Made by a program: the position numbers and the translations under genes
Origin: a virus
Direction: 5' to 3' (one strand)
Virus record (IMG/VR): IMGVR_UViG_3300025108_000058
Span: 1 to 56,849 of that record
DNA: 56,849 nt
Notes under the pieces: model-generated
What the model was told of the DNA's origin: nothing
The model's input: the letters and a program-made list of their open reading frames with translations, nothing else
Database searches by the model: none
Shown here: piece by piece, positions 1 to 56,849 of the stretch
Layout of the letters: each line of letters begins with the position of its first letter
Numbering within the stretch: the stretch's first letter is position 1

Positions 1-611
1 CCTTTTAACTTGTCAACTGACTCTTCATCTAACCCTAACCAAGTTATTGACCCACCTCTATTATTGATATTTAAACCATAGTCAGCTTGAGAGTAATGAG
101 CTCTGTATTTATACTTAGATTTATCAACATCTTTCATAATCTCATCAAATTTTTTAATTTGATCTATTCCATCATATAAATTTATATAAAGTAGATCCAA
201 ACCTGAGTCAAATAATTGCTTTGCATACTCTGGTGTTAATCTATCACCATTTGTATTACATTCTGCTGTAGTTTCTGGTAGTTTATCTTTAAGTATTTTG
301 ATTATATCGGCAAATTTCTTATTAAGTAGGTTCTCACTAAATCCGCTATACGATACTTTTCCTTTATAGTTGTCTAAACTTAAATTATCTGCTATAGCTT
401 GAGCAGTCTCTAAAGACATATTTAAATTCCTATTAGGATAAACATTTTTATCGTGTCTAGGACAGAACACACACGTTCTATTGCATAATTCAGTAGTATT
501 AATTTCTACTGTTAGCAGTGAACTCAAAGGATTAGAGGTATCAACATTACTGAAATGTAATTTCTCTTGTTTCTTTCTATGTTCTAAAAATGTATCTTTA
601 TTTTCTGCCAT
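1..611 (-). CDS. Radical SAM protein (C-terminus cut by window edge)
   Basis: About 203 residues are visible from the ATG at 609-611 and the frame is open to base 1. Residues 43-50 read CNRTCVFC, the CX3CX2C ligand set that holds the 4Fe-4S cluster of radical SAM enzymes. A later SYSGFSE stretch matches the usual position of the SAM-contacting Gly/Glu motif. The preceding gene stops at 623-625, so the two are tightly linked. Another ATG at 621 is in a different frame and was not used. Radical SAM enzymes of this kind modify peptides, sugars or cofactors; the substrate cannot be read from the visible part. It is the last visible gene of the glycan/modification operon. Confidence 0.85.
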   Translation of the reverse strand, partial: MAENKDTFLEHRKKQEKLHFSNVDTSNPLSSLLTVEINTTELCNRTCVFCPRHDKNVYPNRNLNMSLETAQAIADNLSLDNYKGKVSYSGFSENLLNKKFADIIKILKDKLPETTAECNTNGDRLTPEYAKQLFDSGLDLLYINLYDGIDQIKKFDEIMKDVDKSKYKYRAHYSQADYGLNINNRGGSITWLGLDEESVDKLK

Positions 612-622
612 GTTTGTTCATG

Positions 623-1324
623 TTATCTTCTTGATACTGGTGTGTTAATCATAACGTTTATACTATTTGTAATTACTGTGATATTCTTTTTAATAATATA
701 ATTAGCCAGAGTTTGATGAGGGCCGATTATTGGATCTATTTTAATATCTTCTAACTCCTTTTTATAAAACACATTATCGTACATTTCAAACATTAAATCG
801 AGTGCTCTCATGTTACATAAAAAGAATCCGTCGTTTGGAGCTTGAAAATACATATCTACTGCAAGACCGTCTTTTAGGCTAATAAATGGTAACTCTAGTA
901 AGCTTATATCGGATTTAAATAGCTCGTCTAAGTGGGTTTCAACATCAGGTAAGTGTAAAAAATAATCAGCACGACAGACTATACAAAATTCTGCTTTATT
1001 CAATCGATTTTTAGTTACCTGTTTAAGGTTTTTGTAATGGTACGATATACGTGCTGCTGTAAGGTCTGTAAGTCCTTTACTGTTGTTTTTTAATCTCTCT
1101 TTTGTAAGCTCTTCGAATTCATCACGAAGTTCTTTTTCATTAACTAGTATTTTATTTTTAAATGGTAGTATTAGTTGGTTTTCTATATGAGAATTCCATC
1201 CACCTAAGTAAAATTCATAGTTATATTTTCTACTGTTTAAATAACTTTTATGGAATCTATTAAAGGCAATTATACCTCTAATCTGGCCATATAATAGTAC
1301 GGGTATGGTTTTCTTATCTGCCAT
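623..1324 (-). CDS. Putative glycosyltransferase-like protein, GQ-R / RADYF family
   Basis: A 233-residue protein that starts with a short beta-strand followed by YGQIRG and has CRADYFLH in the middle. The same two landmarks in the same order (SGQLR then SRPDILF) occur in the 260-residue product at 7600-8382, so I regard the two as distant paralogues. In that family the N-terminal strand-loop looks like a nucleotide-sugar binding start and the R-x-D motif like a metal or sugar site; this function is inferred. It overlaps the upstream nucleotidyltransferase by 11 bases and is followed by the radical SAM gene. No signal peptide or membrane segment is visible. Confidence 0.55.
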   Translation of the reverse strand: MADKKTIPVLLYGQIRGIIAFNRFHKSYLNSRKYNYEFYLGGWNSHIENQLILPFKNKILVNEKELRDEFEELTKERLKNNSKGLTDLTAARISYHYKNLKQVTKNRLNKAEFCIVCRADYFLHLPDVETHLDELFKSDISLLELPFISLKDGLAVDMYFQAPNDGFFLCNMRALDLMFEMYDNVFYKKELEDIKIDPIIGPHQTLANYIIKKNITVITNSINVMINTPVSRR

Positions 1325-2042
1325 GTAAGTAGTATTGTAAATCTTCTGGTGTGCCCATTTGGTATATATTATCGACTTGAGTAATTACTATACGTCTTCC
1401 GTCTTTAATAGCATAATTATAAACTGGTGCTACATAAAATTCATTATTAAGTCTATCATTTGCTTCTATCATCTGTTCAGCATACTTTACAAAATCAGAT
1501 CCTCTATTCCAGTAGTAGTATCCAGCAGTAGCATCATTAGAAATTTGTTTCTTTTCAGCTACTTCAGTAACATAACCCTCTTCATCTGTTTTGGCATAAC
1601 TCCATTTAGGTCCATTTCCTTTAAAGCATGGCATACCTCCATCATGTAGACTTAATCTACTAAAGGTTTCATCGGGATTATAGTCTATCATTTGGTCTGA
1701 GTTAAAACTAAGTAGAGGTACTCGATTATTAATATGTTCTTTAGCTGTAAGCAATGTACATGCTGCTCCTTCTGTAATACCTTTAAGTTTGATAACTTCT
1801 ATATTATCATGTCCTATTATTTCGTTAAATATACGAAAATCATATTGTTCATAATCTGCTTTTTGACATAAGATAATGAATTTAAAGTTCTTATCAAACT
1901 CTATATTGAGATTTTCAATAACTCTACGAATCATTGGTTTACCTTCTACATCAATGAATGGTTTAGAGTCTTTGTATCCTTTCTTTCTAAATCTCGATCC
2001 TCTTCCTGCCATAGGCAGTACTATATTAAAAAATTGTTTCAT
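1314..2042 (-). CDS. Sugar-nucleotide / NTP transferase
   Basis: The product begins with a nucleotidyltransferase signature: LPMAGRGSRF, then GYKDSKPFIDVEGKPMI, then GITEGAACTLL. These correspond to the glycine-rich triphosphate loop, the catalytic Lys region and the base-binding region of the family that makes NDP-sugars from sugar-1-phosphate and NTP. A SFNSDQMID segment fits the metal-binding Asp. I chose the ATG at 2042 (MKQFFNIVLPMAG), which overlaps the upstream gene by 17 bases. An ATG at 2066 would add eight residues and a 41-base overlap, longer than any other overlap in this operon. It probably supplies an activated sugar to the neighbouring glycosyltransferases; which sugar is unknown. 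Confidence 0.8.
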   Translation of the reverse strand: MKQFFNIVLPMAGRGSRFRKKGYKDSKPFIDVEGKPMIRRVIENLNIEFDKNFKFIILCQKADYEQYDFRIFNEIIGHDNIEVIKLKGITEGAACTLLTAKEHINNRVPLLSFNSDQMIDYNPDETFSRLSLHDGGMPCFKGNGPKWSYAKTDEEGYVTEVAEKKQISNDATAGYYYWNRGSDFVKYAEQMIEANDRLNNEFYVAPVYNYAIKDGRRIVITQVDNIYQMGTPEDLQYYLHGR

Positions 2043-2742
2043 ATATTTTTTTAGATATTCTATCACAATCCTCCGCTGTTGGGTGTCCTGTTTCGTTTTC
2101 AGTTCTATTAAAATGTAAAATTTTAGATGATTCTATTTTATTTGAGTTAAGTAGTTTTTTAATATGACTAGAATTACTATCGAACCCTACAATACAGTAA
2201 TTAAATTTTTTATACTCTAAAAAACTCTGTAAGCTAATAATTTGAGTTGAATAGAGGTTGAATAGGTCTTTTGTATAATCTTCATTATGGGTAATCATAG
2301 CTTTTATATACTCTCTTTTTGCTAAATAAATTGGTTCTATATTTTCAACTCTATCATTTGTTAATTCAGCAGCTAGTTCTTCAATTTCAATTAAATTCTT
2401 ATTTAAATAGTTAGAAGAAGTTAGTCTTCTCCGGAAGTTTAATTTAGATCCTAACCTAGGTTTTGGAAAATCAGCATTAGTTACATTTATATTCCACCCT
2501 TTATAGGTAAAGTAGTGCCTGTGAGGCCAAGTTAGACCAATCACTGCAGTTGTATCAGAACTACTTAGAGAGCTTAGATGGTTTATACTATTAAGAAATA
2601 TTGAACCCATAGATTGACCGTTAGCAGAATTATCATATAGTGTAGTATTAGAGAGCTGAGCTAACTTGTATGGCCAAGTCTCTCTGTCTTCTAGGTTATC
2701 TCCTGCGGTAAAGCTACATCCGTTTATATATAAGTTTTTCAT
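2026..2742 (-). CDS. SGNH-hydrolase-like protein
   Basis: The N-terminus reads NGCSFTAGDN, where the Ser occupies the place of the SGNH block I nucleophile, followed by TWPYKLA and a SANGQSMGS stretch (blocks II/III-like). Near the C-terminus ETGHPTAEDC carries the His expected for block V, although the usual Asp three residues before His is replaced. The same TWP/VWP-HKLA and GLTWP/GLTSP landmarks occur in the N-terminal half of the 708-residue protein at 8818-10944. The start at 2742 gives an ATGA overlap with the upstream methyltransferase stop and removes six residues from the longest frame. The family removes or transfers acyl groups, for example O-acetyl groups on glycans; that role here is inferred. 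Confidence 0.65.
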   Translation of the reverse strand: MKNLYINGCSFTAGDNLEDRETWPYKLAQLSNTTLYDNSANGQSMGSIFLNSINHLSSLSSSDTTAVIGLTWPHRHYFTYKGWNINVTNADFPKPRLGSKLNFRRRLTSSNYLNKNLIEIEELAAELTNDRVENIEPIYLAKREYIKAMITHNEDYTKDLFNLYSTQIISLQSFLEYKKFNYCIVGFDSNSSHIKKLLNSNKIESSKILHFNRTENETGHPTAEDCDRISKKIYETIF

Positions 2743-3395
2743 ATTGTTCCAATTCCACATTTATATCCGTCTTCTCTTTTAAATTCTTTAGTTTTATCTA
2801 TTCCAATCCAGCTACTTTCTACTTTATCACCAAATAAAGATTTATAATATCTTTGTTGTTGGATTCTTCCATCTATAAGAAAACTAAAATTAGTGTTGAA
2901 ATGCTCTTTTAACTTAACCATATTAGTAGACGCATTGCATTTGTATTTAGCTATATCGGGTCCATCATCTAAAACAAAGTCTACGCCTTTTAATAAATTC
3001 ATATCATGATTATAGTAGCAAGTTTGATTATCTTCAATTTTAACATCCACTAAGTACACATCACTATTAGTATAAAAACCTGAGTTTTTACCTAAGGTGT
3101 GGTATTTTTTATTATCTTCAAATGATATAATACTACCTCCGTAGTCTAGGTCTTTCAATATTGTACTCATAATTAGTGTAGTGACTCCGCTACCATACTC
3201 TACTATGTACTTAGGTTTCTTGTTATGTATATAACCTGTTAAGTACAAAGCTACAGCCATTCCAACACCAGTAAACTTACTACTCCAGTATCCGTCATAC
3301 CATAAGTCATAGTATTTAGAAAAATTTACTTGGAAATATTCTCTAAGCTCTTCTATTGTTCTATTATTATATTTTATAAACTCAAAATAATTCAT
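2739..3395 (-). CDS. Class I SAM-dependent methyltransferase-like protein
   Basis: Residues around 65-75 read YIVEYGSGVTT, a motif I glycine loop for S-adenosylmethionine. This is followed by an acidic strand end (SFEDN) that would bind the ribose and by DFVLDDGPD, typical of motif IV in O-methyltransferases linked to sugar clusters. The protein is 218 residues, normal for a one-domain enzyme. It overlaps the upstream gene by 14 bases and shares an ATGA junction with the downstream SGNH gene. It is not close in sequence to the second methyltransferase at 17053-17814. The substrate is unknown; a sugar or sugar-linked acceptor is suggested by context only. Confidence 0.65.
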   Translation of the reverse strand: MNYFEFIKYNNRTIEELREYFQVNFSKYYDLWYDGYWSSKFTGVGMAVALYLTGYIHNKKPKYIVEYGSGVTTLIMSTILKDLDYGGSIISFEDNKKYHTLGKNSGFYTNSDVYLVDVKIEDNQTCYYNHDMNLLKGVDFVLDDGPDIAKYKCNASTNMVKLKEHFNTNFSFLIDGRIQQQRYYKSLFGDKVESSWIGIDKTKEFKREDGYKCGIGTI

Positions 3396-4353
3396 ATTTT
3401 CCTAAACATTCTTTTATAGTGTCCTCAGAAGAGAGGTAAAAAGTTATTACTTTTTTTACAGTATCTACATCTAATAATAAGTAAGTATATTCATTATCTA
3501 ACTTTCTATATTCTTTAAATTTAGACCTAATGTAATACCTACTTTCCTTACTTTTTGGTAAAATAATAGGTATATCTGATTTTGATAAAGCTGTCATAAA
3601 AAATCTATGCAAACCATTACCTGGAAGGCTATTGGGCGAGTAACCTCCTAGTATAGGAAATAATAACCCATCTCTCTTTACAGAAATATAAGACAAAATT
3701 GGAAACTGAAAGTTCCAATCTTTCCATATGGTATCGTATTCTTTTATAACCTCATTTACATATTCTATATTATTCCATGCTTCGTTTGTATCTTCTATTT
3801 CTCTAACAAACTTTTTTATAATACTTGTATCGGTACCTTCTAGTGATGCTATATTATCTTCTACAATTTTATACGGTATTTCTAAGTATATATTTTCTCT
3901 AGGTGTTTCACCATTATCGACTCTATAAAAATAATCTTTCCAGTCCCACGTGCCAAATCCAGGAGAAATTTTACCGTCTCTCAGCTGAAAGTTAGGTTGA
4001 TCGGGAATAAAGTGGTTACCTTTAGTTTTAGGTTTAATATAATTTTTGTCGTAGTTCTGTGTAAATACTCTCTTACCGTAACCTTCGAATTTTATTACCT
4101 GTAAGTCTTTTATATTAGTATTTTTATGATTAAATGTATCATGTAATTTTTTAACTCTAGGGTCTGTTAATTGGTCTTCAGTAATTCTTAAAAAATAATG
4201 ACCTTTTTTTTCTAGCTCTTTACACTTATCAAAAGAAGCTATAGAATCTTTATTTCTTTTTATTACATCTACTATGTCTAGAGTATCAAAAGGTTTGAGA
4301 TCGTTAAAAAACGGTTTCCAAAAATTTACACCTGTATGTTTATGTATTATCAT
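3382..4353 (-). CDS. ParB/sulfiredoxin-fold-like protein, paralogue 1
   Basis: No known family is obvious over the full 323 residues. The C-terminal third contains an ISVKRDGLLFPIL strand pair, then GNGLHRFFMTALSKSDIPI. This matches ISVRKSGIFFPIA ... RGTHRALVFATLGYDIPI in the 266-residue product at 5889-6689, so the two genes are paralogues. The G-x-HR-(x)n-DIPI pattern resembles the GxHR box of ParB/sulfiredoxin-fold proteins, which bind nucleotides. The N-terminal 200 residues are unique, rich in aromatic and charged residues, and include a WDWKDYFYR segment. It overlaps both neighbours by 14 bases. Function is unknown; kinase-like or nucleotide-binding chemistry on a small substrate is one possibility for this fold. 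Confidence 0.5.
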   Translation of the reverse strand: MIIHKHTGVNFWKPFFNDLKPFDTLDIVDVIKRNKDSIASFDKCKELEKKGHYFLRITEDQLTDPRVKKLHDTFNHKNTNIKDLQVIKFEGYGKRVFTQNYDKNYIKPKTKGNHFIPDQPNFQLRDGKISPGFGTWDWKDYFYRVDNGETPRENIYLEIPYKIVEDNIASLEGTDTSIIKKFVREIEDTNEAWNNIEYVNEVIKEYDTIWKDWNFQFPILSYISVKRDGLLFPILGGYSPNSLPGNGLHRFFMTALSKSDIPIILPKSKESRYYIRSKFKEYRKLDNEYTYLLLDVDTVKKVITFYLSSEDTIKECLGKYELF

Positions 4354-4933
4354 TATTTATTATGATCTTATTAAATTTATCAAAAGCTTGAGCAAGACCT
4401 TTTATTGGGTAATCTTCTGATGTGATATTTAGTGTAATTACTCTTCTAATATTACTTTCTTTATTTACTACTCTATGGTAGGTAGGAACATGTTTATTAC
4501 CAGGGCAAAATATTAACCCTCTATTTTGTTTCCATTCAACTTCTTTAGAAAACTCTTTATTTTTATCTAATAAATAAGTCCCAGTACTACCGTAACAGTA
4601 AATTATAAGAGTCCACAATTTAGTATAGTGGTCCATATGTACTTCCTGTTCTACGTGAGGTCCATTTGTTAACCAGTGTACTCTTGACCAAGTATTACTT
4701 ACATCTGCATCTTCAAATGGTTGTTGTATTCTAATAGGATTGTAAATTTTTAAAATATCATTTTTGATTACACTTAACTCTCCTAAAAGTTGATGATATA
4801 GAGAGTAGTTGAATATAAACTCTTCTTCATTTGTAAAATCGTAATTTAAAATATTATCTACAACGTAATGTGTAAATGGTTTAGTACGAGGTCTATTAAT
4901 TGCATTAAAAATTTTTTGTTTATTTAATATCAT
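4340..4933 (-). CDS. 2-oxoglutarate/Fe(II) oxygenase-like protein
   Basis: The 197-residue product has VHMDHYTKLW (H99-x-D101), then a beta-rich core, then HVPTYHRVVN (H153) and an Arg-rich strand NIRRVITLNI ten residues later. This is the HxD...H...R order of the double-stranded beta-helix dioxygenases, which hydroxylate or desaturate a substrate using Fe(II) and 2-oxoglutarate. Length is at the short end for the family. The start forms an ATGA overlap with the stop of the upstream HAD gene. In this operon it could hydroxylate a sugar, a lipid or a residue; nothing in the sequence tells which. Confidence 0.6.
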   Translation of the reverse strand: MILNKQKIFNAINRPRTKPFTHYVVDNILNYDFTNEEEFIFNYSLYHQLLGELSVIKNDILKIYNPIRIQQPFEDADVSNTWSRVHWLTNGPHVEQEVHMDHYTKLWTLIIYCYGSTGTYLLDKNKEFSKEVEWKQNRGLIFCPGNKHVPTYHRVVNKESNIRRVITLNITSEDYPIKGLAQAFDKFNKIIINNDNT

Positions 4934-5238
4934 AAATTATTCTTAAAAAAATCCTTAGGGTGTATTCCTCTGTCATCTATGAATATATCTGCGTCAAAAG
5001 GTTTAAAGTAAAGGTGGTGGTATTTACATCCCCAACTTTCGAGCTGAGCTTCAGTGATAGGTCTATAATAAGCTTCTCCTCTACCGCTTTTGTTTCCTCT
5101 AGCTGTATAGTATATTATAGTGTGACCTTCGTCATACATTTTATTAATCTTTGCTATTCTATCTTCGAAAGGTTTTCTGCCTATTACAGGTCCTTCTTCT
5201 TTGCAGATAGTGTCATCAATGTCTATTACGTACTTCAT
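4930..5238 (-). CDS. Small HAD-superfamily phosphatase
   Basis: Only 102 residues. It opens with VIDIDDTIC, the DxDxT nucleophile motif of HAD phosphatases, has YYTARG (motif II Thr) in the middle and ends with ADIFIDDRG, the motif IV acidic pair. No cap domain fits in this length, so it belongs with compact capless HAD enzymes often found in capsule and LPS clusters. It could dephosphorylate a sugar phosphate made in the pathway encoded by its neighbours. It overlaps the upstream cytidylyltransferase by 23 bases and the downstream oxygenase by an ATGA. Confidence 0.75.
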   Translation of the reverse strand: MKYVIDIDDTICKEEGPVIGRKPFEDRIAKINKMYDEGHTIIYYTARGNKSGRGEAYYRPITEAQLESWGCKYHHLYFKPFDADIFIDDRGIHPKDFFKNNL

Positions 5239-5896
5239 ATATTTTTTCTACTAATTTAAAATCTAATTCTGTGTCCACATCTATCAACTCTTCTTCTGGC
5301 CAATCAATAAGGTACGGGTACGGGTCTTCTTTTGTGTTAGAAAATAGTTCCCAATTGTTGAGCATATACTCTCTTTTATAAAATACTAAAGAATGAGTTG
5401 CTTTTATAAGACTTGGACCTGAGGTTGTAGAAAGTCTGTCATTTGCTGTAAAGTTAGCAGGTGTAAGGTCGTTATTCCAAAAAAAGTTTTTTTCTCTTGC
5501 TACTGTGATAGCACTATCGTACTTGCATTCTTTAAACCAATCGATTACTGCCTGTAATTTTTTAATATCCAAAAATGGTTGACATGGATTATAGTTACAT
5601 ATGTAATCAGATTTTACTTTTTCCAAGTGTTTATACATTATAGAGTGGTGAGCATTACCGGGAGCTACTGAAGCATATTCTCTGTGTAGTATTTGCACAC
5701 CGGGTATATACCTGTCCATTATTTCATCTTCTGCTGCTGCTAAATACTTTTCTTCTACATTATTTAAATCTCTAACATTTCTCAAAGCTACATCAAGAAT
5801 ATTGTCTCCTGTGTCATTAATAGGTCTAAGGTGTTTATTAGGGCACCTAGTGCTTTTCTGTCTTGCATGAATTAAAACTGCTAAACTTTTACTCAT
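5216..5896 (-). CDS. Cytidylyltransferase of the CMP-sugar synthetase type
   Basis: The N-terminus carries HARQKSTRCPNKHL, the ARxxSxRxPxK CTP-binding loop of NeuA/KdsB-type enzymes. NPCQPFLD and a DSAITV strand follow, matching the segments around the sugar pocket. Near the C-terminus LIDVDTELDF is the family's metal-binding Asp region. Length (226 residues) is normal. The expected reaction is CTP plus an acidic sugar such as a nonulosonate giving CMP-sugar and pyrophosphate. It overlaps the HAD phosphatase gene downstream, which recalls the synthase-phosphatase-cytidylyltransferase order of sialic-acid-like pathways, but no synthase is visible in the window. Confidence 0.75.
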   Translation of the reverse strand: MSKSLAVLIHARQKSTRCPNKHLRPINDTGDNILDVALRNVRDLNNVEEKYLAAAEDEIMDRYIPGVQILHREYASVAPGNAHHSIMYKHLEKVKSDYICNYNPCQPFLDIKKLQAVIDWFKECKYDSAITVAREKNFFWNNDLTPANFTANDRLSTTSGPSLIKATHSLVFYKREYMLNNWELFSNTKEDPYPYLIDWPEEELIDVDTELDFKLVEKIYEVRNRH

Positions 5897-6689
5897 ATTT
5901 AAGTTGTTTATTTTTTAAATCTATTATTATTTTATGCGATACATTACTAAAAGAAGGAACATCAGTAGTAAGTTCAAATTTTATATTATTGTTTCCTCCT
6001 AATTTGGGGTGTTGTACAAAAATGGGGATATCATAACCTAAAGTTGCAAATACTAAAGCTCTATGCGTACCTCTAAATAAAATAACATTATCATCATGAT
6101 TAGGATAAGCTATTGGAAAAAATATACCAGATTTTCTTACTGAAATAAATTGTGATAATTTATTATCGAATCTCCAGCCAGGTCTCATAAGTCTGTGAGT
6201 ATTTAAAGGGTAATCCTCTGGATACTTTTCATCATATTTTGATTGTAATACATAACATTCGTTATCACTGAGTTTTTTATCGATGCATTCTTGCATAAAC
6301 TGTCTAAATATCTTAACCAAAGGTTCTATATGGTTATCAACTGTATGTCTTTGATTTTCTAGTATAAACTCTTTAGGTATAGTAAGATAAACCCAATGTG
6401 TCCATTTTTTACCGTAGTTAAAAAGCTTCATACTTGTAATATCAGACTTTACTCCTTGACTTTCCACTGGTATACCTTTAGGAGTATACATAAAGTGTAT
6501 TGGTTTATGTATTTCTACAGTAGGGTCATACACAGGACCTGATTTACCCTTATTGTTAGTACTTAAATCATCAGTTTTATATAGTAGTTTTTCTGTTTCA
6601 GTATACCTGTTAACTACTTCGTCATTTGATAAAATATCGAACGACTTTAAATCACTAAATGTACTGAAATAGTAGTTGGGTTTACTCAT
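5889..6689 (-). CDS. ParB/sulfiredoxin-fold-like protein, paralogue 2
   Basis: This 266-residue protein aligns by eye with the C-terminal part of the product at 3382-4353. Shared landmarks are a KKWTHWVYLTIP segment (compare WDWKDYFYR ... YLEIP), a long helix, ISVRKSGIFFPIA, and RGTHRALVFATLGYDIPI. The GTHR box followed by a helix and DIPI strand is ParB/sulfiredoxin-like. The N-terminus is polar and contains YDPTVEIHKPIHFMY. It overlaps the glycosyltransferase upstream by an ATGA and the cytidylyltransferase downstream by 8 bases. The two copies flank the oxygenase-HAD-cytidylyltransferase trio, which suggests related roles in the same pathway. Function is not known. Confidence 0.5.
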   Translation of the reverse strand: MSKPNYYFSTFSDLKSFDILSNDEVVNRYTETEKLLYKTDDLSTNNKGKSGPVYDPTVEIHKPIHFMYTPKGIPVESQGVKSDITSMKLFNYGKKWTHWVYLTIPKEFILENQRHTVDNHIEPLVKIFRQFMQECIDKKLSDNECYVLQSKYDEKYPEDYPLNTHRLMRPGWRFDNKLSQFISVRKSGIFFPIAYPNHDDNVILFRGTHRALVFATLGYDIPIFVQHPKLGGNNNIKFELTTDVPSFSNVSHKIIIDLKNKQLKYE

Positions 6690-7603
6690 AACTTTGATTT
6701 TAAATAACCTGCAATCTTTACATAACCATCCTTTTCAAAGTGGTTATATCTATAAATAGAGTTGTCCTTAAAAACACTAAATTTAGAATAGTCAAAATTT
6801 GATTTAACGTTTTGGTGAAATCCTATATTAAGCTGTTGGACTTTTTTGGATAATTTTACTATCTCTATTGAATCTCTATTATCATACAAAGCTATTAATG
6901 GAATGTGGTGTTCTACACAATGAGTAATAATACCAAGTCCTGGTCGGCTCATTATAGCTATATTTTTGGTTATGTTAAAATCTTTAGTTATATTAAAATT
7001 AAGTCCTTTAAAAAAGTTTGCGTATGAATCTAGATAATTAAGGCTAGGTTCTAGTGTTAATATTTTATCTATCTTAAATTCTGTGTAACTATTATCTTTA
7101 CACCCGAATCCGAATTGAACTTTATTTTCATATAACACTACTCCGCCGGTCTCTGCATACTTGTTTGTAATTAACAGAGGATTATGTACCTCTAATAAAT
7201 TAGAATCGTAATCAGACAACACGTTAGATCCAAATTTTGCTTTATAAACATCTTTCCATAAGAACGAACCAAGAAGAATAGCATCTGGTCTATGTTGTAG
7301 TATCCCAACTATATTATCTGATACTATGTAATCATGTTTAGTTAAAAAGTCTTTGTATTCTTCTATACCTTTAATGTAAGTCCCGAAATTCACATTAGAT
7401 TCGCTTATAGTTTTATCCCATCTAATGTTATGTAGTTTAAGCTCTACATGCTTACAGTTTTCTACCTGTCCAAGTTTTTTTACTTGAAAATAACTAGCAT
7501 ATATTGTAATATCGAAATCATTAGATAGTAATGATGCTATTTCCGATATACGTTTGTAGTGGCCATACCCATTAGAGCAGGCAAAAAAACCTATACTTTT
7601 CAT
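6686..7603 (-). CDS. GT-B fold glycosyltransferase
   Basis: The N-terminus IGFFACSNGYGHYKRISEIASLL matches the glycine-rich start of MurG and UDP-glycosyltransferase-like GT-B enzymes, where GxGH binds the acceptor and phosphate. The C-terminal half has AIMSRPGLGIITHCVEH followed by IPLIALYD. This corresponds to the donor-binding segment in which Ser-Arg-Pro-Gly-hydrophobic and the following Glu hold the nucleotide sugar. Its 305 residues are slightly short for the family. No membrane segment is seen, so a soluble cytoplasmic enzyme acting on a membrane or protein acceptor is likely. It joins both neighbours by ATGA overlaps. Confidence 0.75.
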   Translation of the reverse strand: MKSIGFFACSNGYGHYKRISEIASLLSNDFDITIYASYFQVKKLGQVENCKHVELKLHNIRWDKTISESNVNFGTYIKGIEEYKDFLTKHDYIVSDNIVGILQHRPDAILLGSFLWKDVYKAKFGSNVLSDYDSNLLEVHNPLLITNKYAETGGVVLYENKVQFGFGCKDNSYTEFKIDKILTLEPSLNYLDSYANFFKGLNFNITKDFNITKNIAIMSRPGLGIITHCVEHHIPLIALYDNRDSIEIVKLSKKVQQLNIGFHQNVKSNFDYSKFSVFKDNSIYRYNHFEKDGYVKIAGYLKSKL

Positions 7604-8382
7604 TTAGTGTACCAGTCTTGCCAGTATTTTGTCATTATTTCAAACTCATCAGGGACAAATAAGTCTAAGTCTTGCGGACAACCTTCTTTAAGTAGTATAC
7701 ATGGAGGTGCTGTACCGAAATACGGTGTAATACCATAATCACGAAAGTACTCATGCATTAGAGTACCTGGTCCCATTACGTGTATGTTCTTTTTATTGTA
7801 AATATTGTAGTCTTCAATTCCTTCTTGCCTGTAGAAATACAAATTAGAAAGTAAATCCATAGAAAAAGAATTACTGAGAAATAAAATATCATTAACGTTG
7901 TACATGTGATATTCTAAATCCATTACTCCACCGTGAGATGAATGAATAACATTATTCTCTAAATGAGGAACTTTGAAAGTCTTATTAGGGTGAAATAAAA
8001 TATCTGGTCTAGATTTCACTACTATGTCGTATATAAAATTATTTTCTATTTCGTAATCCCTCTTTAATTCTAAAGATTTGGCAAAACTGTAAAATAGTGA
8101 ACTCCAATGATCGTTTCCTCTAAAAAGATTTTGTTCTCTAGAATCTACAGACAGACCTTTTAGGTCGTATCTAACTTTAAAAGAATCTAATTCTTGTTGT
8201 GCTACTTGTCGTTGTTGATACTCTTGTGTAACTCCTGGTCTATCCCAACTGTAAGTCCACGTATGTGCAAAATAATCTACCTGTACGTGTTCTTTATTGG
8301 CTGTAGTCCAAAACCATTTCTGGTTTTCTACTCCCATTTCCCATTGTCTTAATTGACCGCTTAAGCATACAGCTATTCTCAT
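7600..8382 (-). CDS. Putative glycosyltransferase, SGQLR / SRPD family
   Basis: The product starts RIAVCLSGQLRQW, a strand-loop typical of a family common in phages and in capsule clusters. A DIVVKSRPDILF segment lies near the middle, and HVMGPGTLMHEYF near the C-terminus would fit an acceptor or metal region. Many Trp, Tyr and Phe residues suggest a sugar-binding groove. The 233-residue product at 623-1324 shares the two landmark motifs. I infer a GT-A-like transferase but see no classical DxD. It overlaps the 153-residue orphan upstream and the GT-B gene downstream, each by an ATGA. Confidence 0.6.
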   Translation of the reverse strand: MRIAVCLSGQLRQWEMGVENQKWFWTTANKEHVQVDYFAHTWTYSWDRPGVTQEYQQRQVAQQELDSFKVRYDLKGLSVDSREQNLFRGNDHWSSLFYSFAKSLELKRDYEIENNFIYDIVVKSRPDILFHPNKTFKVPHLENNVIHSSHGGVMDLEYHMYNVNDILFLSNSFSMDLLSNLYFYRQEGIEDYNIYNKKNIHVMGPGTLMHEYFRDYGITPYFGTAPPCILLKEGCPQDLDLFVPDEFEIMTKYWQDWYTK

Positions 8383-8840
8383 AATACTGGTTTTAAAAAC
8401 GTTTGATCAAAATCTTTCATCCTTACTAATCTAGCTCTATGATTGAGAAGATTGCCGTAGATAGTTGCATCTGCTCTATTTTGATATCCAATTATAGGAA
8501 GCATATAAGAATCACAAATAAAAAAATCAGAGTTAATTTTATTCTTAAGGTATTCTCCGTGGTGTTTTACATCGTCTACGTATACTTGTTTATGGTCGAA
8601 TTTAAATTTAGGTAGACGTTTAATGATGGAAGATAACGTAAATAAATCAATAGTATCTGAGGTTATTATTATATGTGCATTATATAGTTGATCAGATTTA
8701 AATTGAAACTTATTTATGTCATGTACTATAGTTTCTATGCTACCTTCGTACCTGTCTATATTACTAGGCACTTCGATGTCTAAAGGTTTTTTAGATATTA
8801 ATGTATACCTACCGTTTCTAATTGGAAGAGAATATTTCAT
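8379..8840 (-). CDS. Protein of unknown function in the glycan operon
   Basis: I do not recognise this 153-residue protein. It has no signal peptide, no membrane segment and no cysteine cluster. A central IIITSDTIDLFTLSSIIKRL segment looks like a Rossmann-type strand-helix, and FFICDSYMLPIIGY follows later. It could therefore be a small alpha/beta domain, perhaps a half of a transferase whose partner is a neighbour. Its first 23 coding bases overlap the end of the 708-residue SGNH/transferase gene, and its stop overlaps the next start by an ATGA. The firm translational coupling argues that it is real. Confidence 0.6.
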   Translation of the reverse strand: MKYSLPIRNGRYTLISKKPLDIEVPSNIDRYEGSIETIVHDINKFQFKSDQLYNAHIIITSDTIDLFTLSSIIKRLPKFKFDHKQVYVDDVKHHGEYLKNKINSDFFICDSYMLPIIGYQNRADATIYGNLLNHRARLVRMKDFDQTFLKPVL

Positions 8841-10944
8841 CGTTGTAAAGTACCTTATTAGTTAAATTATTATGTGTATCATAATTAAAAATAAAATTGG
8901 AATTGTGTTGAAGTACATCTTTCATATCAATATACATATCTAAAAACTGTTGCTTAGTTTTAGTAGATAATCTGTGAACTATCTTACAAACATATTCAAA
9001 TCTTAACCAGTCATCTTCAATATCATCATAACTTTCGTCCCACCATTTGCCAAAAGTTTTAAAACCTCTCTTACGAAGTTCTTCTAAATGTCCTTTCGGA
9101 CCAAATTGAATTACTGGATGACCACAGTACATGGGATTAAAAGTAGAGCTATGTAAATGACAAGCTTTATCCATTGGAAAAGCACAAAATACGACGCTTA
9201 TAAAAGTATTTCTATAGTGAATAGGTCTAAATGGTAAGTCAGCATTGAAGAACCCTTTACCTCCTCCTGGTTCTCCATGATTGTGTATATCTGATTCGTC
9301 TATATCGAAAGGTATCTTTTCTTTAAGAGATTCTATATTTTCATCCGTTACTAAAGAAGGAAATAGTTCTTTTACTTCATGACTATAAAATTCATTATTG
9401 TACTTTGGAAAACTAATTTTAAACTTGTGATATAAATTATGTTCATTTACATACAACATAAAAAGATTTCTTTCAGGTCTACCGGTTCTGTTTACTTTTA
9501 AAAAAGGAACAGTAGTATTTAAATTTTCAGTTTTATATTTTATCTCTTCTTCTATATCAACAAACTTTGGTAGATACGCATCTTTATATTCTAAACCTGT
9601 TTTAGGGTCTTTAAGTCTTTTAATATCAACAACATTATAAAGGTAAGATATAACGTTTATATGTTCTGTAAAATTACTATTATCAGTTTTAAAAGTATTG
9701 AAATCTCTTTCAGCAAATAAATTATTAGTAACGTATACTATATTTTTTCTATTGAGTCCTAATATATCTGTGTTCTTATAAAGTTCAGACAAGAATTGAA
9801 ATATAGGCTTACCTTCTAAACTATCATCTAATATTAGTTTACAGTCTCCAGTTCGCAACCCTTCTAATACTTTTTCTGGTAATTTATGTAAACACGATGC
9901 CACAAGTGGAGTATCGTGATGGATCATAGTGTGGTATGTAAAACGACCTTTGTCGTGTTTTGCTAAGTCTCCATTAGGTAATTTCATTAAGTTATCGATA
10001 TTGGTTTGAGAAAATATCGGTCTAACCATTACATGACCGTTTGCATCAATATCATTTATTTCAGGTACGTCTCTATAATGATATAGAATCTCTTCTGTAG
10101 GTTTATCTAATCTAGCTAAATTAATAGCATCATGTAGAGCTGGTAAATCTTTTTTAGTAAAGTATTGATAAAGGTATTCAGCCCATATATCATGACCTTG
10201 TTCATTTGGGTGCATGCCATCAAAACAGTGATTTTTACCAAACTTATCTAAATAACCTTTAAAACTTGTTAGACAAAAGTAATTTTCTACTATTTCCCTG
10301 TATACATCAATTAGGCTGTAAATATTAAGATGTTTAAGGTAGCTTCTAGACATTGAAGCTTCTAGTAAATCTATACTACTATGTAAATCAAATCCAAATT
10401 TGCCATCATTATCTTGGTAAAAAGCATTAAAAAAAGTATGGTCTATACCTTTATACTGTAAAAACTGATGTATAAGAAAGACTGATTGTAAATATCTTGA
10501 AATATACTCTTCTTTATTCCAGTATATAGACGAATAAACTTTTTTAAATAAACTTCTCTCTTCGGATAGTTCAGAAGAATCTAAAGGGTAAAGCACATCC
10601 CATCCATAATCATTATCTTTCTTATGGTAGAAGTCTTTTCTCTCTGGTGAAGTTAAACCTATTACTACTTTGATTTCTTGCGGTTCATAATTTTTAAGTA
10701 AGTTAAGAACGTTGTCTATTACCCTTCTTACAATACCGTCGTTAGATGATCCTGCAACAGCCGTATTCATCGACTTTACACCTAATTTAGTAGCTAATTT
10801 ATGAGGCCAAACTTTAGGTAATCTATAATTATCATTAATTTTTGCGTTAACATTACCAGCTAAGTCTTCTTTTATTCTTGGGTCAATAATATCTCCTGCA
10901 GTCCAGCTATCTCCTTCTGTTAATAGTATTTTTAACTTATCCAT
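8818..10944 (-). CDS. Two-domain protein: SGNH hydrolase plus exostosin/fucosyltransferase-like domain
   Basis: Residues 1-260 form an SGNH hydrolase: TEGDSWTAGD (Ser13) at the start, VWPHKLA, AVAGSSNDG (Gly/Asn blocks near 64-70) and DGMHPNEQGH (Asp242, His245), the catalytic Asp-x-x-His. Residues about 300-690 are a second domain. Its landmarks are FLKVNRTGRPERN, then TFNPMYCGHPVIQFGPKGH, then LRKRGFKTFGKWWDESYD. This last pattern (fixed start, return of a preferred position, 'GFktF...WDESYD') is seen in exostosin- and fucosyltransferase-like domains of phages and giant viruses. The fusion would couple deacylation or acylation with sugar transfer on one acceptor. It overlaps both neighbours by 13-23 bases. 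Confidence 0.65.
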   Translation of the reverse strand: MDKLKILLTEGDSWTAGDIIDPRIKEDLAGNVNAKINDNYRLPKVWPHKLATKLGVKSMNTAVAGSSNDGIVRRVIDNVLNLLKNYEPQEIKVVIGLTSPERKDFYHKKDNDYGWDVLYPLDSSELSEERSLFKKVYSSIYWNKEEYISRYLQSVFLIHQFLQYKGIDHTFFNAFYQDNDGKFGFDLHSSIDLLEASMSRSYLKHLNIYSLIDVYREIVENYFCLTSFKGYLDKFGKNHCFDGMHPNEQGHDIWAEYLYQYFTKKDLPALHDAINLARLDKPTEEILYHYRDVPEINDIDANGHVMVRPIFSQTNIDNLMKLPNGDLAKHDKGRFTYHTMIHHDTPLVASCLHKLPEKVLEGLRTGDCKLILDDSLEGKPIFQFLSELYKNTDILGLNRKNIVYVTNNLFAERDFNTFKTDNSNFTEHINVISYLYNVVDIKRLKDPKTGLEYKDAYLPKFVDIEEEIKYKTENLNTTVPFLKVNRTGRPERNLFMLYVNEHNLYHKFKISFPKYNNEFYSHEVKELFPSLVTDENIESLKEKIPFDIDESDIHNHGEPGGGKGFFNADLPFRPIHYRNTFISVVFCAFPMDKACHLHSSTFNPMYCGHPVIQFGPKGHLEELRKRGFKTFGKWWDESYDDIEDDWLRFEYVCKIVHRLSTKTKQQFLDMYIDMKDVLQHNSNFIFNYDTHNNLTNKVLYNDEIFSSN

Positions 10945-11723
10945 CTGTAGTCGTATTTTAACAAGTGCATACCGTTACCTGAGTAATCTCTAGCCTTAAG
11001 TGGGGTTGTTTCTTCAAAATTTGTTGATATATAGATTGCATCTCCCTTAGTATCAAAACCATTATCTTTAAACTGTTCATAATCGTTAAACGCTAATTTA
11101 ATATCATTTTCAGACATAGTAGCTTCTTGAATATGTAGTAAGCTGATGTCTCCTGTGTAAACACATTGGAATACTTGTGGTGTATCGCCATCTTCGTTTG
11201 GTAATCCAGTAGCAGTCCCGCACCACATAAGTGCTTTCGTATAATCAATCATACCGTTTACTGCACATGAATTAGCACCAATACCGGGTATATCAATAGT
11301 TACTTCATTATTATATTTTCTGATAATTACGTTGTAGGTACCGTCAAATTCAGGCTCTACCATTAAGGATGCTTTAGCTACTCTATCTTTAGATGAATCC
11401 GGATCTTCATCCCAGTTAGGATTTTCCCACCATTCATACTCTAAGTGGTGTTTTACTAAATTAGTCTCATCAATAAACGTAGTCAAAAATAATCCACAGT
11501 GTTTACCATTTTTACCAAAAATACACTGTTTAACGTACACAGTTGTATTGTAAAACGGATCTTCTTTACGATCTTCTAAAAGTTCATATATGTTATCAAG
11601 ATCTGGTTTAAATCTAATTAATGCTGTAAAGTCATTTACTAACATTTGATGTGTGTGATTCTGTCTTACTCCATGTCTATCGATGTCATGAAATAAATAA
11701 GTGTAGTCTTTATGTAACCTCAT
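10932..11723 (-). CDS. LamG/concanavalin-like lectin-type protein
   Basis: The 263-residue product is a single beta-rich unit. It has VYTGDISLLHIQEATMSENDIKLAF near residue 190-215, which is the 'position relative to profile, sits on curve' end of LamG-like domains. It also has DYSGNGMHLL at the end, a phrase typical of the linker after such domains. No catalytic motif is visible. Related beta-rich segments form the C-terminal halves of the two glycosyltransferases at 13177-14601 and 14598-16022, where the same SGN(G/N) phrase recurs. A carbohydrate-binding role on the phage or cell surface is inferred. It follows the radical SAM gene with a one-base stop/start overlap. Confidence 0.55.
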   Translation of the reverse strand: MRLHKDYTYLFHDIDRHGVRQNHTHQMLVNDFTALIRFKPDLDNIYELLEDRKEDPFYNTTVYVKQCIFGKNGKHCGLFLTTFIDETNLVKHHLEYEWWENPNWDEDPDSSKDRVAKASLMVEPEFDGTYNVIIRKYNNEVTIDIPGIGANSCAVNGMIDYTKALMWCGTATGLPNEDGDTPQVFQCVYTGDISLLHIQEATMSENDIKLAFNDYEQFKDNGFDTKGDAIYISTNFEETTPLKARDYSGNGMHLLKYDYRWIS

Positions 11724-13180
11724 TATATTGTTATTGCTTGTGTAAAATGATAAAATTCTTCTAGTTCAGGGAAAGTTTTACAGAAATCTGTACCTCTTCT
11801 TGCATCATGAGCTTTGAAATATCTTCCAAAATCTCTCTGTTGTCTCAATATAGCTTCAGGATCTTTAAATTTAGAGACCATCCAATCGTATGTTCTTTTA
11901 ATTTTCTGTACTTCGACATCAGAATAACCAATTAGTTTATGATCAAATTTTGGTATCCCAAGATAATCCATATATAGTACAGTGTCCCATAATATTGGTG
12001 CAAAATCTCCTTCTGGTAATACCTGTACTGTTTGATGTATAGGATGTCTGAGGTATGAGCTATCTAAGAATACAGCAGATACCCAGTATCTATCTGAGGA
12101 TCCGTATGTTTCTTTAAGCTTGTATATTCCGTCGACTAAAGGCTTGTAAGAAGTAACAGATAAAGCATTAAAGGTAGACATTACAGTAATGTTTACTCTA
12201 GGACATGCAGTAAGTATTTTATTCATATTTGCCCAGAATCTGTTAAATTCAAGACCGTTTCTGATATACTCTGCTCTTTCACCCCATGCATCTACGGAAG
12301 TAAAGATAATAAATTCATTAACTCTTCCTTCGTCTTCTATTCTTTTTATTTTTTCTATTAATTTATCAACTAAATTATCAGGTACTCCTAGATTAGAATT
12401 AATAGCTAAGTTTAGTTTCTTATTAGGGTTAGGTTGTTCTATAATATAATCTAATATCTTCCAAGTATCTTTTGATAGTAACGGTTCTCCTCCGGTAATT
12501 CTAAAGGTATGTAAGTCTCTATAGAGATCAGGCCACCATTTCCAAAATGCTTCTACATATGGATTGTGTTCTGTGTGATGTATAGGCATTTTGCCATTAG
12601 AAATCAATCCTTGAAGATCATTAAAGTTATCTTGAGTAGGGTAAGGACCGTGTTTTTTAGCCTCTTCAACCCACTTTGATGAAAACGATGGACCGCAGTA
12701 TGAACATTTAAAATTACATAGATTAGAAAACGATACCTCGACATATTTTGGGTTATAATCTTCTCTCCATCCTAAATTTTTAATTTCATTAAAGTATGGT
12801 TTAGACCAAGACTCATTAGATTTGAATACTCTATCAGAAAACTGAGGAGAATTATCTTCAACGTTCCAGCAGTAATCACATTCAGCAGGTCTTTTACCTT
12901 CTAGCATCTCTTTCCTCTTCATTTTCTTAAACTTGGTATTATGAAGTGCTGAAGGATTACGTTTTAGTTCATGTAATGGTATTTTATGAGTAGCAGGGTG
13001 ATGACAAGAGTGCGTTTGACCCATGTGTAGATGTATAGTAGTTTGAGTCCATTTAGCTAAACACATACCACATCCAACACCATCTAATTTTTCCTTTGTA
13101 GTGGCATAATCGTGGTTACCGAGTAGAATTTTTCTATGCTCTTTTTCTTTTGCTAAAGCATCATTTTGTTCACTTATCAT
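11723..13180 (-). CDS. Twitch/SPASM-type radical SAM protein
   Basis: Residues 155-162 read CNFKCSYC, the CX3CX2C site for the SAM-cleaving 4Fe-4S cluster, and RITGGEPLL follows about 70 residues later as the SAM-binding GGE motif. Five Cys in the N-terminal part (37, 40, 59, 101, 104, the last two in CDYCW) look like ligands for an auxiliary cluster placed before the barrel, as in phage 'twitch' radical SAM proteins. The 485 residues are complete. It shares ATGA and TAATG junctions with its neighbours. A modification of a peptide or sugar is likely; the substrate is unknown. It is not closely related to the partial radical SAM gene at the left edge. Confidence 0.85.
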   Translation of the reverse strand: MISEQNDALAKEKEHRKILLGNHDYATTKEKLDGVGCGMCLAKWTQTTIHLHMGQTHSCHHPATHKIPLHELKRNPSALHNTKFKKMKRKEMLEGKRPAECDYCWNVEDNSPQFSDRVFKSNESWSKPYFNEIKNLGWREDYNPKYVEVSFSNLCNFKCSYCGPSFSSKWVEEAKKHGPYPTQDNFNDLQGLISNGKMPIHHTEHNPYVEAFWKWWPDLYRDLHTFRITGGEPLLSKDTWKILDYIIEQPNPNKKLNLAINSNLGVPDNLVDKLIEKIKRIEDEGRVNEFIIFTSVDAWGERAEYIRNGLEFNRFWANMNKILTACPRVNITVMSTFNALSVTSYKPLVDGIYKLKETYGSSDRYWVSAVFLDSSYLRHPIHQTVQVLPEGDFAPILWDTVLYMDYLGIPKFDHKLIGYSDVEVQKIKRTYDWMVSKFKDPEAILRQQRDFGRYFKAHDARRGTDFCKTFPELEEFYHFTQAITI

Positions 13181-14601
13181 AATTTTATATTTATCATTTT
13201 AGCCCAGGGCGTGAATTTTTCTTCTCCTACAATTTCAAACTGCAGTTGTTTTATACCGTCTCCTTTATAGTTAATTTTTCCTTGTTGCATTTGTGTAACG
13301 TATCTTTTTTCATTTCTTGCTGTAGTTTCTCCTTTTGCCCATTTGCCGTTTACTAGTCCTTCATCTTTATGAGGTAAACATCTAAATCTACCGCTAATTC
13401 TATGAGGTATAATAGAGTTTGGTACGATAATGTCTTCTTGTAGCATTTCTACATCAGTAGCTTCATAACCTGTTTTAGGTTCATTAAAGTCTAAATCTAA
13501 CACCCTATTGCCTACCGGTATTGAAAGATTCAAAGTATTAACTTCCTCTGGTTTTAAACATCTATTCCAAGCAAACACTTTAGCAATATCCCCCTTAAAA
13601 AAACCATGTATCTTATCAGGAAACGATGGGGAGTGTCCCAGATAAATATCTTGTAATCCATAACTTTTAAGATTACTGTCCCATTTTAAAGGTGAAGGGC
13701 TTCCGTAACCTGCTTTTGAGTCTACTTCTGTACCGTTGAGATATAAATGAGATAATTTTTCATACTTATCAAACGTAGCTGTTACCCAGCTCCATTGATC
13801 AGCATATCTTTTGATCCACATATAGTGGTGTTTATTAAAATTGTTCCAGTAAGTTAAAGAAATAGCTCTAGAATTATTAAAACTAATACCGTAATCGTAT
13901 CCGGGTATTCTAAAAATAGGATGTTCTATGTACTTAATTTCAGCATCACCAATCAAAAATATACCGGTCTTATGTTTTTGGTGTTGATTTCTAACCAACA
14001 TAGATATAGAATGGTCGCCTGAGGTTAATCCTCTTAGTTTACGAGTAAAAGGTATTTTTATTTTTGATGAATCTCCGTTAAATCTAGCAAATTTTTGTTG
14101 TTCTGGTTTGTCTATATCTAAATAAGTAACGTTTGTGAGTCCTTCTAAGTGACATCTCCAGAATAAATCATCATCTTCCATACCCCAATCCCAATAGTCG
14201 TTTGAATAACCATTAGTAGCCTCTAAATGTTCTTTGGAAAATACTACTGCTCCACCAAAGTACTCATGATATTTCAACCCATAGTCCATTTGAGATATAT
14301 TAGTAGCGATATGTCTTGGAAATTCTCCTGGATGGCTATAATCAGCCCCTCCGTTTTGTTCAGGAATCATATCTATGTCATGAAAACAAACATAATCACA
14401 GCCGTCTTCTATTGCAATTTTAGCTCCAATATTCTTTGTAGCACCTCTGTTAAATAGTTTATCGTCAACTTGATGAATAAAGTACATTTGAAAATCAATC
14501 CCTTTTGACTTAAGGTACTTACCTGTCCTAGGAATAAACTCATGCATATGTATTTCTCTATCTCTGTATGGAATACATACTCCTAATTTATGTTTTGTCA
14601 T
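13177..14601 (-). CDS. GT7-like galactosyltransferase fused to a LamG-like domain (copy 1)
   Basis: Residues 1-160 are a GT-A enzyme of the beta-4-galactosyltransferase type: PYRDRE (11-16), FNRGATKNIG (50-59), FHDIDMIP with the metal-binding DxD (73-80), then YFGGAVVF and WDWGMEDDDLFWR (137-149). Residues about 170-474 are beta-rich with FNGDSSKIKI at the start and HLYLNGTEV and DIYLGHSPSF inside, as in LamG/concanavalin domains that bind sugars. The neighbouring gene upstream has the same length and architecture, so the pair arose by duplication. It begins inside the stop of that gene (ATGA). The fused lectin may hold the acceptor glycan or anchor the enzyme to the virion. Confidence 0.8.
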   Translation of the reverse strand: MTKHKLGVCIPYRDREIHMHEFIPRTGKYLKSKGIDFQMYFIHQVDDKLFNRGATKNIGAKIAIEDGCDYVCFHDIDMIPEQNGGADYSHPGEFPRHIATNISQMDYGLKYHEYFGGAVVFSKEHLEATNGYSNDYWDWGMEDDDLFWRCHLEGLTNVTYLDIDKPEQQKFARFNGDSSKIKIPFTRKLRGLTSGDHSISMLVRNQHQKHKTGIFLIGDAEIKYIEHPIFRIPGYDYGISFNNSRAISLTYWNNFNKHHYMWIKRYADQWSWVTATFDKYEKLSHLYLNGTEVDSKAGYGSPSPLKWDSNLKSYGLQDIYLGHSPSFPDKIHGFFKGDIAKVFAWNRCLKPEEVNTLNLSIPVGNRVLDLDFNEPKTGYEATDVEMLQEDIIVPNSIIPHRISGRFRCLPHKDEGLVNGKWAKGETTARNEKRYVTQMQQGKINYKGDGIKQLQFEIVGEEKFTPWAKMINIKL

Positions 14602-16022
14602 ATAGCTACTATTAAATGAGTGACATTACCGGTCTTAGTACTAGAATGTATATCAAACTCTAAATTACTTATTCCGTCTATACTAGGATTATGCCAGTTA
14701 TTTTTAACTTCATTATTAAATCTTAACTGGTTGTAACGTGTGTTAAGATCTTGCCAGGAATTATTACTAAATCCTGCATCTTCGTGATCTAGTAATTTAT
14801 ATCTACCTAATCGTCTAAAAGGTTTCGGTATTACCGTACTGCTTTCTAAATCAGTAGGAACCATTTCACAGTTCTTTATAACACCATCATTATTATTACC
14901 TGATAGATCCATTAGTTTGTATCCTTTGATAAACTTACCGTCGTAATAAGTCATTAATTTACCTGCACTTAAGTAATCGCCAAAATTTTGAGTTAGCCCG
15001 AAATATCTATTTTTACTTATTTCTACTATTTCTTTTGTGTCTAATTTATTTTTAAATATAGCTAGACTGTCTACCTTACCTTTATAGAATTTATTCTGTT
15101 CTTCTCTATTAGGATCAGAAACTCCTAGATACATAAACCTAGATTTTGAATAGTCAAGTATCTGAGTGTCTAAATTAACTTTACCAATCGATTCACCATT
15201 AATAAACCCTTCAATAACTTTATCTACACTATTATAAGAAACTACTGCAGTAACTTTCTTCATAGAATCTTCATCGGAATAGACCTGAATGTATTTTTTA
15301 CGTTTATTAAATAGTTCAACTTTATATCTGTTAAAACTATTCCATCCGATATTGAAATCATATCCAGGTATACCAAAAGCTGTGAAAAAATCATCTCTAG
15401 CATTTAAATCAAAATCAGTATGCTCAGGATGAAAACTAACAAAAATAGTAAAGTCCTTAGAAAAATTAATTGTATTTTTTATTTCAACATATGAATCTCT
15501 ACCGTTAAACTTTAAAGCTGCTGTTTTAGGTCCTGAGTTCTTAAGAAGAGTAGTGTCACAGGGTAGGTTATAATGTAAACATCTCCAAAGTAAATCATCA
15601 TCTTCAAATCCCCAACCCCAGTAGTTATTACTGTACCCGTTAATTTTTTCAAATAACTCTACTGGAAATAAAGTTACTCCACCAAAGTATTGGTCGAATA
15701 TAGGTTTATTTGTGTTATCTGATGAGACTAAAGTAGTAGCCATATGAATAGGTACGTTACTGTAGCTGTAATCTGCTTTAGATGGGAGCATATCTACATC
15801 GTGAAAACAAACATAATCACATTTTAGTTTCTTAGCTTCTAAAAAACCTATGTTAAGTAGTTTACCCCTATTAAAAAGCTTAGCGTCATCTTGCTCTACT
15901 ACAATTACTTTAAAATCGATTTCAGTTTTTCTTAAATACTCTTTTATCGATTGTTTAAATTCATAAAGTTGTGCGTATCTATTTCTATAAGGAACTACAA
16001 TACCAAGTTTATGCTTGGTCAT
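14598..16022 (-). CDS. GT7-like galactosyltransferase fused to a LamG-like domain (copy 2)
   Basis: Same length (474) and plan as copy 1: PYRNRY (11-16), FNRGKLLNIG (50-59), FHDVDMLP (73-80), YFGGVTLF and WGWGFEDDDLLWR (135-147). A LamG-like C-terminal half follows, with LKFNGRDSYVEI at its start, MYLGVSDPN inside and LMDLSGNNNDGV near the end. The catalytic parts are clearly related, while the LamG parts have diverged much more, so the two probably act on different acceptors. The N-terminus MTKHKLG is nearly identical in both, suggesting recent duplication of the 5' end or selection on it. It overlaps the small gene upstream by 14 bases. Confidence 0.8.
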   Translation of the reverse strand: MTKHKLGIVVPYRNRYAQLYEFKQSIKEYLRKTEIDFKVIVVEQDDAKLFNRGKLLNIGFLEAKKLKCDYVCFHDVDMLPSKADYSYSNVPIHMATTLVSSDNTNKPIFDQYFGGVTLFPVELFEKINGYSNNYWGWGFEDDDLLWRCLHYNLPCDTTLLKNSGPKTAALKFNGRDSYVEIKNTINFSKDFTIFVSFHPEHTDFDLNARDDFFTAFGIPGYDFNIGWNSFNRYKVELFNKRKKYIQVYSDEDSMKKVTAVVSYNSVDKVIEGFINGESIGKVNLDTQILDYSKSRFMYLGVSDPNREEQNKFYKGKVDSLAIFKNKLDTKEIVEISKNRYFGLTQNFGDYLSAGKLMTYYDGKFIKGYKLMDLSGNNNDGVIKNCEMVPTDLESSTVIPKPFRRLGRYKLLDHEDAGFSNNSWQDLNTRYNQLRFNNEVKNNWHNPSIDGISNLEFDIHSSTKTGNVTHLIVAI

Positions 16023-16215
16023 TTGATGAGCCTTTTGCTATAGTCATGAATTCGTGTAAGTAGAACTGTGCTCTTTCATCCCATTGTGAAAAATCTTTCT
16101 CTTCGAACCATAATGCTAATGCATCAGTAGATGCTGCAATTTTCTCTAATGCTTTTACTTTTCTTTCTTCTAGTAATAATGCTTCTTTTTCTTGATCGGT
16201 TAATTTACCTGCCAT
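16009..16215 (-). CDS. Small acidic helical protein
   Basis: A 68-residue protein, rich in Glu, Lys and Ala, predicted by eye to be mostly helical (heptad-like LLLEERKVKALEKIAASTDALAL). No known family is recognised. It sits between two glycosyltransferase genes with a 14-base overlap downstream and a five-base gap upstream, which supports it as a real gene. It could be an assembly or regulatory partner of the transferases; this is speculation from position only. Confidence 0.6.
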   Translation of the reverse strand: MAGKLTDQEKEALLLEERKVKALEKIAASTDALALWFEEKDFSQWDERAQFYLHEFMTIAKGSSNDQA

Positions 16216-16220
16216 TTTTA

Positions 16221-17060
16221 TTAAATTTTAACTATTAAACTTCTTAACTTATCCCAGTACGGGTAATCATTATAATCAATATACGAAAAGTTTTTCAACT
16301 TTTCAACTAAATATTCCTTATTTTTTATGTCTATTTTCCAATCAGATCTTGCTATAGATCTGTACATTTTATTATATTCTTTATGAAAACTATAGTGAGT
16401 TTTTGTTTCTGCTACTTCTAATAGTCGTTGAAGAACAGAAGAGTCCCACTTAAAATGGTGGACTTGAGTAAAACAATCTTCTATAGGCATTCTATCAGGA
16501 TGTCTTTCACCCCAGCTAGTAGCGTAGTTAGCAAATCTTACGTAATGCTGTCCTGGTGTTACATCTACATATCCTTTCATTAACGTAACCTTGTTAGGGC
16601 AAGCTCCAGACATTGGATACCTAAAGAATCCTGCGTAGGGAAAAGTTTCATGCACATTAGTATCTGGTTTAACTTCTGGAAATGTTCCTTGAGGTCCTAT
16701 TCTGTCTAGAAATCCTCCAGTTACAAATTTATAGTCTTTTGTCTCACACTCTTCGACTATATCTCTTACGTCTCTAGGGTATACTTGTAGTTCATCATCG
16801 TCAGATACAATCCACCATTCATCGGCTTTAGTGCGTTTAAGTTTATTGTATAGTTCTGTTACTTTGTGCCAGTCATATTTAGGTTCAGTAACTACCCTGA
16901 AGGGTGTAATACCTAATTCTTCTATTTCTTCTACTATATTATCATCTTCAGATTGCCGATATACTACTACATACATATTATCAACCATATTTCTATAGTG
17001 ATTTAACATATGAGGTAACATATGTGTATTTCTTCCGACTACTGTAGCTAAGTTAAGCAC
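16221..17060 (-). CDS. GT2-like glycosyltransferase (GT-A fold)
   Basis: The N-terminus LNLATVVGRNTHMLPHMLNHYRNMVD is the start of a GT2-type Rossmann domain (acceptor-side helix after the first strand). WWIVSDDDELQVYP (about 97-110) carries the acidic DxD-like triad that binds metal and nucleotide-sugar phosphate. HHFKWDSSVLQRL in the C-terminal part resembles the HxxKW box seen in related GT2/GT92 enzymes. The protein lacks membrane segments, so it is likely soluble. It overlaps the upstream methyltransferase by 8 bases. Confidence 0.75.
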   Translation of the reverse strand: MLNLATVVGRNTHMLPHMLNHYRNMVDNMYVVVYRQSEDDNIVEEIEELGITPFRVVTEPKYDWHKVTELYNKLKRTKADEWWIVSDDDELQVYPRDVRDIVEECETKDYKFVTGGFLDRIGPQGTFPEVKPDTNVHETFPYAGFFRYPMSGACPNKVTLMKGYVDVTPGQHYVRFANYATSWGERHPDRMPIEDCFTQVHHFKWDSSVLQRLLEVAETKTHYSFHKEYNKMYRSIARSDWKIDIKNKEYLVEKLKNFSYIDYNDYPYWDKLRSLIVKI

Positions 17061-17814
17061 GCTGTACTATTGTTAATCCTGTTGATTGAGGTTTTGATGG
17101 GTGTATACCTGTATTAAAAAAATCAAATGTCTTCCATTCAGGTCCTAATTCTTTTATAAATTTTGGTGGACCGTCAAAAAATTCATAATACTCTTTTTCA
17201 TCTTCTGTGATAATCATTTCTTTTTGGTACCTTTCATCAGTATCGTGAATAGCGATCATACCTTTTGGATTTAACAGTTGAGAGTATAGTTCAAAATCTT
17301 TTTTTACGTCTTCGTAAGAATGTCCTGCATCAATATAAAGAAAGTCGAATTTAATATCCTTCTTTACAAAATAATTGTAATATGCGTTTTCTGTAGTTTC
17401 TTTTATGAATTTAGGAATAAACTGGTATCTAAAGAAAGAATGAGGTTCTTCATAGTCTACTTTGCCTCCTACTCCGTTACATGCATCAACTAAATAAGTA
17501 ATTCCTATATCTCCATAATTAATATCGCTATCTCCATCAAATATTTCTGTGTCATGTAAATCTAATCTAGCTTGAGTCATTATTCTCGGTATAAATCCTC
17601 CTCCTGATCCTAAACAGCATAGTGTTTTATATCTCATAGCAACTATAATAGAGTGAACTAAATGACCATCTCCTAAATGGTAGTTAGTAGCACCGTGAGT
17701 CCATCTATAGGGTACTTGTCTAAACTCTTTTACCGGTTTACCGTTTATGTCTTTTGACATAACTGGATTGTTAGTAAGAAATTGTCTAATGTATTCTTTG
17801 TTGTAAATTTTCAT
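17053..17814 (-). CDS. Class I methyltransferase (Methyltransf_24-like)
   Basis: A CCLGSGGGFIPRIM glycine loop follows the first core strand, and FDFLYIDAGHSYEDVKKDFE gives the post-motif II region with the metal-binding Asp/His seen in sugar and glycopeptide O-methyltransferases. LNPKGMIAIHDTD follows as the core strand 5 with its HD pair. The pattern 'YIDAGHSYE-V--D' is distinctive. It probably methylates a sugar hydroxyl using SAM and a divalent metal. It starts two bases downstream of the preceding glycosyltransferase stop and overlaps the next transferase by 8 bases. Confidence 0.75.
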   Translation of the reverse strand: MKIYNKEYIRQFLTNNPVMSKDINGKPVKEFRQVPYRWTHGATNYHLGDGHLVHSIIVAMRYKTLCCLGSGGGFIPRIMTQARLDLHDTEIFDGDSDINYGDIGITYLVDACNGVGGKVDYEEPHSFFRYQFIPKFIKETTENAYYNYFVKKDIKFDFLYIDAGHSYEDVKKDFELYSQLLNPKGMIAIHDTDERYQKEMIITEDEKEYYEFFDGPPKFIKELGPEWKTFDFFNTGIHPSKPQSTGLTIVQRA

Positions 17815-17815
17815 A

Positions 17816-18670
17816 TTAACGTTTTTCTATATGTGCTAAGTTAAGATCAGTGAAATTAATGCATCTTGTCAAATGTTGTACTTCTCTATCGTAATTCTGG
17901 TCTGCTTTATCTGCTAATATCCATCTTTTTAATGGTCCGTAATGTTTAACGTATACTTCAGATTCATATATAGGCCATATACCTCTGTCATGATGTTCAC
18001 CCCATTCCCATGCATCGCAGTCCCAGTATGTAGCTACTAAAGACTTAAACTCTACTGCTCTCATATCAAACATATGTCTAAGAAATAGTTGTTCTGCAAA
18101 AATTAAATATTGAGAGTTAGGAACATCCATTGCAGTAAATTCTTCCATCAATTTAATACTCCCTGCAGCATAATCTTGAATAAACTTTGGATCAGGTAAT
18201 TGTAAAAAACTAACATTAACTGATTCAGTTTGCCATCTAGGGGTATATGAAAGTTTTCTGACATAATCATCAACATAACCTGGATAGTATCCTTTACCGT
18301 TTTCGATATTATGAACATAAAACTTATTAGGATCTAAATAAGTCTTTATAGGAGAGAATATATGTAAATCATTATCTACCATAATACACGGTTCAGTTTG
18401 TAAAGAAAGTACTTCGAGTTTTGCTGCTGCCCAAAAGATTTTTCTGTTTATATTATAGGTAGGTTTATAAAGTATTACTTCATCCCAAAAATGTAGTGTA
18501 TTAGTTAGTTTAAGCGTTTCTCTCGATAGTTCATCGCAATATAATATACATGTATCGTCCGGGTAGAATTTCTTCCATTGTCTAATAGATGCTATAAGTA
18601 TGAGTGTGTAAAGTTTACTGTAGAAACTAGCTTCACCTTTGACATTATCTAAAACCCAAATTACTCTCAA
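17816..18670 (-). CDS. GT-A fold glycosyltransferase-like protein
   Basis: The protein starts MRVIWVLDN, continues with KLYTLILIASIRQWKKFYPDDTCILYCD (GT8/GT32-like first strands and helix) and has EPCIMVDNDLHIF near residue 115, a clean DxD-like metal site. FAEQLFLRHMF and YVKHYGPLKRW in the second half resemble the segment that closes over the sugar donor. It is the first gene of the glycan operon: the next gene upstream, 48 bases away, belongs to the fibre block. No recognisable promoter octamer precedes it, though an A/T-rich stretch fills the gap. Confidence 0.65.
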   Translation of the reverse strand: MRVIWVLDNVKGEASFYSKLYTLILIASIRQWKKFYPDDTCILYCDELSRETLKLTNTLHFWDEVILYKPTYNINRKIFWAAAKLEVLSLQTEPCIMVDNDLHIFSPIKTYLDPNKFYVHNIENGKGYYPGYVDDYVRKLSYTPRWQTESVNVSFLQLPDPKFIQDYAAGSIKLMEEFTAMDVPNSQYLIFAEQLFLRHMFDMRAVEFKSLVATYWDCDAWEWGEHHDRGIWPIYESEVYVKHYGPLKRWILADKADQNYDREVQHLTRCINFTDLNLAHIEKR

Positions 18671-18718
18671 AACCTTTTATTTATTTAAATATACGAAAAA
18701 TATTTTATATACACAAGT

Positions 18719-19177
18719 TTATGGTGGATCTACGTGAGTCGTAGTAAAGTGTGCATAATATACGTCATGATCTGCTGCAGTATCGTCTGTTAGAGTAACG
18801 TTTGCATTAGTACTTATTGAATCCCCACTACCACTAGCAGCTGTTCTCCATGAATCGAATACATAAGGGTAAGAAGTAGTAGCTGATAAAGCTATTGATG
18901 TGTTTGTGATATTTATGTTTTTAACCGTAATAGTTTTTGTTGCAGAAACTGTATAGGGAGCAGTGATAGCAACATTACCACCATGTCCTCCTACGACTGA
19001 GCCATAGAACATACTACTGTTCTGTAAGAACGAAGCAGCGTAACTTCCTGATTGATCGGGTATAAATTCTGAATATGCTGTAGATGCAGAAACATTGTTA
19101 TTATCTGCAAGTGCATTAGACCAACTACTAAAAGTTTGAAATTCTACATTATTAGCTCCGTACGTAAATCTAGCCAT
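18719..19177 (-). CDS. Small putative virion protein, Ser/Thr-rich
   Basis: A 152-residue protein, low in charge and rich in Ser, Thr, Ala and Asn, with alternating hydrophobic strands (TITVKNINITNTSIAL, then YPYVFDSWRT) that suggest an all-beta fold. The YxFDSWR phrase recalls bacterial surface repeat domains. It ends the fibre block and is one base from the stop of its upstream neighbour. I do not recognise the family; a fibre tip or decoration role is inferred from location and composition. Confidence 0.5.
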   Translation of the reverse strand: MARFTYGANNVEFQTFSSWSNALADNNNVSASTAYSEFIPDQSGSYAASFLQNSSMFYGSVVGGHGGNVAITAPYTVSATKTITVKNINITNTSIALSATTSYPYVFDSWRTAASGSGDSISTNANVTLTDDTAADHDVYYAHFTTTHVDPP

Positions 19178-19178
19178 G

Positions 19179-19727
19179 TTATACTTTTTGTATTAATTCT
19201 TCGGAAAAAAATGTTGTGAGGTATTGTTTAAGTCTATCATATACGTATCCATATACATCATCAAAAGCTTTTAAGTCTATAACTGATCTTGTTTCTTTAA
19301 ATGAGCCTACTTGCACTTTTTTCGGTTTTACTACTGTTCTATATTTCAATATTTCCTCTCCATCTGCATCAAAGCTCACAAAAGGAACTTCTACCTCTAC
19401 CATTTGTTCCTCAAATCGAGGTGTTTCTACTTCCTGAACTTTACTAACAATTACTTTTTCAAATTGCGAAAGTATAAGTTCTTTCCCTTCACTTGTCGGT
19501 GTATCAAAATAAATAATATTATTCTGAATTAAACCTTTCATTCCTCTTACCTCTTCGTCTAAATAAACTCGGTTGTGCCTAACAGCATGACTTCTGTCTA
19601 CCCAGTAGGTAATTTGAAAACTAAGTTGTGCATTTACCTTATTAAAAGTAAATCCTTCAACCCTTACATACAACTCTTGCGTCGGTCCGAGATTAGTCTC
19701 GAAGTCCGCATTAATAATAAAACCCAT
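19179..19727 (-). CDS. Putative virion-associated protein of unknown family
   Basis: A 182-residue acidic protein with beta-rich N-terminus (ELYVRVEGFTFNKV, LSFQITYWVD) and a charged middle (VQEVETPRFEEQMVEVEVPF). The C-terminal helix FDDVYGYVYDRLKQYL looks like an oligomerisation segment. No catalytic motif is present. It lies 15 bases downstream of the S74 fibre gene and probably assembles with it, for instance as a fibre adaptor or chaperone. Confidence 0.5.
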   Translation of the reverse strand: MGFIINADFETNLGPTQELYVRVEGFTFNKVNAQLSFQITYWVDRSHAVRHNRVYLDEEVRGMKGLIQNNIIYFDTPTSEGKELILSQFEKVIVSKVQEVETPRFEEQMVEVEVPFVSFDADGEEILKYRTVVKPKKVQVGSFKETRSVIDLKAFDDVYGYVYDRLKQYLTTFFSEELIQKV

Positions 19728-19742
19728 TTAGTATAACTATAT

Positions 19743-21548
19743 TTATTTATTTTCGAGCTCTTTTACTTTAGCAGAAAGCTCTTTAACTGCTTCTATCAAT
19801 ACTGCTGTTAGTTTTTCATATTTAACAGCTTTATATCCATTATCTCTATTTTCAACTATTTCTGGAAGTACTTTTTCTACATCTTGTGCTATAACTCCTA
19901 TATCATGTCCTTCGTATACTTCTTGTTTATCATTCCAATCGAATTCTACTCCTCTTAAACTTTCTACTTTATCTAAAGCATTAGGTATATTCGATACATT
20001 GTCTTTTAATCTTTCATCTGAAGAATAGAATGCTACAATATCATTTGCTGCTCTAATTACACCAGATGTACCAGGTGCTGCTGTATCTACTCCAATACTA
20101 TCGAATCTTACATCACTAGTTGTTGCAACTGCTTGTCCAATCGCTATGTCGTTTGCATTAACTGTTACTCCTGTACCTGCTCCGATGTTAAATGTTCTAT
20201 CAGATCCTAGAGTACCTCCTCCTGTTAGTCCTGCTCCTGCTGTTAAATCTACTGCTGCTAAAGCGTAAGAAGCTGTTGCTGCATTTATTGCTTCAAATCT
20301 CACATTACCTGAACCTGATATTTGAGCAGCTGTTAGTCCTTTTATTAATGCTAAAGCAGTTACTTCACTATCCATTAAAGCTCCTGCTGCTGTAACATTT
20401 GTAGTATCTGTTACGTCTGCACTTGATTCAATTCCGTCTAATTTAGTTCCATCTGCATCAACATCTCTTCCGTCTACTGTTCCTGTTGTAATAATATTAC
20501 CTGCTATTCTTACAGGTGCATCAAAATTAAATCTTGAATTAGCATGATTCCAAGTCATAGCTTTGTCAGCGCCATCTATCGTTATACCAGCTCCATCTGC
20601 TGCAGCACTATCGGCTGCTCCAGAAGCAATTAAAATATTTTTATCTTCTACATTTAAAGAAGCTACTTGTAATTCTGTTTTAGTACCTAACACATTTAAG
20701 TTACCGTTTATAGTAACATCATTAGTAATTGCTAATCCGCTAAATGTAGGAGTATCTCCTGATTGTAGTCCTGAATCAACATCTGTATTTACTCCATTAG
20801 TAGCAAGTCTAACTGTACCTTGAGAAGGAGAACTAAGAACTGATGCTGAAACAATACCAGCTCCTGATTTTAACGCATATGATGCTGTTGCAGCATTTAT
20901 TGCTTCGAATCTTACATTACCTGAACCTGATATCTGTGCTGCAGTTAAGCCCTTAATTAATGCTAGCGCTGATACTTCTGAATCCATTAATGCTCCAGCA
21001 GCAGTTACATTTGTAGTATCCGTTACATCGGCTGAGGCTTCTATTGCATCTAGCTTTGTTTTATCTCCATCTGCAAAAGCACCTTCCGATGGTTTTACTT
21101 GTAATGTAGATATTGTTACACCTTTAATACCTGCAAGGTCAGTAACTTCTGAATCCATCACGGCTCCAGCTGATGTTACATTTGCAGTGTCTGTTACATC
21201 TGCACTTGCTTCAATTGCATTTAGCTTTGTATGATCTGCGTCTGTAAATACGTTAGAGTCAGAAGCAGCTTCTACTGCTGCTCTAATCTGTGCATCTGTC
21301 TGGTCTGCTGTAGCACTAGCCTCTATTGCGTCTAATTTAGACTTAAGAGTGTTAGTGAAATTATTCTGAGTTAGTGCACCGTCACCAACACCAATTTGAG
21401 CAGAAGAAGATATTAACGTTGGTTTACCTGTTATGTTTGCAAACGCAACCTGGTCAGCTGTTATATCTCCATCAAAGGAGCCAACAAACGATCCTGAAAA
21501 GGAACCGGTCGCTATTGCATTAGTCATTAAGGGGCTATCTATTCTCAT
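19743..21548 (-). CDS. Tail fibre protein with C-terminal S74 chaperone domain
   Basis: Residues 1-500 are low-complexity fibre sequence. They contain two copies of a unit with TDTTNVTAAGALMDSEV and GLTAAQISGSGNVRFEAI, plus HTKLNAIEASADV-type segments shared with the fibres at 22706-25477 and 25501-27774. From residue 509 (SSDERLKDN) to the end is an intramolecular chaperone domain of the peptidase S74 type, with HDIGVIAQDVEKVLPEIV and a C-terminal coiled coil. The Ser/Lys pair of SDxRLK is present, so self-cleavage after trimer folding is expected. Unlike its neighbours it lacks the W-K-K anchor at the N-terminus. A promoter octamer lies at 21568-21575. Confidence 0.85.
   Translation of the reverse strand: MRIDSPLMTNAIATGSFSGSFVGSFDGDITADQVAFANITGKPTLISSSAQIGVGDGALTQNNFTNTLKSKLDAIEASATADQTDAQIRAAVEAASDSNVFTDADHTKLNAIEASADVTDTANVTSAGAVMDSEVTDLAGIKGVTISTLQVKPSEGAFADGDKTKLDAIEASADVTDTTNVTAAGALMDSEVSALALIKGLTAAQISGSGNVRFEAINAATASYALKSGAGIVSASVLSSPSQGTVRLATNGVNTDVDSGLQSGDTPTFSGLAITNDVTINGNLNVLGTKTELQVASLNVEDKNILIASGAADSAAADGAGITIDGADKAMTWNHANSRFNFDAPVRIAGNIITTGTVDGRDVDADGTKLDGIESSADVTDTTNVTAAGALMDSEVTALALIKGLTAAQISGSGNVRFEAINAATASYALAAVDLTAGAGLTGGGTLGSDRTFNIGAGTGVTVNANDIAIGQAVATTSDVRFDSIGVDTAAPGTSGVIRAANDIVAFYSSDERLKDNVSNIPNALDKVESLRGVEFDWNDKQEVYEGHDIGVIAQDVEKVLPEIVENRDNGYKAVKYEKLTAVLIEAVKELSAKVKELENK
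20281..20423 (-). repeat. TAAGALMDSE / GLTAAQISGSG unit, copy A
   Basis: Downstream copy in the S74 fibre, about 600 bases from copy B, with the same coded phrase apart from single-residue changes. Boundaries approximate. Confidence 0.7.
20893..21030 (-). repeat. TAAGALMDSE / GLTAAQISGSG unit, copy B
   Basis: Upstream copy in the S74 fibre, coding VTAAGALMDSEVSALALIK and GLTAAQISGSGNVRFEAI. Boundaries approximate. Confidence 0.7.
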
Positions 21549-21567
21549 TGTGTATACTTTAATTTAT

Positions 21568-21575
21568 TATAAATA
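21568..21575 (-). promoter_or_regulatory. Late-promoter-like octamer TATTTATA
   Basis: Exact coding-strand octamer, 20 bases before the ATG of the S74 fibre gene and inside the 45-base gap between two fibre genes. Confidence 0.6.
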
Positions 21576-21593
21576 TAGGTTTTTATACATTAT

Positions 21594-22367
21594 TTACTTT
21601 TTGACTATAACCTTTCCGGTAAAACTGGAATCAAATTCTAACTGCACTTCATTTGATGAAGATGCAGAGATTAATCCCGGTAGTACTTGTAATTTATTTG
21701 AGTCATATATTTGCACTATTGGATAGTCTTCACCTAAGTTATGTGTTATAGTGTAGGCTGTATTCCCAGTAATACTTTCCTCGTATCTTGTAAGTAATTC
21801 TATTTGTGCAGATCCAGATAAAACACCTGTTCCGGATAGTACAGCTGATCCAGATGCTAGGTGACCTCCTTTTGCAACAACCACTCTTCCTGATGTAGAT
21901 GAATCAAAAGCTAAATCTACTCTGTTAACGGTTGCTGTAGTTATAGAGGAGGGTATAATTAGTTGATCACTATCATTATAGACTGATACTATTACATCTT
22001 TAGTACTAAAATTATGAGTAACTTGTTTTGAAGTTACATTAGTAAAGGTATCTGATACTGTTGCGTTTTCTACTACAGTAGTTGTAACGTTAGTTAATCC
22101 AGAGCCATCTCCGACAAATGCAGTCCCTGTAACACTACCTGTAATGTTAACTGAACCTGTAAAATAATGATTGTCTGATAACTCATCTCCAAATTTGTTA
22201 GAGCCTGAGGTAAATAGTATAGATTGAGAAACTATATTGGTAGTAAGTTTGTTTGCTACTATATCACCAGATACTACTAATGCAGATGCTGTTATAGCGT
22301 TCTCGACATAGAGATTGTTTAAATTAGCAGATGATCCGCTTAATATAATTTTTTTCCAGTTTGGCAT
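21594..22367 (-). CDS. Anchored fibre protein (short)
   Basis: The N-terminus MPNWKKIILSGSSANLN is the same anchor seen in the fibres at 22706 and 25501 (W-K-K then SGS). After a SGSVNITGSVTGTAFVG repeat segment come two beta modules that look like internal duplicates. Each contains a VTHNF/ITHNLG turn, then VSVYNDSDQL/VQIYDSNKL and VDLAFDSSTSGRVVV/VQLEFDSSFTGKVIV. The 257-residue protein ends right after the second copy, so it is likely a compact fibre or knob. Its leader contains a promoter octamer 66 bases from the ATG and two small GAAA-loop hairpins. Confidence 0.75.
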   Translation of the reverse strand: MPNWKKIILSGSSANLNNLYVENAITASALVVSGDIVANKLTTNIVSQSILFTSGSNKFGDELSDNHYFTGSVNITGSVTGTAFVGDGSGLTNVTTTVVENATVSDTFTNVTSKQVTHNFSTKDVIVSVYNDSDQLIIPSSITTATVNRVDLAFDSSTSGRVVVAKGGHLASGSAVLSGTGVLSGSAQIELLTRYEESITGNTAYTITHNLGEDYPIVQIYDSNKLQVLPGLISASSSNEVQLEFDSSFTGKVIVKK

Positions 22368-22388
22368 ACCTCTTACTATGGTTGGTTA

Positions 22389-22415
22389 CTCTTTCGAGCC
22401 CACTTCCCTTTCGGG
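22389..22415 (-). promoter_or_regulatory. Tandem GAAA-tetraloop mini-hairpins in a fibre mRNA leader
   Basis: On the coding strand the leader reads CCCGAAAGGG (22415-22406) and, eight bases on, CTCGAAAGAG (22398-22389). Each is a three-base-pair stem closed by a GNRA-type GAAA loop; the second gains a G-U pair outside. The stretch is much richer in G+C than its surroundings. The stems are short, so folding is uncertain; a structured 5' leader or protein-binding site is the proposal. Confidence 0.35.
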
Positions 22416-22432
22416 CCAATAATACATTTATA

Positions 22433-22440
22433 TATAAATA
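22433..22440 (-). promoter_or_regulatory. Late-promoter-like octamer TATTTATA
   Basis: Exact TATTTATA on the coding strand, 66 bases before the start of the 257-residue fibre gene. It matches the octamer found in front of at least ten other structural genes in the window. Confidence 0.55.
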
Positions 22441-22468
22441 TAAGGGAAAAAAGATTAATATCCTACTA

Positions 22469-22699
22469 TTATTCGGAATTAGCTAGTTTTGTAAGTTTAG
22501 CCATAATCTGATAGAATTGTTCAAACTCTGCTCCGGTGTAGTTTGCCTGTCTTAGTTTATTTACTAGAAAAGCAGCTTCGGTGGGACTAAAAAGGGAAGA
22601 ATGCTTCCTTTGTTTTTTTACTTCCTTAGGAAGCGGCTCCTCTTTATTGTCTTTTAATTTACTGTGTCTCAAAATTCCCATTAAAAACCTTTTTAACAT
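22469..22699 (-). CDS. Small basic protein between fibre genes
   Basis: A 76-residue protein with a basic N-terminal half (LRHSKLKDNKEEPLPKEVKK) and a helical C-terminal half that ends EFEQFYQIMAKLTKLANSE. I recall no family. It starts seven bases after the stop of the 923-residue fibre and has its own gap to the next gene. An alternative start six residues in (MGILRHSK) is possible. A fibre assembly or hinge protein is plausible from position. Confidence 0.55.
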   Translation of the reverse strand: MLKRFLMGILRHSKLKDNKEEPLPKEVKKQRKHSSLFSPTEAAFLVNKLRQANYTGAEFEQFYQIMAKLTKLANSE

Positions 22700-22705
22700 T
22701 TTTCA

Positions 22706-25477
22706 TTAGCTATAAATCCATATACTTTCATCTGACTCATTTATGTGAGTAGTACCTGTTCCTTGGAACGTTGGTGCTGAAGATGGATTACTATTAGATG
22801 TTTCTATATTTCCTATCTTAGACTCTACTGATGCACTAACTGCTGATTGTTTAACATCCTGTGCAAATCCGAATACGTTAGAAGGACTATCCCAGAATAT
22901 ACCTGAACCAGTGTTAGCATTATTAGTACCGTCTCCTGATGGATCTGATCCTCCAAATATAATACCTACATCTCCTCCAGTACTACCTGAGTTAAGTAGA
23001 ATCATTCTATCTTCTACATTCAAGTTAGTTACTTGTGCTTCGAATGTATTACCTGTTACTGTTAAATCCCCAGATACTGTCAAGTTAGTAAATTGAGGTG
23101 AATCGCCTGCTTGTAAACCTAAGTCTACATCTGTATTCACACCATTTATAGCTAATCTTGCTGTACCTTGTGATGGTGAAGAAAGAACTGATGCTGATAT
23201 TAATGTTGGTTTGTTAGTAATATCATCAAAGTCTGTTGATATACTGTCTATTCTTGCTCCTAGAGCATTACTAGCTGAAACGAATGATCCTGATATGTCT
23301 GCTGCTAATTGAGCTGATCCTGATACCACATCGTTTGCGATGCTAATAGTTATTTCATTATCTGATACTGTAGTAGTAATTGAATTGTCTCCTGTGAACG
23401 TTAAAGTCTCACCAGTAGTGTACGTATCGTTAGTTCCACTATCGGCTGATAATGTTATAGTACTTGTAATATTGTCGATTCTTGTACCTAAAGCATTACT
23501 TGCTGATACATAAGAACCAGAAATACCTGCTGCAGTTAGTGCTTTAACAGTTGCTATTTCTGCTAGTTCTGAATCCATTAAGGCTCCGGCAGCGGTTACG
23601 TTTGCTGTATCTGTTACGTCGGCTGATGCTTCTATTGCATTTAATTTAGAATGATCTGCATCTGTAAAGACATTAGAATCTGTTGCTGCTTCTACAGCTG
23701 TTCTAATCTCTGCATCTGTTTGATCTCCAGTAGCACCATCTTCAACATTTAAAAATGTTCTAACATCTGATGCTGATCCTGATATTACATTATCTCCAGT
23801 TGTATTAAGGAAAGCTCCATCTATTTGTGCTGAAGAAGATATAACTCCCTCTGCACTAAGCTTAGCTTTAACACCGTCTGTGAAAGTACTAGATGCTGTA
23901 GCTAATTCAATATTATCTGCATTAGCAACGATACCGTTATTTGCTGATACTACATTAAATGTTCTATTTGATGCTAAAGTTCCTCCACCTGTTAAACCTG
24001 TTCCTGCTGTAAAGTCTACAGCTTCTAAAGTATCTACTGCTCCTTCTGCTGTTCTTAGGTCAGATGCTAGAGAAGCACTTGCTGCAACAAATGAACCTGA
24101 TATATCTGCTGCTATTTGAGTTGAACCTGAAAGTAATCCTTGTCCTTTTAGGAAGGCTACGTCTACTTCCGATCCTGATTGTCCTCCAATCCATTTATTG
24201 TTAGTTCCGTCCCATAGTAAAGAACCTGATTTAGGACCATTTGCATCATTTATATGTAAACCTCCTAATGCAGCTCCTGTTCCGTTTAGAGCTACGATAT
24301 TATCTCCTATATCTAAAGTAGTTGAATCTATAGTCGTAGTAGTCCCTTGAACTTCTAAATCACCAGATAAAGTAAGGTTTGTAAATGTTGGAGAGTCTCC
24401 TGCTTGTAAGCCTAGATCTACATCTGTGTTAACACCGTTGAGTGCTAATCTTGCTGTACCTTGAGAAGGTGAGCTTAATACCGATGCAGAAACGATTCCT
24501 AATCCTAATTTAGTTGCGTAAGAAGAAGTAGCTGCATTTAAAGCTTCAAATCTAACATTACCGGATCCTGATATATCTGCTGCTATTTGAGCAGAAGAGG
24601 AAATTGTTCCGTCTGCAACAACTCCTGTTAATCCTGATCCATCTCCTTGAAAAGAACCAGAGAATCCAGACCCAGATACTGTTGTGAATATATTGTTTCC
24701 AACGAATGTATTTGAACCAGTGCTAGCAAAACCTAAGTTAACTAACTTATCATCTAATCCAGATATATTATCTGCTGATATAGATCCTGATACAATATGA
24801 CCACCTCTAGCGGCAACTATATACCCTGAAGTGCTTGAATCGAATGTTACTACTGCTCTGTTAGTTGTACTTAAAGTAACACTGGCAGGAATAATTTGTA
24901 CATTACTGTCGTTATATACTACTACATTAACGTTTCTAGAGTCGAAGTTGTGATCTAAATTAACTGATGTTTGATTCGTAAAGTCACTTTTTACTGTAGC
25001 AGCTTGAGAAACTGTAATATTAGTTAAATTTGATCCATTCCCTTCAAAAGACCCTGAGAATGCTGATCCTGATACTATACCTGCTCCTAAATCTACTATT
25101 GCAGCGGCTGATAAAGATCCTGATATATCTGCTGCTAATTGAGCTGAACCAGAAACTACATCATCTGCTATACTAATTGATATCTTGTTATCACTAACTG
25201 TCGTTGTTATAGAATTATCACCTTCAAAAGTTAAAGTTTCTCCAGTTGTGTATGTATCATTAGTACCTGAATCGGCAGATAATGTTATAGTACTCGTGAT
25301 ATTATCTATTCTCGTTCCTAAAGCGGTACTTGCTGAAACAAAAGAGCCAGAAACGTCGGCTGCTATTTGAGCTGAGGATGATAAGGCGCCTTGGAAGACA
25401 CCTGTTATATTTCCATCAACTGCTAATGAACTAAGTTCACCTTGTGATCCACTAAAGAGTATTTTTTTCCAGGCCAT
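22706..25477 (-). CDS. Large repetitive tail fibre protein (923 residues)
   Basis: It starts MAWKKILFSGSQGE, the shared anchor. The rest is built from repeated units: SGSAQ(L/I)AADISGS, TITLSADSGTNDTYTTGETL (present twice), HSKLNAIEASADV, and LTLSGDLEVQGTTTT...GLHINDANGPKSGSLLWDG. The last unit is also found almost unchanged in the next fibre gene. Low charge and many Ser, Thr, Gly, Ala and Asp residues fit a long trimeric beta fibre. The C-terminus IGFGGSDPSGDG... ESIWIYS lacks a chaperone domain. No enzymatic motif is seen. Confidence 0.8.
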   Translation of the reverse strand: MAWKKILFSGSQGELSSLAVDGNITGVFQGALSSSAQIAADVSGSFVSASTALGTRIDNITSTITLSADSGTNDTYTTGETLTFEGDNSITTTVSDNKISISIADDVVSGSAQLAADISGSLSAAAIVDLGAGIVSGSAFSGSFEGNGSNLTNITVSQAATVKSDFTNQTSVNLDHNFDSRNVNVVVYNDSNVQIIPASVTLSTTNRAVVTFDSSTSGYIVAARGGHIVSGSISADNISGLDDKLVNLGFASTGSNTFVGNNIFTTVSGSGFSGSFQGDGSGLTGVVADGTISSSAQIAADISGSGNVRFEALNAATSSYATKLGLGIVSASVLSSPSQGTARLALNGVNTDVDLGLQAGDSPTFTNLTLSGDLEVQGTTTTIDSTTLDIGDNIVALNGTGAALGGLHINDANGPKSGSLLWDGTNNKWIGGQSGSEVDVAFLKGQGLLSGSTQIAADISGSFVAASASLASDLRTAEGAVDTLEAVDFTAGTGLTGGGTLASNRTFNVVSANNGIVANADNIELATASSTFTDGVKAKLSAEGVISSSAQIDGAFLNTTGDNVISGSASDVRTFLNVEDGATGDQTDAEIRTAVEAATDSNVFTDADHSKLNAIEASADVTDTANVTAAGALMDSELAEIATVKALTAAGISGSYVSASNALGTRIDNITSTITLSADSGTNDTYTTGETLTFTGDNSITTTVSDNEITISIANDVVSGSAQLAADISGSFVSASNALGARIDSISTDFDDITNKPTLISASVLSSPSQGTARLAINGVNTDVDLGLQAGDSPQFTNLTVSGDLTVTGNTFEAQVTNLNVEDRMILLNSGSTGGDVGIIFGGSDPSGDGTNNANTGSGIFWDSPSNVFGFAQDVKQSAVSASVESKIGNIETSNSNPSSAPTFQGTGTTHINESDESIWIYS
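24125..24365 (-). repeat. Shared fibre module, copy 1
   Basis: Codes for a unit running from DLEVQGTTTTI through GGLHINDANGPKSG to LKGQGLLSG. A near-identical unit lies at about 26640-26885 in the neighbouring fibre gene. Boundaries are approximate. The synonymous differences show that the duplication is not brand new while the protein is kept. Confidence 0.75.
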
Positions 25478-25500
25478 CTATTATTTTATTATAATTATTA

Positions 25501-27774
25501 TTATTCTACGTATATGAATACATCTCCACTTCCGTCTACGAAAATGTTTCCGTCTTTTTGGTAATTTGCATCGTCATTTGCTAATGCTACAGCTGCTATT
25601 CTTGCATCTGCTGCAACTACATCTGTATTAGCATTTGCTCCAGCGTAGTCTAATGACCATCTGTTTGCTGTATCATCAAAGAATAATGCTGTTCCTTCTC
25701 CATTTGAAGAAGAATTTTGTGCTATTATACCTGAGTTACCAGAAGCTGATCCAGAATTAAGTAAGATAAATTTATCTTCTATATTTAAATCAGTTGAATT
25801 TATATTTGTTACTGTTCCATTTACATTTAAGTCTCCTGTTAGAGTTAAAGAAGCAAATGTTGGTGAGTCGCCAGTTTGTAAACCAGAATCTACATCCGTA
25901 TTAACACCGTTTGTAGCAAGTCTAACCGTACCCTGTGAAGGTGAACTTAATACCGATGCTGATACTATAGATGATCCTAGTACAGTTGCATATGAAGAAG
26001 TCGCTGCGTTTAAAGCTTCAAATCTAACATCGCCTGAACCAGATATCTGTGCTGCAGTTAACCCTTTAATTAAGGCTAATGCTGTTACTTCAGAATCCAT
26101 TAAAGCACCGGCTGCTGTTACATTAGTAGTGTCTGTTACATCTGCACTAGCTTCTATTGCGTCTAATTTAGTCTTGTCTCCATCTGCAAAAGCTCCTTCA
26201 GAAGGTTTAGCTTGTAAAGTAGAGATTGTTACTCCTTTAATACCGGCTAAATCCGTTACTTCTGAATCCATTAAGGCTCCAGCGGCTGTTACATTAGCTG
26301 TATCAGTTACATCTGCAGAAGCTTCGATTGCATTCAGTTTAGAATGATCTGCATCTGTAAATGTATTTGAGTCAGTTCCTGCTTCTACTAGTGCAACTAC
26401 TTGAGCTGATCCTGATACAACACCGTTGGCAATACTAATTGCAATTTGGTTATCAGATACTGTAGTAGTAATTGAATTATCTCCTGTGAAGGTTAAAGTT
26501 TCTCCAGTTGTATATGTATCATTGGTTCCACTGTCAGCAGATAATGTAATAGTACTAGTAATATTGTCTATTCTACTTCCTAATGCATTACTTGCAGAAA
26601 CAAACGATCCGCTTATATCTGTTGCAATTTGACCTGAACCTGAAAGTAATCCTTGTCCTTTTAAGAAAGCGACATCAACTTCAGATCCTGATTGACCTCC
26701 AATCCATTTGTTATTTGTTCCGTCCCATAAAAGTGAACCTGATTTAGGTCCGTTAGCATCGTTAATATGTAAACCACCTAAAGCGGCTCCTGTACCATTT
26801 AATGCTACTATATTGTCTCCTATATCTACTGTAGTAGAATTAATAGTTGTTGTAGTACCTTGTACTTCTAAATCTCCTGTAAGAGTTAATCCTACGAATG
26901 TTGGTGAAGCACCTGTTACTAAACTTTGATTTAATGCTTTAACATCTGCAATGCTAGTTAATTCACTATCCATTAATGCTCCTGCAGCAGTTACGTTAGT
27001 CGTATCTGTTACATCTGCACTAGCCTCTATAGCATTTAATTTACTATGATCTGCATCAGTGAATACATTTGAGTCAGTAGCTGCTTCAACAGCTGCTCTT
27101 ATTTCTGCATCTGTCTGGTCTGCAGTAGCACTTGCTTCAATAGCATTTAATTTGCTATGATCTGCATCTGTAAATGTATTTGAATCTGTTCCGGCTTCAA
27201 CTAAAGCAACTACTTGAGCTGATCCAGATACTAAATTAGCACCGAGATTTACTATTGCTGCTGCTGATAAAGATCCTGATATGTCTGCTGCTATTTGAGC
27301 AGAACCAGATAATACATTATCTCCTGTTGTATTTAAAAAGTCTCCGTCTATTTGTGCTGATGAGGATATAACTCCTTCTGCACTTAATTTAGCTTTTACT
27401 CCATCAGTAAATGTACTTGATGCAGTAGCTAGTTCGATATTGTCTGCGTTAGCGACTATACCGTTATTTGCGGATGCTACGTTAAGAGTTCTATTAGCTG
27501 CTAAAGTTCCGCCTCCAGTTAAACCTGTTCCAGCTATTACTTGTGTACCTAATATAGATCCTGTCTGTGTGTTTAATGATTCTATTCTTGTGCTTAAACT
27601 TCCGGTTTCGGTATTTAAAGCTTCAAACCTTACATTACCGGAGCCAGAAATATCGGCAGCCAATTGTGCGGAGGATGAAACAATAGATTGCGCGGTAGAA
27701 GTTAAGTAGTTTGCATCGTTATTTAACGCGGATATTGCTGATCCGGATACGATGACTTTTTTCCAACTTGCCAT
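25501..27774 (-). CDS. Large repetitive tail fibre protein (757 residues)
   Basis: The N-terminus MASWKKVIVSGSAIS is the common anchor. The body repeats EASATADQTDAEIRAAVEAATD, KLNAIEASADVTDT(T/A)NVTAAGALMDSE and the DLEVQGTTTT-GLLSG module shared with the gene upstream of 22706. A C-terminal stretch has NINSTDLNIEDKFILLNSGSASG and ends GSGDVFIYVE, similar in feel to the end of the 923-residue fibre (ESIWIYS). It is likely a co-assembling or alternative fibre. A promoter-like octamer lies at 27805-27812, 30 bases before the start. Confidence 0.8.
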   Translation of the reverse strand: MASWKKVIVSGSAISALNNDANYLTSTAQSIVSSSAQLAADISGSGNVRFEALNTETGSLSTRIESLNTQTGSILGTQVIAGTGLTGGGTLAANRTLNVASANNGIVANADNIELATASSTFTDGVKAKLSAEGVISSSAQIDGDFLNTTGDNVLSGSAQIAADISGSLSAAAIVNLGANLVSGSAQVVALVEAGTDSNTFTDADHSKLNAIEASATADQTDAEIRAAVEAATDSNVFTDADHSKLNAIEASADVTDTTNVTAAGALMDSELTSIADVKALNQSLVTGASPTFVGLTLTGDLEVQGTTTTINSTTVDIGDNIVALNGTGAALGGLHINDANGPKSGSLLWDGTNNKWIGGQSGSEVDVAFLKGQGLLSGSGQIATDISGSFVSASNALGSRIDNITSTITLSADSGTNDTYTTGETLTFTGDNSITTTVSDNQIAISIANGVVSGSAQVVALVEAGTDSNTFTDADHSKLNAIEASADVTDTANVTAAGALMDSEVTDLAGIKGVTISTLQAKPSEGAFADGDKTKLDAIEASADVTDTTNVTAAGALMDSEVTALALIKGLTAAQISGSGDVRFEALNAATSSYATVLGSSIVSASVLSSPSQGTVRLATNGVNTDVDSGLQTGDSPTFASLTLTGDLNVNGTVTNINSTDLNIEDKFILLNSGSASGNSGIIAQNSSSNGEGTALFFDDTANRWSLDYAGANANTDVVAADARIAAVALANDDANYQKDGNIFVDGSGDVFIYVE
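26004..26140 (-). repeat. TAAGALMDSE / GLTAAQISGSG unit, copy C
   Basis: Codes for VTAAGALMDSEVTALALIK followed by GLTAAQISGSG. The same unit occurs twice in the S74 fibre (about 20281-20423 and 20893-21030). It links two fibre genes that have different N-termini. Boundaries approximate. Confidence 0.7.
26640..26885 (-). repeat. Shared fibre module, copy 2
   Basis: Second copy of the DLEVQGTTTTI...LKGQGLLSG unit (first at about 24125-24365). Protein sequence is nearly the same; DNA differs at many third positions. Boundaries approximate. Confidence 0.75.
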
Positions 27775-27804
27775 AATGTAATTTTATTGTTAGTAGTGTT
27801 CTTA

Positions 27805-27812
27805 TATAAATA
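27805..27812 (-). promoter_or_regulatory. Late-promoter-like octamer TATTTATA
   Basis: Exact coding-strand octamer followed by TAAG, in the 49-base gap ahead of the 757-residue fibre gene, 30 bases from its ATG. Confidence 0.6.
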
Positions 27813-27823
27813 TGTTAAAAGTA

Positions 27824-28465
27824 TTATTCCTGACCTATATAAAGATCATAATTTGTATCTAAGTATAATCCACCTGCTACTGCAGTTGGGGTTGTTGATT
27901 GACTTACAAGTTGAAGGACTCCCTGTTGGTTAACACTTACAGTTTTAACTGAACCACTAAACACAGATAATACGTCTCCAGATTCTGAAGCATTTAGTTT
28001 TAAACCGCCGGTAATATGTAATGTATTGGTAGTAGAAAAATATGAACCAGTTTGTTTAAAGACTGCTAAATCTAAAGAACCGGACATAAACTGTACTGAG
28101 CCAGTATCTAAAGATAGTGTTGCTGCACCTGATGTTGCTCCACCGCTCAATCCTGATCCTGCTACTACTGATGTTATATCAGCTCCTTCTCCAGCTGTTG
28201 ATGGAAAATTAAATTCAGCAAATGAAGCTGAATTAGAAAATCCTGAATATCCTGGAGTAACAAAAGCTTCAAAAAAGTTACATACATAAGTTTGATCTTC
28301 TGATCTTACGTATACTACTTGACCATCTGATAATCTAGTGGGATCTAAGCTAGTCATGTTTGAACCAGAAGCAACAGTAATCCATCCTCCTTGAACATAA
28401 GTAACTTGAGTAAATGCTCCCGCATTCCCCGACCTTACATAAATATCTCCTGCTGTTATTGCCAT
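27824..28465 (-). CDS. Fibre-associated protein (213 residues)
   Basis: The N-terminal 80 residues (AGDIYVRSGNAGAFTQVTYV, then DGQVVYVRSEDQTYVCNFFE) look like a small beta domain often seen at the start of fibre or baseplate accessory proteins. The rest is the usual Ser/Gly/Thr fibre sequence with a GSGLSGGATSGAATLSLDTG turn. A C-terminal LYLDTNYDLYIGQE recalls the IxIYxE endings of the large fibres. It lacks the W-K-K anchor. It starts four bases after the upstream gene stop, so it is translated in the same unit. Confidence 0.65.
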   Translation of the reverse strand: MAITAGDIYVRSGNAGAFTQVTYVQGGWITVASGSNMTSLDPTRLSDGQVVYVRSEDQTYVCNFFEAFVTPGYSGFSNSASFAEFNFPSTAGEGADITSVVAGSGLSGGATSGAATLSLDTGSVQFMSGSLDLAVFKQTGSYFSTTNTLHITGGLKLNASESGDVLSVFSGSVKTVSVNQQGVLQLVSQSTTPTAVAGGLYLDTNYDLYIGQE

Positions 28466-28468
28466 CTA

Positions 28469-31400
28469 TTAACTACTATATGTTTGTTCGTCAGCTATTA
28501 AATGATAAGTAGCTGTACTTGAATTATACTGTTCTTGAAAAATCATTCCCCATCTTTTATTTCCTTCTACAAAATTTTCTGTATTAAAATAAATTACACC
28601 GGAATTAGATACACCGTCTATTCCAACTGTATTGTCTTGATATAAATAATACTCATTTACTTCATCCTGCCCTGTTGGTATAGATCCATCGTACATACTA
28701 GCAGGTTTATCTGCTACTAATGATTGAGATGGAAATACTATCATTAATATAGAACCAGTTTGAGAAAAGTTTATTGATCCTACAGAGCTTATACCTGCAC
28801 TACCTGATAGGTTAACTAGAGAACCGGTTTTAAATAAACTTACTTTAAGAGGTACTGTTGCAGGAGTAAATGAATTTGAACCTAAACTTCCGCTTTGCAG
28901 CATAGCAATAAGAGACCCAGATGTTATTGGGCTACCTGAACTATCACCGGTTGCTGCTGATAGGAAAGTAGATTGATTACTAGGTGAAGTATTTTTCCAC
29001 CCGTACATATATGTCTTACCTAATTGATCTCTTACATTGAAAGTTTGGTTATATGATCTTGTTTCATCAAAATTATCAAATACAGAAGCAGTGTAATTAA
29101 AGTCTGAACCTGTTACTAGAGCTTCTATATTTTGTAATTGAAAGGAAGATGAATTAGCATTTTGAGGTACTAATTTTAAGTTAGTTACATCGCCGGTCAA
29201 TGACATTGAGAAAGGAGTATCACTTTCATCATCTGTAATCGAGATATTGGCTAATGTAGTTCCAGCATCTACTGAACAAGTTAAAGCATTTGTTACATAG
29301 CTAAAACTTGCTTCTGGAGCTGAGTTTGGTCTCACTGTTACTGATATACTACCAGACCCTATATTGTCATATTGATCTCTAAACGTTATATCAGAAGATA
29401 TAGTTGCTCCTGAACTTGTTGCAGATCCACTTAAGTTAACTCCTAATGTTAAGTTACCGCTACTGTTAACAACTATAGCTGCATTAGAAGAAGTAAACGA
29501 CTGTACTGCTGCTGAATTTAAAGATGGTGAGTAAGATACAGATAGATCAGCTTGAGTACCAGTTCTACCGTTTAAGTTTGTTACTATACTGTTACCACTT
29601 ACTGCTGATTCTATTACCCTAAATGTACCATTAGTGCCTAGAGTACCTATAGGTGCTTGTGAAATATCAAAATCATCTTGAAAAATTGAAGTTTCAAATC
29701 CTTTATCATCTTGAATAGAACCGCTATATACATAATTACCGGCACTTAGACTAGCAGTAGGAAAGATTCTTAATATTGTATCACTGGCAAATGAAGAAGA
29801 TAAAGCTGTGGTACTATTAAATACTAAACTATCTTTATTAATAGAATCACTTTCTGTATCAGAGAATACAAATTGATAAATATAGTTACCTACTCTTGCT
29901 CCATTAGTATTTAAATTAGCTGTTTGAGCTTGTGTACTTACCGACGGTCCAACGTTATCAGTTATGTTAACTGTAAAAGTTGTAGCTGCTGTTGTTGCAA
30001 AATTGTTAGAAGCAGTAATCTGTCCTGATAAACTATTACCGCCTACATCACTAGATCCAGATATATTTCTATTAATAGTTAAATTACCTGAACTATCAAC
30101 TGCAAAATTAGAAGACGGGTTAACAGTGAATGTTACTGGCTCGTTTGCTGTAAACTGTGTAGTAGTTCCTGAAAAACCGTTACTATTATCGTATACTGCT
30201 GCTCCAGATACTGCTGATTCAATTATAAAGAAGTTGTTTCCTCCTCCAATAGTAGGCGGAGTATCATCATCTATAGGGATAGTTACAGTAGCTTGATTAG
30301 AAGCTGTATTAAAACCATCTTTTACTTGAACTAAGTATTGATATTCATTTATTAGATCAGAATTCAAATGTACTCCATTTTTCCTAGTTACCTGACCCGA
30401 TGAGTTCATTTGGAATGGGTTTTCATGCGGGTCAGATAGTTGAGAAGTACCTCCATAACTACCAGTAGGTACGTTAGAGTTGTCTAGTTCTAATTTAGAT
30501 AGAGTGAAGTTGAAAAACGTAATAGTATCTTCCTCTGTATCAGAAGCAGCAATATTATCTACTACTGTTCCTGCTGAACTAGACTCATTAATTGCAGTTA
30601 AAGTTTGATTATTAATAGTTGGGTGAACATTATCTGTTACACTTATTGTTATAGGTAAATTTACTATAGAATCTGTATCTTGACCAGATTCGTAGTGTTC
30701 ATCTGATGCTGATATAGAAAAACTATAGGAAGAAGTTGATTCAAAATCTAAAGAAGCAGTTGCTTGAGCAATACTTACATAGTTAGAAGATTTTGTTATT
30801 GTAAAGTGTCCTCCTGGTACAGAACTTGATCTTATAGTAATAGAATCAGAGTTAGTATCGGTAAAGTATATTTTAGTTACTTCTCCTGTAGATGCATTTT
30901 CATTTCTACTAGCTGTAAATGCTGTTATTATTGTACCAGCTGCGGAAGTCTGTCTAAATACAGGTGCTGAGTTAGCAGTTACATCAATAAATAAGTTTTG
31001 ATTTGTTACAGCATCGAAAGTATCTGTTACTTTTACTGGTATTTGGTGTGCATTTGTTCCGTCTCCTCTATTTGTTGTATTAAATAGTTCAACTATTGAT
31101 GAAGTAAGTAGCGTTACTACTCCATTTGTAGCTACATTTACAAATCCTGCTGTATATGAGTCTTGAGCTGCAAAAGTTAATGCTTGGCCTTGTATATCAT
31201 TAGCAGTTAAAGTGTGTATAGTAGATCCTGATGTTAAAAATTCAGCTATATTTACATTAGCGTTAGAAGTAAACTGAGGAGCATCGTTTGGATAAAATAC
31301 TTTCTCTAAAAAGTCGGATACACTACCAGAAGTACCTGGATTAAACGATGAAGTAAAGAATCCTGGTAAATGTTGTTGAGATATTATTCTATTACCGTTA

Positions 31401-31729
31401 AAAGTAGTAGAACTAAAGCCAGCTCTAACTCCTGAAGCTGATATAAAGGAATCTGATATAAAAGAAGCAGAATCTGCTATTTCAGCATGTGAAGATGAGA
31501 TTTCTGTTAATATTTCTACTGAAGCTGATATAGCATAGGAAGCAGAAGCTACTGTTATACTACCATCCGCAAGAGATGATGTATAAGTATTAAAAGTAGT
31601 CTCATTTAACTTACCGGTACCTATTGCTTGTCCGTTTAAGTTAATAGATCCACTAACATCTAAGGAACCTGTAAGGTTTCCATAGTTGCCAAGTTGCCCA
31701 CTTATTTGTTTCCACTTAATTAATGCCAT
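28469..31729 (-). CDS. Large adhesin-like protein with cadherin-type repeats
   Basis: A 1086-residue protein. The N-terminus MALIKWKQISGQLGNYGN is a variant of the fibre anchor. From about residue 145 the protein is a row of roughly 100-residue beta units. Most units start with 'AP-F/P-I' phrases (NDAPQFTSNANV, NSAPVFRQTS, VHPTINNQTL, TPPTIGGGNN, VGPSVSTQAQ, NSAPEASFSY) and carry acidic loops such as SASDEHYESG, AASDTEEDTI and FSDTESDSI. These are the marks of calcium-binding cadherin-like repeats used in adhesion. No protease or lyase motif was seen. It probably forms a long, calcium-stiffened host-binding fibre. Confidence 0.8.
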   Translation of the reverse strand: MALIKWKQISGQLGNYGNLTGSLDVSGSINLNGQAIGTGKLNETTFNTYTSSLADGSITVASASYAISASVEILTEISSSHAEIADSASFISDSFISASGVRAGFSSTTFNGNRIISQQHLPGFFTSSFNPGTSGSVSDFLEKVFYPNDAPQFTSNANVNIAEFLTSGSTIHTLTANDIQGQALTFAAQDSYTAGFVNVATNGVVTLLTSSIVELFNTTNRGDGTNAHQIPVKVTDTFDAVTNQNLFIDVTANSAPVFRQTSAAGTIITAFTASRNENASTGEVTKIYFTDTNSDSITIRSSSVPGGHFTITKSSNYVSIAQATASLDFESTSSYSFSISASDEHYESGQDTDSIVNLPITISVTDNVHPTINNQTLTAINESSSAGTVVDNIAASDTEEDTITFFNFTLSKLELDNSNVPTGSYGGTSQLSDPHENPFQMNSSGQVTRKNGVHLNSDLINEYQYLVQVKDGFNTASNQATVTIPIDDDTPPTIGGGNNFFIIESAVSGAAVYDNSNGFSGTTTQFTANEPVTFTVNPSSNFAVDSSGNLTINRNISGSSDVGGNSLSGQITASNNFATTAATTFTVNITDNVGPSVSTQAQTANLNTNGARVGNYIYQFVFSDTESDSINKDSLVFNSTTALSSSFASDTILRIFPTASLSAGNYVYSGSIQDDKGFETSIFQDDFDISQAPIGTLGTNGTFRVIESAVSGNSIVTNLNGRTGTQADLSVSYSPSLNSAAVQSFTSSNAAIVVNSSGNLTLGVNLSGSATSSGATISSDITFRDQYDNIGSGSISVTVRPNSAPEASFSYVTNALTCSVDAGTTLANISITDDESDTPFSMSLTGDVTNLKLVPQNANSSSFQLQNIEALVTGSDFNYTASVFDNFDETRSYNQTFNVRDQLGKTYMYGWKNTSPSNQSTFLSAATGDSSGSPITSGSLIAMLQSGSLGSNSFTPATVPLKVSLFKTGSLVNLSGSAGISSVGSINFSQTGSILMIVFPSQSLVADKPASMYDGSIPTGQDEVNEYYLYQDNTVGIDGVSNSGVIYFNTENFVEGNKRWGMIFQEQYNSSTATYHLIADEQTYSS

Positions 31730-32133
31730 TAGCTAACCAATTTACCAGTTATCATAAATTCATCGTCAGCTTCTAAGTCAAAATTTAAACTATTATTAAA
31801 AGTTATAACTACGTTGCTACCATCTTCTGTAATTGAATCAATAGCATCTATTTCTGATGCAATTCCGTTTACAAAAACTGTAAAATCGTCTTTTTCTATA
31901 GCAGGGAACCCATCAGGTACAGTTGCGAATGATATGTCCTCAAAAGTAACTACTGGATCTGATACTGTCACAGTTGTGTTATTGCTGGTAAAAGCATTAT
32001 TTAATGTGGTAAAGGTTTTTTGTTCTGCCGTCATTGCTTCAGCTATGTTTTGTACTGTTAATCTTGTAGCAGATGCTCTATCATAAAATCTTACAGTCCT
32101 TGAATTTACTCTCGTACTAGAATATCTGCCCAT
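31729..32133 (-). CDS. Putative virion protein following the tail-completion gene
   Basis: A 134-residue protein. The first 40 residues are basic and helical (SSTRVNSRTVRFYDRASATRL, NIAEAMTAEQ), the rest acidic and beta-rich (VVTFEDISFATVPDG, DDFTVFVNGI, NVVITFNNSLNFDLEADDEF). This could be a fibre-to-baseplate connector. It lies between the gp15-like gene (gap of zero bases) and the cadherin-like fibre (one-base overlap). Family not recognised. Confidence 0.55.
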   Translation of the reverse strand: MGRYSSTRVNSRTVRFYDRASATRLTVQNIAEAMTAEQKTFTTLNNAFTSNNTTVTVSDPVVTFEDISFATVPDGFPAIEKDDFTVFVNGIASEIDAIDSITEDGSNVVITFNNSLNFDLEADDEFMITGKLVS

Positions 32134-32991
32134 TTATATGTCATTTATATCTTTTACTACCTCTGTTCCGAATAATACAGCAGCTTTATTAAAGAATTTC
32201 ATAGATCCTTGTTGTAAAGCATTAATACCGTCAGGAACTAGATGTCCTAAAAGGTTTATATTAAAATTTGTCTTAACTACTCTATCACTTCCCTGTGATA
32301 GCTCAGTTGTTGTAGCATAACTATCAATCATTGCTCTAAAATTAAATCTTTCTGGGTCTCCCCAATAAGAATCTGATGCATAATTGATACTTTCTACTAA
32401 TTTATTCATCTGTTCTATATACTGTGTAAAGATTACGCATGAGTATACTATATTTACATAGTCTGGCATTACAACTCCTTGGTATTCTTTCAGTATAGAC
32501 CTGTTATTAAGTAAAGAAAATCTATCGTATTGATTTTTCCTACTCCATTTCTTTTCAAACACTCCAAACTGTGTAGGTAAGTTAGCATCCATCTTATTAG
32601 CTAACTCTCTGTTCTTCTCTACACTGTCTCTCTTAATCATTATTAACGGTAATTGTATTTTACCATTTCTATCTCTATAAAATCCTTCTTTCTGTACTGC
32701 ATGCCAACGTTCTGGTGAACCATATAGCACGGGAACATCTTTTTTAGCACCGTTTTGTAGTACAGATGGTTTGATTACATTATTAAAGTAGTAAAATATA
32801 GCTCCATCTATGTCTTTTAACCCTAGACTGAATCGTTTAGTTTCATCATCCTTTACAGATCTTTGCAATTCCCTTTTTTTAAGGTCTTGCACAGGCTGTT
32901 TGCTACCACTTGCTGGACCTCCTTGAAAAGGACTAATCGAATCTTGTGATATCTGTGATTGAGTCTTTGGTAATGGCTTATTATTTGGCAT
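32134..32991 (-). CDS. 15: Tail sheath stabiliser / tail completion protein, T4 gp15-like
   Basis: The core order fits T4 gp15: a VPVLYGSPERW strand (compare IRVPITYAS), LPLIMIKRDS (LPRINLHL), then PDYVNIVYSCVIFTQYIEQMNKLVESI (IKMIYELSIFTRYEDDMFQIVEQI), and finally TNFNINLLGHLVPDG (LTFEVNGWMYPP). I compared these from memory, so identity is not quantified. The N-terminal 45 residues are a polar Gln/Ser extension. gp15 caps the tail tube and joins it to the neck. Position right after neck-like genes 13 and 14 supports the call. Confidence 0.7.
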   Translation of the reverse strand: MPNNKPLPKTQSQISQDSISPFQGGPASGSKQPVQDLKKRELQRSVKDDETKRFSLGLKDIDGAIFYYFNNVIKPSVLQNGAKKDVPVLYGSPERWHAVQKEGFYRDRNGKIQLPLIMIKRDSVEKNRELANKMDANLPTQFGVFEKKWSRKNQYDRFSLLNNRSILKEYQGVVMPDYVNIVYSCVIFTQYIEQMNKLVESINYASDSYWGDPERFNFRAMIDSYATTTELSQGSDRVVKTNFNINLLGHLVPDGINALQQGSMKFFNKAAVLFGTEVVKDINDI

Positions 32992-33268
32992 ATTTTCTGT
33001 TTATATGCATTTTGTAAGCTCTTTTAAAACTACTAAACACTTTAAATAATTGTTCTAACTTTTCATCCTGTGGATACTTACGAGTTACCTCTTTAAAGTC
33101 TTCGTAAGACTCTTCTATATTTTCAGCAAGTGAAATTAAAGGTGTATATTTAACATCCCAGGTATATTGACCAGTTTCCTTGTTATATCCTGTTTGTTTA
33201 GTTTTAAAATCAGGACTATCTTGTTGCCAATCGTGCTCTTTTTCGCTAAGTATGTCTTTTATCTTCAT
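32981..33268 (-). CDS. Small protein with capsid-targeting-like leader
   Basis: I start the gene at 33268 (MKIKDILSEKEHDWQQ). The longer frame to 33334 would overlap the upstream gene by 61 bases and begin with an unlikely Cys/Arg-rich stretch. The 95-residue protein is charged and helical at the C-terminus. The first nine residues end in LSE and resemble the T4 capsid targeting peptide that is cut after Glu; see the finding on this signal. It overlaps the gp15-like gene by 11 bases. Function unknown. Confidence 0.55.
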   Translation of the reverse strand: MKIKDILSEKEHDWQQDSPDFKTKQTGYNKETGQYTWDVKYTPLISLAENIEESYEDFKEVTRKYPQDEKLEQLFKVFSSFKRAYKMHINRKYAK

Positions 33269-33273
33269 AATAA

Positions 33274-33771
33274 TTAATATTCTTCGTTCTGAGCAAAAGT
33301 TATACCAGTTTGCTCTCTTCTGGTCATATGACACTCTAAAATCAATGATACTGATGTACCAAATTGACTTCCATAGTCGGTTAAGTTGTAGCTCTTGTCT
33401 CTCCCCATAAATAATTGGTTCTCCTTAACGTTATCTACAATATAATAGTCTTCTTGCCAATTAAGTATATCCCCTACCTCAGGTACTACGCTTACTTCTT
33501 CTAAATCACGTCTTAGCAGTGCAAATTGAACATCTCTTTCAAGATCAGGTCCAAATTCATCTACTGCTATCACTTGATCACCTCTAGTTATAAGGCAATT
33601 GAGTTTTAACGGTTCTAAAAACGATTTTACTAGTCCTTCACCGTATATATTCACTTCAGTATCCTTTATACTAAACTTATAGTACAGTATCTCCTGTTCT
33701 ACTATGTCTTTTAGTAGTTCTCTGTTAATACCTACTAATAGGTTAAAGTCTCTGTTAGATCCAAATAGCAT
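33274..33771 (-). CDS. 14: Neck protein, T4 gp14-like (tentative)
   Basis: The 165-residue product has the order expected for a gp14-type head-completion protein: an N-terminal helix, EVNIYGEGLVKSFLEPLKL, a PDLERDVQFALLRRDL stretch, then PEVGDILNWQEDYYIVDNV. This last part recalls the EGD-hydrophobic turn followed by an aromatic/acid strand in T4 gp14. It is shorter than T4 gp14 (256 residues). Position between the gp13-like and gp15-like genes is the best evidence. It shares a base with the small gene upstream and is likely co-translated. Confidence 0.5.
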   Translation of the reverse strand: MLFGSNRDFNLLVGINRELLKDIVEQEILYYKFSIKDTEVNIYGEGLVKSFLEPLKLNCLITRGDQVIAVDEFGPDLERDVQFALLRRDLEEVSVVPEVGDILNWQEDYYIVDNVKENQLFMGRDKSYNLTDYGSQFGTSVSLILECHMTRREQTGITFAQNEEY

Positions 33772-34070
33772 TATACTTTCTCTATTGTTTGTTCACCTAT
33801 TTTAACAAGTTTTACGTTAGGATACTTTGACATTGCTGTGTTTTTTAATGATTCAAAGGCTTCCATAGCGCTTTTTTGTGTAATAAGTTTTATTTTTAAT
33901 GTTTCTACGTTCTCCATTGTACTATCTGCTACTGTTACTGTAGTAATACCTGGTAAAGCTCTTATTAAGTCAACTATCTGTGTCTTATCACTGCCATCTT
34001 CATACATTACTTGTACCATACCTTCATAAGTATTATACTGAACCTCGCTAAGTATCTTCATTAACTTCAT
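33771..34070 (-). CDS. Small alpha/beta protein in the neck cluster
   Basis: A 99-residue protein with a beta-alpha-beta layout (GMVQVMYEDGSD, IVDLIRALPGITTVTVA, TLKIKLITQKSAMEAFESL, VKLVKIGEQTIEKV) like a ferredoxin-type fold. The first nine residues, MKLMKILSE, match the leader pattern discussed under capsid targeting. It overlaps both neighbours by one base. No function is known to me; a head-neck assembly factor or a packaged protein are options. Confidence 0.55.
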   Translation of the reverse strand: MKLMKILSEVQYNTYEGMVQVMYEDGSDKTQIVDLIRALPGITTVTVADSTMENVETLKIKLITQKSAMEAFESLKNTAMSKYPNVKLVKIGEQTIEKV

Positions 34071-35245
34071 TATCCTATATATAGTTTCATTGGCACTCCA
34101 GTCACCATTTTAGCATTAGCTTCCATCTCTCTTACTTGTTGTTCCATTTGTTCTACTCTAGAAGTACCCTCTAATAATGTTCTTAACTGCTCTAATAGAG
34201 AAGCTTTCTCTGATCTAGCATCAGCTAGTAAGTCTGCTTGGTTTAAAGTAGCTTCTGAACCTGGAACAGGTACTGTCTGGTATTTACCACGTATATAAGC
34301 TAGCATTTCTTTAGCTAAGGCAGCGGCATACCTATATATCCAGTCTCTACCTACTGAATTAATGTCAGTATATACAGGATTATTAAAATTAGCATTAAAT
34401 ATATTAGTTACAGGGTTATCTCCGCAGCAAGCGCTATCACTAGTGTTAATAGTAGCACTAGAATCTGTAGAGGATAACTTATCTGTGTTTTTAAAGTATT
34501 CAAATCTTAATTTACCTGCTTTCTTTGGTATAGGTAGTAAAGTTAGTTGGTTATTCATTATTTCAAACGAATAAGCCGATCTTCTTATCTGATCATTGAA
34601 TTCTATAGCTTGAGTTTTAAGTATATCGTAAGAAGCAGGCATTAATAAGAAATTTACTCCTGGACTATAAGATCCAAAGTCAAAAGCATCCATTAATGAT
34701 TGTACTCCTGTACCAGTTCCTGCATAAGGATCAAAGTATCTTACTATAGCCGGTGGTGCTTCGTAGAATATACGTCTTATCTCTATTCCACCTTCTATAT
34801 TGTTATCTACCGCCCATTGATTAAGGTCATAATTTTGTTGATCAGCTATTAGATCTAGATTACCTGAGTATTTAGTAATATCACCTCCAACTTCTGCTTC
34901 AATACCGTATTGTTGACTATATCTTATCTGTTCATTTAAGTTTGGTTTAATAAGATTGTTATTCTGTACTGTAGATTGTTTAGATCCTTGTAAGTTAAGG
35001 AAGTTCTGTTTTATTACAGAAGCATATACTTCATTTCCATACGTTGTAATTGCCTCTTCAAAGCAAGCATAGAAAGATCCTGATTGTAATTCAACGTCCA
35101 TTAAAGGAAATCCTAATTTAGTAGCACAGAAAAATGCTACTTTATCAGCATCAGTTTGAAACTGACTGTCTGAGTCATAGAATCCGAATGGTGTTTGTCC
35201 GGCAGCAAATGTACTCGAGCCACCGTAAGTTATTATATTAGCCAT
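34070..35245 (-). CDS. 13: Neck protein, T4 gp13-like
   Basis: Residues 35-85 (FFCATKLGFPLMDVEL, FYACFEEAITTYGNEVY) match the start of gp13-type proteins, where a 'KLG-P-V-VEL' strand is followed by a helix that ends in a Tyr-rich turn. Residues about 300-370 (DWIYRYAAALAKEMLAYIRGKY, then VPVPGSEATLNQADLLADARSEK) are the most conserved part of the family as I know it. The C-terminal coiled coil EQMEQQVREMEANAKM is typical. gp13 closes the filled head and binds the tail. Position upstream of gp14/gp15-like genes agrees with T4 order. Confidence 0.7.
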   Translation of the reverse strand: MANIITYGGSSTFAAGQTPFGFYDSDSQFQTDADKVAFFCATKLGFPLMDVELQSGSFYACFEEAITTYGNEVYASVIKQNFLNLQGSKQSTVQNNNLIKPNLNEQIRYSQQYGIEAEVGGDITKYSGNLDLIADQQNYDLNQWAVDNNIEGGIEIRRIFYEAPPAIVRYFDPYAGTGTGVQSLMDAFDFGSYSPGVNFLLMPASYDILKTQAIEFNDQIRRSAYSFEIMNNQLTLLPIPKKAGKLRFEYFKNTDKLSSTDSSATINTSDSACCGDNPVTNIFNANFNNPVYTDINSVGRDWIYRYAAALAKEMLAYIRGKYQTVPVPGSEATLNQADLLADARSEKASLLEQLRTLLEGTSRVEQMEQQVREMEANAKMVTGVPMKLYIG

Positions 35246-35248
35246 AAG

Positions 35249-35677
35249 TTAAGATGTTGTTATATAATATTCGATTTTAGCTGAACCTGATACTGGTTCT
35301 ACTAATATATCTCTAATATTATCATAATTAATATTACCTACAGTATAGCTTCCTGTCATCTCATTAGAAGTCAACATATAAGAACCACCTGGTTTTATTT
35401 TTTGATGAAAGTTTTCTGTTGAGCTTGATATCTCTAGATTAACACTATATGTGTCGTTTAAGTTACTAATTCTTCCGTAAACTATCGAACCAGTTATAAA
35501 AGTTCCTCTATCTATAGCACCGTTATAAGAAAATATTCTAGTTTTAGATCCAGAAGGAGCTAGTAAAGTTCTATGGTCTAAATAATTTACACCAGAATAT
35601 GTTTTGCTGTAGACATTGTTTTTATTATTATCATCTAGAGTGAGGTTCTCTAAAATCACTACTTGTACATTTGCCAT
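35249..35677 (-). CDS. Putative virion beta protein of the neck cluster
   Basis: The 142-residue product is beta-rich and weakly charged, with ITGSIVYGRISNLNDTYSVNLEISS and ENFHQKIKPGGSYML strands. It ends with SAKIEYYITTS. It looks like a small head or neck decoration protein; the family is not recognised. It is the first gene after the membrane-protein terminator, has a promoter octamer 17 bases before the ATG, and is followed by the gp13-like gene after a three-base gap. Confidence 0.55.
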   Translation of the reverse strand: MANVQVVILENLTLDDNNKNNVYSKTYSGVNYLDHRTLLAPSGSKTRIFSYNGAIDRGTFITGSIVYGRISNLNDTYSVNLEISSSTENFHQKIKPGGSYMLTSNEMTGSYTVGNINYDNIRDILVEPVSGSAKIEYYITTS

Positions 35678-35694
35678 ACTATTACGTTTTCTTT

Positions 35695-35702
35695 TATAAA
35701 TA
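35695..35702 (-). promoter_or_regulatory. Late-promoter-like octamer TATTTATA
   Basis: Exact coding-strand octamer 17 bases before the start of the 142-residue gene, directly after the terminator at 35706-35737. It restarts transcription for the neck genes. Confidence 0.7.
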
Positions 35703-35705
35703 GCA

Positions 35706-35737
35706 ATAAAAAAAGAGGGCTTACGCCCCCTCTTCTT
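35706..35737 (-). terminator. Rho-independent terminator after the small membrane protein gene
   Basis: Coding strand: AAGAGGGGGC, loop GTAA, GCCCTCTT, then a run of T. The stem has at least seven pairs with a small bulge. It lies 20 bases after the stop of the membrane protein gene and just before the next promoter octamer. Confidence 0.85.
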
Positions 35738-35757
35738 AAAAATTCAAAGTTCTTAAG

Positions 35758-35991
35758 TTAATCTTTCTTGAAGATGTAATATAAGACCATCGCACCTACT
35801 AAACCTAGCAAGCCTTCGTTACTCAATCCTCCTAATATGCCCATGATATTATCTACCACAGATACTTCAGGCCAGAATGGTATAGACGCACCCTTAAAGA
35901 GTACTTCTAATACAACACCGAGAGCAACAATGCTCATTCCAATTTTCGTAAGTTCGTCGGCCCATTGACCAACTTTTTTAAATAAATCCAT
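35758..35991 (-). CDS. Small two-helix membrane protein, holin candidate
   Basis: I use the ATG at 35991 (MDLFKKVGQWADELTKIG). The open frame extends to 36063 but would then begin upstream of the promoter octamer at 36051-36058. The 77-residue product has two hydrophobic segments, IGMSIVALGVVLEVLFKGA and LLGLVGAMVLYYIF, with a short loop between and a KKD end. Size, two spans and a charged C-terminus fit class II holins, but pore formation is not shown. It has its own promoter and terminator, so it can be expressed apart from the head genes. Confidence 0.6.
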   Translation of the reverse strand: MDLFKKVGQWADELTKIGMSIVALGVVLEVLFKGASIPFWPEVSVVDNIMGILGGLSNEGLLGLVGAMVLYYIFKKD

Positions 35992-36050
35992 ATAATTGAT
36001 TTTAGTTAAACAAAAGGTAACTGTTAACTTGTGAAAGGAATTCCATCTTA

Positions 36051-36058
36051 TATAAATA
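36051..36058 (-). promoter_or_regulatory. Late-promoter-like octamer TATTTATA
   Basis: Exact octamer followed by TAAG, 59 bases before the ATG of the small membrane protein and directly after the capsid-gene terminator. Confidence 0.65.
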
Positions 36059-36060
36059 GG

Positions 36061-36092
36061 CAAAAAAAAAAGAGGCCCGTTAGGACCTCTCT
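36061..36092 (-). terminator. Rho-independent terminator after the major capsid gene
   Basis: Coding strand: AGAGGTCC, loop TAAC, GGGCCTCT, then ten T. Eight pairs including one G-U. It lies 30 bases after the stop of gene 23 and should end the abundant capsid transcript. Confidence 0.9.
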
Positions 36093-36120
36093 TTCTTAAT
36101 ATATTCTAAAAAGTAGAATC

Positions 36121-37713
36121 TTAGATTAGATTGTGATCTGATACAAAGATTTTACCGTAGAATTCTGGTCTGATCATCTTCTTAGCATATCTTGTCATAA
36201 GACCTTTTCTTGGTGTAAAAGTCTCTGGGTCATATACTAGAGGAGTCATCATTAATGGTACATATGGTGCATATACAGCTCCTGTTTCTAGGAATTGTGA
36301 ACCTCTGTATCCCATTAAGATAATGTTCTCAGTCATGTATGGGTTTTTGTATACTTTGAATCTGTTAGCAAAGCTACCAACTCTTTGTACTCCCATGTTA
36401 AATTCAGCCTGATCTCCATCAGTTGAAGCAGCATATCCTGGAATAGATTCTAAGATTGTTGCAATGTTTGGAGAACATACAAGGAAGTTTGCACCACCTC
36501 TTAATGTTTTTTGGTGAATTTTGTTAGATACCTTTTGGATTTTAGTTCCTAAAGTTTGGAACCATTGTCCTTGAGTATTGTAGAATCCTCCTGATCCAGC
36601 AGCAGAAGTAACGAATGCAGATCCGTTCCAGCTTTTGTTAGATTTTGCAGACCATTGGTCAGTAGTGTTAGCGTCTTGGATTAACATATCTAAGATCTCT
36701 AAATCGATCTCCATAGAGATATATTCAGATAATAAAGATGTTAATTCAGCTTCAGCATCAATACTGTGGTAAGCGTTAAGATCTTGAGAAAATTCTGGTG
36801 TCCATTGTGCTTTTAATTTTCTTGTTTTAGCAACAATTGCTTCACTAGATAATTTAACATCAATAGATGGAATAGAGATAGAAGTGTCAACTGCTCTTGA
36901 AGAATCAGCTTCGAAGTCTCCTCTATCGTTATCAACTGGCTGTTTGTGGTATATAATAGATCCAGTTAAAGAAGCATCTACAGTAGTGTCTCCTTTTGCG
37001 ATAACAAATGTTACATCGTTTCCAGATACTGAAGTATACTTTGGGTTAGTTACGTCAACAGAAGCAGATAAGATTCTAAAAGCTCTTACACCTTTTAAAT
37101 CAGCAGCTAATCCACTAAAAGATTTAGTAATCTTGTAGTAGTCAGCAGGATCAACTCCATCTTCATAAGATATAGAAGCAGAATCAGCAGCTACAGCAGC
37201 TTCTTCAACAGCAACAGATGCACTATTGATAGTGTATCCAAACTGTCCAGCTCCGTAAAGACCTCCTGAAGGATCAGCGTCTTTTACCATTTTTGTAGAT
37301 CCTTCTGTTACGTTACCATATAAATTTGATTGTGCTTCTCTTCCATTTCTAGTGTCTCCATATTTGAAGTCTAAATAAAATACAAGTCCTGAAGGTAAAT
37401 TCATTGGTTGTACAGATACGAAATCTTGTGATACGATTTGAGCGAATACTTTTCTTACTAATGGTAAGACAACACCAGCCCATTGTTCACCAGCGCCTGC
37501 AGAGAAAGATCCTCCACCAACGTTAGTTGTGTTTGCTTCAGAGACTACTTGTTTTGCTTGGTTTTCAAGAATCATTGCCATGTTATTCATGACTTTTTTA
37601 TCTTCAATACCTTCTAACAAACCAGATTTAGCCCACTTTTCAGCAAGTTTTGCAGAGTCTTCTTGTAAATTCTTGTAAGAATTAGAACCCTCTAATAATT
37701 GGTTAATTTCCAT
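36121..37713 (-). CDS. 23: Major capsid protein, T4 gp23-like
   Basis: The product (530 residues) has the gp23 core VLPLVRKVF...DFVSVQPMNLPSGLVFYLDFKYG (about 82-119), matching the 'IPNLIAFDICGVQPMNSPTG' region of T4. Near the N-terminus QVVSE (55-59) is followed by ANTTNVGGGSF, which is where the prohead protease would cut if the T4 rule holds (T4 cuts after Glu65). The C-terminal half has the expected LMTPLVYDPETFTPRKGLMTRY segment. It is translated just downstream of scaffold gene 22 and is followed by a strong terminator. Confidence 0.95.
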   Translation of the reverse strand: MEINQLLEGSNSYKNLQEDSAKLAEKWAKSGLLEGIEDKKVMNNMAMILENQAKQVVSEANTTNVGGGSFSAGAGEQWAGVVLPLVRKVFAQIVSQDFVSVQPMNLPSGLVFYLDFKYGDTRNGREAQSNLYGNVTEGSTKMVKDADPSGGLYGAGQFGYTINSASVAVEEAAVAADSASISYEDGVDPADYYKITKSFSGLAADLKGVRAFRILSASVDVTNPKYTSVSGNDVTFVIAKGDTTVDASLTGSIIYHKQPVDNDRGDFEADSSRAVDTSISIPSIDVKLSSEAIVAKTRKLKAQWTPEFSQDLNAYHSIDAEAELTSLLSEYISMEIDLEILDMLIQDANTTDQWSAKSNKSWNGSAFVTSAAGSGGFYNTQGQWFQTLGTKIQKVSNKIHQKTLRGGANFLVCSPNIATILESIPGYAASTDGDQAEFNMGVQRVGSFANRFKVYKNPYMTENIILMGYRGSQFLETGAVYAPYVPLMMTPLVYDPETFTPRKGLMTRYAKKMIRPEFYGKIFVSDHNLI

Positions 37714-37733
37714 TTTAATTTAATTTTTTAAGA

Positions 37734-38885
37734 TTATTGTTTAATAATACCGGCTAACATTTGCATTCTTCTAACTGTATCAGATACTTCAGCGATTACT
37801 TCTGGCTTACTTGCAGTAGTTCCAGTAGCTTTACTTGCCATACCTAATTTAGCTTTTGATTCTTTAATAGACTTAGCAGATTCTTTTTTACCTACTACAC
37901 TATCAGAAACAGTTTCAAATACAAGTTTAACTTCTTTTACGCTCTCAGCTTTATCAAAAGCAGCGATAATGTTAACTTTTTGACTTTCAGAAAGGTCGTT
38001 TGACTTGAAGATCTTGTTAACGTAAAGTAATTTAGAATTTAAAAGATTAACCTCATTAAGGTCTTTCTTTAAAGTTTCGATAGTTTCTAAAGCTTCTTGA
38101 AGTTCATTTGATTCTTCAGTTACTTCTTCTTCCATCTTTTTGTCATCTTTCTTACCTTCGTCTTTGTGGTCTTCTTTAGCCTCTTCAACGTTTTCGTCTT
38201 TGTCATCTTTCTTTGGAGCTTCGTCCATGTCTTTATCGTCCTTAGCTTCTGCAACTTCTTCTGAAGTTTCTGCTTCTAATTCTCTTAAAAGCTCATCTAA
38301 GTCGATTTCTTCTTCGTCTGGTGCATCCATAGCGTCCATATCATCTGCTGCAGGTTCATCACCTATAGCTTCGATATCTCCACCATCCATGTCATCAGCT
38401 GGAAGTTCTTCGCCGTGACCTCCTTCTTGAGCGATAATATCTCTTACTAAATCTTTGAACTGGTCAATAGATAATTTAGAAATATCTTCATCTCCGTCTG
38501 GCATATCATCCTCGGCTGGTTCGTCGATAGGAGCATCGTCTTCAGATTCTTCTGAATCATCCTCTGCTTCTTCTACTTCAGCTTCAGCTACTTCTGGCTC
38601 TTCTGCAATTTCTATTTCCTCTATTGCTTCATCTTTGTCGTCCTTAGGAGCTTCTTCGATAGTTTCATCTTTTTTGTCATGTTTAGGAGCTTCATCCATT
38701 TCCTTTTCGTCTTTCTTTGGAGCTTCTTCAATAGTAGTTTCTTCCATTTCTTGAAGTTTAGCAGCTAACATGTCTTTAAGATGAGGTGTCAAAGATTCTT
38801 CTAAAGCTTCCTTAGCGTTGGCAATAGCGGCTTCTCTTACAGATTTAGCTTCAGCAATAGCTTGCTTGAATAAATCTTTACTCAT
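37734..38885 (-). CDS. 22: Prohead scaffold/core protein, T4 gp22-like
   Basis: The protein has an N-terminal helix with QAIAE at 9-12, a very acidic middle in which a (D/E)EAP-(K)DDK phrase repeats several times (about residues 50-130), and a C-terminal helical domain. That domain (LNEVNLLNSKLLYVNKIFKSNDLSESQK then FDKAESVKEVKLVFE) is what I know from gp22 homologues. Position between protease 21 and capsid 23 is the T4 order. Many hydrophobic-x-Glu sites would let the protease clear it after head assembly. A promoter octamer and two hairpins precede it. Confidence 0.85.
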   Translation of the reverse strand: MSKDLFKQAIAEAKSVREAAIANAKEALEESLTPHLKDMLAAKLQEMEETTIEEAPKKDEKEMDEAPKHDKKDETIEEAPKDDKDEAIEEIEIAEEPEVAEAEVEEAEDDSEESEDDAPIDEPAEDDMPDGDEDISKLSIDQFKDLVRDIIAQEGGHGEELPADDMDGGDIEAIGDEPAADDMDAMDAPDEEEIDLDELLRELEAETSEEVAEAKDDKDMDEAPKKDDKDENVEEAKEDHKDEGKKDDKKMEEEVTEESNELQEALETIETLKKDLNEVNLLNSKLLYVNKIFKSNDLSESQKVNIIAAFDKAESVKEVKLVFETVSDSVVGKKESAKSIKESKAKLGMASKATGTTASKPEVIAEVSDTVRRMQMLAGIIKQ

Positions 38886-38908
38886 TATAAAAATAATTTG
38901 TGGTTTCG

Positions 38909-38927
38909 TACGATTATTGAAATCGTA
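38909..38927 (-). promoter_or_regulatory. Hairpin 2 in the scaffold mRNA leader
   Basis: TACGATT (38909-38915) pairs with AATCGTA (38921-38927) around a five-base loop, 24 bases before the scaffold ATG. No T run follows, so it is not a terminator. Confidence 0.5.
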
Positions 38928-38952
38928 ATATGAAGTTAGTTATAAGTTTTTA

Positions 38953-38973
38953 ATACAGTATAAGTGACTGTAT
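38953..38973 (-). promoter_or_regulatory. Hairpin 1 in the scaffold mRNA leader
   Basis: ATACAGT (38953-38959) and ACTGTAT (38967-38973) form a perfect seven-pair stem with a seven-base loop, starting eight bases downstream of the promoter octamer. It would be the 5' end of the scaffold/capsid transcript and could protect it or bind a regulator. Confidence 0.5.
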
Positions 38974-38980
38974 ATTCTTA

Positions 38981-38988
38981 TATAAATA
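38981..38988 (-). promoter_or_regulatory. Late-promoter-like octamer TATTTATA
   Basis: Exact octamer, followed by TAAG, in the 124-base gap between genes 21 and 22. It drives the scaffold and capsid genes and lies 95 bases from the scaffold start, the longest leader in the set. Confidence 0.65.
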
Positions 38989-39009
38989 TATACTGTTTAC
39001 AAAAACCTA

Positions 39010-39588
39010 TCAGGCTCTTAATATATCGTTAAGTATATTGTCTAATTTAGCAAACTTATTTGGTTTTTTTAACCCTTCTTGTAAAGCTACAGGGTTCATA
39101 AAAGCACCGTGTGTGGATGGATTAGATACAAAGTCCCAGCATACTAATTCAAAGTCTGGTTGAACCTCTAATTGTCCTTCGTTAGTTTGTTTAACAGAAC
39201 CTGTACCTCTAGATGAGATACCTATAGTATGTCCTGCTTTAATAATTTCTTTTACTATATTACCGGCTGGTGTGTTTAATAGTTCTACCTTACCCATAAG
39301 GTCGTTTCCTTTCCAATATAGCTCTTTTACTATGTGAGATGCGTTCTTAAGAGAGACAACAGGAGACTCAGGATGATCTAGTTCTCCGAATGCATTACCT
39401 CTTTCAACAAACTCTTTAACGTATTTAGAAGCTTCTCTTTCTAAAATATCTTTTGAATATGTTCTACCGTTTTGATTTTCCGCAACTGCTCTTTGCATAA
39501 CACCCTCAACTTCATATACTCCTGGTCTTTCTTTAGACTCTCTAAGTACTGATTTAAATGGGGTAACGTCTACTAATAGTTGTGCCAT
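39010..39588 (-). CDS. 21: Prohead core protease, T4 gp21-like
   Basis: The 192-residue product carries QNGRTYSKDIL (40-49), FGELDHPESPVVSLKNASH (His72) and GHTIGISSRGTGS with the nucleophile Ser125 or 126. These are the His and Ser motifs of the gp21/S77 family of prohead proteases. The enzyme cuts scaffold and capsid proteins after Glu in a hydrophobic-x-Glu context. It lies directly upstream of the scaffold gene, as in T4. The C-terminal 30 residues (GLKKPNKFAKLDNILNDILRA) look like a removable tail. Confidence 0.92.
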   Translation of the reverse strand: MAQLLVDVTPFKSVLRESKERPGVYEVEGVMQRAVAENQNGRTYSKDILEREASKYVKEFVERGNAFGELDHPESPVVSLKNASHIVKELYWKGNDLMGKVELLNTPAGNIVKEIIKAGHTIGISSRGTGSVKQTNEGQLEVQPDFELVCWDFVSNPSTHGAFMNPVALQEGLKKPNKFAKLDNILNDILRA

Positions 39589-39592
39589 TCTT

Positions 39593-41317
39593 TTATAAGT
39601 CTTTTCTTAATTTAAACTCTCCTTTTTCGTTTATACCGAATATAGTTTCTTTTGGAGCTGCTTCTACAGGTGCTTCTTCTTGTCTTAAGTTATCAAACTT
39701 AGCAACTTTTACTTGAGGTATTTGTACGCCTTTCATAAATCTACTACCTCCTAAGTGTCTTGAATCTTTTACAAAAGCGCTTTCTATAGCAGGAGCTAAA
39801 AATCCTCCTACTTTAAATCCTTCTTCATTTTGTATTTCACCTACTTTTTTAAATACTCCTTCTAATCTATCTTTTTGTTTAGCATAATAACTTTCGATAT
39901 CTGTTACTATGTTCTGAAGATCATTTAGTACTACTGTCATACCTTTATAGTCTCCATAAGTATCAGCCATTGCAGCTAAATGATTAGTAGCAGCTTCGTT
40001 TAGAGTATCTTTTGCTAAAGATTCTTTTACAATCTTTTTTATAGCTTCTTTGATTTTCTCTTCTTTATTGTAGAAAGAAGTATATTTTGCAGTATTATTA
40101 CCAGATTTCTTTTTAGCTGCTCTTGCTGCATCTCTTGCTGCTGCTGCTTTAGCTCCAGCTTCTTTATGTCTGTTAGGATTTTGTCTGTCTAATTCTTTTT
40201 CTCTAGCAGCAAATTTGTCTAATCCTGCTCTTGCAGCCTTAATATCTGCAGTGCTAATTTCTTGTTGTGGTTCTTTACCCATTGCTTTTTTAATAGCTTT
40301 GTCTTTAGCAGCCATATAATCATCTCCGTCAACATCTCCGTCCCCGTCATGATCTTTACCTTTCTTTTCAGAAACGCTTTCTTCTTCTAAACTATCATAA
40401 TTAACTGATACATAGTTTTCAAATTCTTCTATAGGATCTGCTCCACCATATAGATCATCCATATGAGTTCTTAAAAAGTCTTTAAGTATCCCAGCAGTAA
40501 CTTCAGGAAACTTTCTTCTTAAAATATCTATAGCAGCATTAGCAGCTTCTTTTCTTTTTAAGTGGTACTCTTCTTGATCCATTTCTTCTGCTTCCTTTAC
40601 TTTAGTGTAATTGCTTTCTTTATCTTCTTTTTCATTACCGTGTCTATCGATGTTCATTACTTCATCAGGTTCTTCATCTATAATGGCTTTCATTGCATTT
40701 ACTTTACCGGCTGTTTCTGCAGCATCTTCTCTTTCCATTTCTCTTAATCTATCAGCAGCAGCTTGTAATCTACCTACATCTATTCCTAGCTTTTCAGCTA
40801 AGTCATCCATTTTGCCTTCTTTTAGCATTGTTTTAGCTTCTCTTAAATCAGCTTTCTTTAGACCATTAAATACATCTGGTTTATCTGATACTGGTTTCAT
40901 TTGATCGTTCTTATCTACGTTCTTATCATTACCAGCAAGTATATTAAGGTAGTGCATTGGATCCTTGTCTAAATTTGCTTTAGCTTTATTTAGAGCATCA
41001 TTGTATTGATCCATATTAATATTAGCACCTGCGTGATATTCAATTTTAGCTTCTGCGAATTCATGTCTAATACCTCTATCTAAGGCTTCTAGACTATATG
41101 GCAATTTCATAGCATCAATCTTTTCCTCTACTACTATAGGTTTAACCTCTTCGAAAAGAAGTCCTCTATTCTTAAGAATTTGTACTGTATCTTTAAATCC
41201 GTTCCACTGTGTAATATGTTCAGGGTAACCAAGTCTCATTTGTCTTACAAATTCTGATTTAGCCATCTTACCTTCGTTGACGGCTCTGTACTTTTCTGTT
41301 ACTGTGTATGTTCTCAT
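39593..41317 (-). CDS. Large prohead-region protein with EF-hand-like loop
   Basis: A 574-residue, highly charged, helical protein. Residues 322-334 (DHDGDGDVDGDDY) form a calcium loop of the EF-hand/dockerin type. The rest has Ala/Lys-rich coils (AAAARDAARAAKKK) and several hydrophobic-x-Glu junctions, for example TLNE-AATNH (441), LKE-GKMDD (167) and FAE-AKIE (89). Position between portal and protease is where T4 keeps small core genes 67 and 68, so an internal prohead protein is likely, but no homology to those is claimed. The start overlaps no gene; the stop of the 77-residue gene is three bases away. Confidence 0.6.
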   Translation of the reverse strand: MRTYTVTEKYRAVNEGKMAKSEFVRQMRLGYPEHITQWNGFKDTVQILKNRGLLFEEVKPIVVEEKIDAMKLPYSLEALDRGIRHEFAEAKIEYHAGANINMDQYNDALNKAKANLDKDPMHYLNILAGNDKNVDKNDQMKPVSDKPDVFNGLKKADLREAKTMLKEGKMDDLAEKLGIDVGRLQAAADRLREMEREDAAETAGKVNAMKAIIDEEPDEVMNIDRHGNEKEDKESNYTKVKEAEEMDQEEYHLKRKEAANAAIDILRRKFPEVTAGILKDFLRTHMDDLYGGADPIEEFENYVSVNYDSLEEESVSEKKGKDHDGDGDVDGDDYMAAKDKAIKKAMGKEPQQEISTADIKAARAGLDKFAAREKELDRQNPNRHKEAGAKAAAARDAARAAKKKSGNNTAKYTSFYNKEEKIKEAIKKIVKESLAKDTLNEAATNHLAAMADTYGDYKGMTVVLNDLQNIVTDIESYYAKQKDRLEGVFKKVGEIQNEEGFKVGGFLAPAIESAFVKDSRHLGGSRFMKGVQIPQVKVAKFDNLRQEEAPVEAAPKETIFGINEKGEFKLRKDL

Positions 41318-41320
41318 TTT

Positions 41321-41554
41321 TTATAAATAATCAAATCCTTTAGTATGTGACGGTCGTTTAGGACGACTAACCTGCTTGTAACCTTGCTTCTTAAGCGTTT
41401 TAATCGCTCGAGTAGCCTTTCCAAATGCAGCTGGTGTAGCATACTGTGCTCCATCGCCAGGTGTAAATGATGCTCCGCCACTATTAGTAACGTTAGCCTC
41501 GTCTAATTCCTGCTGTACTTCACGTACTAACTGAATCAGTGCTGATCTTGTCAT
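41321..41554 (-). CDS. Small protein sharing a capsid-like processing motif
   Basis: A 77-residue protein: an N-terminal helix (SALIQLVREVQQELDE), then ANVTNSGGASFTPGDGAQY, then a basic C-terminus (IKTLKKQGYKQVSRPKRPSHTKG). The middle stretch matches the major capsid protein around its predicted cleavage site (ANTTNVGGGSFSAGAGEQW), with 13 of 20 positions identical counting the preceding Glu. So I propose a small core protein that is cut after Glu19. It overlaps the upstream gene by an ATGA. Confidence 0.65.
   Translation of the reverse strand: MTRSALIQLVREVQQELDEANVTNSGGASFTPGDGAQYATPAAFGKATRAIKTLKKQGYKQVSRPKRPSHTKGFDYL
41322..41329 (-). promoter_or_regulatory. Octamer TATTTATA at a gene junction (weak)
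   Basis: Exact octamer, but it overlaps the stop of the 77-residue gene and lies only four bases from the next ATG. It may be chance in an A/T-rich junction. Confidence 0.25.
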
Positions 41555-42405
41555 AAGCTTTTTAGCTCGTTTACTAGATCGTAATATTGCATAAGATTAA
41601 CTAAATGGGTATCTCCTACTCTATCTGTGCTTTTTAACGGCTTGATAGATTTAGATATTTCATCTAATTTAATCTTAAGTATATCATCAGTTACTTTTTT
41701 ACTTAAGCCAGTTACAGCTTCGGCAATTTTAGTAAATTCTTTATTAACTAAATTAAATAGTTTTTTACTTGAGTTTACTGATGTTATAAATTCTTTAAGT
41801 ATATTCTTCTGTTCAGGAAGAAGATCTTTGTATTTACTATTAAACTTTTCTAATAAGATTTTAAACGTTAAAAGTTTTAAATCAGTATCATACTTAGAAT
41901 ATTGCTCAATAAGTGAGTCTTTAACATCTTCCTCATTTTGTTTCTTAGATGTTAAATGCTCTAATAGAGTTGTTTTATTATTAATTAAAAAGCTAGGGTC
42001 AACTATATTAGAATTATTCTGTGCTTCTAATAAACAGTATAAAGACGCTAATGCTTTATAATCTCTTACATCAACAGTAAAAAATTCGTCGATGTTATAT
42101 CTTTCTTTTATTTCTGATATCAAAGCATACTTTTGTTCTTTAAGTAATTTTTGATTAAATTTTCTAGATACCTCTGTAATAGTAGAAATGATCGTTTCTG
42201 CTTTAGCTTGAGATACAGAATTGTTTTTAACTACAAATTCGTATAGCTTGTATTCTTTAGCTAGAGTAGTTTTACCGCTATAGTACTTTTTTAATATTTG
42301 AATAGCACTTGACTCTTTATTTTCAAGTACGTCTGCTGCAATTTGCTTTACAAGCAGCTCATATATCAAACCAGTATTGCGATACTTTGAATGTTTTATC
42401 CTCAT
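41551..42405 (-). CDS. Conserved-looking helical protein after the portal gene
   Basis: The 284-residue protein is almost all helix and rich in Lys, Leu and Ser. It begins with RIKHSKYRNTGLIYELLVKQIAADVL, a phrase that I associate with proteins next to the portal in marine T4-like phages, though I cannot name the family. It lies between portal and the 77-residue gene. A promoter octamer is 17 bases before the start. Possible roles are core assembly or portal-associated packaging; neither is shown. Confidence 0.6.
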   Translation of the reverse strand: MRIKHSKYRNTGLIYELLVKQIAADVLENKESSAIQILKKYYSGKTTLAKEYKLYEFVVKNNSVSQAKAETIISTITEVSRKFNQKLLKEQKYALISEIKERYNIDEFFTVDVRDYKALASLYCLLEAQNNSNIVDPSFLINNKTTLLEHLTSKKQNEEDVKDSLIEQYSKYDTDLKLLTFKILLEKFNSKYKDLLPEQKNILKEFITSVNSSKKLFNLVNKEFTKIAEAVTGLSKKVTDDILKIKLDEISKSIKPLKSTDRVGDTHLVNLMQYYDLVNELKSL

Positions 42406-42422
42406 TGTATACGTTTACTATA

Positions 42423-42430
42423 TATAAATA
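42423..42430 (-). promoter_or_regulatory. Late-promoter-like octamer TATTTATA
   Basis: Exact octamer followed by TATA, 17 bases before the start of the 284-residue gene in the 29-base gap after the portal stop. Confidence 0.65.
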
Positions 42431-42434
42431 TGTG

Positions 42435-44336
42435 TTAATTCTCTAAATCTTTAATATTGTCTTCACTTAGCATTTTAGATTTCTGTTCTGACTGCTTTTT
42501 AAAAACTATATTTTTAAGATCTTGTTTATTTCTATGATAAACAGCTTGAGTAGATAGATTTTCAGCAACGTTGTCGTTATCTGAAGGATACCCTCCTTTC
42601 ATACCGTGTACACCTAAAGGATCACGTCCACCCAGTGCATCATTGGTACCGTATACAGAAGCTTTTTCAGTAGGTCTACCACCGTCAGGTCCTGGTTCTC
42701 CCCAGTCTGGTGTGTTTTCTACTTCTGAATAGCCTGTTGGTAAGTCTTCTGCTCCGCCTCCTTTAGGAGTTGATGTAGCTCTTCTACCGTACATTGAAGC
42801 AAGATCATGTGGAGTACCGTATGTAGTACCTGATTTAGCAGGATCATTTCCTTCACCTTCTATTTGAGCTATTCTAAATGTTCTTTTAGAATCTTCTCTA
42901 ACCAAGTCTCTCATTTCCATATATTGATCTTCTGATAAATTAAATATTGATTCGTATATATAGTCTGATGAGAATAATTTAGTGTCTTTCATTTGAGAAG
43001 CTAAATCTACCTTTTCTTTAAGTAGTGCTACTTTTTCTTGTTCGAATATAATAGAAGGTGTAGTTAACTTAATTTCGAAGTTAGTTAAACTTTCTCCTGT
43101 AAATCCTTGAGAGTATAAATGTACTAGAGCTATCTTAGTTAACTCTGATTCCATTATTTTTTGTACTCTTTCTACTGTTCTTGCAAATCTAATATCTTCT
43201 GCTGCTAAAGTAGCTTTACCAGATAATTCTCCTTCATATCCAAAATATGCTTTTGGTATCTTAAGAGCAGCAAACATTTTATTAAGTAAGTAATTAACGT
43301 CAGTAGTCCCATCGTAATCTAAACCTTTAGTAGTTTCGATTCTAGTAGAAGTATCTCCTCCTCTTACAGGTAGATAGAAATCTTCCATCATATTCTGCAT
43401 ATTAAACTTAAGGTTGTATTGACCATCTTCTCCAACATAAGGAGTCTTTTTCATTGAATTAATGGTCTTTTGCATAAATTGCTCTACTTCATTTGGTGGA
43501 ACGTTTCCTACGTTAATGTAGAACATTCTCTTTTCTGGAGCTCTCATTATACGATGAATTAACATCGCATCTTCCATTAGAGTAACTTGTTTATATATCT
43601 TTCTAGCTGGTTCTAAATATGATCTACCGTATGGTAGGTAAGAAGTATCAGATATTAATCTAAAGTGAGCTATTTCGTAATTATCAAAATCTATAACTCT
43701 TTCGTTAGACTTTCTTTTTGGAAGGTAATTAGTACTTTGAGATGATGCTAGTCCGTCTGGGTCTAGTTGAAATATTACTTTAGAAGGATTATCAGGATCT
43801 TCTCCTTCTCTTCTTATCATGTGATAAACTGTGTAAGGTAGTACATTATATACTCCAAACTTTTCTGAGATTTCTAACTTTAAAAAGAAGTCTCCGTACT
43901 TAACCATGTTTCTAGTCCAAGACCAAAGGTTAAACTCAATATTAAGTACATCGTAAAATAAATTATAAAGTACTCTCTGTATGTTTTCGTCTGATGATTG
44001 TATTGCTAATATTTCGTTTTGATCGTTTTTAACTGTTGCTTCATCAGCTAATATATCTAATGCAGAAGCTATAATTGGATCAGTATCCATTACTTCATAA
44101 TCAGAGTATAATTGAATCCTTAGTGTCTGGTAATTAATATTAGGGTTAAAGATATTTTTATTATTGTAGATATATAGTCTACTAAATCTATCTACTAGAG
44201 AATTCGTTTGATACCTACCGGTATTCTGTATTTTGTTTACATCAGCAATCTTAAGTTCTTTTCCTCCGACGTTTCTAATTACTACATCGTTTGAAAAAAG
44301 TGTTCTAAGTCTACCAAATAAGGATTTATCCGCCAT
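42435..44336 (-). CDS. 20: Portal vertex protein, T4 gp20-like
   Basis: The product has the gp20 order. RIQLYSDYEVMDTDPIIASALDILADE is the start of the wing domain, then come SYLPYGRSYLEPARKIYKQVTLMEDAMLIHRI and APEKRMFYINVGNVPPNEVEQF (stem), and DYDGTTDVNYLLNKMFAALKIPKAYFG. The C-terminal 150 residues are Gly/Pro/Asp-rich and disordered. It forms the dodecameric DNA gate at one head vertex and the docking site for terminase. A promoter octamer precedes it and gene 17 lies 26 bases upstream. Confidence 0.93.
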   Translation of the reverse strand: MADKSLFGRLRTLFSNDVVIRNVGGKELKIADVNKIQNTGRYQTNSLVDRFSRLYIYNNKNIFNPNINYQTLRIQLYSDYEVMDTDPIIASALDILADEATVKNDQNEILAIQSSDENIQRVLYNLFYDVLNIEFNLWSWTRNMVKYGDFFLKLEISEKFGVYNVLPYTVYHMIRREGEDPDNPSKVIFQLDPDGLASSQSTNYLPKRKSNERVIDFDNYEIAHFRLISDTSYLPYGRSYLEPARKIYKQVTLMEDAMLIHRIMRAPEKRMFYINVGNVPPNEVEQFMQKTINSMKKTPYVGEDGQYNLKFNMQNMMEDFYLPVRGGDTSTRIETTKGLDYDGTTDVNYLLNKMFAALKIPKAYFGYEGELSGKATLAAEDIRFARTVERVQKIMESELTKIALVHLYSQGFTGESLTNFEIKLTTPSIIFEQEKVALLKEKVDLASQMKDTKLFSSDYIYESIFNLSEDQYMEMRDLVREDSKRTFRIAQIEGEGNDPAKSGTTYGTPHDLASMYGRRATSTPKGGGAEDLPTGYSEVENTPDWGEPGPDGGRPTEKASVYGTNDALGGRDPLGVHGMKGGYPSDNDNVAENLSTQAVYHRNKQDLKNIVFKKQSEQKSKMLSEDNIKDLEN

Positions 44337-44352
44337 TAAAGTACGTTTTAAT

Positions 44353-44360
44353 TATAAATA
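44353..44360 (-). promoter_or_regulatory. Late-promoter-like octamer TATTTATA
   Basis: Exact octamer in the 26-base gap between genes 17 and 20, 16 bases before the portal ATG. Confidence 0.7.
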
Positions 44361-44362
44361 GT

Positions 44363-45937
44363 CTATTTTAATAACCAAGAGATATCTTGTTCGCCTCCTG
44401 GTGTATTAACAATATAAGGATTTTTTACTTGATTACCAACTGTTTTAATGACAGCTTGGTTCTTTGCATTGAGGTTTGTAAACGATGATAATGACGCTCT
44501 GGCTAGGTCCATACCCTGCTGTCTCAGTCTTAATGCAGTATCTCTTACATATAAAGCAGTTGCAAAAGAAATAATCAAATCATCATTATACCTATCTTGA
44601 GCTTGTGCTTTACCGTTTTTCCATATAAATACTCTCATCTCAGCCATTAGCCTTTTTGATTGTATATTTACAGAATGTTCTCTTATATATTCGATTGCTT
44701 TAGCAATCACTAATGGACGTGATTTAGCTGACATAGTAAAGCCAGGTACTAGTTTATCACGTTCAAATTTATTCATATATGATTCTACTGTGTCTCTATT
44801 ATTAGTAGGACTATAGTATAAATTTCTATATTCTCTTTCCATTACCTGTTCTATTGTAGCCCAACCAATATTAGCATTTTCAACTACTAACAGAGCATCA
44901 TTGTACTCAGCTGCTATTCCTACAAGTACATTTCCAAAATCTTTAGGAGATATCTTTCCTTTGTATTCACCTACTTGTACACAATTTTCTATATCAAATA
45001 TATGAAATGCAGAGTAATCCGTTGCATCTCCTCTCGCTACATCCGCTACAACCATATATGACTTGCTGTAGTCAACTCCTTCCCAAATCCATAAGTTACC
45101 GTCGACTCCTCTTTTTTCCATAGGATCTTTTTGGTATGTTTCTTCGTAGAAAGTAATATCTTCAGGTTCAAATACTGTATCTCCAGAGGATAGGAAATCG
45201 CAATCACATTCTTGACCAGCCATCCTTGGACCTAGGTCTCTGTCTTGTTGTTGCCTCCAGGTTTCATCTCTTTCAGGATGTACTGTCCAAGGTAATCTTA
45301 TAGGTAAAAATGAATTTTCTCCTGTTTCAGCCTTTTCCCAAGTTAAATGAAACCAGTTACCTATTCCATTAGGAGTAGACAGTGCCATACATTGTCCACC
45401 GGTAGCTAACGTTTGTTGAGCAGCAGTATATGTTTCGTCTATATTATCTATAAATGCAGCTTCATCTATTAATAGTAACGATACTGCTTCAGATCTAGCG
45501 GCATCTGCATTAGATGATTTAGCTGATATTTTTGATCCGTTTTTAAGTCTTAATGATAATTTATTCTTTTCAACTGATTTTAATCTTAACCACTTAGGTA
45601 GTTGATCGTACATAAAAATAGTCTTTGTTACTAAGTTTCTTGCAGTTGCTTGAGTAGTAGCTAAAGCTAGTACGTTTTTATCCTTATGAAAGACCATTAA
45701 CCATAAACTATAAGCAGCTGAAAGGGTTGATATACCTAGCTGTCTAGACTTAAGGGTAATAATATACTGGTTGTCTTTAAATAAATGTAAGATTTTCTCT
45801 TGAAAAGGGTATAAAGAAAAAAGAATTCTACCTCTTGTAGGGTGTTGAATAAAGCAATACTTCTTCATGAAGTACGCTGGATCTTTAGCGCACTTTAAAT
45901 ACTCTTGTGCGATTATTTTTTTTATGTCTTTTGCCAT
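44363..45937 (-). CDS. 17: Terminase large subunit, T4 gp17-like
   Basis: Residues 64-71 (SRQLGIST) are the Walker A variant of phage packaging ATPases and 155-160 (LLIDEA) the Walker B with its catalytic Glu. STPNGIGNW is the coupling motif. The nuclease domain shows VVADVARGDATDYSA (Asp299), LLVVENANIGWAT (Glu353) and a C-terminal RYNDDLIISFA Asp. All essential sites are intact. It pumps DNA into the prohead and cuts the concatemer. The protein is a little shorter than T4 gp17 (610). Its start is two bases after the PD-(D/E)XK-like gene stop. Confidence 0.95.
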   Translation of the reverse strand: MAKDIKKIIAQEYLKCAKDPAYFMKKYCFIQHPTRGRILFSLYPFQEKILHLFKDNQYIITLKSRQLGISTLSAAYSLWLMVFHKDKNVLALATTQATARNLVTKTIFMYDQLPKWLRLKSVEKNKLSLRLKNGSKISAKSSNADAARSEAVSLLLIDEAAFIDNIDETYTAAQQTLATGGQCMALSTPNGIGNWFHLTWEKAETGENSFLPIRLPWTVHPERDETWRQQQDRDLGPRMAGQECDCDFLSSGDTVFEPEDITFYEETYQKDPMEKRGVDGNLWIWEGVDYSKSYMVVADVARGDATDYSAFHIFDIENCVQVGEYKGKISPKDFGNVLVGIAAEYNDALLVVENANIGWATIEQVMEREYRNLYYSPTNNRDTVESYMNKFERDKLVPGFTMSAKSRPLVIAKAIEYIREHSVNIQSKRLMAEMRVFIWKNGKAQAQDRYNDDLIISFATALYVRDTALRLRQQGMDLARASLSSFTNLNAKNQAVIKTVGNQVKNPYIVNTPGGEQDISWLLK

Positions 45938-45939
45938 AA

Positions 45940-47010
45940 CTATTTGATTCCACTCCTAAATACTTGAGGTGCTAAACCATTTTTAAGTGATATAGGACTT
46001 GAAAATGTTTTTGGATTTTCTCCTATATAAGTCATTAATTGTTCAGGAGCCAGTGATAAGTAATCTCCAAAACCAGTGCTTGTATCAACAAATATAAAGT
46101 GTGCTACTCCTTCTCTTTTAGCATATGTAGCAGCATATACTTTCTGTAGTGCTACTCTTAATCTATTAGAGTCAGTACAATTTTCTGGTGTAATATACCT
46201 TTTAACGTACTCTTCATCGTAAACTTGATTAAGTAGTTTATTAAGTTGTTCTACACTTTTTTTATAGTCAACATCTTCTCTATCTTGAGATATATTAAAT
46301 AGAGCAGGCATAAAAGAGTCTGGTCTATTAGTGTCTAATTGTAAAGCTTCTAAAGTGTCTATTATTTCGGCTCCACCGGTAAATGAATGATCTCTTTTAC
46401 CCAATCTAGCTGCAGATCCTTTTACCTCTAAGTACTTACCTCCCCAGTCTAAATCTCCTTTTTCCCCTTTCATCATTTTAACATCGCCTATGAGTGTTGA
46501 TAAGCCTATTTCAGCTTTACCTACTCCTCTTCCTCCTTCTTGGCCACCGATATTAATAAGAGACTTAACAGAATTACCTGAAAGCTTACCGTTAAATTTA
46601 CTGAGTATATTTCCTTTTACACCTAGATCAGAAAAGTTTATTGTCTTTTTAATGTAGAGCATATAGTTTTCTAAGTCATCATTATCAGCTAATACGTTAA
46701 ATACTCTCTGAGGAGCATCTCCGGATTGAAGAGTATTGTCGTCTATGTTTTGAAGTTTTATATAATCAAAGAAAGCATTCTGATTAGGTCTGTTTCTAAT
46801 GTATCTTCTTAGATACTGTAAAGCTTCTTGATCGTCTGATATAGAGGTAATAAGAGATATTACATCGTCGGGAGTAACTGGTTTATTCTTATCTGTTGCT
46901 TCGCCTATTATACTATCAAGCAGAGCTCTATCTTCAGCATTATCCATTGATGGAGTACCTGTTTTAGACCTCCAAGCCCACTCTGTGTATAGTTTATCTG
47001 TAATGTTCAT
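45940..47010 (-). CDS. PD-(D/E)XK nuclease-like protein next to terminase
   Basis: The 356-residue protein has, in order, GRGVGKAEIGLSTL (Glu167), GDLDWGGKYLEVKGSAARLG (Asp186, Glu195-Val-Lys197) and several conserved-looking Arg/Lys residues. This Glu ... Asp-x(8)-Glu-x-Lys layout fits the PD-(D/E)XK endonuclease core. The N-terminus (LYTEWAWRSKTGTPSMDN) is of a type found in proteins beside marine phage terminases. No small terminase is otherwise visible, so it may help in packaging initiation or end processing, or act as an independent nuclease. It is coupled to the upstream gene by a TAATG junction. Confidence 0.6.
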   Translation of the reverse strand: MNITDKLYTEWAWRSKTGTPSMDNAEDRALLDSIIGEATDKNKPVTPDDVISLITSISDDQEALQYLRRYIRNRPNQNAFFDYIKLQNIDDNTLQSGDAPQRVFNVLADNDDLENYMLYIKKTINFSDLGVKGNILSKFNGKLSGNSVKSLINIGGQEGGRGVGKAEIGLSTLIGDVKMMKGEKGDLDWGGKYLEVKGSAARLGKRDHSFTGGAEIIDTLEALQLDTNRPDSFMPALFNISQDREDVDYKKSVEQLNKLLNQVYDEEYVKRYITPENCTDSNRLRVALQKVYAATYAKREGVAHFIFVDTSTGFGDYLSLAPEQLMTYIGENPKTFSSPISLKNGLAPQVFRSGIK

Positions 47011-47654
47011 TATGCGTCTGGTTCTTCTCCTGCTTCAAAGTCTACAGGTTCATCGGATAAATCAGCTCCTCCATCATCTACTGCTGGAAAGTCATCTCCT
47101 CCTGCATCGTCTCCTCCTTCTGCTCCTCCTCCAGCATCTGCTCCAGGAAAGTCTCCTCCGCCTCCGCCACCGCCTCCGGTGTCTACGTCAGCAGGTTCTC
47201 CTTCTCCAGCTCCTTTCATTGGTGACTCTCTATAAAGTAATTCTAATTTATCTAATGCTTGCTGATAATCATCTATTTTATTAATATAGTATCTTTTACC
47301 TTGTATTTGAGCTTGAAATCCATCTCCCATCCATTTAAGTATGTAGTCTTGACCATTCTTTAGATTTACTCTAAATGAAGTTGGTCTAGGAGAAACCCAG
47401 TCTATTGACTCGACGAACTCTTTAAATTGTTCGGTTTGTAGTTTTACTAAAGCTGCTTTTAAGGTAGGAAATTTACCTAGTATTTTATCAGTAGCGTCTT
47501 CTAGAACTGTTCCTTGTGGAGCTTCCATATCTGGTTCTTCCTCTGGTATAGGTTCTTCTTCAGGTTCTTCTTCGTTTAATTGATCTAATAAACTTTCTTT
47601 AAGTACCTCTTCGTACGCCTCTAGAATGATATTTTCTAATTTAGCTTTGTTCAT
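47010..47654 (-). CDS. Acidic protein with capsid-targeting-like leader
   Basis: I start at 47654 (MNKAKLENIILEAYEEVLKE). The longer frame to 47696 overlaps the end of the upstream gene by 41 bases and begins with a basic stretch that is the same DNA as that gene's Lys-rich end. The leader is helical and ends in IILE-A. A Glu/Pro-rich segment, a compact domain (about 40-140, with FRVNLKNGQDYILKW and FQAQIQGKRYY strands) and a Gly/Asp-rich tail follow. A core or head-packaged protein is proposed. The family is not recognised. Confidence 0.6.
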   Translation of the reverse strand: MNKAKLENIILEAYEEVLKESLLDQLNEEEPEEEPIPEEEPDMEAPQGTVLEDATDKILGKFPTLKAALVKLQTEQFKEFVESIDWVSPRPTSFRVNLKNGQDYILKWMGDGFQAQIQGKRYYINKIDDYQQALDKLELLYRESPMKGAGEGEPADVDTGGGGGGGGDFPGADAGGGAEGGDDAGGDDFPAVDDGGADLSDEPVDFEAGEEPDA

Positions 47655-47655
47655 T

Positions 47656-50600
47656 TTACTTCTTTTTCTTTTTATATCCTTTGTGCCAATGTTCATTAGA
47701 TGTTTTAATCTCTAACTCACTAACTGGTATATCTTCTACTGTTTTGCCGCTTTCAAATAAAACGTCATAATGAGTAACTACATGTTTCTCTCCTTCTTTA
47801 ACTAGAGTATGTTTCTCTGGTATACAATTACCTTTTCCATACTTCTCATGTACTACTTTAGCAGCACAATCGTGAGCAAATCCAGGTCCAGATTCTTTTA
47901 CTTCTTGATCTGCCTCAGTATCTGGTGCTTTTGCAACGTAGTTAAGTAGTTTTAGTACTCTCTTTATATTTCCATTAGCTGTAAAATCAGTAGGTTCTTT
48001 ATCGTTTATTTGATTAAAAAGAGATAGAAGTGCAGTAGCCATTGATTGTGCATTCTTTACATTAGCATTATAACCACGTAAGATAGTATCTGGTATTGGT
48101 CTTGCTTCTGCTTCATCTATATCATCATCATCATAGCCTGGAATATCGTATATACCCATACCGTCTAATTCTGAATTGGAAAATTCAGCACTTAGTCTCT
48201 TTCTAAATTCTGGTACACTAGTAATCCATCCGTGTAGTGCTTCTACTGCACCTGGATTATCTTCTATAAATTCTTCGAATCCACCACTATATCCTATAGC
48301 TCCAAATAAAGTTTCTAACTCCCTAGAGCTTTCTTTGATTGTATCTTCTTCTTTTACTATTTTACTTCCTTTAATTCTACTATGTGCTATACCGTATACA
48401 TCTCCGTTTCCGAAATCTACTGTAGCTTGAGTATCTGATATTTTAGTTACCTTTCCTTTTTTACCGTCTTTAGTAAGTGTATCTCCAACTTTTACTTCAG
48501 ATACTACTTCTTGCATATAGTCTTCTAGATTTTTATCTACTGGTAATTGAAATTTATCTGCTAAAGCTAATACTATTTCTGCTGCTGCGTCTCTCTCTGA
48601 TATATCATCATTGTTAGACATATTTTGTACAGCTTTTAATACATCATCGAAATCTCCTCTTCCTTCATCTAATTCTTGATCTCTACCTGTTCCTGCTATT
48701 TTATCATCTTGTTTAGCTAATAGCTCTTTATATTTAGCGTTTATTTGTTTTACTTTTTTGATAAACTTTATTCTCTTAGGATCATCTTGAGGTAATTTAT
48801 TCATAGAAGGAGCTAAATCCTTAATGAATTTTCTACCTTGAATAATCTTATCCATCTCAGAATTTTCTTTTATACCTTCTAATTGTAAGCCATCTATTTG
48901 GTCATACCTTACTTCATGCTCTTCTCCATCTTGATCTACACCAAATACAGTATCGTCATTCCACATATTAGCATTATCGTCGTTACCATTTTTAGGATTA
49001 TAGATAATTAAATACTTATCATCAAAAGTTCTAATCATAGCATCGTCTGATTGTCCTAGGTAAGCTAATAATTTTTGTTTTGTATACTCTTCATTTACAT
49101 TTGTACCTCCATGTCTAGCCATTGCTGCTTTAAAGTCTCCTTTATATAGCTGCTTTACTATTTTACGTCCTAACATTTCTAATTCGTCAGCATCAAGAGA
49201 GTGTGGTCTATCAAATCCATCTAAATAATTTTGAGCCATTACTCCGTAGTCAGCAGGATCTATAACGTCTTCTATACCTTCATTATAGTCATAGTCGTCA
49301 TTATTAGCATTTTTTATCATATCAGCTATCTTTGCAAGAGTAGCTTTATCCTTATCTGACAGTCTATGACCTAAGTGAGTAGGTTTTCCTCTGTCGTCAA
49401 ATTTTTGTTCGATATCTTGTTCGTTTATTTCTTGCATCTGTTTAAAATATTTTGTCATCTCGTTTTTAACGAGCTCTGTATTTATAAAAGGTTCACCTGA
49501 AGGTTTAACTCCTACATCTGATAAAACGATGTCTTTATCGTTTGCCAAGAATATTAGTTTGTTTCCATCTATTTGAAATCTGTATGATACCTCTGAGTCA
49601 TTCTTATATATAATATGTACTGTAAATGCTTCTGGTACGCTAGGAGATAGTGCTGAGGAGAATACTTTTTTAATTCTAGCTTTAGATACTTCGTCTCCTG
49701 AAGCATGTACTGCTTGTACGATTGCTTTTCCGGCTTTACTAGCTATGATAGAAAGATGCTCTTTACTTAAGTTTACGTTGTCTTGTTCTTTTAACTTATT
49801 ACCAGCTTTAACTGCATCTTTATGTGCTTTAGAATTACCATGAGAAGCTTTTTTCCCTGCTTTTCTCTTAGCATTTATATTAGCCCAAAGTCCTTCTTTA
49901 TTTATCTTCTGACCAGCTTTAACTGCATCTTTATGTGCTTTAGAATTTTTATGAGCAGGTTTTTCACCTCTAGCTCTTTTAGCTCTGATATTAGCCCATA
50001 GCCCTGGTCTTTTCTTTTCTCCTATATAGTCTTTTTCAGCTTCTCTATCTGCTTGATAATCTGTTTCTTCTTGATCTCCAGCATTCATAAGTAAGTTACC
50101 TAACTCTTTATCTTGTTCCATTTTAGGATTAATAAGAGTAATAGCATTTGGATGTGTGTCTCCTCTACCAATATGTAGTTCGTAGTCTTGTCCTTCTTTA
50201 TATTTATATTTAAGGTAGTCAATTAAATACTGAGTAGCATCCAAATCGTACCCTAAAGCAAAGACATCGTCTTGACCTTCATTAAAAGTATCATCATAGC
50301 TTTTAGGTTTTGTTCCTTTAGCTTTTGCTATTGCAGCATCTATCTTATTAAGCATATCTCCATACTTATCTGCTATTGGACCTCCTTCTGGTTCAGCTTC
50401 CTGCTCCATATCTCTCATTACCTGGTCTCTTTTGATTTGAAGTTTGGATAATATTGCTGAGTTTTTAGGAGATGCTGTTTTGTTATCTTTCTTTTTAGCC
50501 ATCCTAGATTGTAATGCTCTTAATTTCATAAGAACAGGATCGTTAATATCTTTAGTTTCGTCTAAATCGTGGCTTTTATCTACAACAGAAATACCATTAG

Positions 50601-51069
50601 CTTCTAAATCCATAGATAAGTCGTATATAAACTCTGCTGGATCTGAGTCAGGGTTATAGTGATCGTGATCAGTAGTTGCTGATGTAAAGTTAAAGTATAC
50701 AATTACATTTCCGTCTCCATCATCATCGACTATGTCAGTACTTACGTACTCACTGTCTATATTTTGATCTATAACTTGTATAGCTTTTTTATAATCTTTT
50801 CTAGATACTTTTATATAAGTTGTTTGATGTGGACCTTCTGTTTTAAGATTTACGTTAACTCCTTTCTTAGCTAATTTCTCTGCTTCTTCAGAGTCTTTAG
50901 TAACTACCATTCCTGCTTCTTGTTCTTTTAATTGATTCTCAAGAGATTCCTTAAGTAATTCTAATTTTTTCACTGTTTTGTTATCTTTTTCCACCGCTTT
51001 ATTTTCTCTGTAACACTTAAGAGTGTATTCGCATTTAGATAAACGATCTTTAAGTTCTTTGTAATTCAT
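47656..51069 (-). CDS. 1137-residue multi-module prohead/internal protein
   Basis: The protein is a string of small modules rather than one fold. These are an N-terminal coiled coil (1-50), an alpha/beta part with SRKDYKKAIQVIDQ and VDDDGDGNVIVYFNF (55-165), two basic GLWANIxAKR...KAHKDAVKAG repeats (about 355-427), a beta part (475-535), helical DNA-binding-like parts, an SH3-like VKVGDTLTKDGKKGKVTKI unit (859-905) and a Cys/His-containing unit at 1063-1130 with a Lys-rich end. Nearly all module borders carry hydrophobic-x-Glu (LDE171, NKE392, INE550, VNE660, IKE735, LDE802, VSE858, IKE913, IDE986, VKE1059). This suggests a polyprotein for the head protease. Confidence 0.65.
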   Translation of the reverse strand: MNYKELKDRLSKCEYTLKCYRENKAVEKDNKTVKKLELLKESLENQLKEQEAGMVVTKDSEEAEKLAKKGVNVNLKTEGPHQTTYIKVSRKDYKKAIQVIDQNIDSEYVSTDIVDDDGDGNVIVYFNFTSATTDHDHYNPDSDPAEFIYDLSMDLEANGISVVDKSHDLDETKDINDPVLMKLRALQSRMAKKKDNKTASPKNSAILSKLQIKRDQVMRDMEQEAEPEGGPIADKYGDMLNKIDAAIAKAKGTKPKSYDDTFNEGQDDVFALGYDLDATQYLIDYLKYKYKEGQDYELHIGRGDTHPNAITLINPKMEQDKELGNLLMNAGDQEETDYQADREAEKDYIGEKKRPGLWANIRAKRARGEKPAHKNSKAHKDAVKAGQKINKEGLWANINAKRKAGKKASHGNSKAHKDAVKAGNKLKEQDNVNLSKEHLSIIASKAGKAIVQAVHASGDEVSKARIKKVFSSALSPSVPEAFTVHIIYKNDSEVSYRFQIDGNKLIFLANDKDIVLSDVGVKPSGEPFINTELVKNEMTKYFKQMQEINEQDIEQKFDDRGKPTHLGHRLSDKDKATLAKIADMIKNANNDDYDYNEGIEDVIDPADYGVMAQNYLDGFDRPHSLDADELEMLGRKIVKQLYKGDFKAAMARHGGTNVNEEYTKQKLLAYLGQSDDAMIRTFDDKYLIIYNPKNGNDDNANMWNDDTVFGVDQDGEEHEVRYDQIDGLQLEGIKENSEMDKIIQGRKFIKDLAPSMNKLPQDDPKRIKFIKKVKQINAKYKELLAKQDDKIAGTGRDQELDEGRGDFDDVLKAVQNMSNNDDISERDAAAEIVLALADKFQLPVDKNLEDYMQEVVSEVKVGDTLTKDGKKGKVTKISDTQATVDFGNGDVYGIAHSRIKGSKIVKEEDTIKESSRELETLFGAIGYSGGFEEFIEDNPGAVEALHGWITSVPEFRKRLSAEFSNSELDGMGIYDIPGYDDDDIDEAEARPIPDTILRGYNANVKNAQSMATALLSLFNQINDKEPTDFTANGNIKRVLKLLNYVAKAPDTEADQEVKESGPGFAHDCAAKVVHEKYGKGNCIPEKHTLVKEGEKHVVTHYDVLFESGKTVEDIPVSELEIKTSNEHWHKGYKKKKK
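49789..49899 (-). repeat. GLWANI...KAHKDAVKAG unit, copy 2
   Basis: Codes for about residues 391-427: GLWANINAKRKAGKKASHGN then SKAHKDAVKAGNK. Tandem to copy 1. Confidence 0.8.
49900..50007 (-). repeat. GLWANI...KAHKDAVKAG unit, copy 1
   Basis: Codes for about residues 355-390: GLWANIRAKRARGEKPAHKN then SKAHKDAVKAGQK. The unit is very basic and looks like a nucleic-acid-binding peptide; the two copies differ at a few residues only. Confidence 0.8.
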
Positions 51070-51090
51070 AGATAGAGTATTGTATACGTA

Positions 51091-51098
51091 TATAAATA
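51091..51098 (-). promoter_or_regulatory. Late-promoter-like octamer TATTTATA
   Basis: Exact octamer, 21 bases before the start of the 1137-residue gene, in the 35-base gap after the orphan gene. Confidence 0.65.
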
Positions 51099-51104
51099 AA
51101 TAGA

Positions 51105-51731
51105 TTAACTATCCCAAATAACGTTTTTGAACTTCTCTGGGGATAAACCAAAATAGTCTGTTCTCCATTTAGTTTGTTCAAAAAAATCTAAATAAAACCA
51201 ATCATCTTTTCTTCTCCACAGGGCTTTAGCTACATCATCCCAATCTAATTTAAGAAGAAATTCTTCAATCTCCAACTTTTTCTCTATAACTTGTTCATAA
51301 TAAAAGGAGTCCCATTCGTAATGAAATACTTCAAATACTGCATTAGGTGAAACATAATCGATAGAAATGTCTATTCCCCATTTCGGTTTCATTTTTATTA
51401 ACTTATATAACATTGGATTATAAGGTGCTACAGCGTAAAGCTGTTCTAATGCGTTAGAGCTGAATCCTTTTCTTTCAAATAAGTCTGAATGGTTAATATG
51501 AGCTCCGTCTCTTTTATCCCATAACATCCAATCGTATCTCATACAATCTTCATGTCTTCTTTCTATTGTTTGATATCCGTTATAACCTAAGAAAGCTTGT
51601 TCAGCTTTAGTTAAATGATATCCATTTTGATCAAATAGGTCAACAGAATTAGGATCTTTAAGTGTTTTAATATCTTCAGTAGGGTCTAAGAAATTAGGTT
51701 CCCTATGTAGTGTAGTATTTGCTATTTTCAT
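51105..51731 (-). CDS. Protein of unknown function (208 residues)
   Basis: I do not recognise this protein. It is acidic, rich in Trp, Tyr and Phe (FHYEWDSFYYEQV, WRRKDDWFYLDFFEQ) and looks like one soluble domain without cysteine clusters or membrane spans. The N-terminus NFLDPTEDIKTLKDPNS is polar. It starts in an ATGA overlap with the ParB-like gene and is followed by the promoter of the polyprotein gene, so it ends an upstream unit. Aromatic-rich patches suggest binding to DNA, peptide or sugar, but this is a guess. Confidence 0.55.
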   Translation of the reverse strand: MKIANTTLHREPNFLDPTEDIKTLKDPNSVDLFDQNGYHLTKAEQAFLGYNGYQTIERRHEDCMRYDWMLWDKRDGAHINHSDLFERKGFSSNALEQLYAVAPYNPMLYKLIKMKPKWGIDISIDYVSPNAVFEVFHYEWDSFYYEQVIEKKLEIEEFLLKLDWDDVAKALWRRKDDWFYLDFFEQTKWRTDYFGLSPEKFKNVIWDS

Positions 51732-52303
51732 TTTTTACCACCTTTCATATTAGCACACCAGTGGTACATTTTACCTTTTTCACCACCGTGTTTTTTTGCT
51801 TTAGCTCTTAAAGATGATACTGAACCTTTGCATGATGCTCCAGACTTTTTTACTCTGCCTGGTCTTGATTTACCTTTCTTTTTACCGTCTTTATAGTTTT
51901 CGGATAATTCAGATATATCAACAATCCAAATTTTTGGATCAATTCCTTTTTTTACTAGTCCTGCTAATCTAGTATTACCTGCTACTAAATCGTAATCGTT
52001 ATCAGAAAATTTAACAGCTATGGACATTTCAATAGTTCCTTTGTTGAAAGCATCTATAAATCTCTGTTTTTTAGGTTCTTCTAAACTATCAAAGTTTAAG
52101 TCTACATTACCTAAATTATCTTTTATGGAGCTATAAGGTACTGGTTGGCCTTGGTTAGCTATATTAATCCATTCCTCTTTCCCAATCTTCACAAACTCAG
52201 AATAACGTTCAGCCTCTTCCCATTCGTTATCAAAGTTTGGATGAGAGTATTTGATCTCGTAAATAATCTCACCGATGAGCTGGGCTAGAGTAAGGGTGTT
52301 CAT
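51728..52303 (-). CDS. ParB-like protein with basic C-terminal phage motif
   Basis: Residues 55-130 look like a ParB/sulfiredoxin domain with the box DLVAGNTRLAGLVKKGI, where GNTR replaces GEHR, following a helix and strand (AVKFSDNDY). The C-terminal 50 residues are very basic and contain SRPGRVKKSGASCKG, SSLRAKAKKHGGEKGKMYH and WCANMKGGKK. This phrase recurs in many phage proteins that I recall, with Cys/His that could bind zinc. The first residues MNTLTLAQLIGE resemble the capsid leader. It overlaps both neighbours by an ATGA. DNA binding is likely. Confidence 0.6.
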   Translation of the reverse strand: MNTLTLAQLIGEIIYEIKYSHPNFDNEWEEAERYSEFVKIGKEEWINIANQGQPVPYSSIKDNLGNVDLNFDSLEEPKKQRFIDAFNKGTIEMSIAVKFSDNDYDLVAGNTRLAGLVKKGIDPKIWIVDISELSENYKDGKKKGKSRPGRVKKSGASCKGSVSSLRAKAKKHGGEKGKMYHWCANMKGGKK

Positions 52304-52491
52304 ATTCTTTTGGCAAGTTCTTTAAGTATAATACTTTTTTTTCTTTTATAACTAGAGTTTTCAAGTAACTTCTTTAACTCTTCTGTTGATGTAGTAGCTG
52401 GAGTATAATGTTTCCATGACCATTTTTTAGTCATTTTACCTCTAGCGTCCCTGACATACTCTTTAGATGAAGGTTTTAATTTTGCTGGCAT
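52300..52491 (-). CDS. Small basic phage protein
   Basis: A 63-residue protein, charge strongly positive, with KLKPSSKEYVRDARGKMTKK, WSWKHYTPATTSTEELKKLL and a C-terminal KRKKSIILKELAKRI helix. I have seen this phrase in phage proteins but do not know its role. It may bind DNA. ATGA overlap with the next gene supports it. Confidence 0.6.
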   Translation of the reverse strand: MPAKLKPSSKEYVRDARGKMTKKWSWKHYTPATTSTEELKKLLENSSYKRKKSIILKELAKRI

Positions 52492-52502
52492 TGTTTTTTT
52501 AT

Positions 52503-52856
52503 TTATCCTTCAGCGTGCATCATAAACATTCTTATGATAATAGCTGCTATAATACCGAAAATAATCCAAAGTGCTCTAGTAACTCCTTCTTTCCAATTTT
52601 TAAGAGTTTCTACCTCAGCTAACTTATTTTCGAATTCTTTTTGATTAGATTGAAGAAGTACTCTCCATTCTGTGTTTTTATTAGTGTTTACAATAACTCC
52701 AGTATCTGGGTTTAGTAAGGTTTTCTTTAGAGAAGAAATGTCTACTTTTAACTCACTAACGTCAACCTGCATTTGTTTTAATTCGCCGTTCGGCATTTGC
52801 TCTTTGACGTGTTTAATTTCTTTTAGAACTGATTCTAAGATCTGTTTCTGTGTCAT
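52503..52856 (-). CDS. Coiled-coil protein with C-terminal membrane span (XhlA-like)
   Basis: Residues 1-85 are heptad-rich (ESVLKEIKHVKEQM, VSELKVDISSLKKTL, QKEFENKLAEVETLKNW) and residues 92-112 (ALWIIFGIIAAIIIRMFMM) form one membrane span with a short His/Glu tail. This order is that of XhlA-type holin partners, although such coiled-coil anchors occur in other phage proteins. A promoter octamer lies just before its start. It could help lysis together with the small membrane protein at 35758-35991, or anchor virion assembly to the membrane. Confidence 0.6.
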   Translation of the reverse strand: MTQKQILESVLKEIKHVKEQMPNGELKQMQVDVSELKVDISSLKKTLLNPDTGVIVNTNKNTEWRVLLQSNQKEFENKLAEVETLKNWKEGVTRALWIIFGIIAAIIIRMFMMHAEG

Positions 52857-52867
52857 TGTATTTTATA

Positions 52868-52875
52868 TATAAATA
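52868..52875 (-). promoter_or_regulatory. Late-promoter-like octamer TATTTATA
   Basis: Exact octamer, filling the 19-base gap between the Cys-rich protein gene and the coiled-coil gene, 11 bases from the ATG. Confidence 0.6.
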
Positions 52876-53457
52876 TCACTCTATATGCTTACGCATAACT
52901 GTTGTGAATTCTTTTAAGTCTTTAAGTATTTTATCTTTAGTTTCTTTATTCATACCGCCCCAATCTTCAATAGCTCCTTGTTCAGTAACAAATGTATGTT
53001 TATCGTTAACTGAATCAAGTACCCAGTTTTCAATATCCTTTACTACCTCTTTAGCATTACCTTTAATCATCCTCTGTTCATACTGTTTGTATAATCCTGC
53101 TTTTTTAAGGGAATGTTCATACTCTACAACACAAGGGTCAAAACAAAAACCATGTATCTTATACATTTTTTTAGCTAACCAGTGCTCCATAGGACCATTA
53201 CATTTAGGGCACCTAAGAGGCATTCTTAATGCTTTTTTTGCAGCGTCTAGCTTAGTAATGTTCTGTTTAATTCCGTTCTTAATAGTCCACTGTTTACCGC
53301 TTTCTTCCCATATGTCTCCTTCTATATGTTTTATAGAAGTTTTTCGGTAACCGGCTTGTACTTTAACTCCAGAAGTGAAATCTTTATTTACTAAATTTCT
53401 TACTCTCTGAACGTCGCTTTGTTTGAACTCTTTTTTTAATAATGTTTCTTTACTCAT
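52876..53457 (-). CDS. Cys-rich, probably zinc-binding protein
   Basis: The 193-residue protein is mostly helical and charged, with CPKCNGPMEHWLAKKMYKIH then CFDPCVVEYEHSLKK in the middle. The two Cys pairs plus His fit a treble-clef or zinc-ribbon site. In T4-like phages proteins of this kind sit near packaging genes, but I cannot name it. It overlaps the HAD gene by 8 bases and its stop lies next to a promoter octamer. DNA or RNA binding is the simplest idea. Confidence 0.6.
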   Translation of the reverse strand: MSKETLLKKEFKQSDVQRVRNLVNKDFTSGVKVQAGYRKTSIKHIEGDIWEESGKQWTIKNGIKQNITKLDAAKKALRMPLRCPKCNGPMEHWLAKKMYKIHGFCFDPCVVEYEHSLKKAGLYKQYEQRMIKGNAKEVVKDIENWVLDSVNDKHTFVTEQGAIEDWGGMNKETKDKILKDLKEFTTVMRKHIE

Positions 53458-53992
53458 AACCTAACTCTTTCAATCCTTTTAAGGCATCGCTTATATCTCC
53501 TTTTCTAACTCTAAATGCTATACCTCCTTTAGCTTGCCATTCTTCTATGTTTGACGGTTTATCGTCGATTAATATACTGTTTTCGTTTGCGTAATTTTGT
53601 TTACTTTTAGAATAAGCAAATATAGTTTTTGGTTTAGGGTTTAATTTATTTCTTACCCATAGGTTTTTACCCAATCTTGATGAATCATGTCTGGAAGGAG
53701 AGGTTAATAATTTAGGACTATACTCCTTAATAAAGTCCCATAGTACTTTTCCTTTTGGCATCCAGTCCATTCCAACCCAGAATTTAACTCCTACTTTTAC
53801 ATCTATTAAGTGCCAAAATGCTTCTAATCCAAATTCTTTTTCGTACTCTTGAGGATGTTTACCTGTAAAGTGTTCAAAACGCTTTTCAAAATTTGTTAAA
53901 ACTCCATCCATATCACAGTATATTTGATAAGGAGGTTTTACTTTTTCTTCCGGAAGCGGATATGCTTCTAATAAATCTACTAATTTTCCCAT
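53450..53992 (-). CDS. HAD nucleotidase-like protein with capsid-type leader
   Basis: The protein has IYCDMDGVLTNF (DxDGV nucleophile motif) at about residue 24, LLTSPSRHDSS (motif II) near the middle and SILIDDKPSNIEEW (motif IV) near the end. This layout is that of 5'(3')-deoxyribonucleotidase-like HAD enzymes. Lys at KNLWVRNKL fits motif III. The leader MGKLVDLLEAYP, with LLE-A at residues 7-10, is the pattern found in several proteins here and like the T4 capsid targeting peptide. It may dephosphorylate host or phage nucleotides; packaging into the head is a hypothesis. Confidence 0.7.
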   Translation of the reverse strand: MGKLVDLLEAYPLPEEKVKPPYQIYCDMDGVLTNFEKRFEHFTGKHPQEYEKEFGLEAFWHLIDVKVGVKFWVGMDWMPKGKVLWDFIKEYSPKLLTSPSRHDSSRLGKNLWVRNKLNPKPKTIFAYSKSKQNYANENSILIDDKPSNIEEWQAKGGIAFRVRKGDISDALKGLKELGYE

Positions 53993-53997
53993 AACCT

Positions 53998-55209
53998 TTA
54001 TTGATTTTTTATTTTATCTTCCCAATTGCGGAAAGTAATATTACCTAATGTATAGGCTTCTTTTTCTATCTCTACTAATTCTTCATCTTCATTGGTATTT
54101 GTAGTCCCGTAGTTTTTTAATCTACCTTCTACGTTTTGAATATGGTGAACCATTTCATGAGTAAAAGATCTGAGTACATCTTTAGGGTGTCTGCCTTCGG
54201 TATATAATACTACTTCTTTTAATTCAGGGTTATAATAAGCTGTTCTACCAAATACACTAGAAGCTTCTGCTATGTCTTTTTTTATTTTAATCTCCGGTAA
54301 AGGAGTAATGTTTAGTTTTTGATCTAACATATACTCTAATATAGACCCCATAAAAGGTGTGAAATCGAAATCAGATTTAGCAAACTCATTAGATATACTC
54401 ACTCTAATATGATCTTGCATAAATTTAACTGCTATATTGTCACTACCTATTTGATTTTTTATTCTCTTATATAAGGTAATTAAGTGAGCTCTGTCTTTTG
54501 ACTTCATAGCTGATCTAGGAGCTATGTGTGTACCAGATGTACCTTCAACAACAGACTCTTTTTCAGAAACAAATATCTCAGTTAATACATCTTCTAACTT
54601 TTGTTTCATTTGTTCTGATACTATACTTCCTTTTAACATATTTAATATTTTTAACATTTCGTCGCTAGATAAACTTTTAGGAAAAAAGTCTCTTACCTGG
54701 TCTAAATTACCGCTAAGTATAGCTTTTCTAAAGTTTGTTGCTCTAACATTATTACTATCGTTTGAAGTAACTGATAATCCTTTTACGTTTGGTGTTTTCT
54801 TAAAAGCAGAAATTCTTCCTAAATCTCTAAGATCATCTTTTTCTCTAATACCTGCTACAGCATAAAATTCTTCATCATTATGTAGTGCTGCATAGTCTCT
54901 AGCTAAAGTCATTGGATTACCTTCCTCGGTAACTATTTCTATATTAGTTAGATATTTTTTGTAAATATTCCATATAGCAGCTGATTGCTCTTTATTGATT
55001 CCGTTTCTTTCGTTTCCTCCTATAAAGATGACTACCTTATCAACCTTTTCTATCTTATCAAATCTTTTGTCTAATACATTATCTCCAGCTTGTTTATAGT
55101 TATCTAACCCGTAAAGTTTGCCTTTAATAGACCCGTCTAATAACCTTTGGGCTATTTCGAAATGTCCTCTGTGAGGGGGTTTAAAAGCTCCTGGGTATAG
55201 TGCTATCAT
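53998..55209 (-). CDS. Nucleotidyltransferase fused to a HExxH metallopeptidase-like domain
   Basis: Residues 1-165 form a nucleotidyltransferase of the HxGH class: YPGAFKPPHRGHFEIA (11-16), a FYAVAGIREKDD loop and SVTSNDSNNVRATNFRKA (the S-x-T-x-R box near 146-161). After a helical linker (LEDVLTE, IFVSEKESVVE) comes a second domain with DIAE-ASSVFGRTAYYNPELKEVVLY and RSFTHEMVHHIQNVEGR. HEMVH (351-355) is a zinc-protease site, with acidic EELVEIEKEAY as a possible third ligand. The IAE-A site at 315 could let the prohead protease separate the two. It starts by an ATGA overlap. Confidence 0.7.
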   Translation of the reverse strand: MIALYPGAFKPPHRGHFEIAQRLLDGSIKGKLYGLDNYKQAGDNVLDKRFDKIEKVDKVVIFIGGNERNGINKEQSAAIWNIYKKYLTNIEIVTEEGNPMTLARDYAALHNDEEFYAVAGIREKDDLRDLGRISAFKKTPNVKGLSVTSNDSNNVRATNFRKAILSGNLDQVRDFFPKSLSSDEMLKILNMLKGSIVSEQMKQKLEDVLTEIFVSEKESVVEGTSGTHIAPRSAMKSKDRAHLITLYKRIKNQIGSDNIAVKFMQDHIRVSISNEFAKSDFDFTPFMGSILEYMLDQKLNITPLPEIKIKKDIAEASSVFGRTAYYNPELKEVVLYTEGRHPKDVLRSFTHEMVHHIQNVEGRLKNYGTTNTNEDEELVEIEKEAYTLGNITFRNWEDKIKNQ

Positions 55210-56132
55210 GCTAAGAATGATTGTAAGTTAGAATCTATTTCTCTAGGAGTGTTACTAACAAGTTTAGAGTTAAAAACAGGGCTAAATAACATTTCAGCTA
55301 TATTCTCTAAAACTTCTTCTTCTCTCTTAACTGCTTTTTCTTTACTAGTTCTATAACTTTTAAGTTTAGCAGTCATCTTATCATCTCCGGGTCCTACTCC
55401 ATTTTTTTGATACCAATCTTGAAAATATTTTTTTAACGTTCTATCTTCACTATAATTATCTCTATCATAATCCATATGAGACGTTGCATTAACAAACTCC
55501 TGATTTTCTTCAGCAGATAGTTTAATTGGGTTTCTGAATGATGAACCGTCTATCTTATTTTCTTCAGAATATCTTTGTAAATAGTCTTTGATACCCTGTG
55601 CTCCATTTTTAGCAGCTGTATCAAATCCTTTAATTTCTTTCTCAAATCCTGGTCTTGCATTTACAAATAAAGAAAAATTACCTTTAGTCATCTTAGAATA
55701 ATCTTGTATTAATTGATAAACATTTCTCCAAGTAGAAAACACAGCTGAACCAGGTACATTTCTTTCTCTTTTAAAGTTAGAAATATATGCAATCATAGGG
55801 TGAGTGTACACCATTACCATGTATACGTTAAATCCACTCGAAATAAGATCTTTTATCTTTTTGGGGTTACTAGCAGTTGTATCCCAAACAAAAGATTTCT
55901 TATTATCTACGAGAGACTGAGCTTCTTGGTCCGCTGCTCGAGTTGCTGGACCTAGCTTGTTGTATGCTGGATGGTCTGGATTCTCCACGAACTTGTCTGG
56001 ATTGACTAGGGGAAGAGATTTGAGGTCTAATTGCTGGAGTAGATGTGTTTTCCCTGCTCCAGACCCCCCTGCCATTACTATTACCTTCGGGCCTGCCGTA
56101 GCTTCTAGGATTAGATCTGATAGTTTTATCAT
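55206..56132 (-). CDS. P-loop kinase, zeta-toxin-like, with capsid-type leader
   Basis: The leader MIKLSDLILE is ten residues and is followed by ATAGPKVIVMAGGSGAGKTH, the Walker A of a P-loop kinase (22-30). WDTTASNPKKI then VYMVMVYTHP come next, where zeta-toxin kinases keep their substrate loop and second strand. The remaining residues are helical and charged. Zeta kinases phosphorylate UDP-GlcNAc, but that activity cannot be shown here; related phage kinases can target other molecules. The first 230 coding bases overlap, in another frame, the end of the lipoprotein gene. It is linked to the next gene by an ATGA. Confidence 0.7.
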   Translation of the reverse strand: MIKLSDLILEATAGPKVIVMAGGSGAGKTHLLQQLDLKSLPLVNPDKFVENPDHPAYNKLGPATRAADQEAQSLVDNKKSFVWDTTASNPKKIKDLISSGFNVYMVMVYTHPMIAYISNFKRERNVPGSAVFSTWRNVYQLIQDYSKMTKGNFSLFVNARPGFEKEIKGFDTAAKNGAQGIKDYLQRYSEENKIDGSSFRNPIKLSAEENQEFVNATSHMDYDRDNYSEDRTLKKYFQDWYQKNGVGPGDDKMTAKLKSYRTSKEKAVKREEEVLENIAEMLFSPVFNSKLVSNTPREIDSNLQSFLA

Positions 56133-56787
56133 TGTTAAACTTATTTGGATTATTATATTCTCTTATTATTATATTTTTATTTCCGCCTTTAAGTATGTTT
56201 ACAGACTCTCTAAGTTTATATTCTCTTACTTCTGGTCTATTATATACCCTTACGTTACTATTATTATTAGCGATAGCTCTAGTTCTAACTCTATTTTTTA
56301 TCTCTCTATCTTTAATGTCTTTTTGAGTACTCTGTCTGTAATTATTCATATGAGCCATAGAAGGTCTATTCCATAAGTGAAAATTACTATAGTATGGATC
56401 GTAACTATTCCATCCCCATTGTCTAAATCTATATGGATCCCAATGATTGAATGTACCAAAATTAAAATTAAAGTTCCAGTCAAACCAGAAGTCATATCTG
56501 TTTACATATAAGTCCCATGGAGTAACATTTCTATTATACTTCCATAAAAAGTTTCTATTGTAAAAAGAATAATACCAACGTAAGTCTTGCTGTTTAGCAA
56601 ATTGAGAATAATTCCATCTAAACTTACTATCTCTACTAAACTTTCTGTATAGTGATGATTCACTGTCGATCACATCTACTAAGATACCTTCCTGGGTAAC
56701 TATAGGAGAATGATTAAGCGTGGCTACTTTAAAGTTAGCACAGCTAGTTACTAAAAATAATGCAAGTATAAATGTTATCTTTTTCAT
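55903..56787 (-). CDS. Lipoprotein with W/Y/N-rich and R/S-rich regions
   Basis: MKKITFILALFLVTSC is a type II signal peptide with Cys16 as the lipidated residue; the TSC ending suits Bacteroidota. Residues 45-140 are rich in Trp, Tyr, Phe, Arg and Asn (FRWNYSQFAKQQDLRWYYSF, WDLYVNRYDFWFDWNFNF), and the last 120 are Arg/Ser/Asn-rich and likely disordered. The last 77 codons, including the stop, lie over the start of the kinase gene in a different frame. A promoter octamer precedes the gene by 13 bases. It may change the host surface, exclude other phages or act in lysis; no family is recognised. Confidence 0.65.
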   Translation of the reverse strand: MKKITFILALFLVTSCANFKVATLNHSPIVTQEGILVDVIDSESSLYRKFSRDSKFRWNYSQFAKQQDLRWYYSFYNRNFLWKYNRNVTPWDLYVNRYDFWFDWNFNFNFGTFNHWDPYRFRQWGWNSYDPYYSNFHLWNRPSMAHMNNYRQSTQKDIKDREIKNRVRTRAIANNNSNVRVYNRPEVREYKLRESVNILKGGNKNIIIREYNNPNKFNNDKTIRSNPRSYGRPEGNSNGRGVWSRENTSTPAIRPQISSPSQSRQVRGESRPSSIQQARSSNSSSGPRSSVSRR

Positions 56788-56800
56788 ATAAATGGTTTAT

Positions 56801-56808
56801 TATAAATA
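56801..56808 (-). promoter_or_regulatory. Late-promoter-like octamer TATTTATA
   Basis: Exact octamer, 13 bases before the lipoprotein start. Beyond it, from 56809 to the window end, I see no gene or repeat. Confidence 0.6.
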
Positions 56809-56849
56809 GTTAAACTTTTATAGTAGTAGGGTAACTATTGTATATTGGT

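Follow-up and report, generated by a model that had tools for sequence, protein, structure and literature searches.

A 1137-residue mosaic phage protein as a probable polyprotein of internal head proteins

A single long gene of a marine T4-like phage encodes a mosaic of small modules bordered by hydrophobic-x-Glu motifs and is probably the source of about 14 internal head proteins. The window, the whole 56,849-nucleotide stretch of IMG/VR record IMGVR_UViG_3300025108_000058 that was analysed, carries on its minus strand an open reading frame with an ATG start (47656-51069), and re-derivation of this ORF confirmed the 1137 aa (127.8 kDa) protein of the initial annotation. Judged from sequence patterns, its product would be a precursor that is cut by the head protease into proteins of 6-14 kDa, which would be packaged and ejected with the DNA. 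The modular mosaic, the motif [LIVMF]xE (Phi-x-E) at module borders, a gp21-family protease gene with a matching capsid site and the transfer, fission and fusion of modules at these sites are directly observed, and together with the border statistics they support the head-protease polyprotein reading that had first been proposed for this protein.

Borders between modules were set by homology breaks, independently of the motif. Across a mosaic family of 74 IMG/VR loci, 95 of 148 non-redundant breaks have a Phi-x-E no more than 5 residues away, compared with 31.8±5.0 in shuffled windows (z 12.7), while about one third of borders have none within this distance. For the 1137 aa protein alone, Phi-x-E is found no more than 3 residues from 9 of 18 breaks (circular-shift expectation 2.8, p 0.006). 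The coincidence of borders and motif claimed at the outset far exceeds that of composition-matched shuffles. A motif list by itself would mean little, since the total of 27 [LIVMF]xE in this protein is not above chance (21.4±3.8 in shuffles, z 1.5). In addition, 14 of the 27 motifs lie away from borders, five of them conserved within the C-terminal module, and what is cut therefore cannot be read from the motif by itself. All ten tripeptides listed in the initial annotation are present at the given residues, but NKE392 has Asn at P3 and is not a hydrophobic-x-Glu motif; it sits between two tandem GLWANI repeats, was rejected as a site and is probably not cleaved. The list also left out LKE49, FNE264, IGE351 and LKE428, four sites at real borders.

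The control patterns Phi-x-D, E-x-Phi and Phi-E show no comparable enrichment at the 148 breaks. Glu is favoured over Asp at borders although Asp is commoner, and P3 is the sole position around the border Glu with hydrophobic enrichment. Non-cargo ORFs of the same loci, meant as a negative control, are also enriched (30/58 vs 15.8), possibly reflecting neighbouring head genes as further substrates. Tail proteins were therefore taken as the clean control and carry Phi-x-E at 3 of 30 breaks with 3.0 expected. The enrichment was replicated in cyanophages (26 of 62 borders vs 11.3), a set in which other Glu patterns are enriched as well, and modestly in immuto-type phages (19/50 vs 11.5, z 2.5). 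Of 22 marine rows, 20 have a Phi-x-E at the C-terminal end of module 6. A 92-row fragment alignment was discarded as misaligned. It is very improbable that Glu-rich linkers, chance or a nucleotide recombination signal account for the pattern. The modules clearly recombine and the total motif count is near chance, both in line with such a cause, but the shuffle statistics rule out composition and chance, and the DNA-level version is largely refuted by the motif itself. Twelve codons for L/I/V/M/F, matching overall codon usage, are found at P3; P2 and P1' are variable, and no conserved nucleotide context was detected around border motifs in a codon/context comparison. This codon diversity indicates that selection acts on the protein, and a DNA-level recombination signal was rejected.

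The depiction of the protein as a chain of dissimilar small modules is borne out by homology, with modules reordered, gained and lost in relatives. All fourteen are encoded on the minus strand. The N-terminal module 1 (aa 1-49, 50923..51069) is helical, kept in most relatives and ends in LKE49 with a break at 48; it may represent a targeting part. Module 2 (aa 50-171, 50557..50922) ends in LDE171 with a break at 170 and is relocated in loci L014 and L020. Module 3 (aa 172-264, 50278..50556) ends in FNE264 and is also found in gp191 of the phage immuto and, in L025 and L066, inside the downstream gene; module 4 (aa 265-351, 50017..50277), ending in IGE351, corresponds to the stand-alone 76-aa gp011 of Cellulophaga phage phiST (phrog_23411). 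Module 5 (aa 352-428, 49786..50016) consists of two basic GLWANI repeats and ends in LKE428; its pI of 11.1 agrees with the basic repeats noted initially. It stands alone behind a CTS-like N-terminus in L020, L066, L024 and L025, and DNA binding is its likely function. Module 6 (aa 429-550, 49420..49785) ends in INE550, with MQE547 nearby, and is predicted with confidence to adopt an independent helix-strands-helix fold. Module 7 (aa 551-660, 49090..49419; VNE660) also occurs in the L097 homologue of a 574-aa gene and module 8 (aa 661-735, 48865..49089; IKE735) in a separate 532-aa gene of L042. Modules 9 (aa 736-802, 48664..48864) and 10 (aa 803-858, 48496..48663) end in LDE802 and VSE858. 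For module 11 (aa 859-913, 48331..48495), which ends in VKE907/IKE913, strands are predicted at low confidence for the proposed SH3-like unit (859-907), giving an SH3/KOW-like assignment that is likewise of low confidence. Modules 12 (aa 914-986, 48112..48330) and 13 (aa 987-1059, 47893..48111) end in IDE986 and VKE1059, and the C-terminal module 14 (aa 1060-1137, 47659..47892), containing GPGFAHDC, is kept in nearly all relatives and also occurs in cyanophages. Many modules are acidic. The DNA binding initially suggested for some of the modules appears plausible for only one or two; others would be likely to act in counter-defence or take-over.

Between close relatives of the 74-locus family, modules are swapped, added, deleted, moved and duplicated, and the exchange points coincide with Phi-x-E joints. 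Stand-alone modules in relatives start with MKKSELINAIKEVLAE-type capsid-targeting-like N-termini, and modules have been transferred into two other head genes, landing between tandem Phi-x-E sites. One of these carriers is the 574-aa neighbour of the protease (39593..41317, minus strand), homologues of which hold shared modules between Phi-x-E sites. The other is the gene next to that of the polyprotein (47010..47696, minus strand; 228 aa or from an internal Met), which has the CTS-like start MNKAKLENIILE followed by AYEEVLKE and whose homologue takes up modules 3/4 in L025 and L066. In the cultured Flavobacterium phage immuto, the homologue of this next gene is fused to the polyprotein C-terminus through a linker homologous to the start of the separate gene.

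A T4 gp21-family prohead serine protease (Peptidase_S77; phrog_207 5e-51, PF03420 1e-33) is encoded 8 kb downstream of the polyprotein gene at 39010..39588 on the minus strand, within the same head gene block, and would presumably be the enzyme that cuts the polyprotein. Of 25 related contigs, 15 carry its gene; the remaining ten break off too early, within ~8.5 kb downstream. The gp23-type major capsid protein (36121..37713, minus strand) has a candidate maturation site between VSE59 and A60, probably the true one, and V[AS]E followed by A/Q is kept in 12 of 12 capsid proteins of relatives. Between the two genes lies that of an acidic protein very rich in Phi-x-E (37734..38885, minus strand) with the conserved start LFKQAIAE followed by AKS, whose position and composition suggest a scaffold-like role. 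T4 gp21 recognises L/I-x-E and cleaves behind it; processing fails if the CTS has Asp at P1 (PMC9026906). The T4 internal proteins (IPs) are small variable head proteins from which gp21 removes a leader and which are packed with DNA and ejected (PMC9026906, PMC3012670). IPI, IPII, IPIII and Alt resemble the predicted products in size, and the stand-alone module proteins carry similar CTS-like leaders. T4 IPs have one gene and one CTS each, whereas here many proteins share ends in one chain. An IP-type CTS, that is, an N-terminal CTS-like start ending in Phi-x-E, was found in the stand-alone module proteins and in neighbouring genes, but not in the polyprotein, where the first Phi-x-E lies at residue 41 (~7-20 residues in T4 IPs).

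The location among head genes, the helical N-terminal module and the many acidic modules would also suit a shredded prohead core or scaffold resembling T4 gp22, gp67 and gp68. In such a core the same sites would be cut, most fragments would leave the head and free space for the DNA, and the modules would serve assembly or size determination instead of being cargo for injection. T4 core proteins have several Phi-x-E sites each, so that multiple cuts are expected, and are cut to several fragments that mostly leave the head (PMC9026906); the likeness lies in these sites and in the core-type gene neighbourhood. We consider such a core unlikely in view of the separate acidic scaffold-like protein at 37734-38885, the distinct domains with at least one confidently predicted fold, the swapping, duplication and absence among close relatives, which would be odd for an assembly core, and the finding that module 4 has its own gene in phiST, a different type of phage. 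The T4 proteins represent one conserved scaffold, whereas the modules are dissimilar and traded between phages; no sequence relation was found, with no T4 core-protein match in PHROGs or Pfam.

The full-length AF2 model of the 1137-aa protein, a check suggested with the initial annotation, is of low confidence (pTM 0.24) and does not form one compact fold, and neither of the refuting observations named there was encountered; 11 of 13 junction Glu residues fall in low-confidence stretches. Foldseek searches gave no significant match for this model and no significant PDB match for the confident module 6, whose one viral match was an uncharacterised phage protein of 580 aa (E 6e-7). Searches of Pfam, solved structures and PHROGs for module functions returned only PHROGs of unknown function and nothing in Pfam above the cut-off, and no embedded metallopeptidase or other recognisable enzymatic or DNA-binding domain was detected by Pfam/PHROG. 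These results bear on the possibility of an uncut, modular virion or injected protein of the polyvalent type, intact at least up to its arrival in the host, with Phi-x-E marking flexible linkers for another reason or another protease cutting after injection. Polyvalent proteins are multidomain, mosaic and thought to be injected with DNA; they have been likened to polyproteins with predicted processing, and some are transferred unprocessed (PMC5512222). Those of Iyer et al. 2017 resemble the present protein in their multidomain mosaic architecture. They contain known enzymatic domains and embedded metallopeptidases. Here the very small modules show no relation to known domains, and cutting would presumably fall to the head protease, a separate protein whose site can be recognised. 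An uncut protein is quite improbable given the absence of an embedded metallopeptidase domain (Pfam/PHROG), the preference for Glu over Asp with a hydrophobic residue at P3 only, which composition-matched shuffles fail to reproduce, the lack of enrichment in tail mosaics and the same motif at MCP and CTS-like sites of the same genomes.

In the favoured polyprotein reading, a T4-type prohead core would take in the precursor as one chain, possibly via the conserved N-terminal helical module. The activated gp21-family protease would then cut after the Glu of [LIVM]-x-E at linkers and free ~14 small proteins (6-14 kDa), which would remain with the packaged DNA and enter the host together with it. 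From the patterns above we infer cleavage itself, location in the head, retention and ejection of fragments and the functions of individual fragments. Indirect pointers to a location in the head are the position of the gene and the presence of related cargo-type enzymes in cyanophage virions (PMC10665884, PMC9602691). Phages would trade single cargo modules through recombination at linkers, we propose, because flanking cut sites would make any module fit for loading and release. On balance we lean towards a true cargo polyprotein in marine and freshwater T4-like phages, which would gain host-directed functions by inserting modules between cut sites in any of several carrier genes.

Among viruses, polyproteins are characteristic of RNA viruses and retroviruses. 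If correct, the present reading would describe a further packing strategy in which a DNA phage frees many packaged proteins from one chain via its capsid protease. None of the open-access papers searched describes internal proteins joined in a polyprotein for the head protease; the nearest counterparts are polyvalent proteins and T4 internal proteins. The reading also points to a design, taken from nature, by which several proteins could be loaded into T4-type heads, and splitting at hydrophobic-x-Glu would be a simple rule dividing mosaic proteins into units open to testing, many of them possibly with effects on host defences or transcription at the onset of infection. In SPN3US and phiKZ, gp245-type proteases cut head-packaged, ejected proteins after x-x-Glu, and long propeptides are cut repeatedly (PMC10052503). 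There, each precursor yields a single mature protein after removal of an N-terminal propeptide (motif A-x-E in SPN3US), and a string of independent modules like the present one is not described.

In hundreds of marine phages, mosaic proteins labelled "hypothetical" form a class for which the polyprotein reading would also account; a single cyanophage member has matches in 365 annotated phage records. Cyanophage mosaics annotated as "possible cytitidyltransferase" or hypothetical (P-HM2 PHM2_164, P-TIM68 gp159) share GPGFxHDC-like, GL(W/Y)ANI and DxDGDxD modules that are likewise strung together with Phi-x-E between them. They differ in being usually shorter, located elsewhere in the genome and annotated without function. 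Cytidyltransferase-type proteins are found in cyanophage virions (PMC10665884, PMC9602691), and relatives of these virion proteins bear CTS-like starts.

The polyprotein gene is intact and sits within a T4-type head block. In the window, which is the entire 56.8-kb virus record, the 1137-residue ORF (47656-51069, minus strand) shares its strand with all genes of the block and is followed downstream by a 228-aa acidic/Gly-rich gene next to it (47010-47696), a 356-aa gene, the large terminase, the gp20 portal, a 284-aa protein, a 574-aa protein, a gp21-type protease (39010-39588), an acidic scaffold-like protein (37734-38885) and the gp23 capsid protein. The scaffold-like protein carries Phi-x-E (hydrophobic-x-Glu, [LIVMF]xE) at very high density and would presumably be cleaved into numerous peptides, as T4 gp22 is. 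The protease is a member of the gp21/S77 family, detected in 15 of 25 contigs bearing the polyprotein family; the ten contigs without it stop within ~8.5 kb downstream of the polyprotein, and the protease gene of the window lies 8.1-8.7 kb downstream. T4 gp21 cleaves after L/I-x-E (PMC9026906). V[AS]E followed by A or Q is found near residue 59 in 12 of 12 capsid proteins, not far from the 65 residues of the T4 gp23 propeptide (PMC9026906). The nearest cultured relatives are Flavobacterium phages and our guess is that the host is perhaps a member of the Bacteroidota.

Phi-x-E sites coincide with module borders defined independently of the motif. The ten tripeptides proposed as cleavage sites in the initial annotation are all correctly positioned and nine fit Phi-x-E, while NKE392 has no hydrophobic P3 residue and joins two tandem repeats. 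The polyprotein contains 27 [LIVMF]xE in total compared to 21.4±3.8 in shuffles, which is close to chance, so the list alone proves nothing and the deciding question is whether sites and independent borders coincide. Scanning IMG/VR for relatives yielded 74 loci. Most have in common module 6 (aa 429-550) and the two terminal modules (N-terminal, aa 1-52; C-terminal, aa 1057-1132) but vary in the interior; in full-length relatives, which measure 400 to 1566 aa, the same modules occur in other order, number and company. Borders were taken as the ends of local alignments between family proteins, redundant borders were removed, and each 40-residue window was shuffled as the null (tolerance ≤5 residues). 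Phi-x-E lies ≤5 residues from 95 of 148 non-redundant borders, against 31.8±5.0 in shuffled windows (z 12.7). Control patterns in the same windows gave 23 for Phi-x-D (35.5 expected), 40 for E-x-Phi (31.9), 35 for Phi-E (31.8), 69 for polar-x-E (65.0) and 48 for Phi-x-x-E (31.8, z 3.4). Asp is commoner than Glu in family proteins (10.2% vs 8.8%) and still not favoured at borders; Asp at the cut position of a T4 capsid targeting sequence (CTS) blocks processing and leaves targeting unaffected (PMC9026906). Of the positions around border Glu, P3 alone shows a clear excess of hydrophobic residues (48% vs 26% elsewhere). In the polyprotein alone, 9 of 18 breaks fall ≤3 residues from Phi-x-E (2.8 expected, p 0.006), and the proposal that the motif marks module borders is thus borne out at both levels.

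Cutting by the head protease at module borders is the best explanation and, in our judgement, a probable one. An uncut protein of the polyvalent type is less likely, given how strict the pattern at Glu and P3 is and given the protease context; polyvalent proteins are close in spirit to the polyprotein but have enzymatic domains and embedded peptidases, neither of which it possesses. V, L, I or M occupies P3, the many codons used for it follow the genomes' codon usage, and no nucleotide pattern was found around border sites. This speaks against a DNA recombination site as the cause of the motif and indicates selection on the peptide. The same border test gave 26/62 against 11.3 (z 4.8) for cyanophage mosaic proteins, a less specific set where other Glu patterns also reach z 3-4, and 19/50 against 11.5 (z 2.5) for phages of the type of immuto, a cultured Flavobacterium phage. 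No border enrichment appeared in mosaic tail proteins from the phage group to which the window belongs (3/30 vs 3.0). Other ORFs close to the polyprotein were enriched as well (30/58 vs 15.8), possibly because they too are head genes.

Several cases show how modules are exchanged. In 20 of 22 marine rows, module 6 has Phi-x-E at its end despite unrelated sequences after it, and in 9 of 10 immuto-type rows its tail closes with IAE, ISE, INE or LNE, after which comes any of several distinct modules. Immediately ahead of the C-terminal module are LDE, MDE, IDE, LEE, VEE, MSE, MRE, VKE and others, themselves preceded by unrelated modules. Five Phi-x-E within the C-terminal module (47656-47892; VHE1075, IPE1085, VKE1092, LFE1106, VSE1118) are kept in most relatives and would be either shielded by folding or likewise cut. 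Modules also stand alone, as in the related locus L020 (4185-4463), with MKKSELINAIKEVLAE and then two GLWANI repeats, and in loci L066, L024 and L025. Window gene 47010-47696 begins MNKAKLENIILEAYEEVLKE, and in immuto gp191, the polyprotein of that phage, its domain is joined to the polyprotein C-terminus via SKSELKEIMLEAYIEVLQE. Because their alignment (42% identity) extends through the linker, inter-module linker and gene start are the same sequence. Homologues of this downstream gene contain modules 3 and 4 (L025) or module 3 only (L066) between tandem Phi-x-E sites. Homologues of the 574-aa gene, the protease neighbour, contain module 7 and another module shared within the polyprotein family. 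The 574-aa protein itself (39593-41317) has a DHDGDGDVDGDDYMAAKDKA segment, EF-hand/dockerin-like by eye, of a kind also present in immuto gp191 and cyanophage mosaic proteins.

A single compact fold across the sites, which the initial annotation had set against its own proposal, is absent from the full-length AlphaFold2 model built from a 15-row alignment (mean pLDDT 49, pTM 0.24). Junction Glu residues lie in stretches below 50 pLDDT in 11 of 13 cases, but so do 61% of all residues, and low-pLDDT junctions therefore show only the absence of a predicted compact fold. Modelled alone (36 rows), module 6 reaches pLDDT 84.6 and pTM 0.73 and consists of a helix, five or six strands and a helix. 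The model has no significant match among solved structures and one to an uncharacterised viral protein. T4 IPI* is described as strands with terminal helices on either side (PMC3012670), a likeness of description alone, with no structural match found.

The predicted products, at 49-122 aa (5.9-13.6 kDa), resemble T4 internal proteins in size. Module 5 has a strongly basic composition (pI 11.1). Cellulophaga phage phiST encodes module 4 as a small protein in its own right, gp011, whose free-standing position there in a run of short genes argues for a function of its own inside the infected cell. Overall, the pieces are likely kept as cargo instead of being expelled; the alternative, a core protein that is shredded, involves the same cutting and differs only in the fate of the pieces. 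The system would work like that of T4 internal proteins but has no individual CTS per product, and hence the polyprotein does not simply belong among them. A search confined to an open-access library turned up no account of a polyprotein of this kind.

CTS-like starts with Phi-x-E at their end are common around the head block (32981-56787), for example MKIKDILSE (within 32981-33334), MKLMKILSE (33771-34070), MGKLVDLLE (53450-53992) and MIKLSDLILE followed by ATAG (55206-56132), and the proteins carrying them may all be packaged in the head. Phi-x-E occurs at residues 8-17 in 14/26 head-region ORFs vs 2/30 elsewhere in the window (Fisher p 0.0002, comparison picked post hoc). In 55206-56132 a zeta-toxin-like P-loop kinase (PF06414, E 3e-10) directly follows the leader and is possibly packaged and injected. 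ORF 53998-55209 combines a nucleotidyltransferase-like N-terminus and, beyond an intervening Phi-x-E, a domain whose HEMVHH motif is metallopeptidase-like; its immuto counterpart, gp182 (907 aa), has additional domains, and similar proteins are reported from cyanophage virions. Cyanophage proteins made of the polyprotein's modules carry the label 'possible cytitidyltransferase' or hypothetical, and true cytidyltransferases adjoining them have the CTS-like starts MKKFSAFLTE and MKSFGQFLTE. Cytidyltransferase-type proteins are found in cyanophage virions (PMC10665884, PMC9602691). Prochlorococcus phage P-TIM68 gp159 (L112, 4289-7309), a 1006-aa hypothetical protein with many basic modules and Phi-x-E between them, looks like a cyanophage counterpart of the polyprotein.

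Elsewhere in the window, a long series of ORFs resembling glycosyltransferases, methyltransferases and radical-SAM proteins (623-18670), read by eye only and including a CNFKCSYCG motif in ORF 11723-13180, apparently serves glycan making or decorating. S74 intramolecular chaperones are found at phage tail fibre ends, and a fibre-like protein (19743-21548) ending in SDERLKDNVSNI... resembles them by eye only.

Follow-up and report, generated by a model that had tools for sequence, protein, structure and literature searches.

Lambda Rz1 is an outer-membrane phage lipoprotein read from DNA that also encodes Rz. Rz1-like o-spanins overlap or adjoin an i-spanin with a transmembrane domain, and Rz1 pairs with the i-spanin as its functional partner. 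The locus described here likewise encodes a phage lipoprotein from shared DNA; however, the partner frame encodes a soluble P-loop kinase that lies beside DNA-metabolism genes. A further parallel is suggested by genes A and C of phiX174, described as carrying de novo overlapping extensions (PMC8227390); as here, an older frame is overlapped by the extension of a neighbor in another frame, and both are kept. Whereas phiX174 is a small ssDNA phage, the phages considered here are large, T4-like, and dsDNA, and it is composition rather than fold that is selected in their extension, equivalents of which also exist in private DNA. In virus genomes, the median +1 overlap is given as 14 nt (interquartile range, 8 to 26), and overlaps of DNA viruses as a median of 15.6 nt (PMC8903798), while Prodigal admits a same-strand overlap of at most 60 bp (PMC2848648). 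It is easy to dismiss long overlaps on one strand of a large dsDNA phage as annotation artefacts. The present case, shared by uncultured marine phages that form a large group, is among the rare clear ones of double coding in viruses with large genomes; literature searches (listings and the starts of abstracts) recovered no earlier description of this lipoprotein/kinase pair.

The window, i.e., the whole stretch of DNA analyzed, comprises 56,849 nt (positions 1 to 56,849 of IMG/VR virus record IMGVR_UViG_3300025108_000058). Its relevant features are as follows.

55903..56787, minus strand: lipoprotein gene, 294 aa, with a signal peptide and lipobox, an aromatic/Asn-rich body, and a basic low-complexity tail
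56740..56742, minus strand: lipobox cysteine codon (lipoprotein residue 16), with Cys16 invariant in the 44-member alignment A4
55206..56132, minus strand: P-loop kinase gene, 308 aa, zeta-toxin/polynucleotide-kinase-like by Pfam PF06414, AlphaFold2, and Foldseek
55903..56132, minus strand: out-of-frame overlap of 230 nt, encoding lipoprotein residues 219-294 plus stop and kinase residues 1-76
56046..56069, minus strand: Walker A motif GGSGAGKT, kinase residues 22-29, inside the overlap
55903..55905, minus strand: lipoprotein stop codon, inside the kinase gene
56133..56162, minus strand: A-rich kinase initiation region with no Shine-Dalgarno motif, inside the lipoprotein gene
53998..55209, minus strand: NMN-adenylyltransferase-like next gene, whose start overlaps the kinase stop by 4 nt

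A sequence-only reading of this DNA had proposed that the end of the lipoprotein, from residue 219 on, and the start of the kinase, including its Walker A motif, are encoded by the same 230 bases in two frames. This is borne out: the ORFs 56787..55903 and 56132..55206 are both on the minus strand, the kinase starts 655 nt into the lipoprotein gene at an offset of +1, residue 219 is the first shared residue, and GGSGAGKT falls within the overlap. The next longest same-strand overlap among the window's ATG-started main genes in the ORF list is 41 nt (47656-47696). Relative to the kinase, the tail occupies the +2 frame, in which the residues are basic and Cys is lost. Each lipoprotein codon starts on a kinase wobble base and ends on the second base of a kinase codon, so that substitutions silent in the kinase almost always change the lipoprotein. 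The same reading had noted that the overlap is richer in G+C than its flanks, and this holds (GC of 0.50 in 55900-56099 versus 0.26-0.33 in most windows of the region), with the correction that it is chiefly kinase wobble positions that account for the rise, having lost T in favor of C and G; the frequency of T there is 0.107 inside the overlap and 0.392 outside it in 51 overlapping representatives.

Viral contigs of IMG/VR were scanned with the kinase (three scans, best 80 loci of each) and the lipoprotein (two scans). The matches listed contain 274 loci, counting the window once, and the kinase is present in 261 of these; two loci were dropped as the kinase start was cut off, and the other 259 represent 130 distinct kinase sequences. 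Among these sampled loci, the lipoprotein frame is open for 203-254 nt into the kinase in 122 of the 130 distinct kinases and not in the remaining 8. The comparison of related phages that had been suggested thus finds both frames kept down to about 54% kinase identity. A tblastn search of 50,697 phage records with the window kinase and lipoprotein returned no match, and hence no isolate with the pair; a search of the phage records with the lipoprotein of locus L198 likewise returned none. Several of the 122 show individual peculiarities. L117 starts with GTG, and some of the lipoproteins run off the contig end. In L221 (2856-3236), the lipoprotein has only 126 aa, mostly encoded inside the kinase gene, and the kinase has a different, longer N-terminus. 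In L044 (2569-3001), the tail frame is intact over the kinase and the upstream lipoprotein is broken, with a stop in the tail frame 34 nt before the kinase start and the N-terminal part ending in another frame; the break is either an assembly error or recent decay.

Fifty-one of 54 representatives have the overlap, and across it their lipoprotein frame has no stops. Beyond the overlap, the same frame of these 51 kinases has a stop density of 11-19 per 100 codons, and the third frame contains 7-14 stops in the first 230 nt. When their kinase peptides were recoded with synonymous codons as used in the rest of the kinase, the tail frame acquired a mean of 9.6 stops (range, 7.7-11.4), and 1 of 102,000 recodings was open. 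Over 231 nt, the corresponding frame of distant kinases from isolates has 11 stops in Pelagibacter phage HTVC008M and 6 in a Methylophilales phage. The two frames are thus open over the same DNA beyond chance. We propose, with a probability of roughly 0.88, that this is a true dual-coding, overprinted overlap in which the kinase frame is ancestral and the lipoprotein tail was extended over it and is held mainly for its composition.

Because openness is part of how the overlap is defined here, the informative tests are those unrelated to stops. Accordingly, silent kinase positions were scored by the residue that they specify in the lipoprotein frame in 80 overlapping representatives with <90% identity, a set that leaves out L221 and incomplete kinases; as the sequences are related, the following counts are not independent events. 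Where the wobble base decides between Cys and Arg, T is found at 2 of 183 positions inside the overlap and at 802 of 959 outside it, with lesser reductions in Phe/Leu (21/63 inside, 872/1334 outside) and Ser/Pro contexts (452/1039 and 734/992). Conversely, Trp and Tyr are not avoided: T stands at 53 of 61 Trp/Arg positions inside versus 281 of 456 outside and at 43 of 45 Tyr/His positions versus 1082 of 1266. The base G is used more often inside the overlap where it converts Arg to Gly (362/1165 versus 142/2088 outside), Ser to Gly (160/721 versus 101/1177), or Lys to Glu (115/213 versus 259/1785), but not where it converts Asn to Asp (37/415 versus 151/769) or Thr to Ala (33/416 versus 117/836). 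An earlier set of 72 sequences gave the same pattern, with Cys at 0 of 156 positions. In the eight kinases without the overlap, T occupies 25 of 39 Cys/Arg positions inside the equivalent stretch and 69 of 82 outside. Cys occurs in the first 200 nt of the lipoprotein frame in none of 118 overlapping and all 8 nonoverlapping kinases, a contrast on which 6 of 6 tree-independent pairs agree (sign test, 0.031); over the whole tail, 1 of the 118 (L259) has Cys, two of them. Further, at kinase codon 50, where neither a stop nor Cys is at stake, the tail frame encodes Gly in 70 of 80 sequences, with 16.4 expected.

Such residue-specific wobble use, with Cys purged and Gly and Pro favored, indicates that the tail is selected as a protein. 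Selection at the protein level is hence seen in both frames, as the P-loop residues of the kinase are invariant. It might be argued that the open frame is a chance by-product of the kinase amino acid sequence and that the extra residues do nothing, given that the Gly codons of the P-loop give Arg, Ser, and Gly and that Ser and Arg, taken by themselves, are already expected at high frequency under the null. However, the same peptide with normal codons carries the 9.6 stops noted above, T at stop-making contexts falls from 2756/3270 outside to 0/800 inside, and the Cys, Phe, and Gly biases, which are unrelated to openness, are missing from the eight nonoverlapping kinases; we therefore consider a chance origin very improbable, despite its agreement with the negative doubly synonymous test described below.

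Equally improbable, in our view, is that the constraint on the 5' part of the kinase gene acts on the nucleic acid, through RNA structure, a binding site, or GC- or C-rich codons, rather than on a second protein. Such a constraint would also predict the GC rise and a reduced synonymous divergence in the overlap, and 4-fold-degenerate kinase sites do differ less often inside (216/1181) than outside (630/2255) in 37 independent pairs, the sign being opposite in the closest pairs (93-98.5% identity; 68/595 inside, 86/1115 outside). Yet T is avoided before GY, where Cys results, and not before GG (Trp) or AY (Tyr), while G is favored where Gly results and not where Asp or Ala does; a base choice that depends on the residue in the other frame cannot easily have a nucleotide-level cause. 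Moreover, kinases lacking a lipoprotein are AT-rich in this stretch (GC of about 0.36 in L060 and L066).

The synonymous-site analysis that had been called for therefore yields a divided answer, as the residue-specific wobble use is not matched by any excess at doubly synonymous sites: A/C differences in the independent pairs amount to 9 of 219 lipoprotein-synonymous and 24 of 490 nonsynonymous sites. Nor, after correction for the tree, did wobble T differ significantly in contexts where no stop is at stake (2-3 of 6 pairs). The absence of a doubly synonymous excess implies that the identity of tail residues is not tightly held. We accordingly rejected residue-by-residue conservation of the tail, and the lengths of in-frame indels were not used as evidence since length is fixed modulo 3 by construction. 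In the dual-coding reading, then, selection maintains the composition of the tail first and its sequence only in part.

The kinase is predicted to belong with the zeta toxins and polynucleotide kinases, whose activities are those of UDP-N-acetylglucosamine and polynucleotide kinases, respectively. It shares with them the P-loop and the Pfam domain Zeta_toxin PF06414 (2.8e-10, residues 13-126; 40.4 bits against a gathering cutoff of 22.3), and its AlphaFold2 model (mean pLDDT, 85.6) retrieves 3q8x, 4gp6, and 1gvn as top Foldseek matches (E value, 4e-6). The structural match is partial and confined to the core, with TM scores of 0.39-0.44 to zeta and 0.38-0.63 to polynucleotide kinases. Gly22, Gly27, and Lys28 are invariant in the kinase alignment A3. 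In contrast to zeta toxins, the window kinase has a long helical C-terminus, and no toxin-antitoxin arrangement was recognized among its neighbors. A PDB sequence search with the A3 profile gave no match, and 0 of 83 candidates from bacterial and archaeal genome contigs scanned with the kinase alignment were confirmed.

The sequence-only reading had further held that the kinase is the older of the two and that the lipoprotein tail was extended over it. This polarity is supported, as the part of the kinase within the overlap carries the P-loop of a family found far outside these phages and as kinases without any lipoprotein exist (L060, L066, and L270). The reverse order, with the lipoprotein tail older and the kinase N-terminus written over it, would accommodate the equivalent tails of lipoproteins that lack a kinase; nevertheless, it is exceedingly unlikely, because the overlap encodes a P-loop needed for kinase function and common to those distant families and because the private tails are of a different, AT-rich and Asn-rich sequence. 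These private tails come from 12 nonoverlapping lipoproteins, 5 beside a kinase and 7 whose retrieved flanks contain no kinase match (e.g., L186, L188, and L198). In all 12, the last 70 residues carry a charge of +8 to +16 and no Cys, and they consist to 80-87% of S/R/G/N/Q/P/T/K, from DNA with a GC of 0.26-0.36. The overlapping tails (n = 118) have a mean charge of +11.8 and 82% of the same residues, with Gln, Pro, and Gly replacing Asn, as against an average of 54% in lipoprotein bodies. The kinase-free lipoproteins of L186 and L188 lie downstream of a phosphatase/adenylyltransferase module.

The eight nonoverlapping kinases are scattered in a tree of the kinase minus its overlapping part, and at least seven changes of overlap state are needed on this unrooted quick tree. 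In L060, L066, and L270, no lipoprotein is present between the nuclease and the kinase; L062, identical in sequence to L060, is likewise without one. The kinase 5' end of L060/L062 and L066 is AT-rich (GC, 0.34-0.36), and L062 and L066 have nine stops in the tail frame. L030, L178, L183, L184, and L271 have a lipoprotein that carries a tail of its own and terminates shortly ahead of the kinase start or no more than a few bases from it. Relatives with a lipoprotein stop ahead of the kinase had been named as the observation that would reduce the overlap to a chance extension; such lipoproteins do exist in these five loci, but as a scattered minority. That reading is not upheld, given the residue-specific selection in the overlap and the recognizable, decayed tail frame retained by L030 (five stops; kinase 5' GC, 0.44). 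Together, relatives without the overlap, a decayed but readable tail, and equivalent private tails constitute natural controls, by which the gain, holding, and loss of a second reading frame become directly testable; the scoring of wobble bases by the residue in the other frame is simple and applicable to any phage gene family.

Some of the differences between neighbors may owe in part to recombination. Between L201 and L163, both overlapping, the conserved codons 1-78 differ silently at 9% versus 21-30% elsewhere. Between L201 and the nonoverlapping L178, silent differences reach 56% in codons 1-78, versus 34% and 12% further on, with residues 92% identical in codons 1-78. Gradual decay as the sole cause of the latter difference was rejected, since recombination near the kinase start may have contributed.

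Whether the kinase starts at the upstream ATG bears on the extent of the overlap. No Shine-Dalgarno signal was found in the genes of the window, and SD-like motifs occur in 4 of 51 genes versus 4.2 expected. Upstream of the kinase start in 122 sequences, A has a frequency of 0.78 at -12 and 0.82 at -13, and a purine occupies -3 in 0.94, while A at -6 is not enriched (0.34). In Flavobacterium johnsoniae, A at -3, -6, -12, and -13 is reported to act positively on initiation (PMC6847099); the bases at -3, -12, and -13 of the kinase region are in line with such a Bacteroidota-type start. One could alternatively suppose that the kinase starts at Met20 or is otherwise expressed, which would shorten the overlap, or that the overlap serves mainly to tie kinase translation to that of the lipoprotein or to limit it, the tail being a passenger. 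In favor, all of 46 kinase sequences have Met20, and a ribosome translating the lipoprotein has to pass over the start of the kinase. Against these proposals, kinase residues 3-10 are conserved, residues 4-13 and 16-21 are modeled as helix and strand, the context of the upstream ATG at -3, -12, and -13 agrees with Bacteroidota initiation, and a passenger would be neither purged of Cys nor matched by private tails. We therefore regard them as improbable, if less so than the other alternatives, with translational coupling possible as an added effect.

Taking these findings together, we infer from the sequence that both products are translated. Under the dual-coding reading, ribosomes translating the lipoprotein would continue for 227 coding nt into the kinase gene and terminate there, while the kinase would be started separately at an internal ATG in an A-rich, Shine-Dalgarno-free region of the Bacteroidota kind. 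The tail would be a disordered, cationic, Cys-poor, Ser/Arg/Gln/Gly/Pro-rich segment needed on a membrane-anchored lipoprotein and hence conserved chiefly in composition, with residue preferences at some positions. As to why the P-loop should host it, the genetic code and the position-preference analysis suggest that the Gly-rich P-loop codons, read one base earlier, would give Arg, Ser, and Gly almost by themselves once wobble T is avoided, making the P-loop an easy place for such a tail. The tail may thus have come to lie over the P-loop and then left it on several occasions. More generally, we tentatively suggest, at slightly less than even odds, that a composition-selected segment can switch in either direction between private DNA and an overlap with an unrelated essential motif, that P-loop genes are general landing sites for Arg/Ser/Gly-rich tails, and that many such overlaps are hidden because gene finders forbid them.

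The lipoproteins mostly have 190-340 aa, and a loose lipobox is present in 116 of 116 scanned overlapping members (75 of 116 by a stricter pattern). Residues 199-294 of the window lipoprotein are predicted to be disordered (pLDDT, <50), within a poor whole model of mean pLDDT 43. Given its positive charge, its predicted disorder, and the lipid anchor, the tail may bind an envelope polyanion, such as LPS, peptidoglycan, or DNA. Pfam recovered nothing meaningful in 44 lipoproteins, and 3 of the 44 weakly match PHROG 1119 (superinfection exclusion, Cor-like; best E value, 0.01); on this weak hint, a part in superinfection exclusion is conceivable though rather unlikely. Two of the 44 also weakly match Rz-like PHROGs (best, 9e-4), probably due to the signal peptide. 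An identity as an o-spanin was rejected in view of these weak matches and the overlap partner, which is a P-loop kinase and not an i-spanin with a transmembrane domain.

The nearest cultured relative found by the portal protein is Flavobacterium phage vB_FspM_immuto from the Baltic Sea, a T4-like marine phage whose protein is 72% identical to the portal-like protein of the window. It shares the order primase, exonuclease, and adenylyltransferase with the window but differs in having an unrelated hypothetical protein where the lipoprotein/kinase pair sits, with neither gene there. The 53998-55209 protein shares 41% identity, along its entire length, with a portion of the immuto protein that carries the annotation NMN adenylyltransferase. 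Its C-terminal HEMVH motif, with a weak match to Pfam DUF6782 (0.16), is presumably a metallopeptidase-like HExxH, and the protein seems to join a nucleotidyltransferase to a metallopeptidase-like domain; the L188 homolog is fused also to a phosphatase-like protein. The protein at 2328-2789 of L198, which adjoins a relative of the lipoprotein, resembles what we take to be a gliding-motility-associated C-terminal domain, which points to a Bacteroidota host. Elsewhere in the window (3-18670, minus strand), the ORF list reads as glycosyl- or nucleotidyltransferase-, radical-SAM-, and methyltransferase-like genes beside tail-fiber-like genes, which perhaps serve surface sugar modification.
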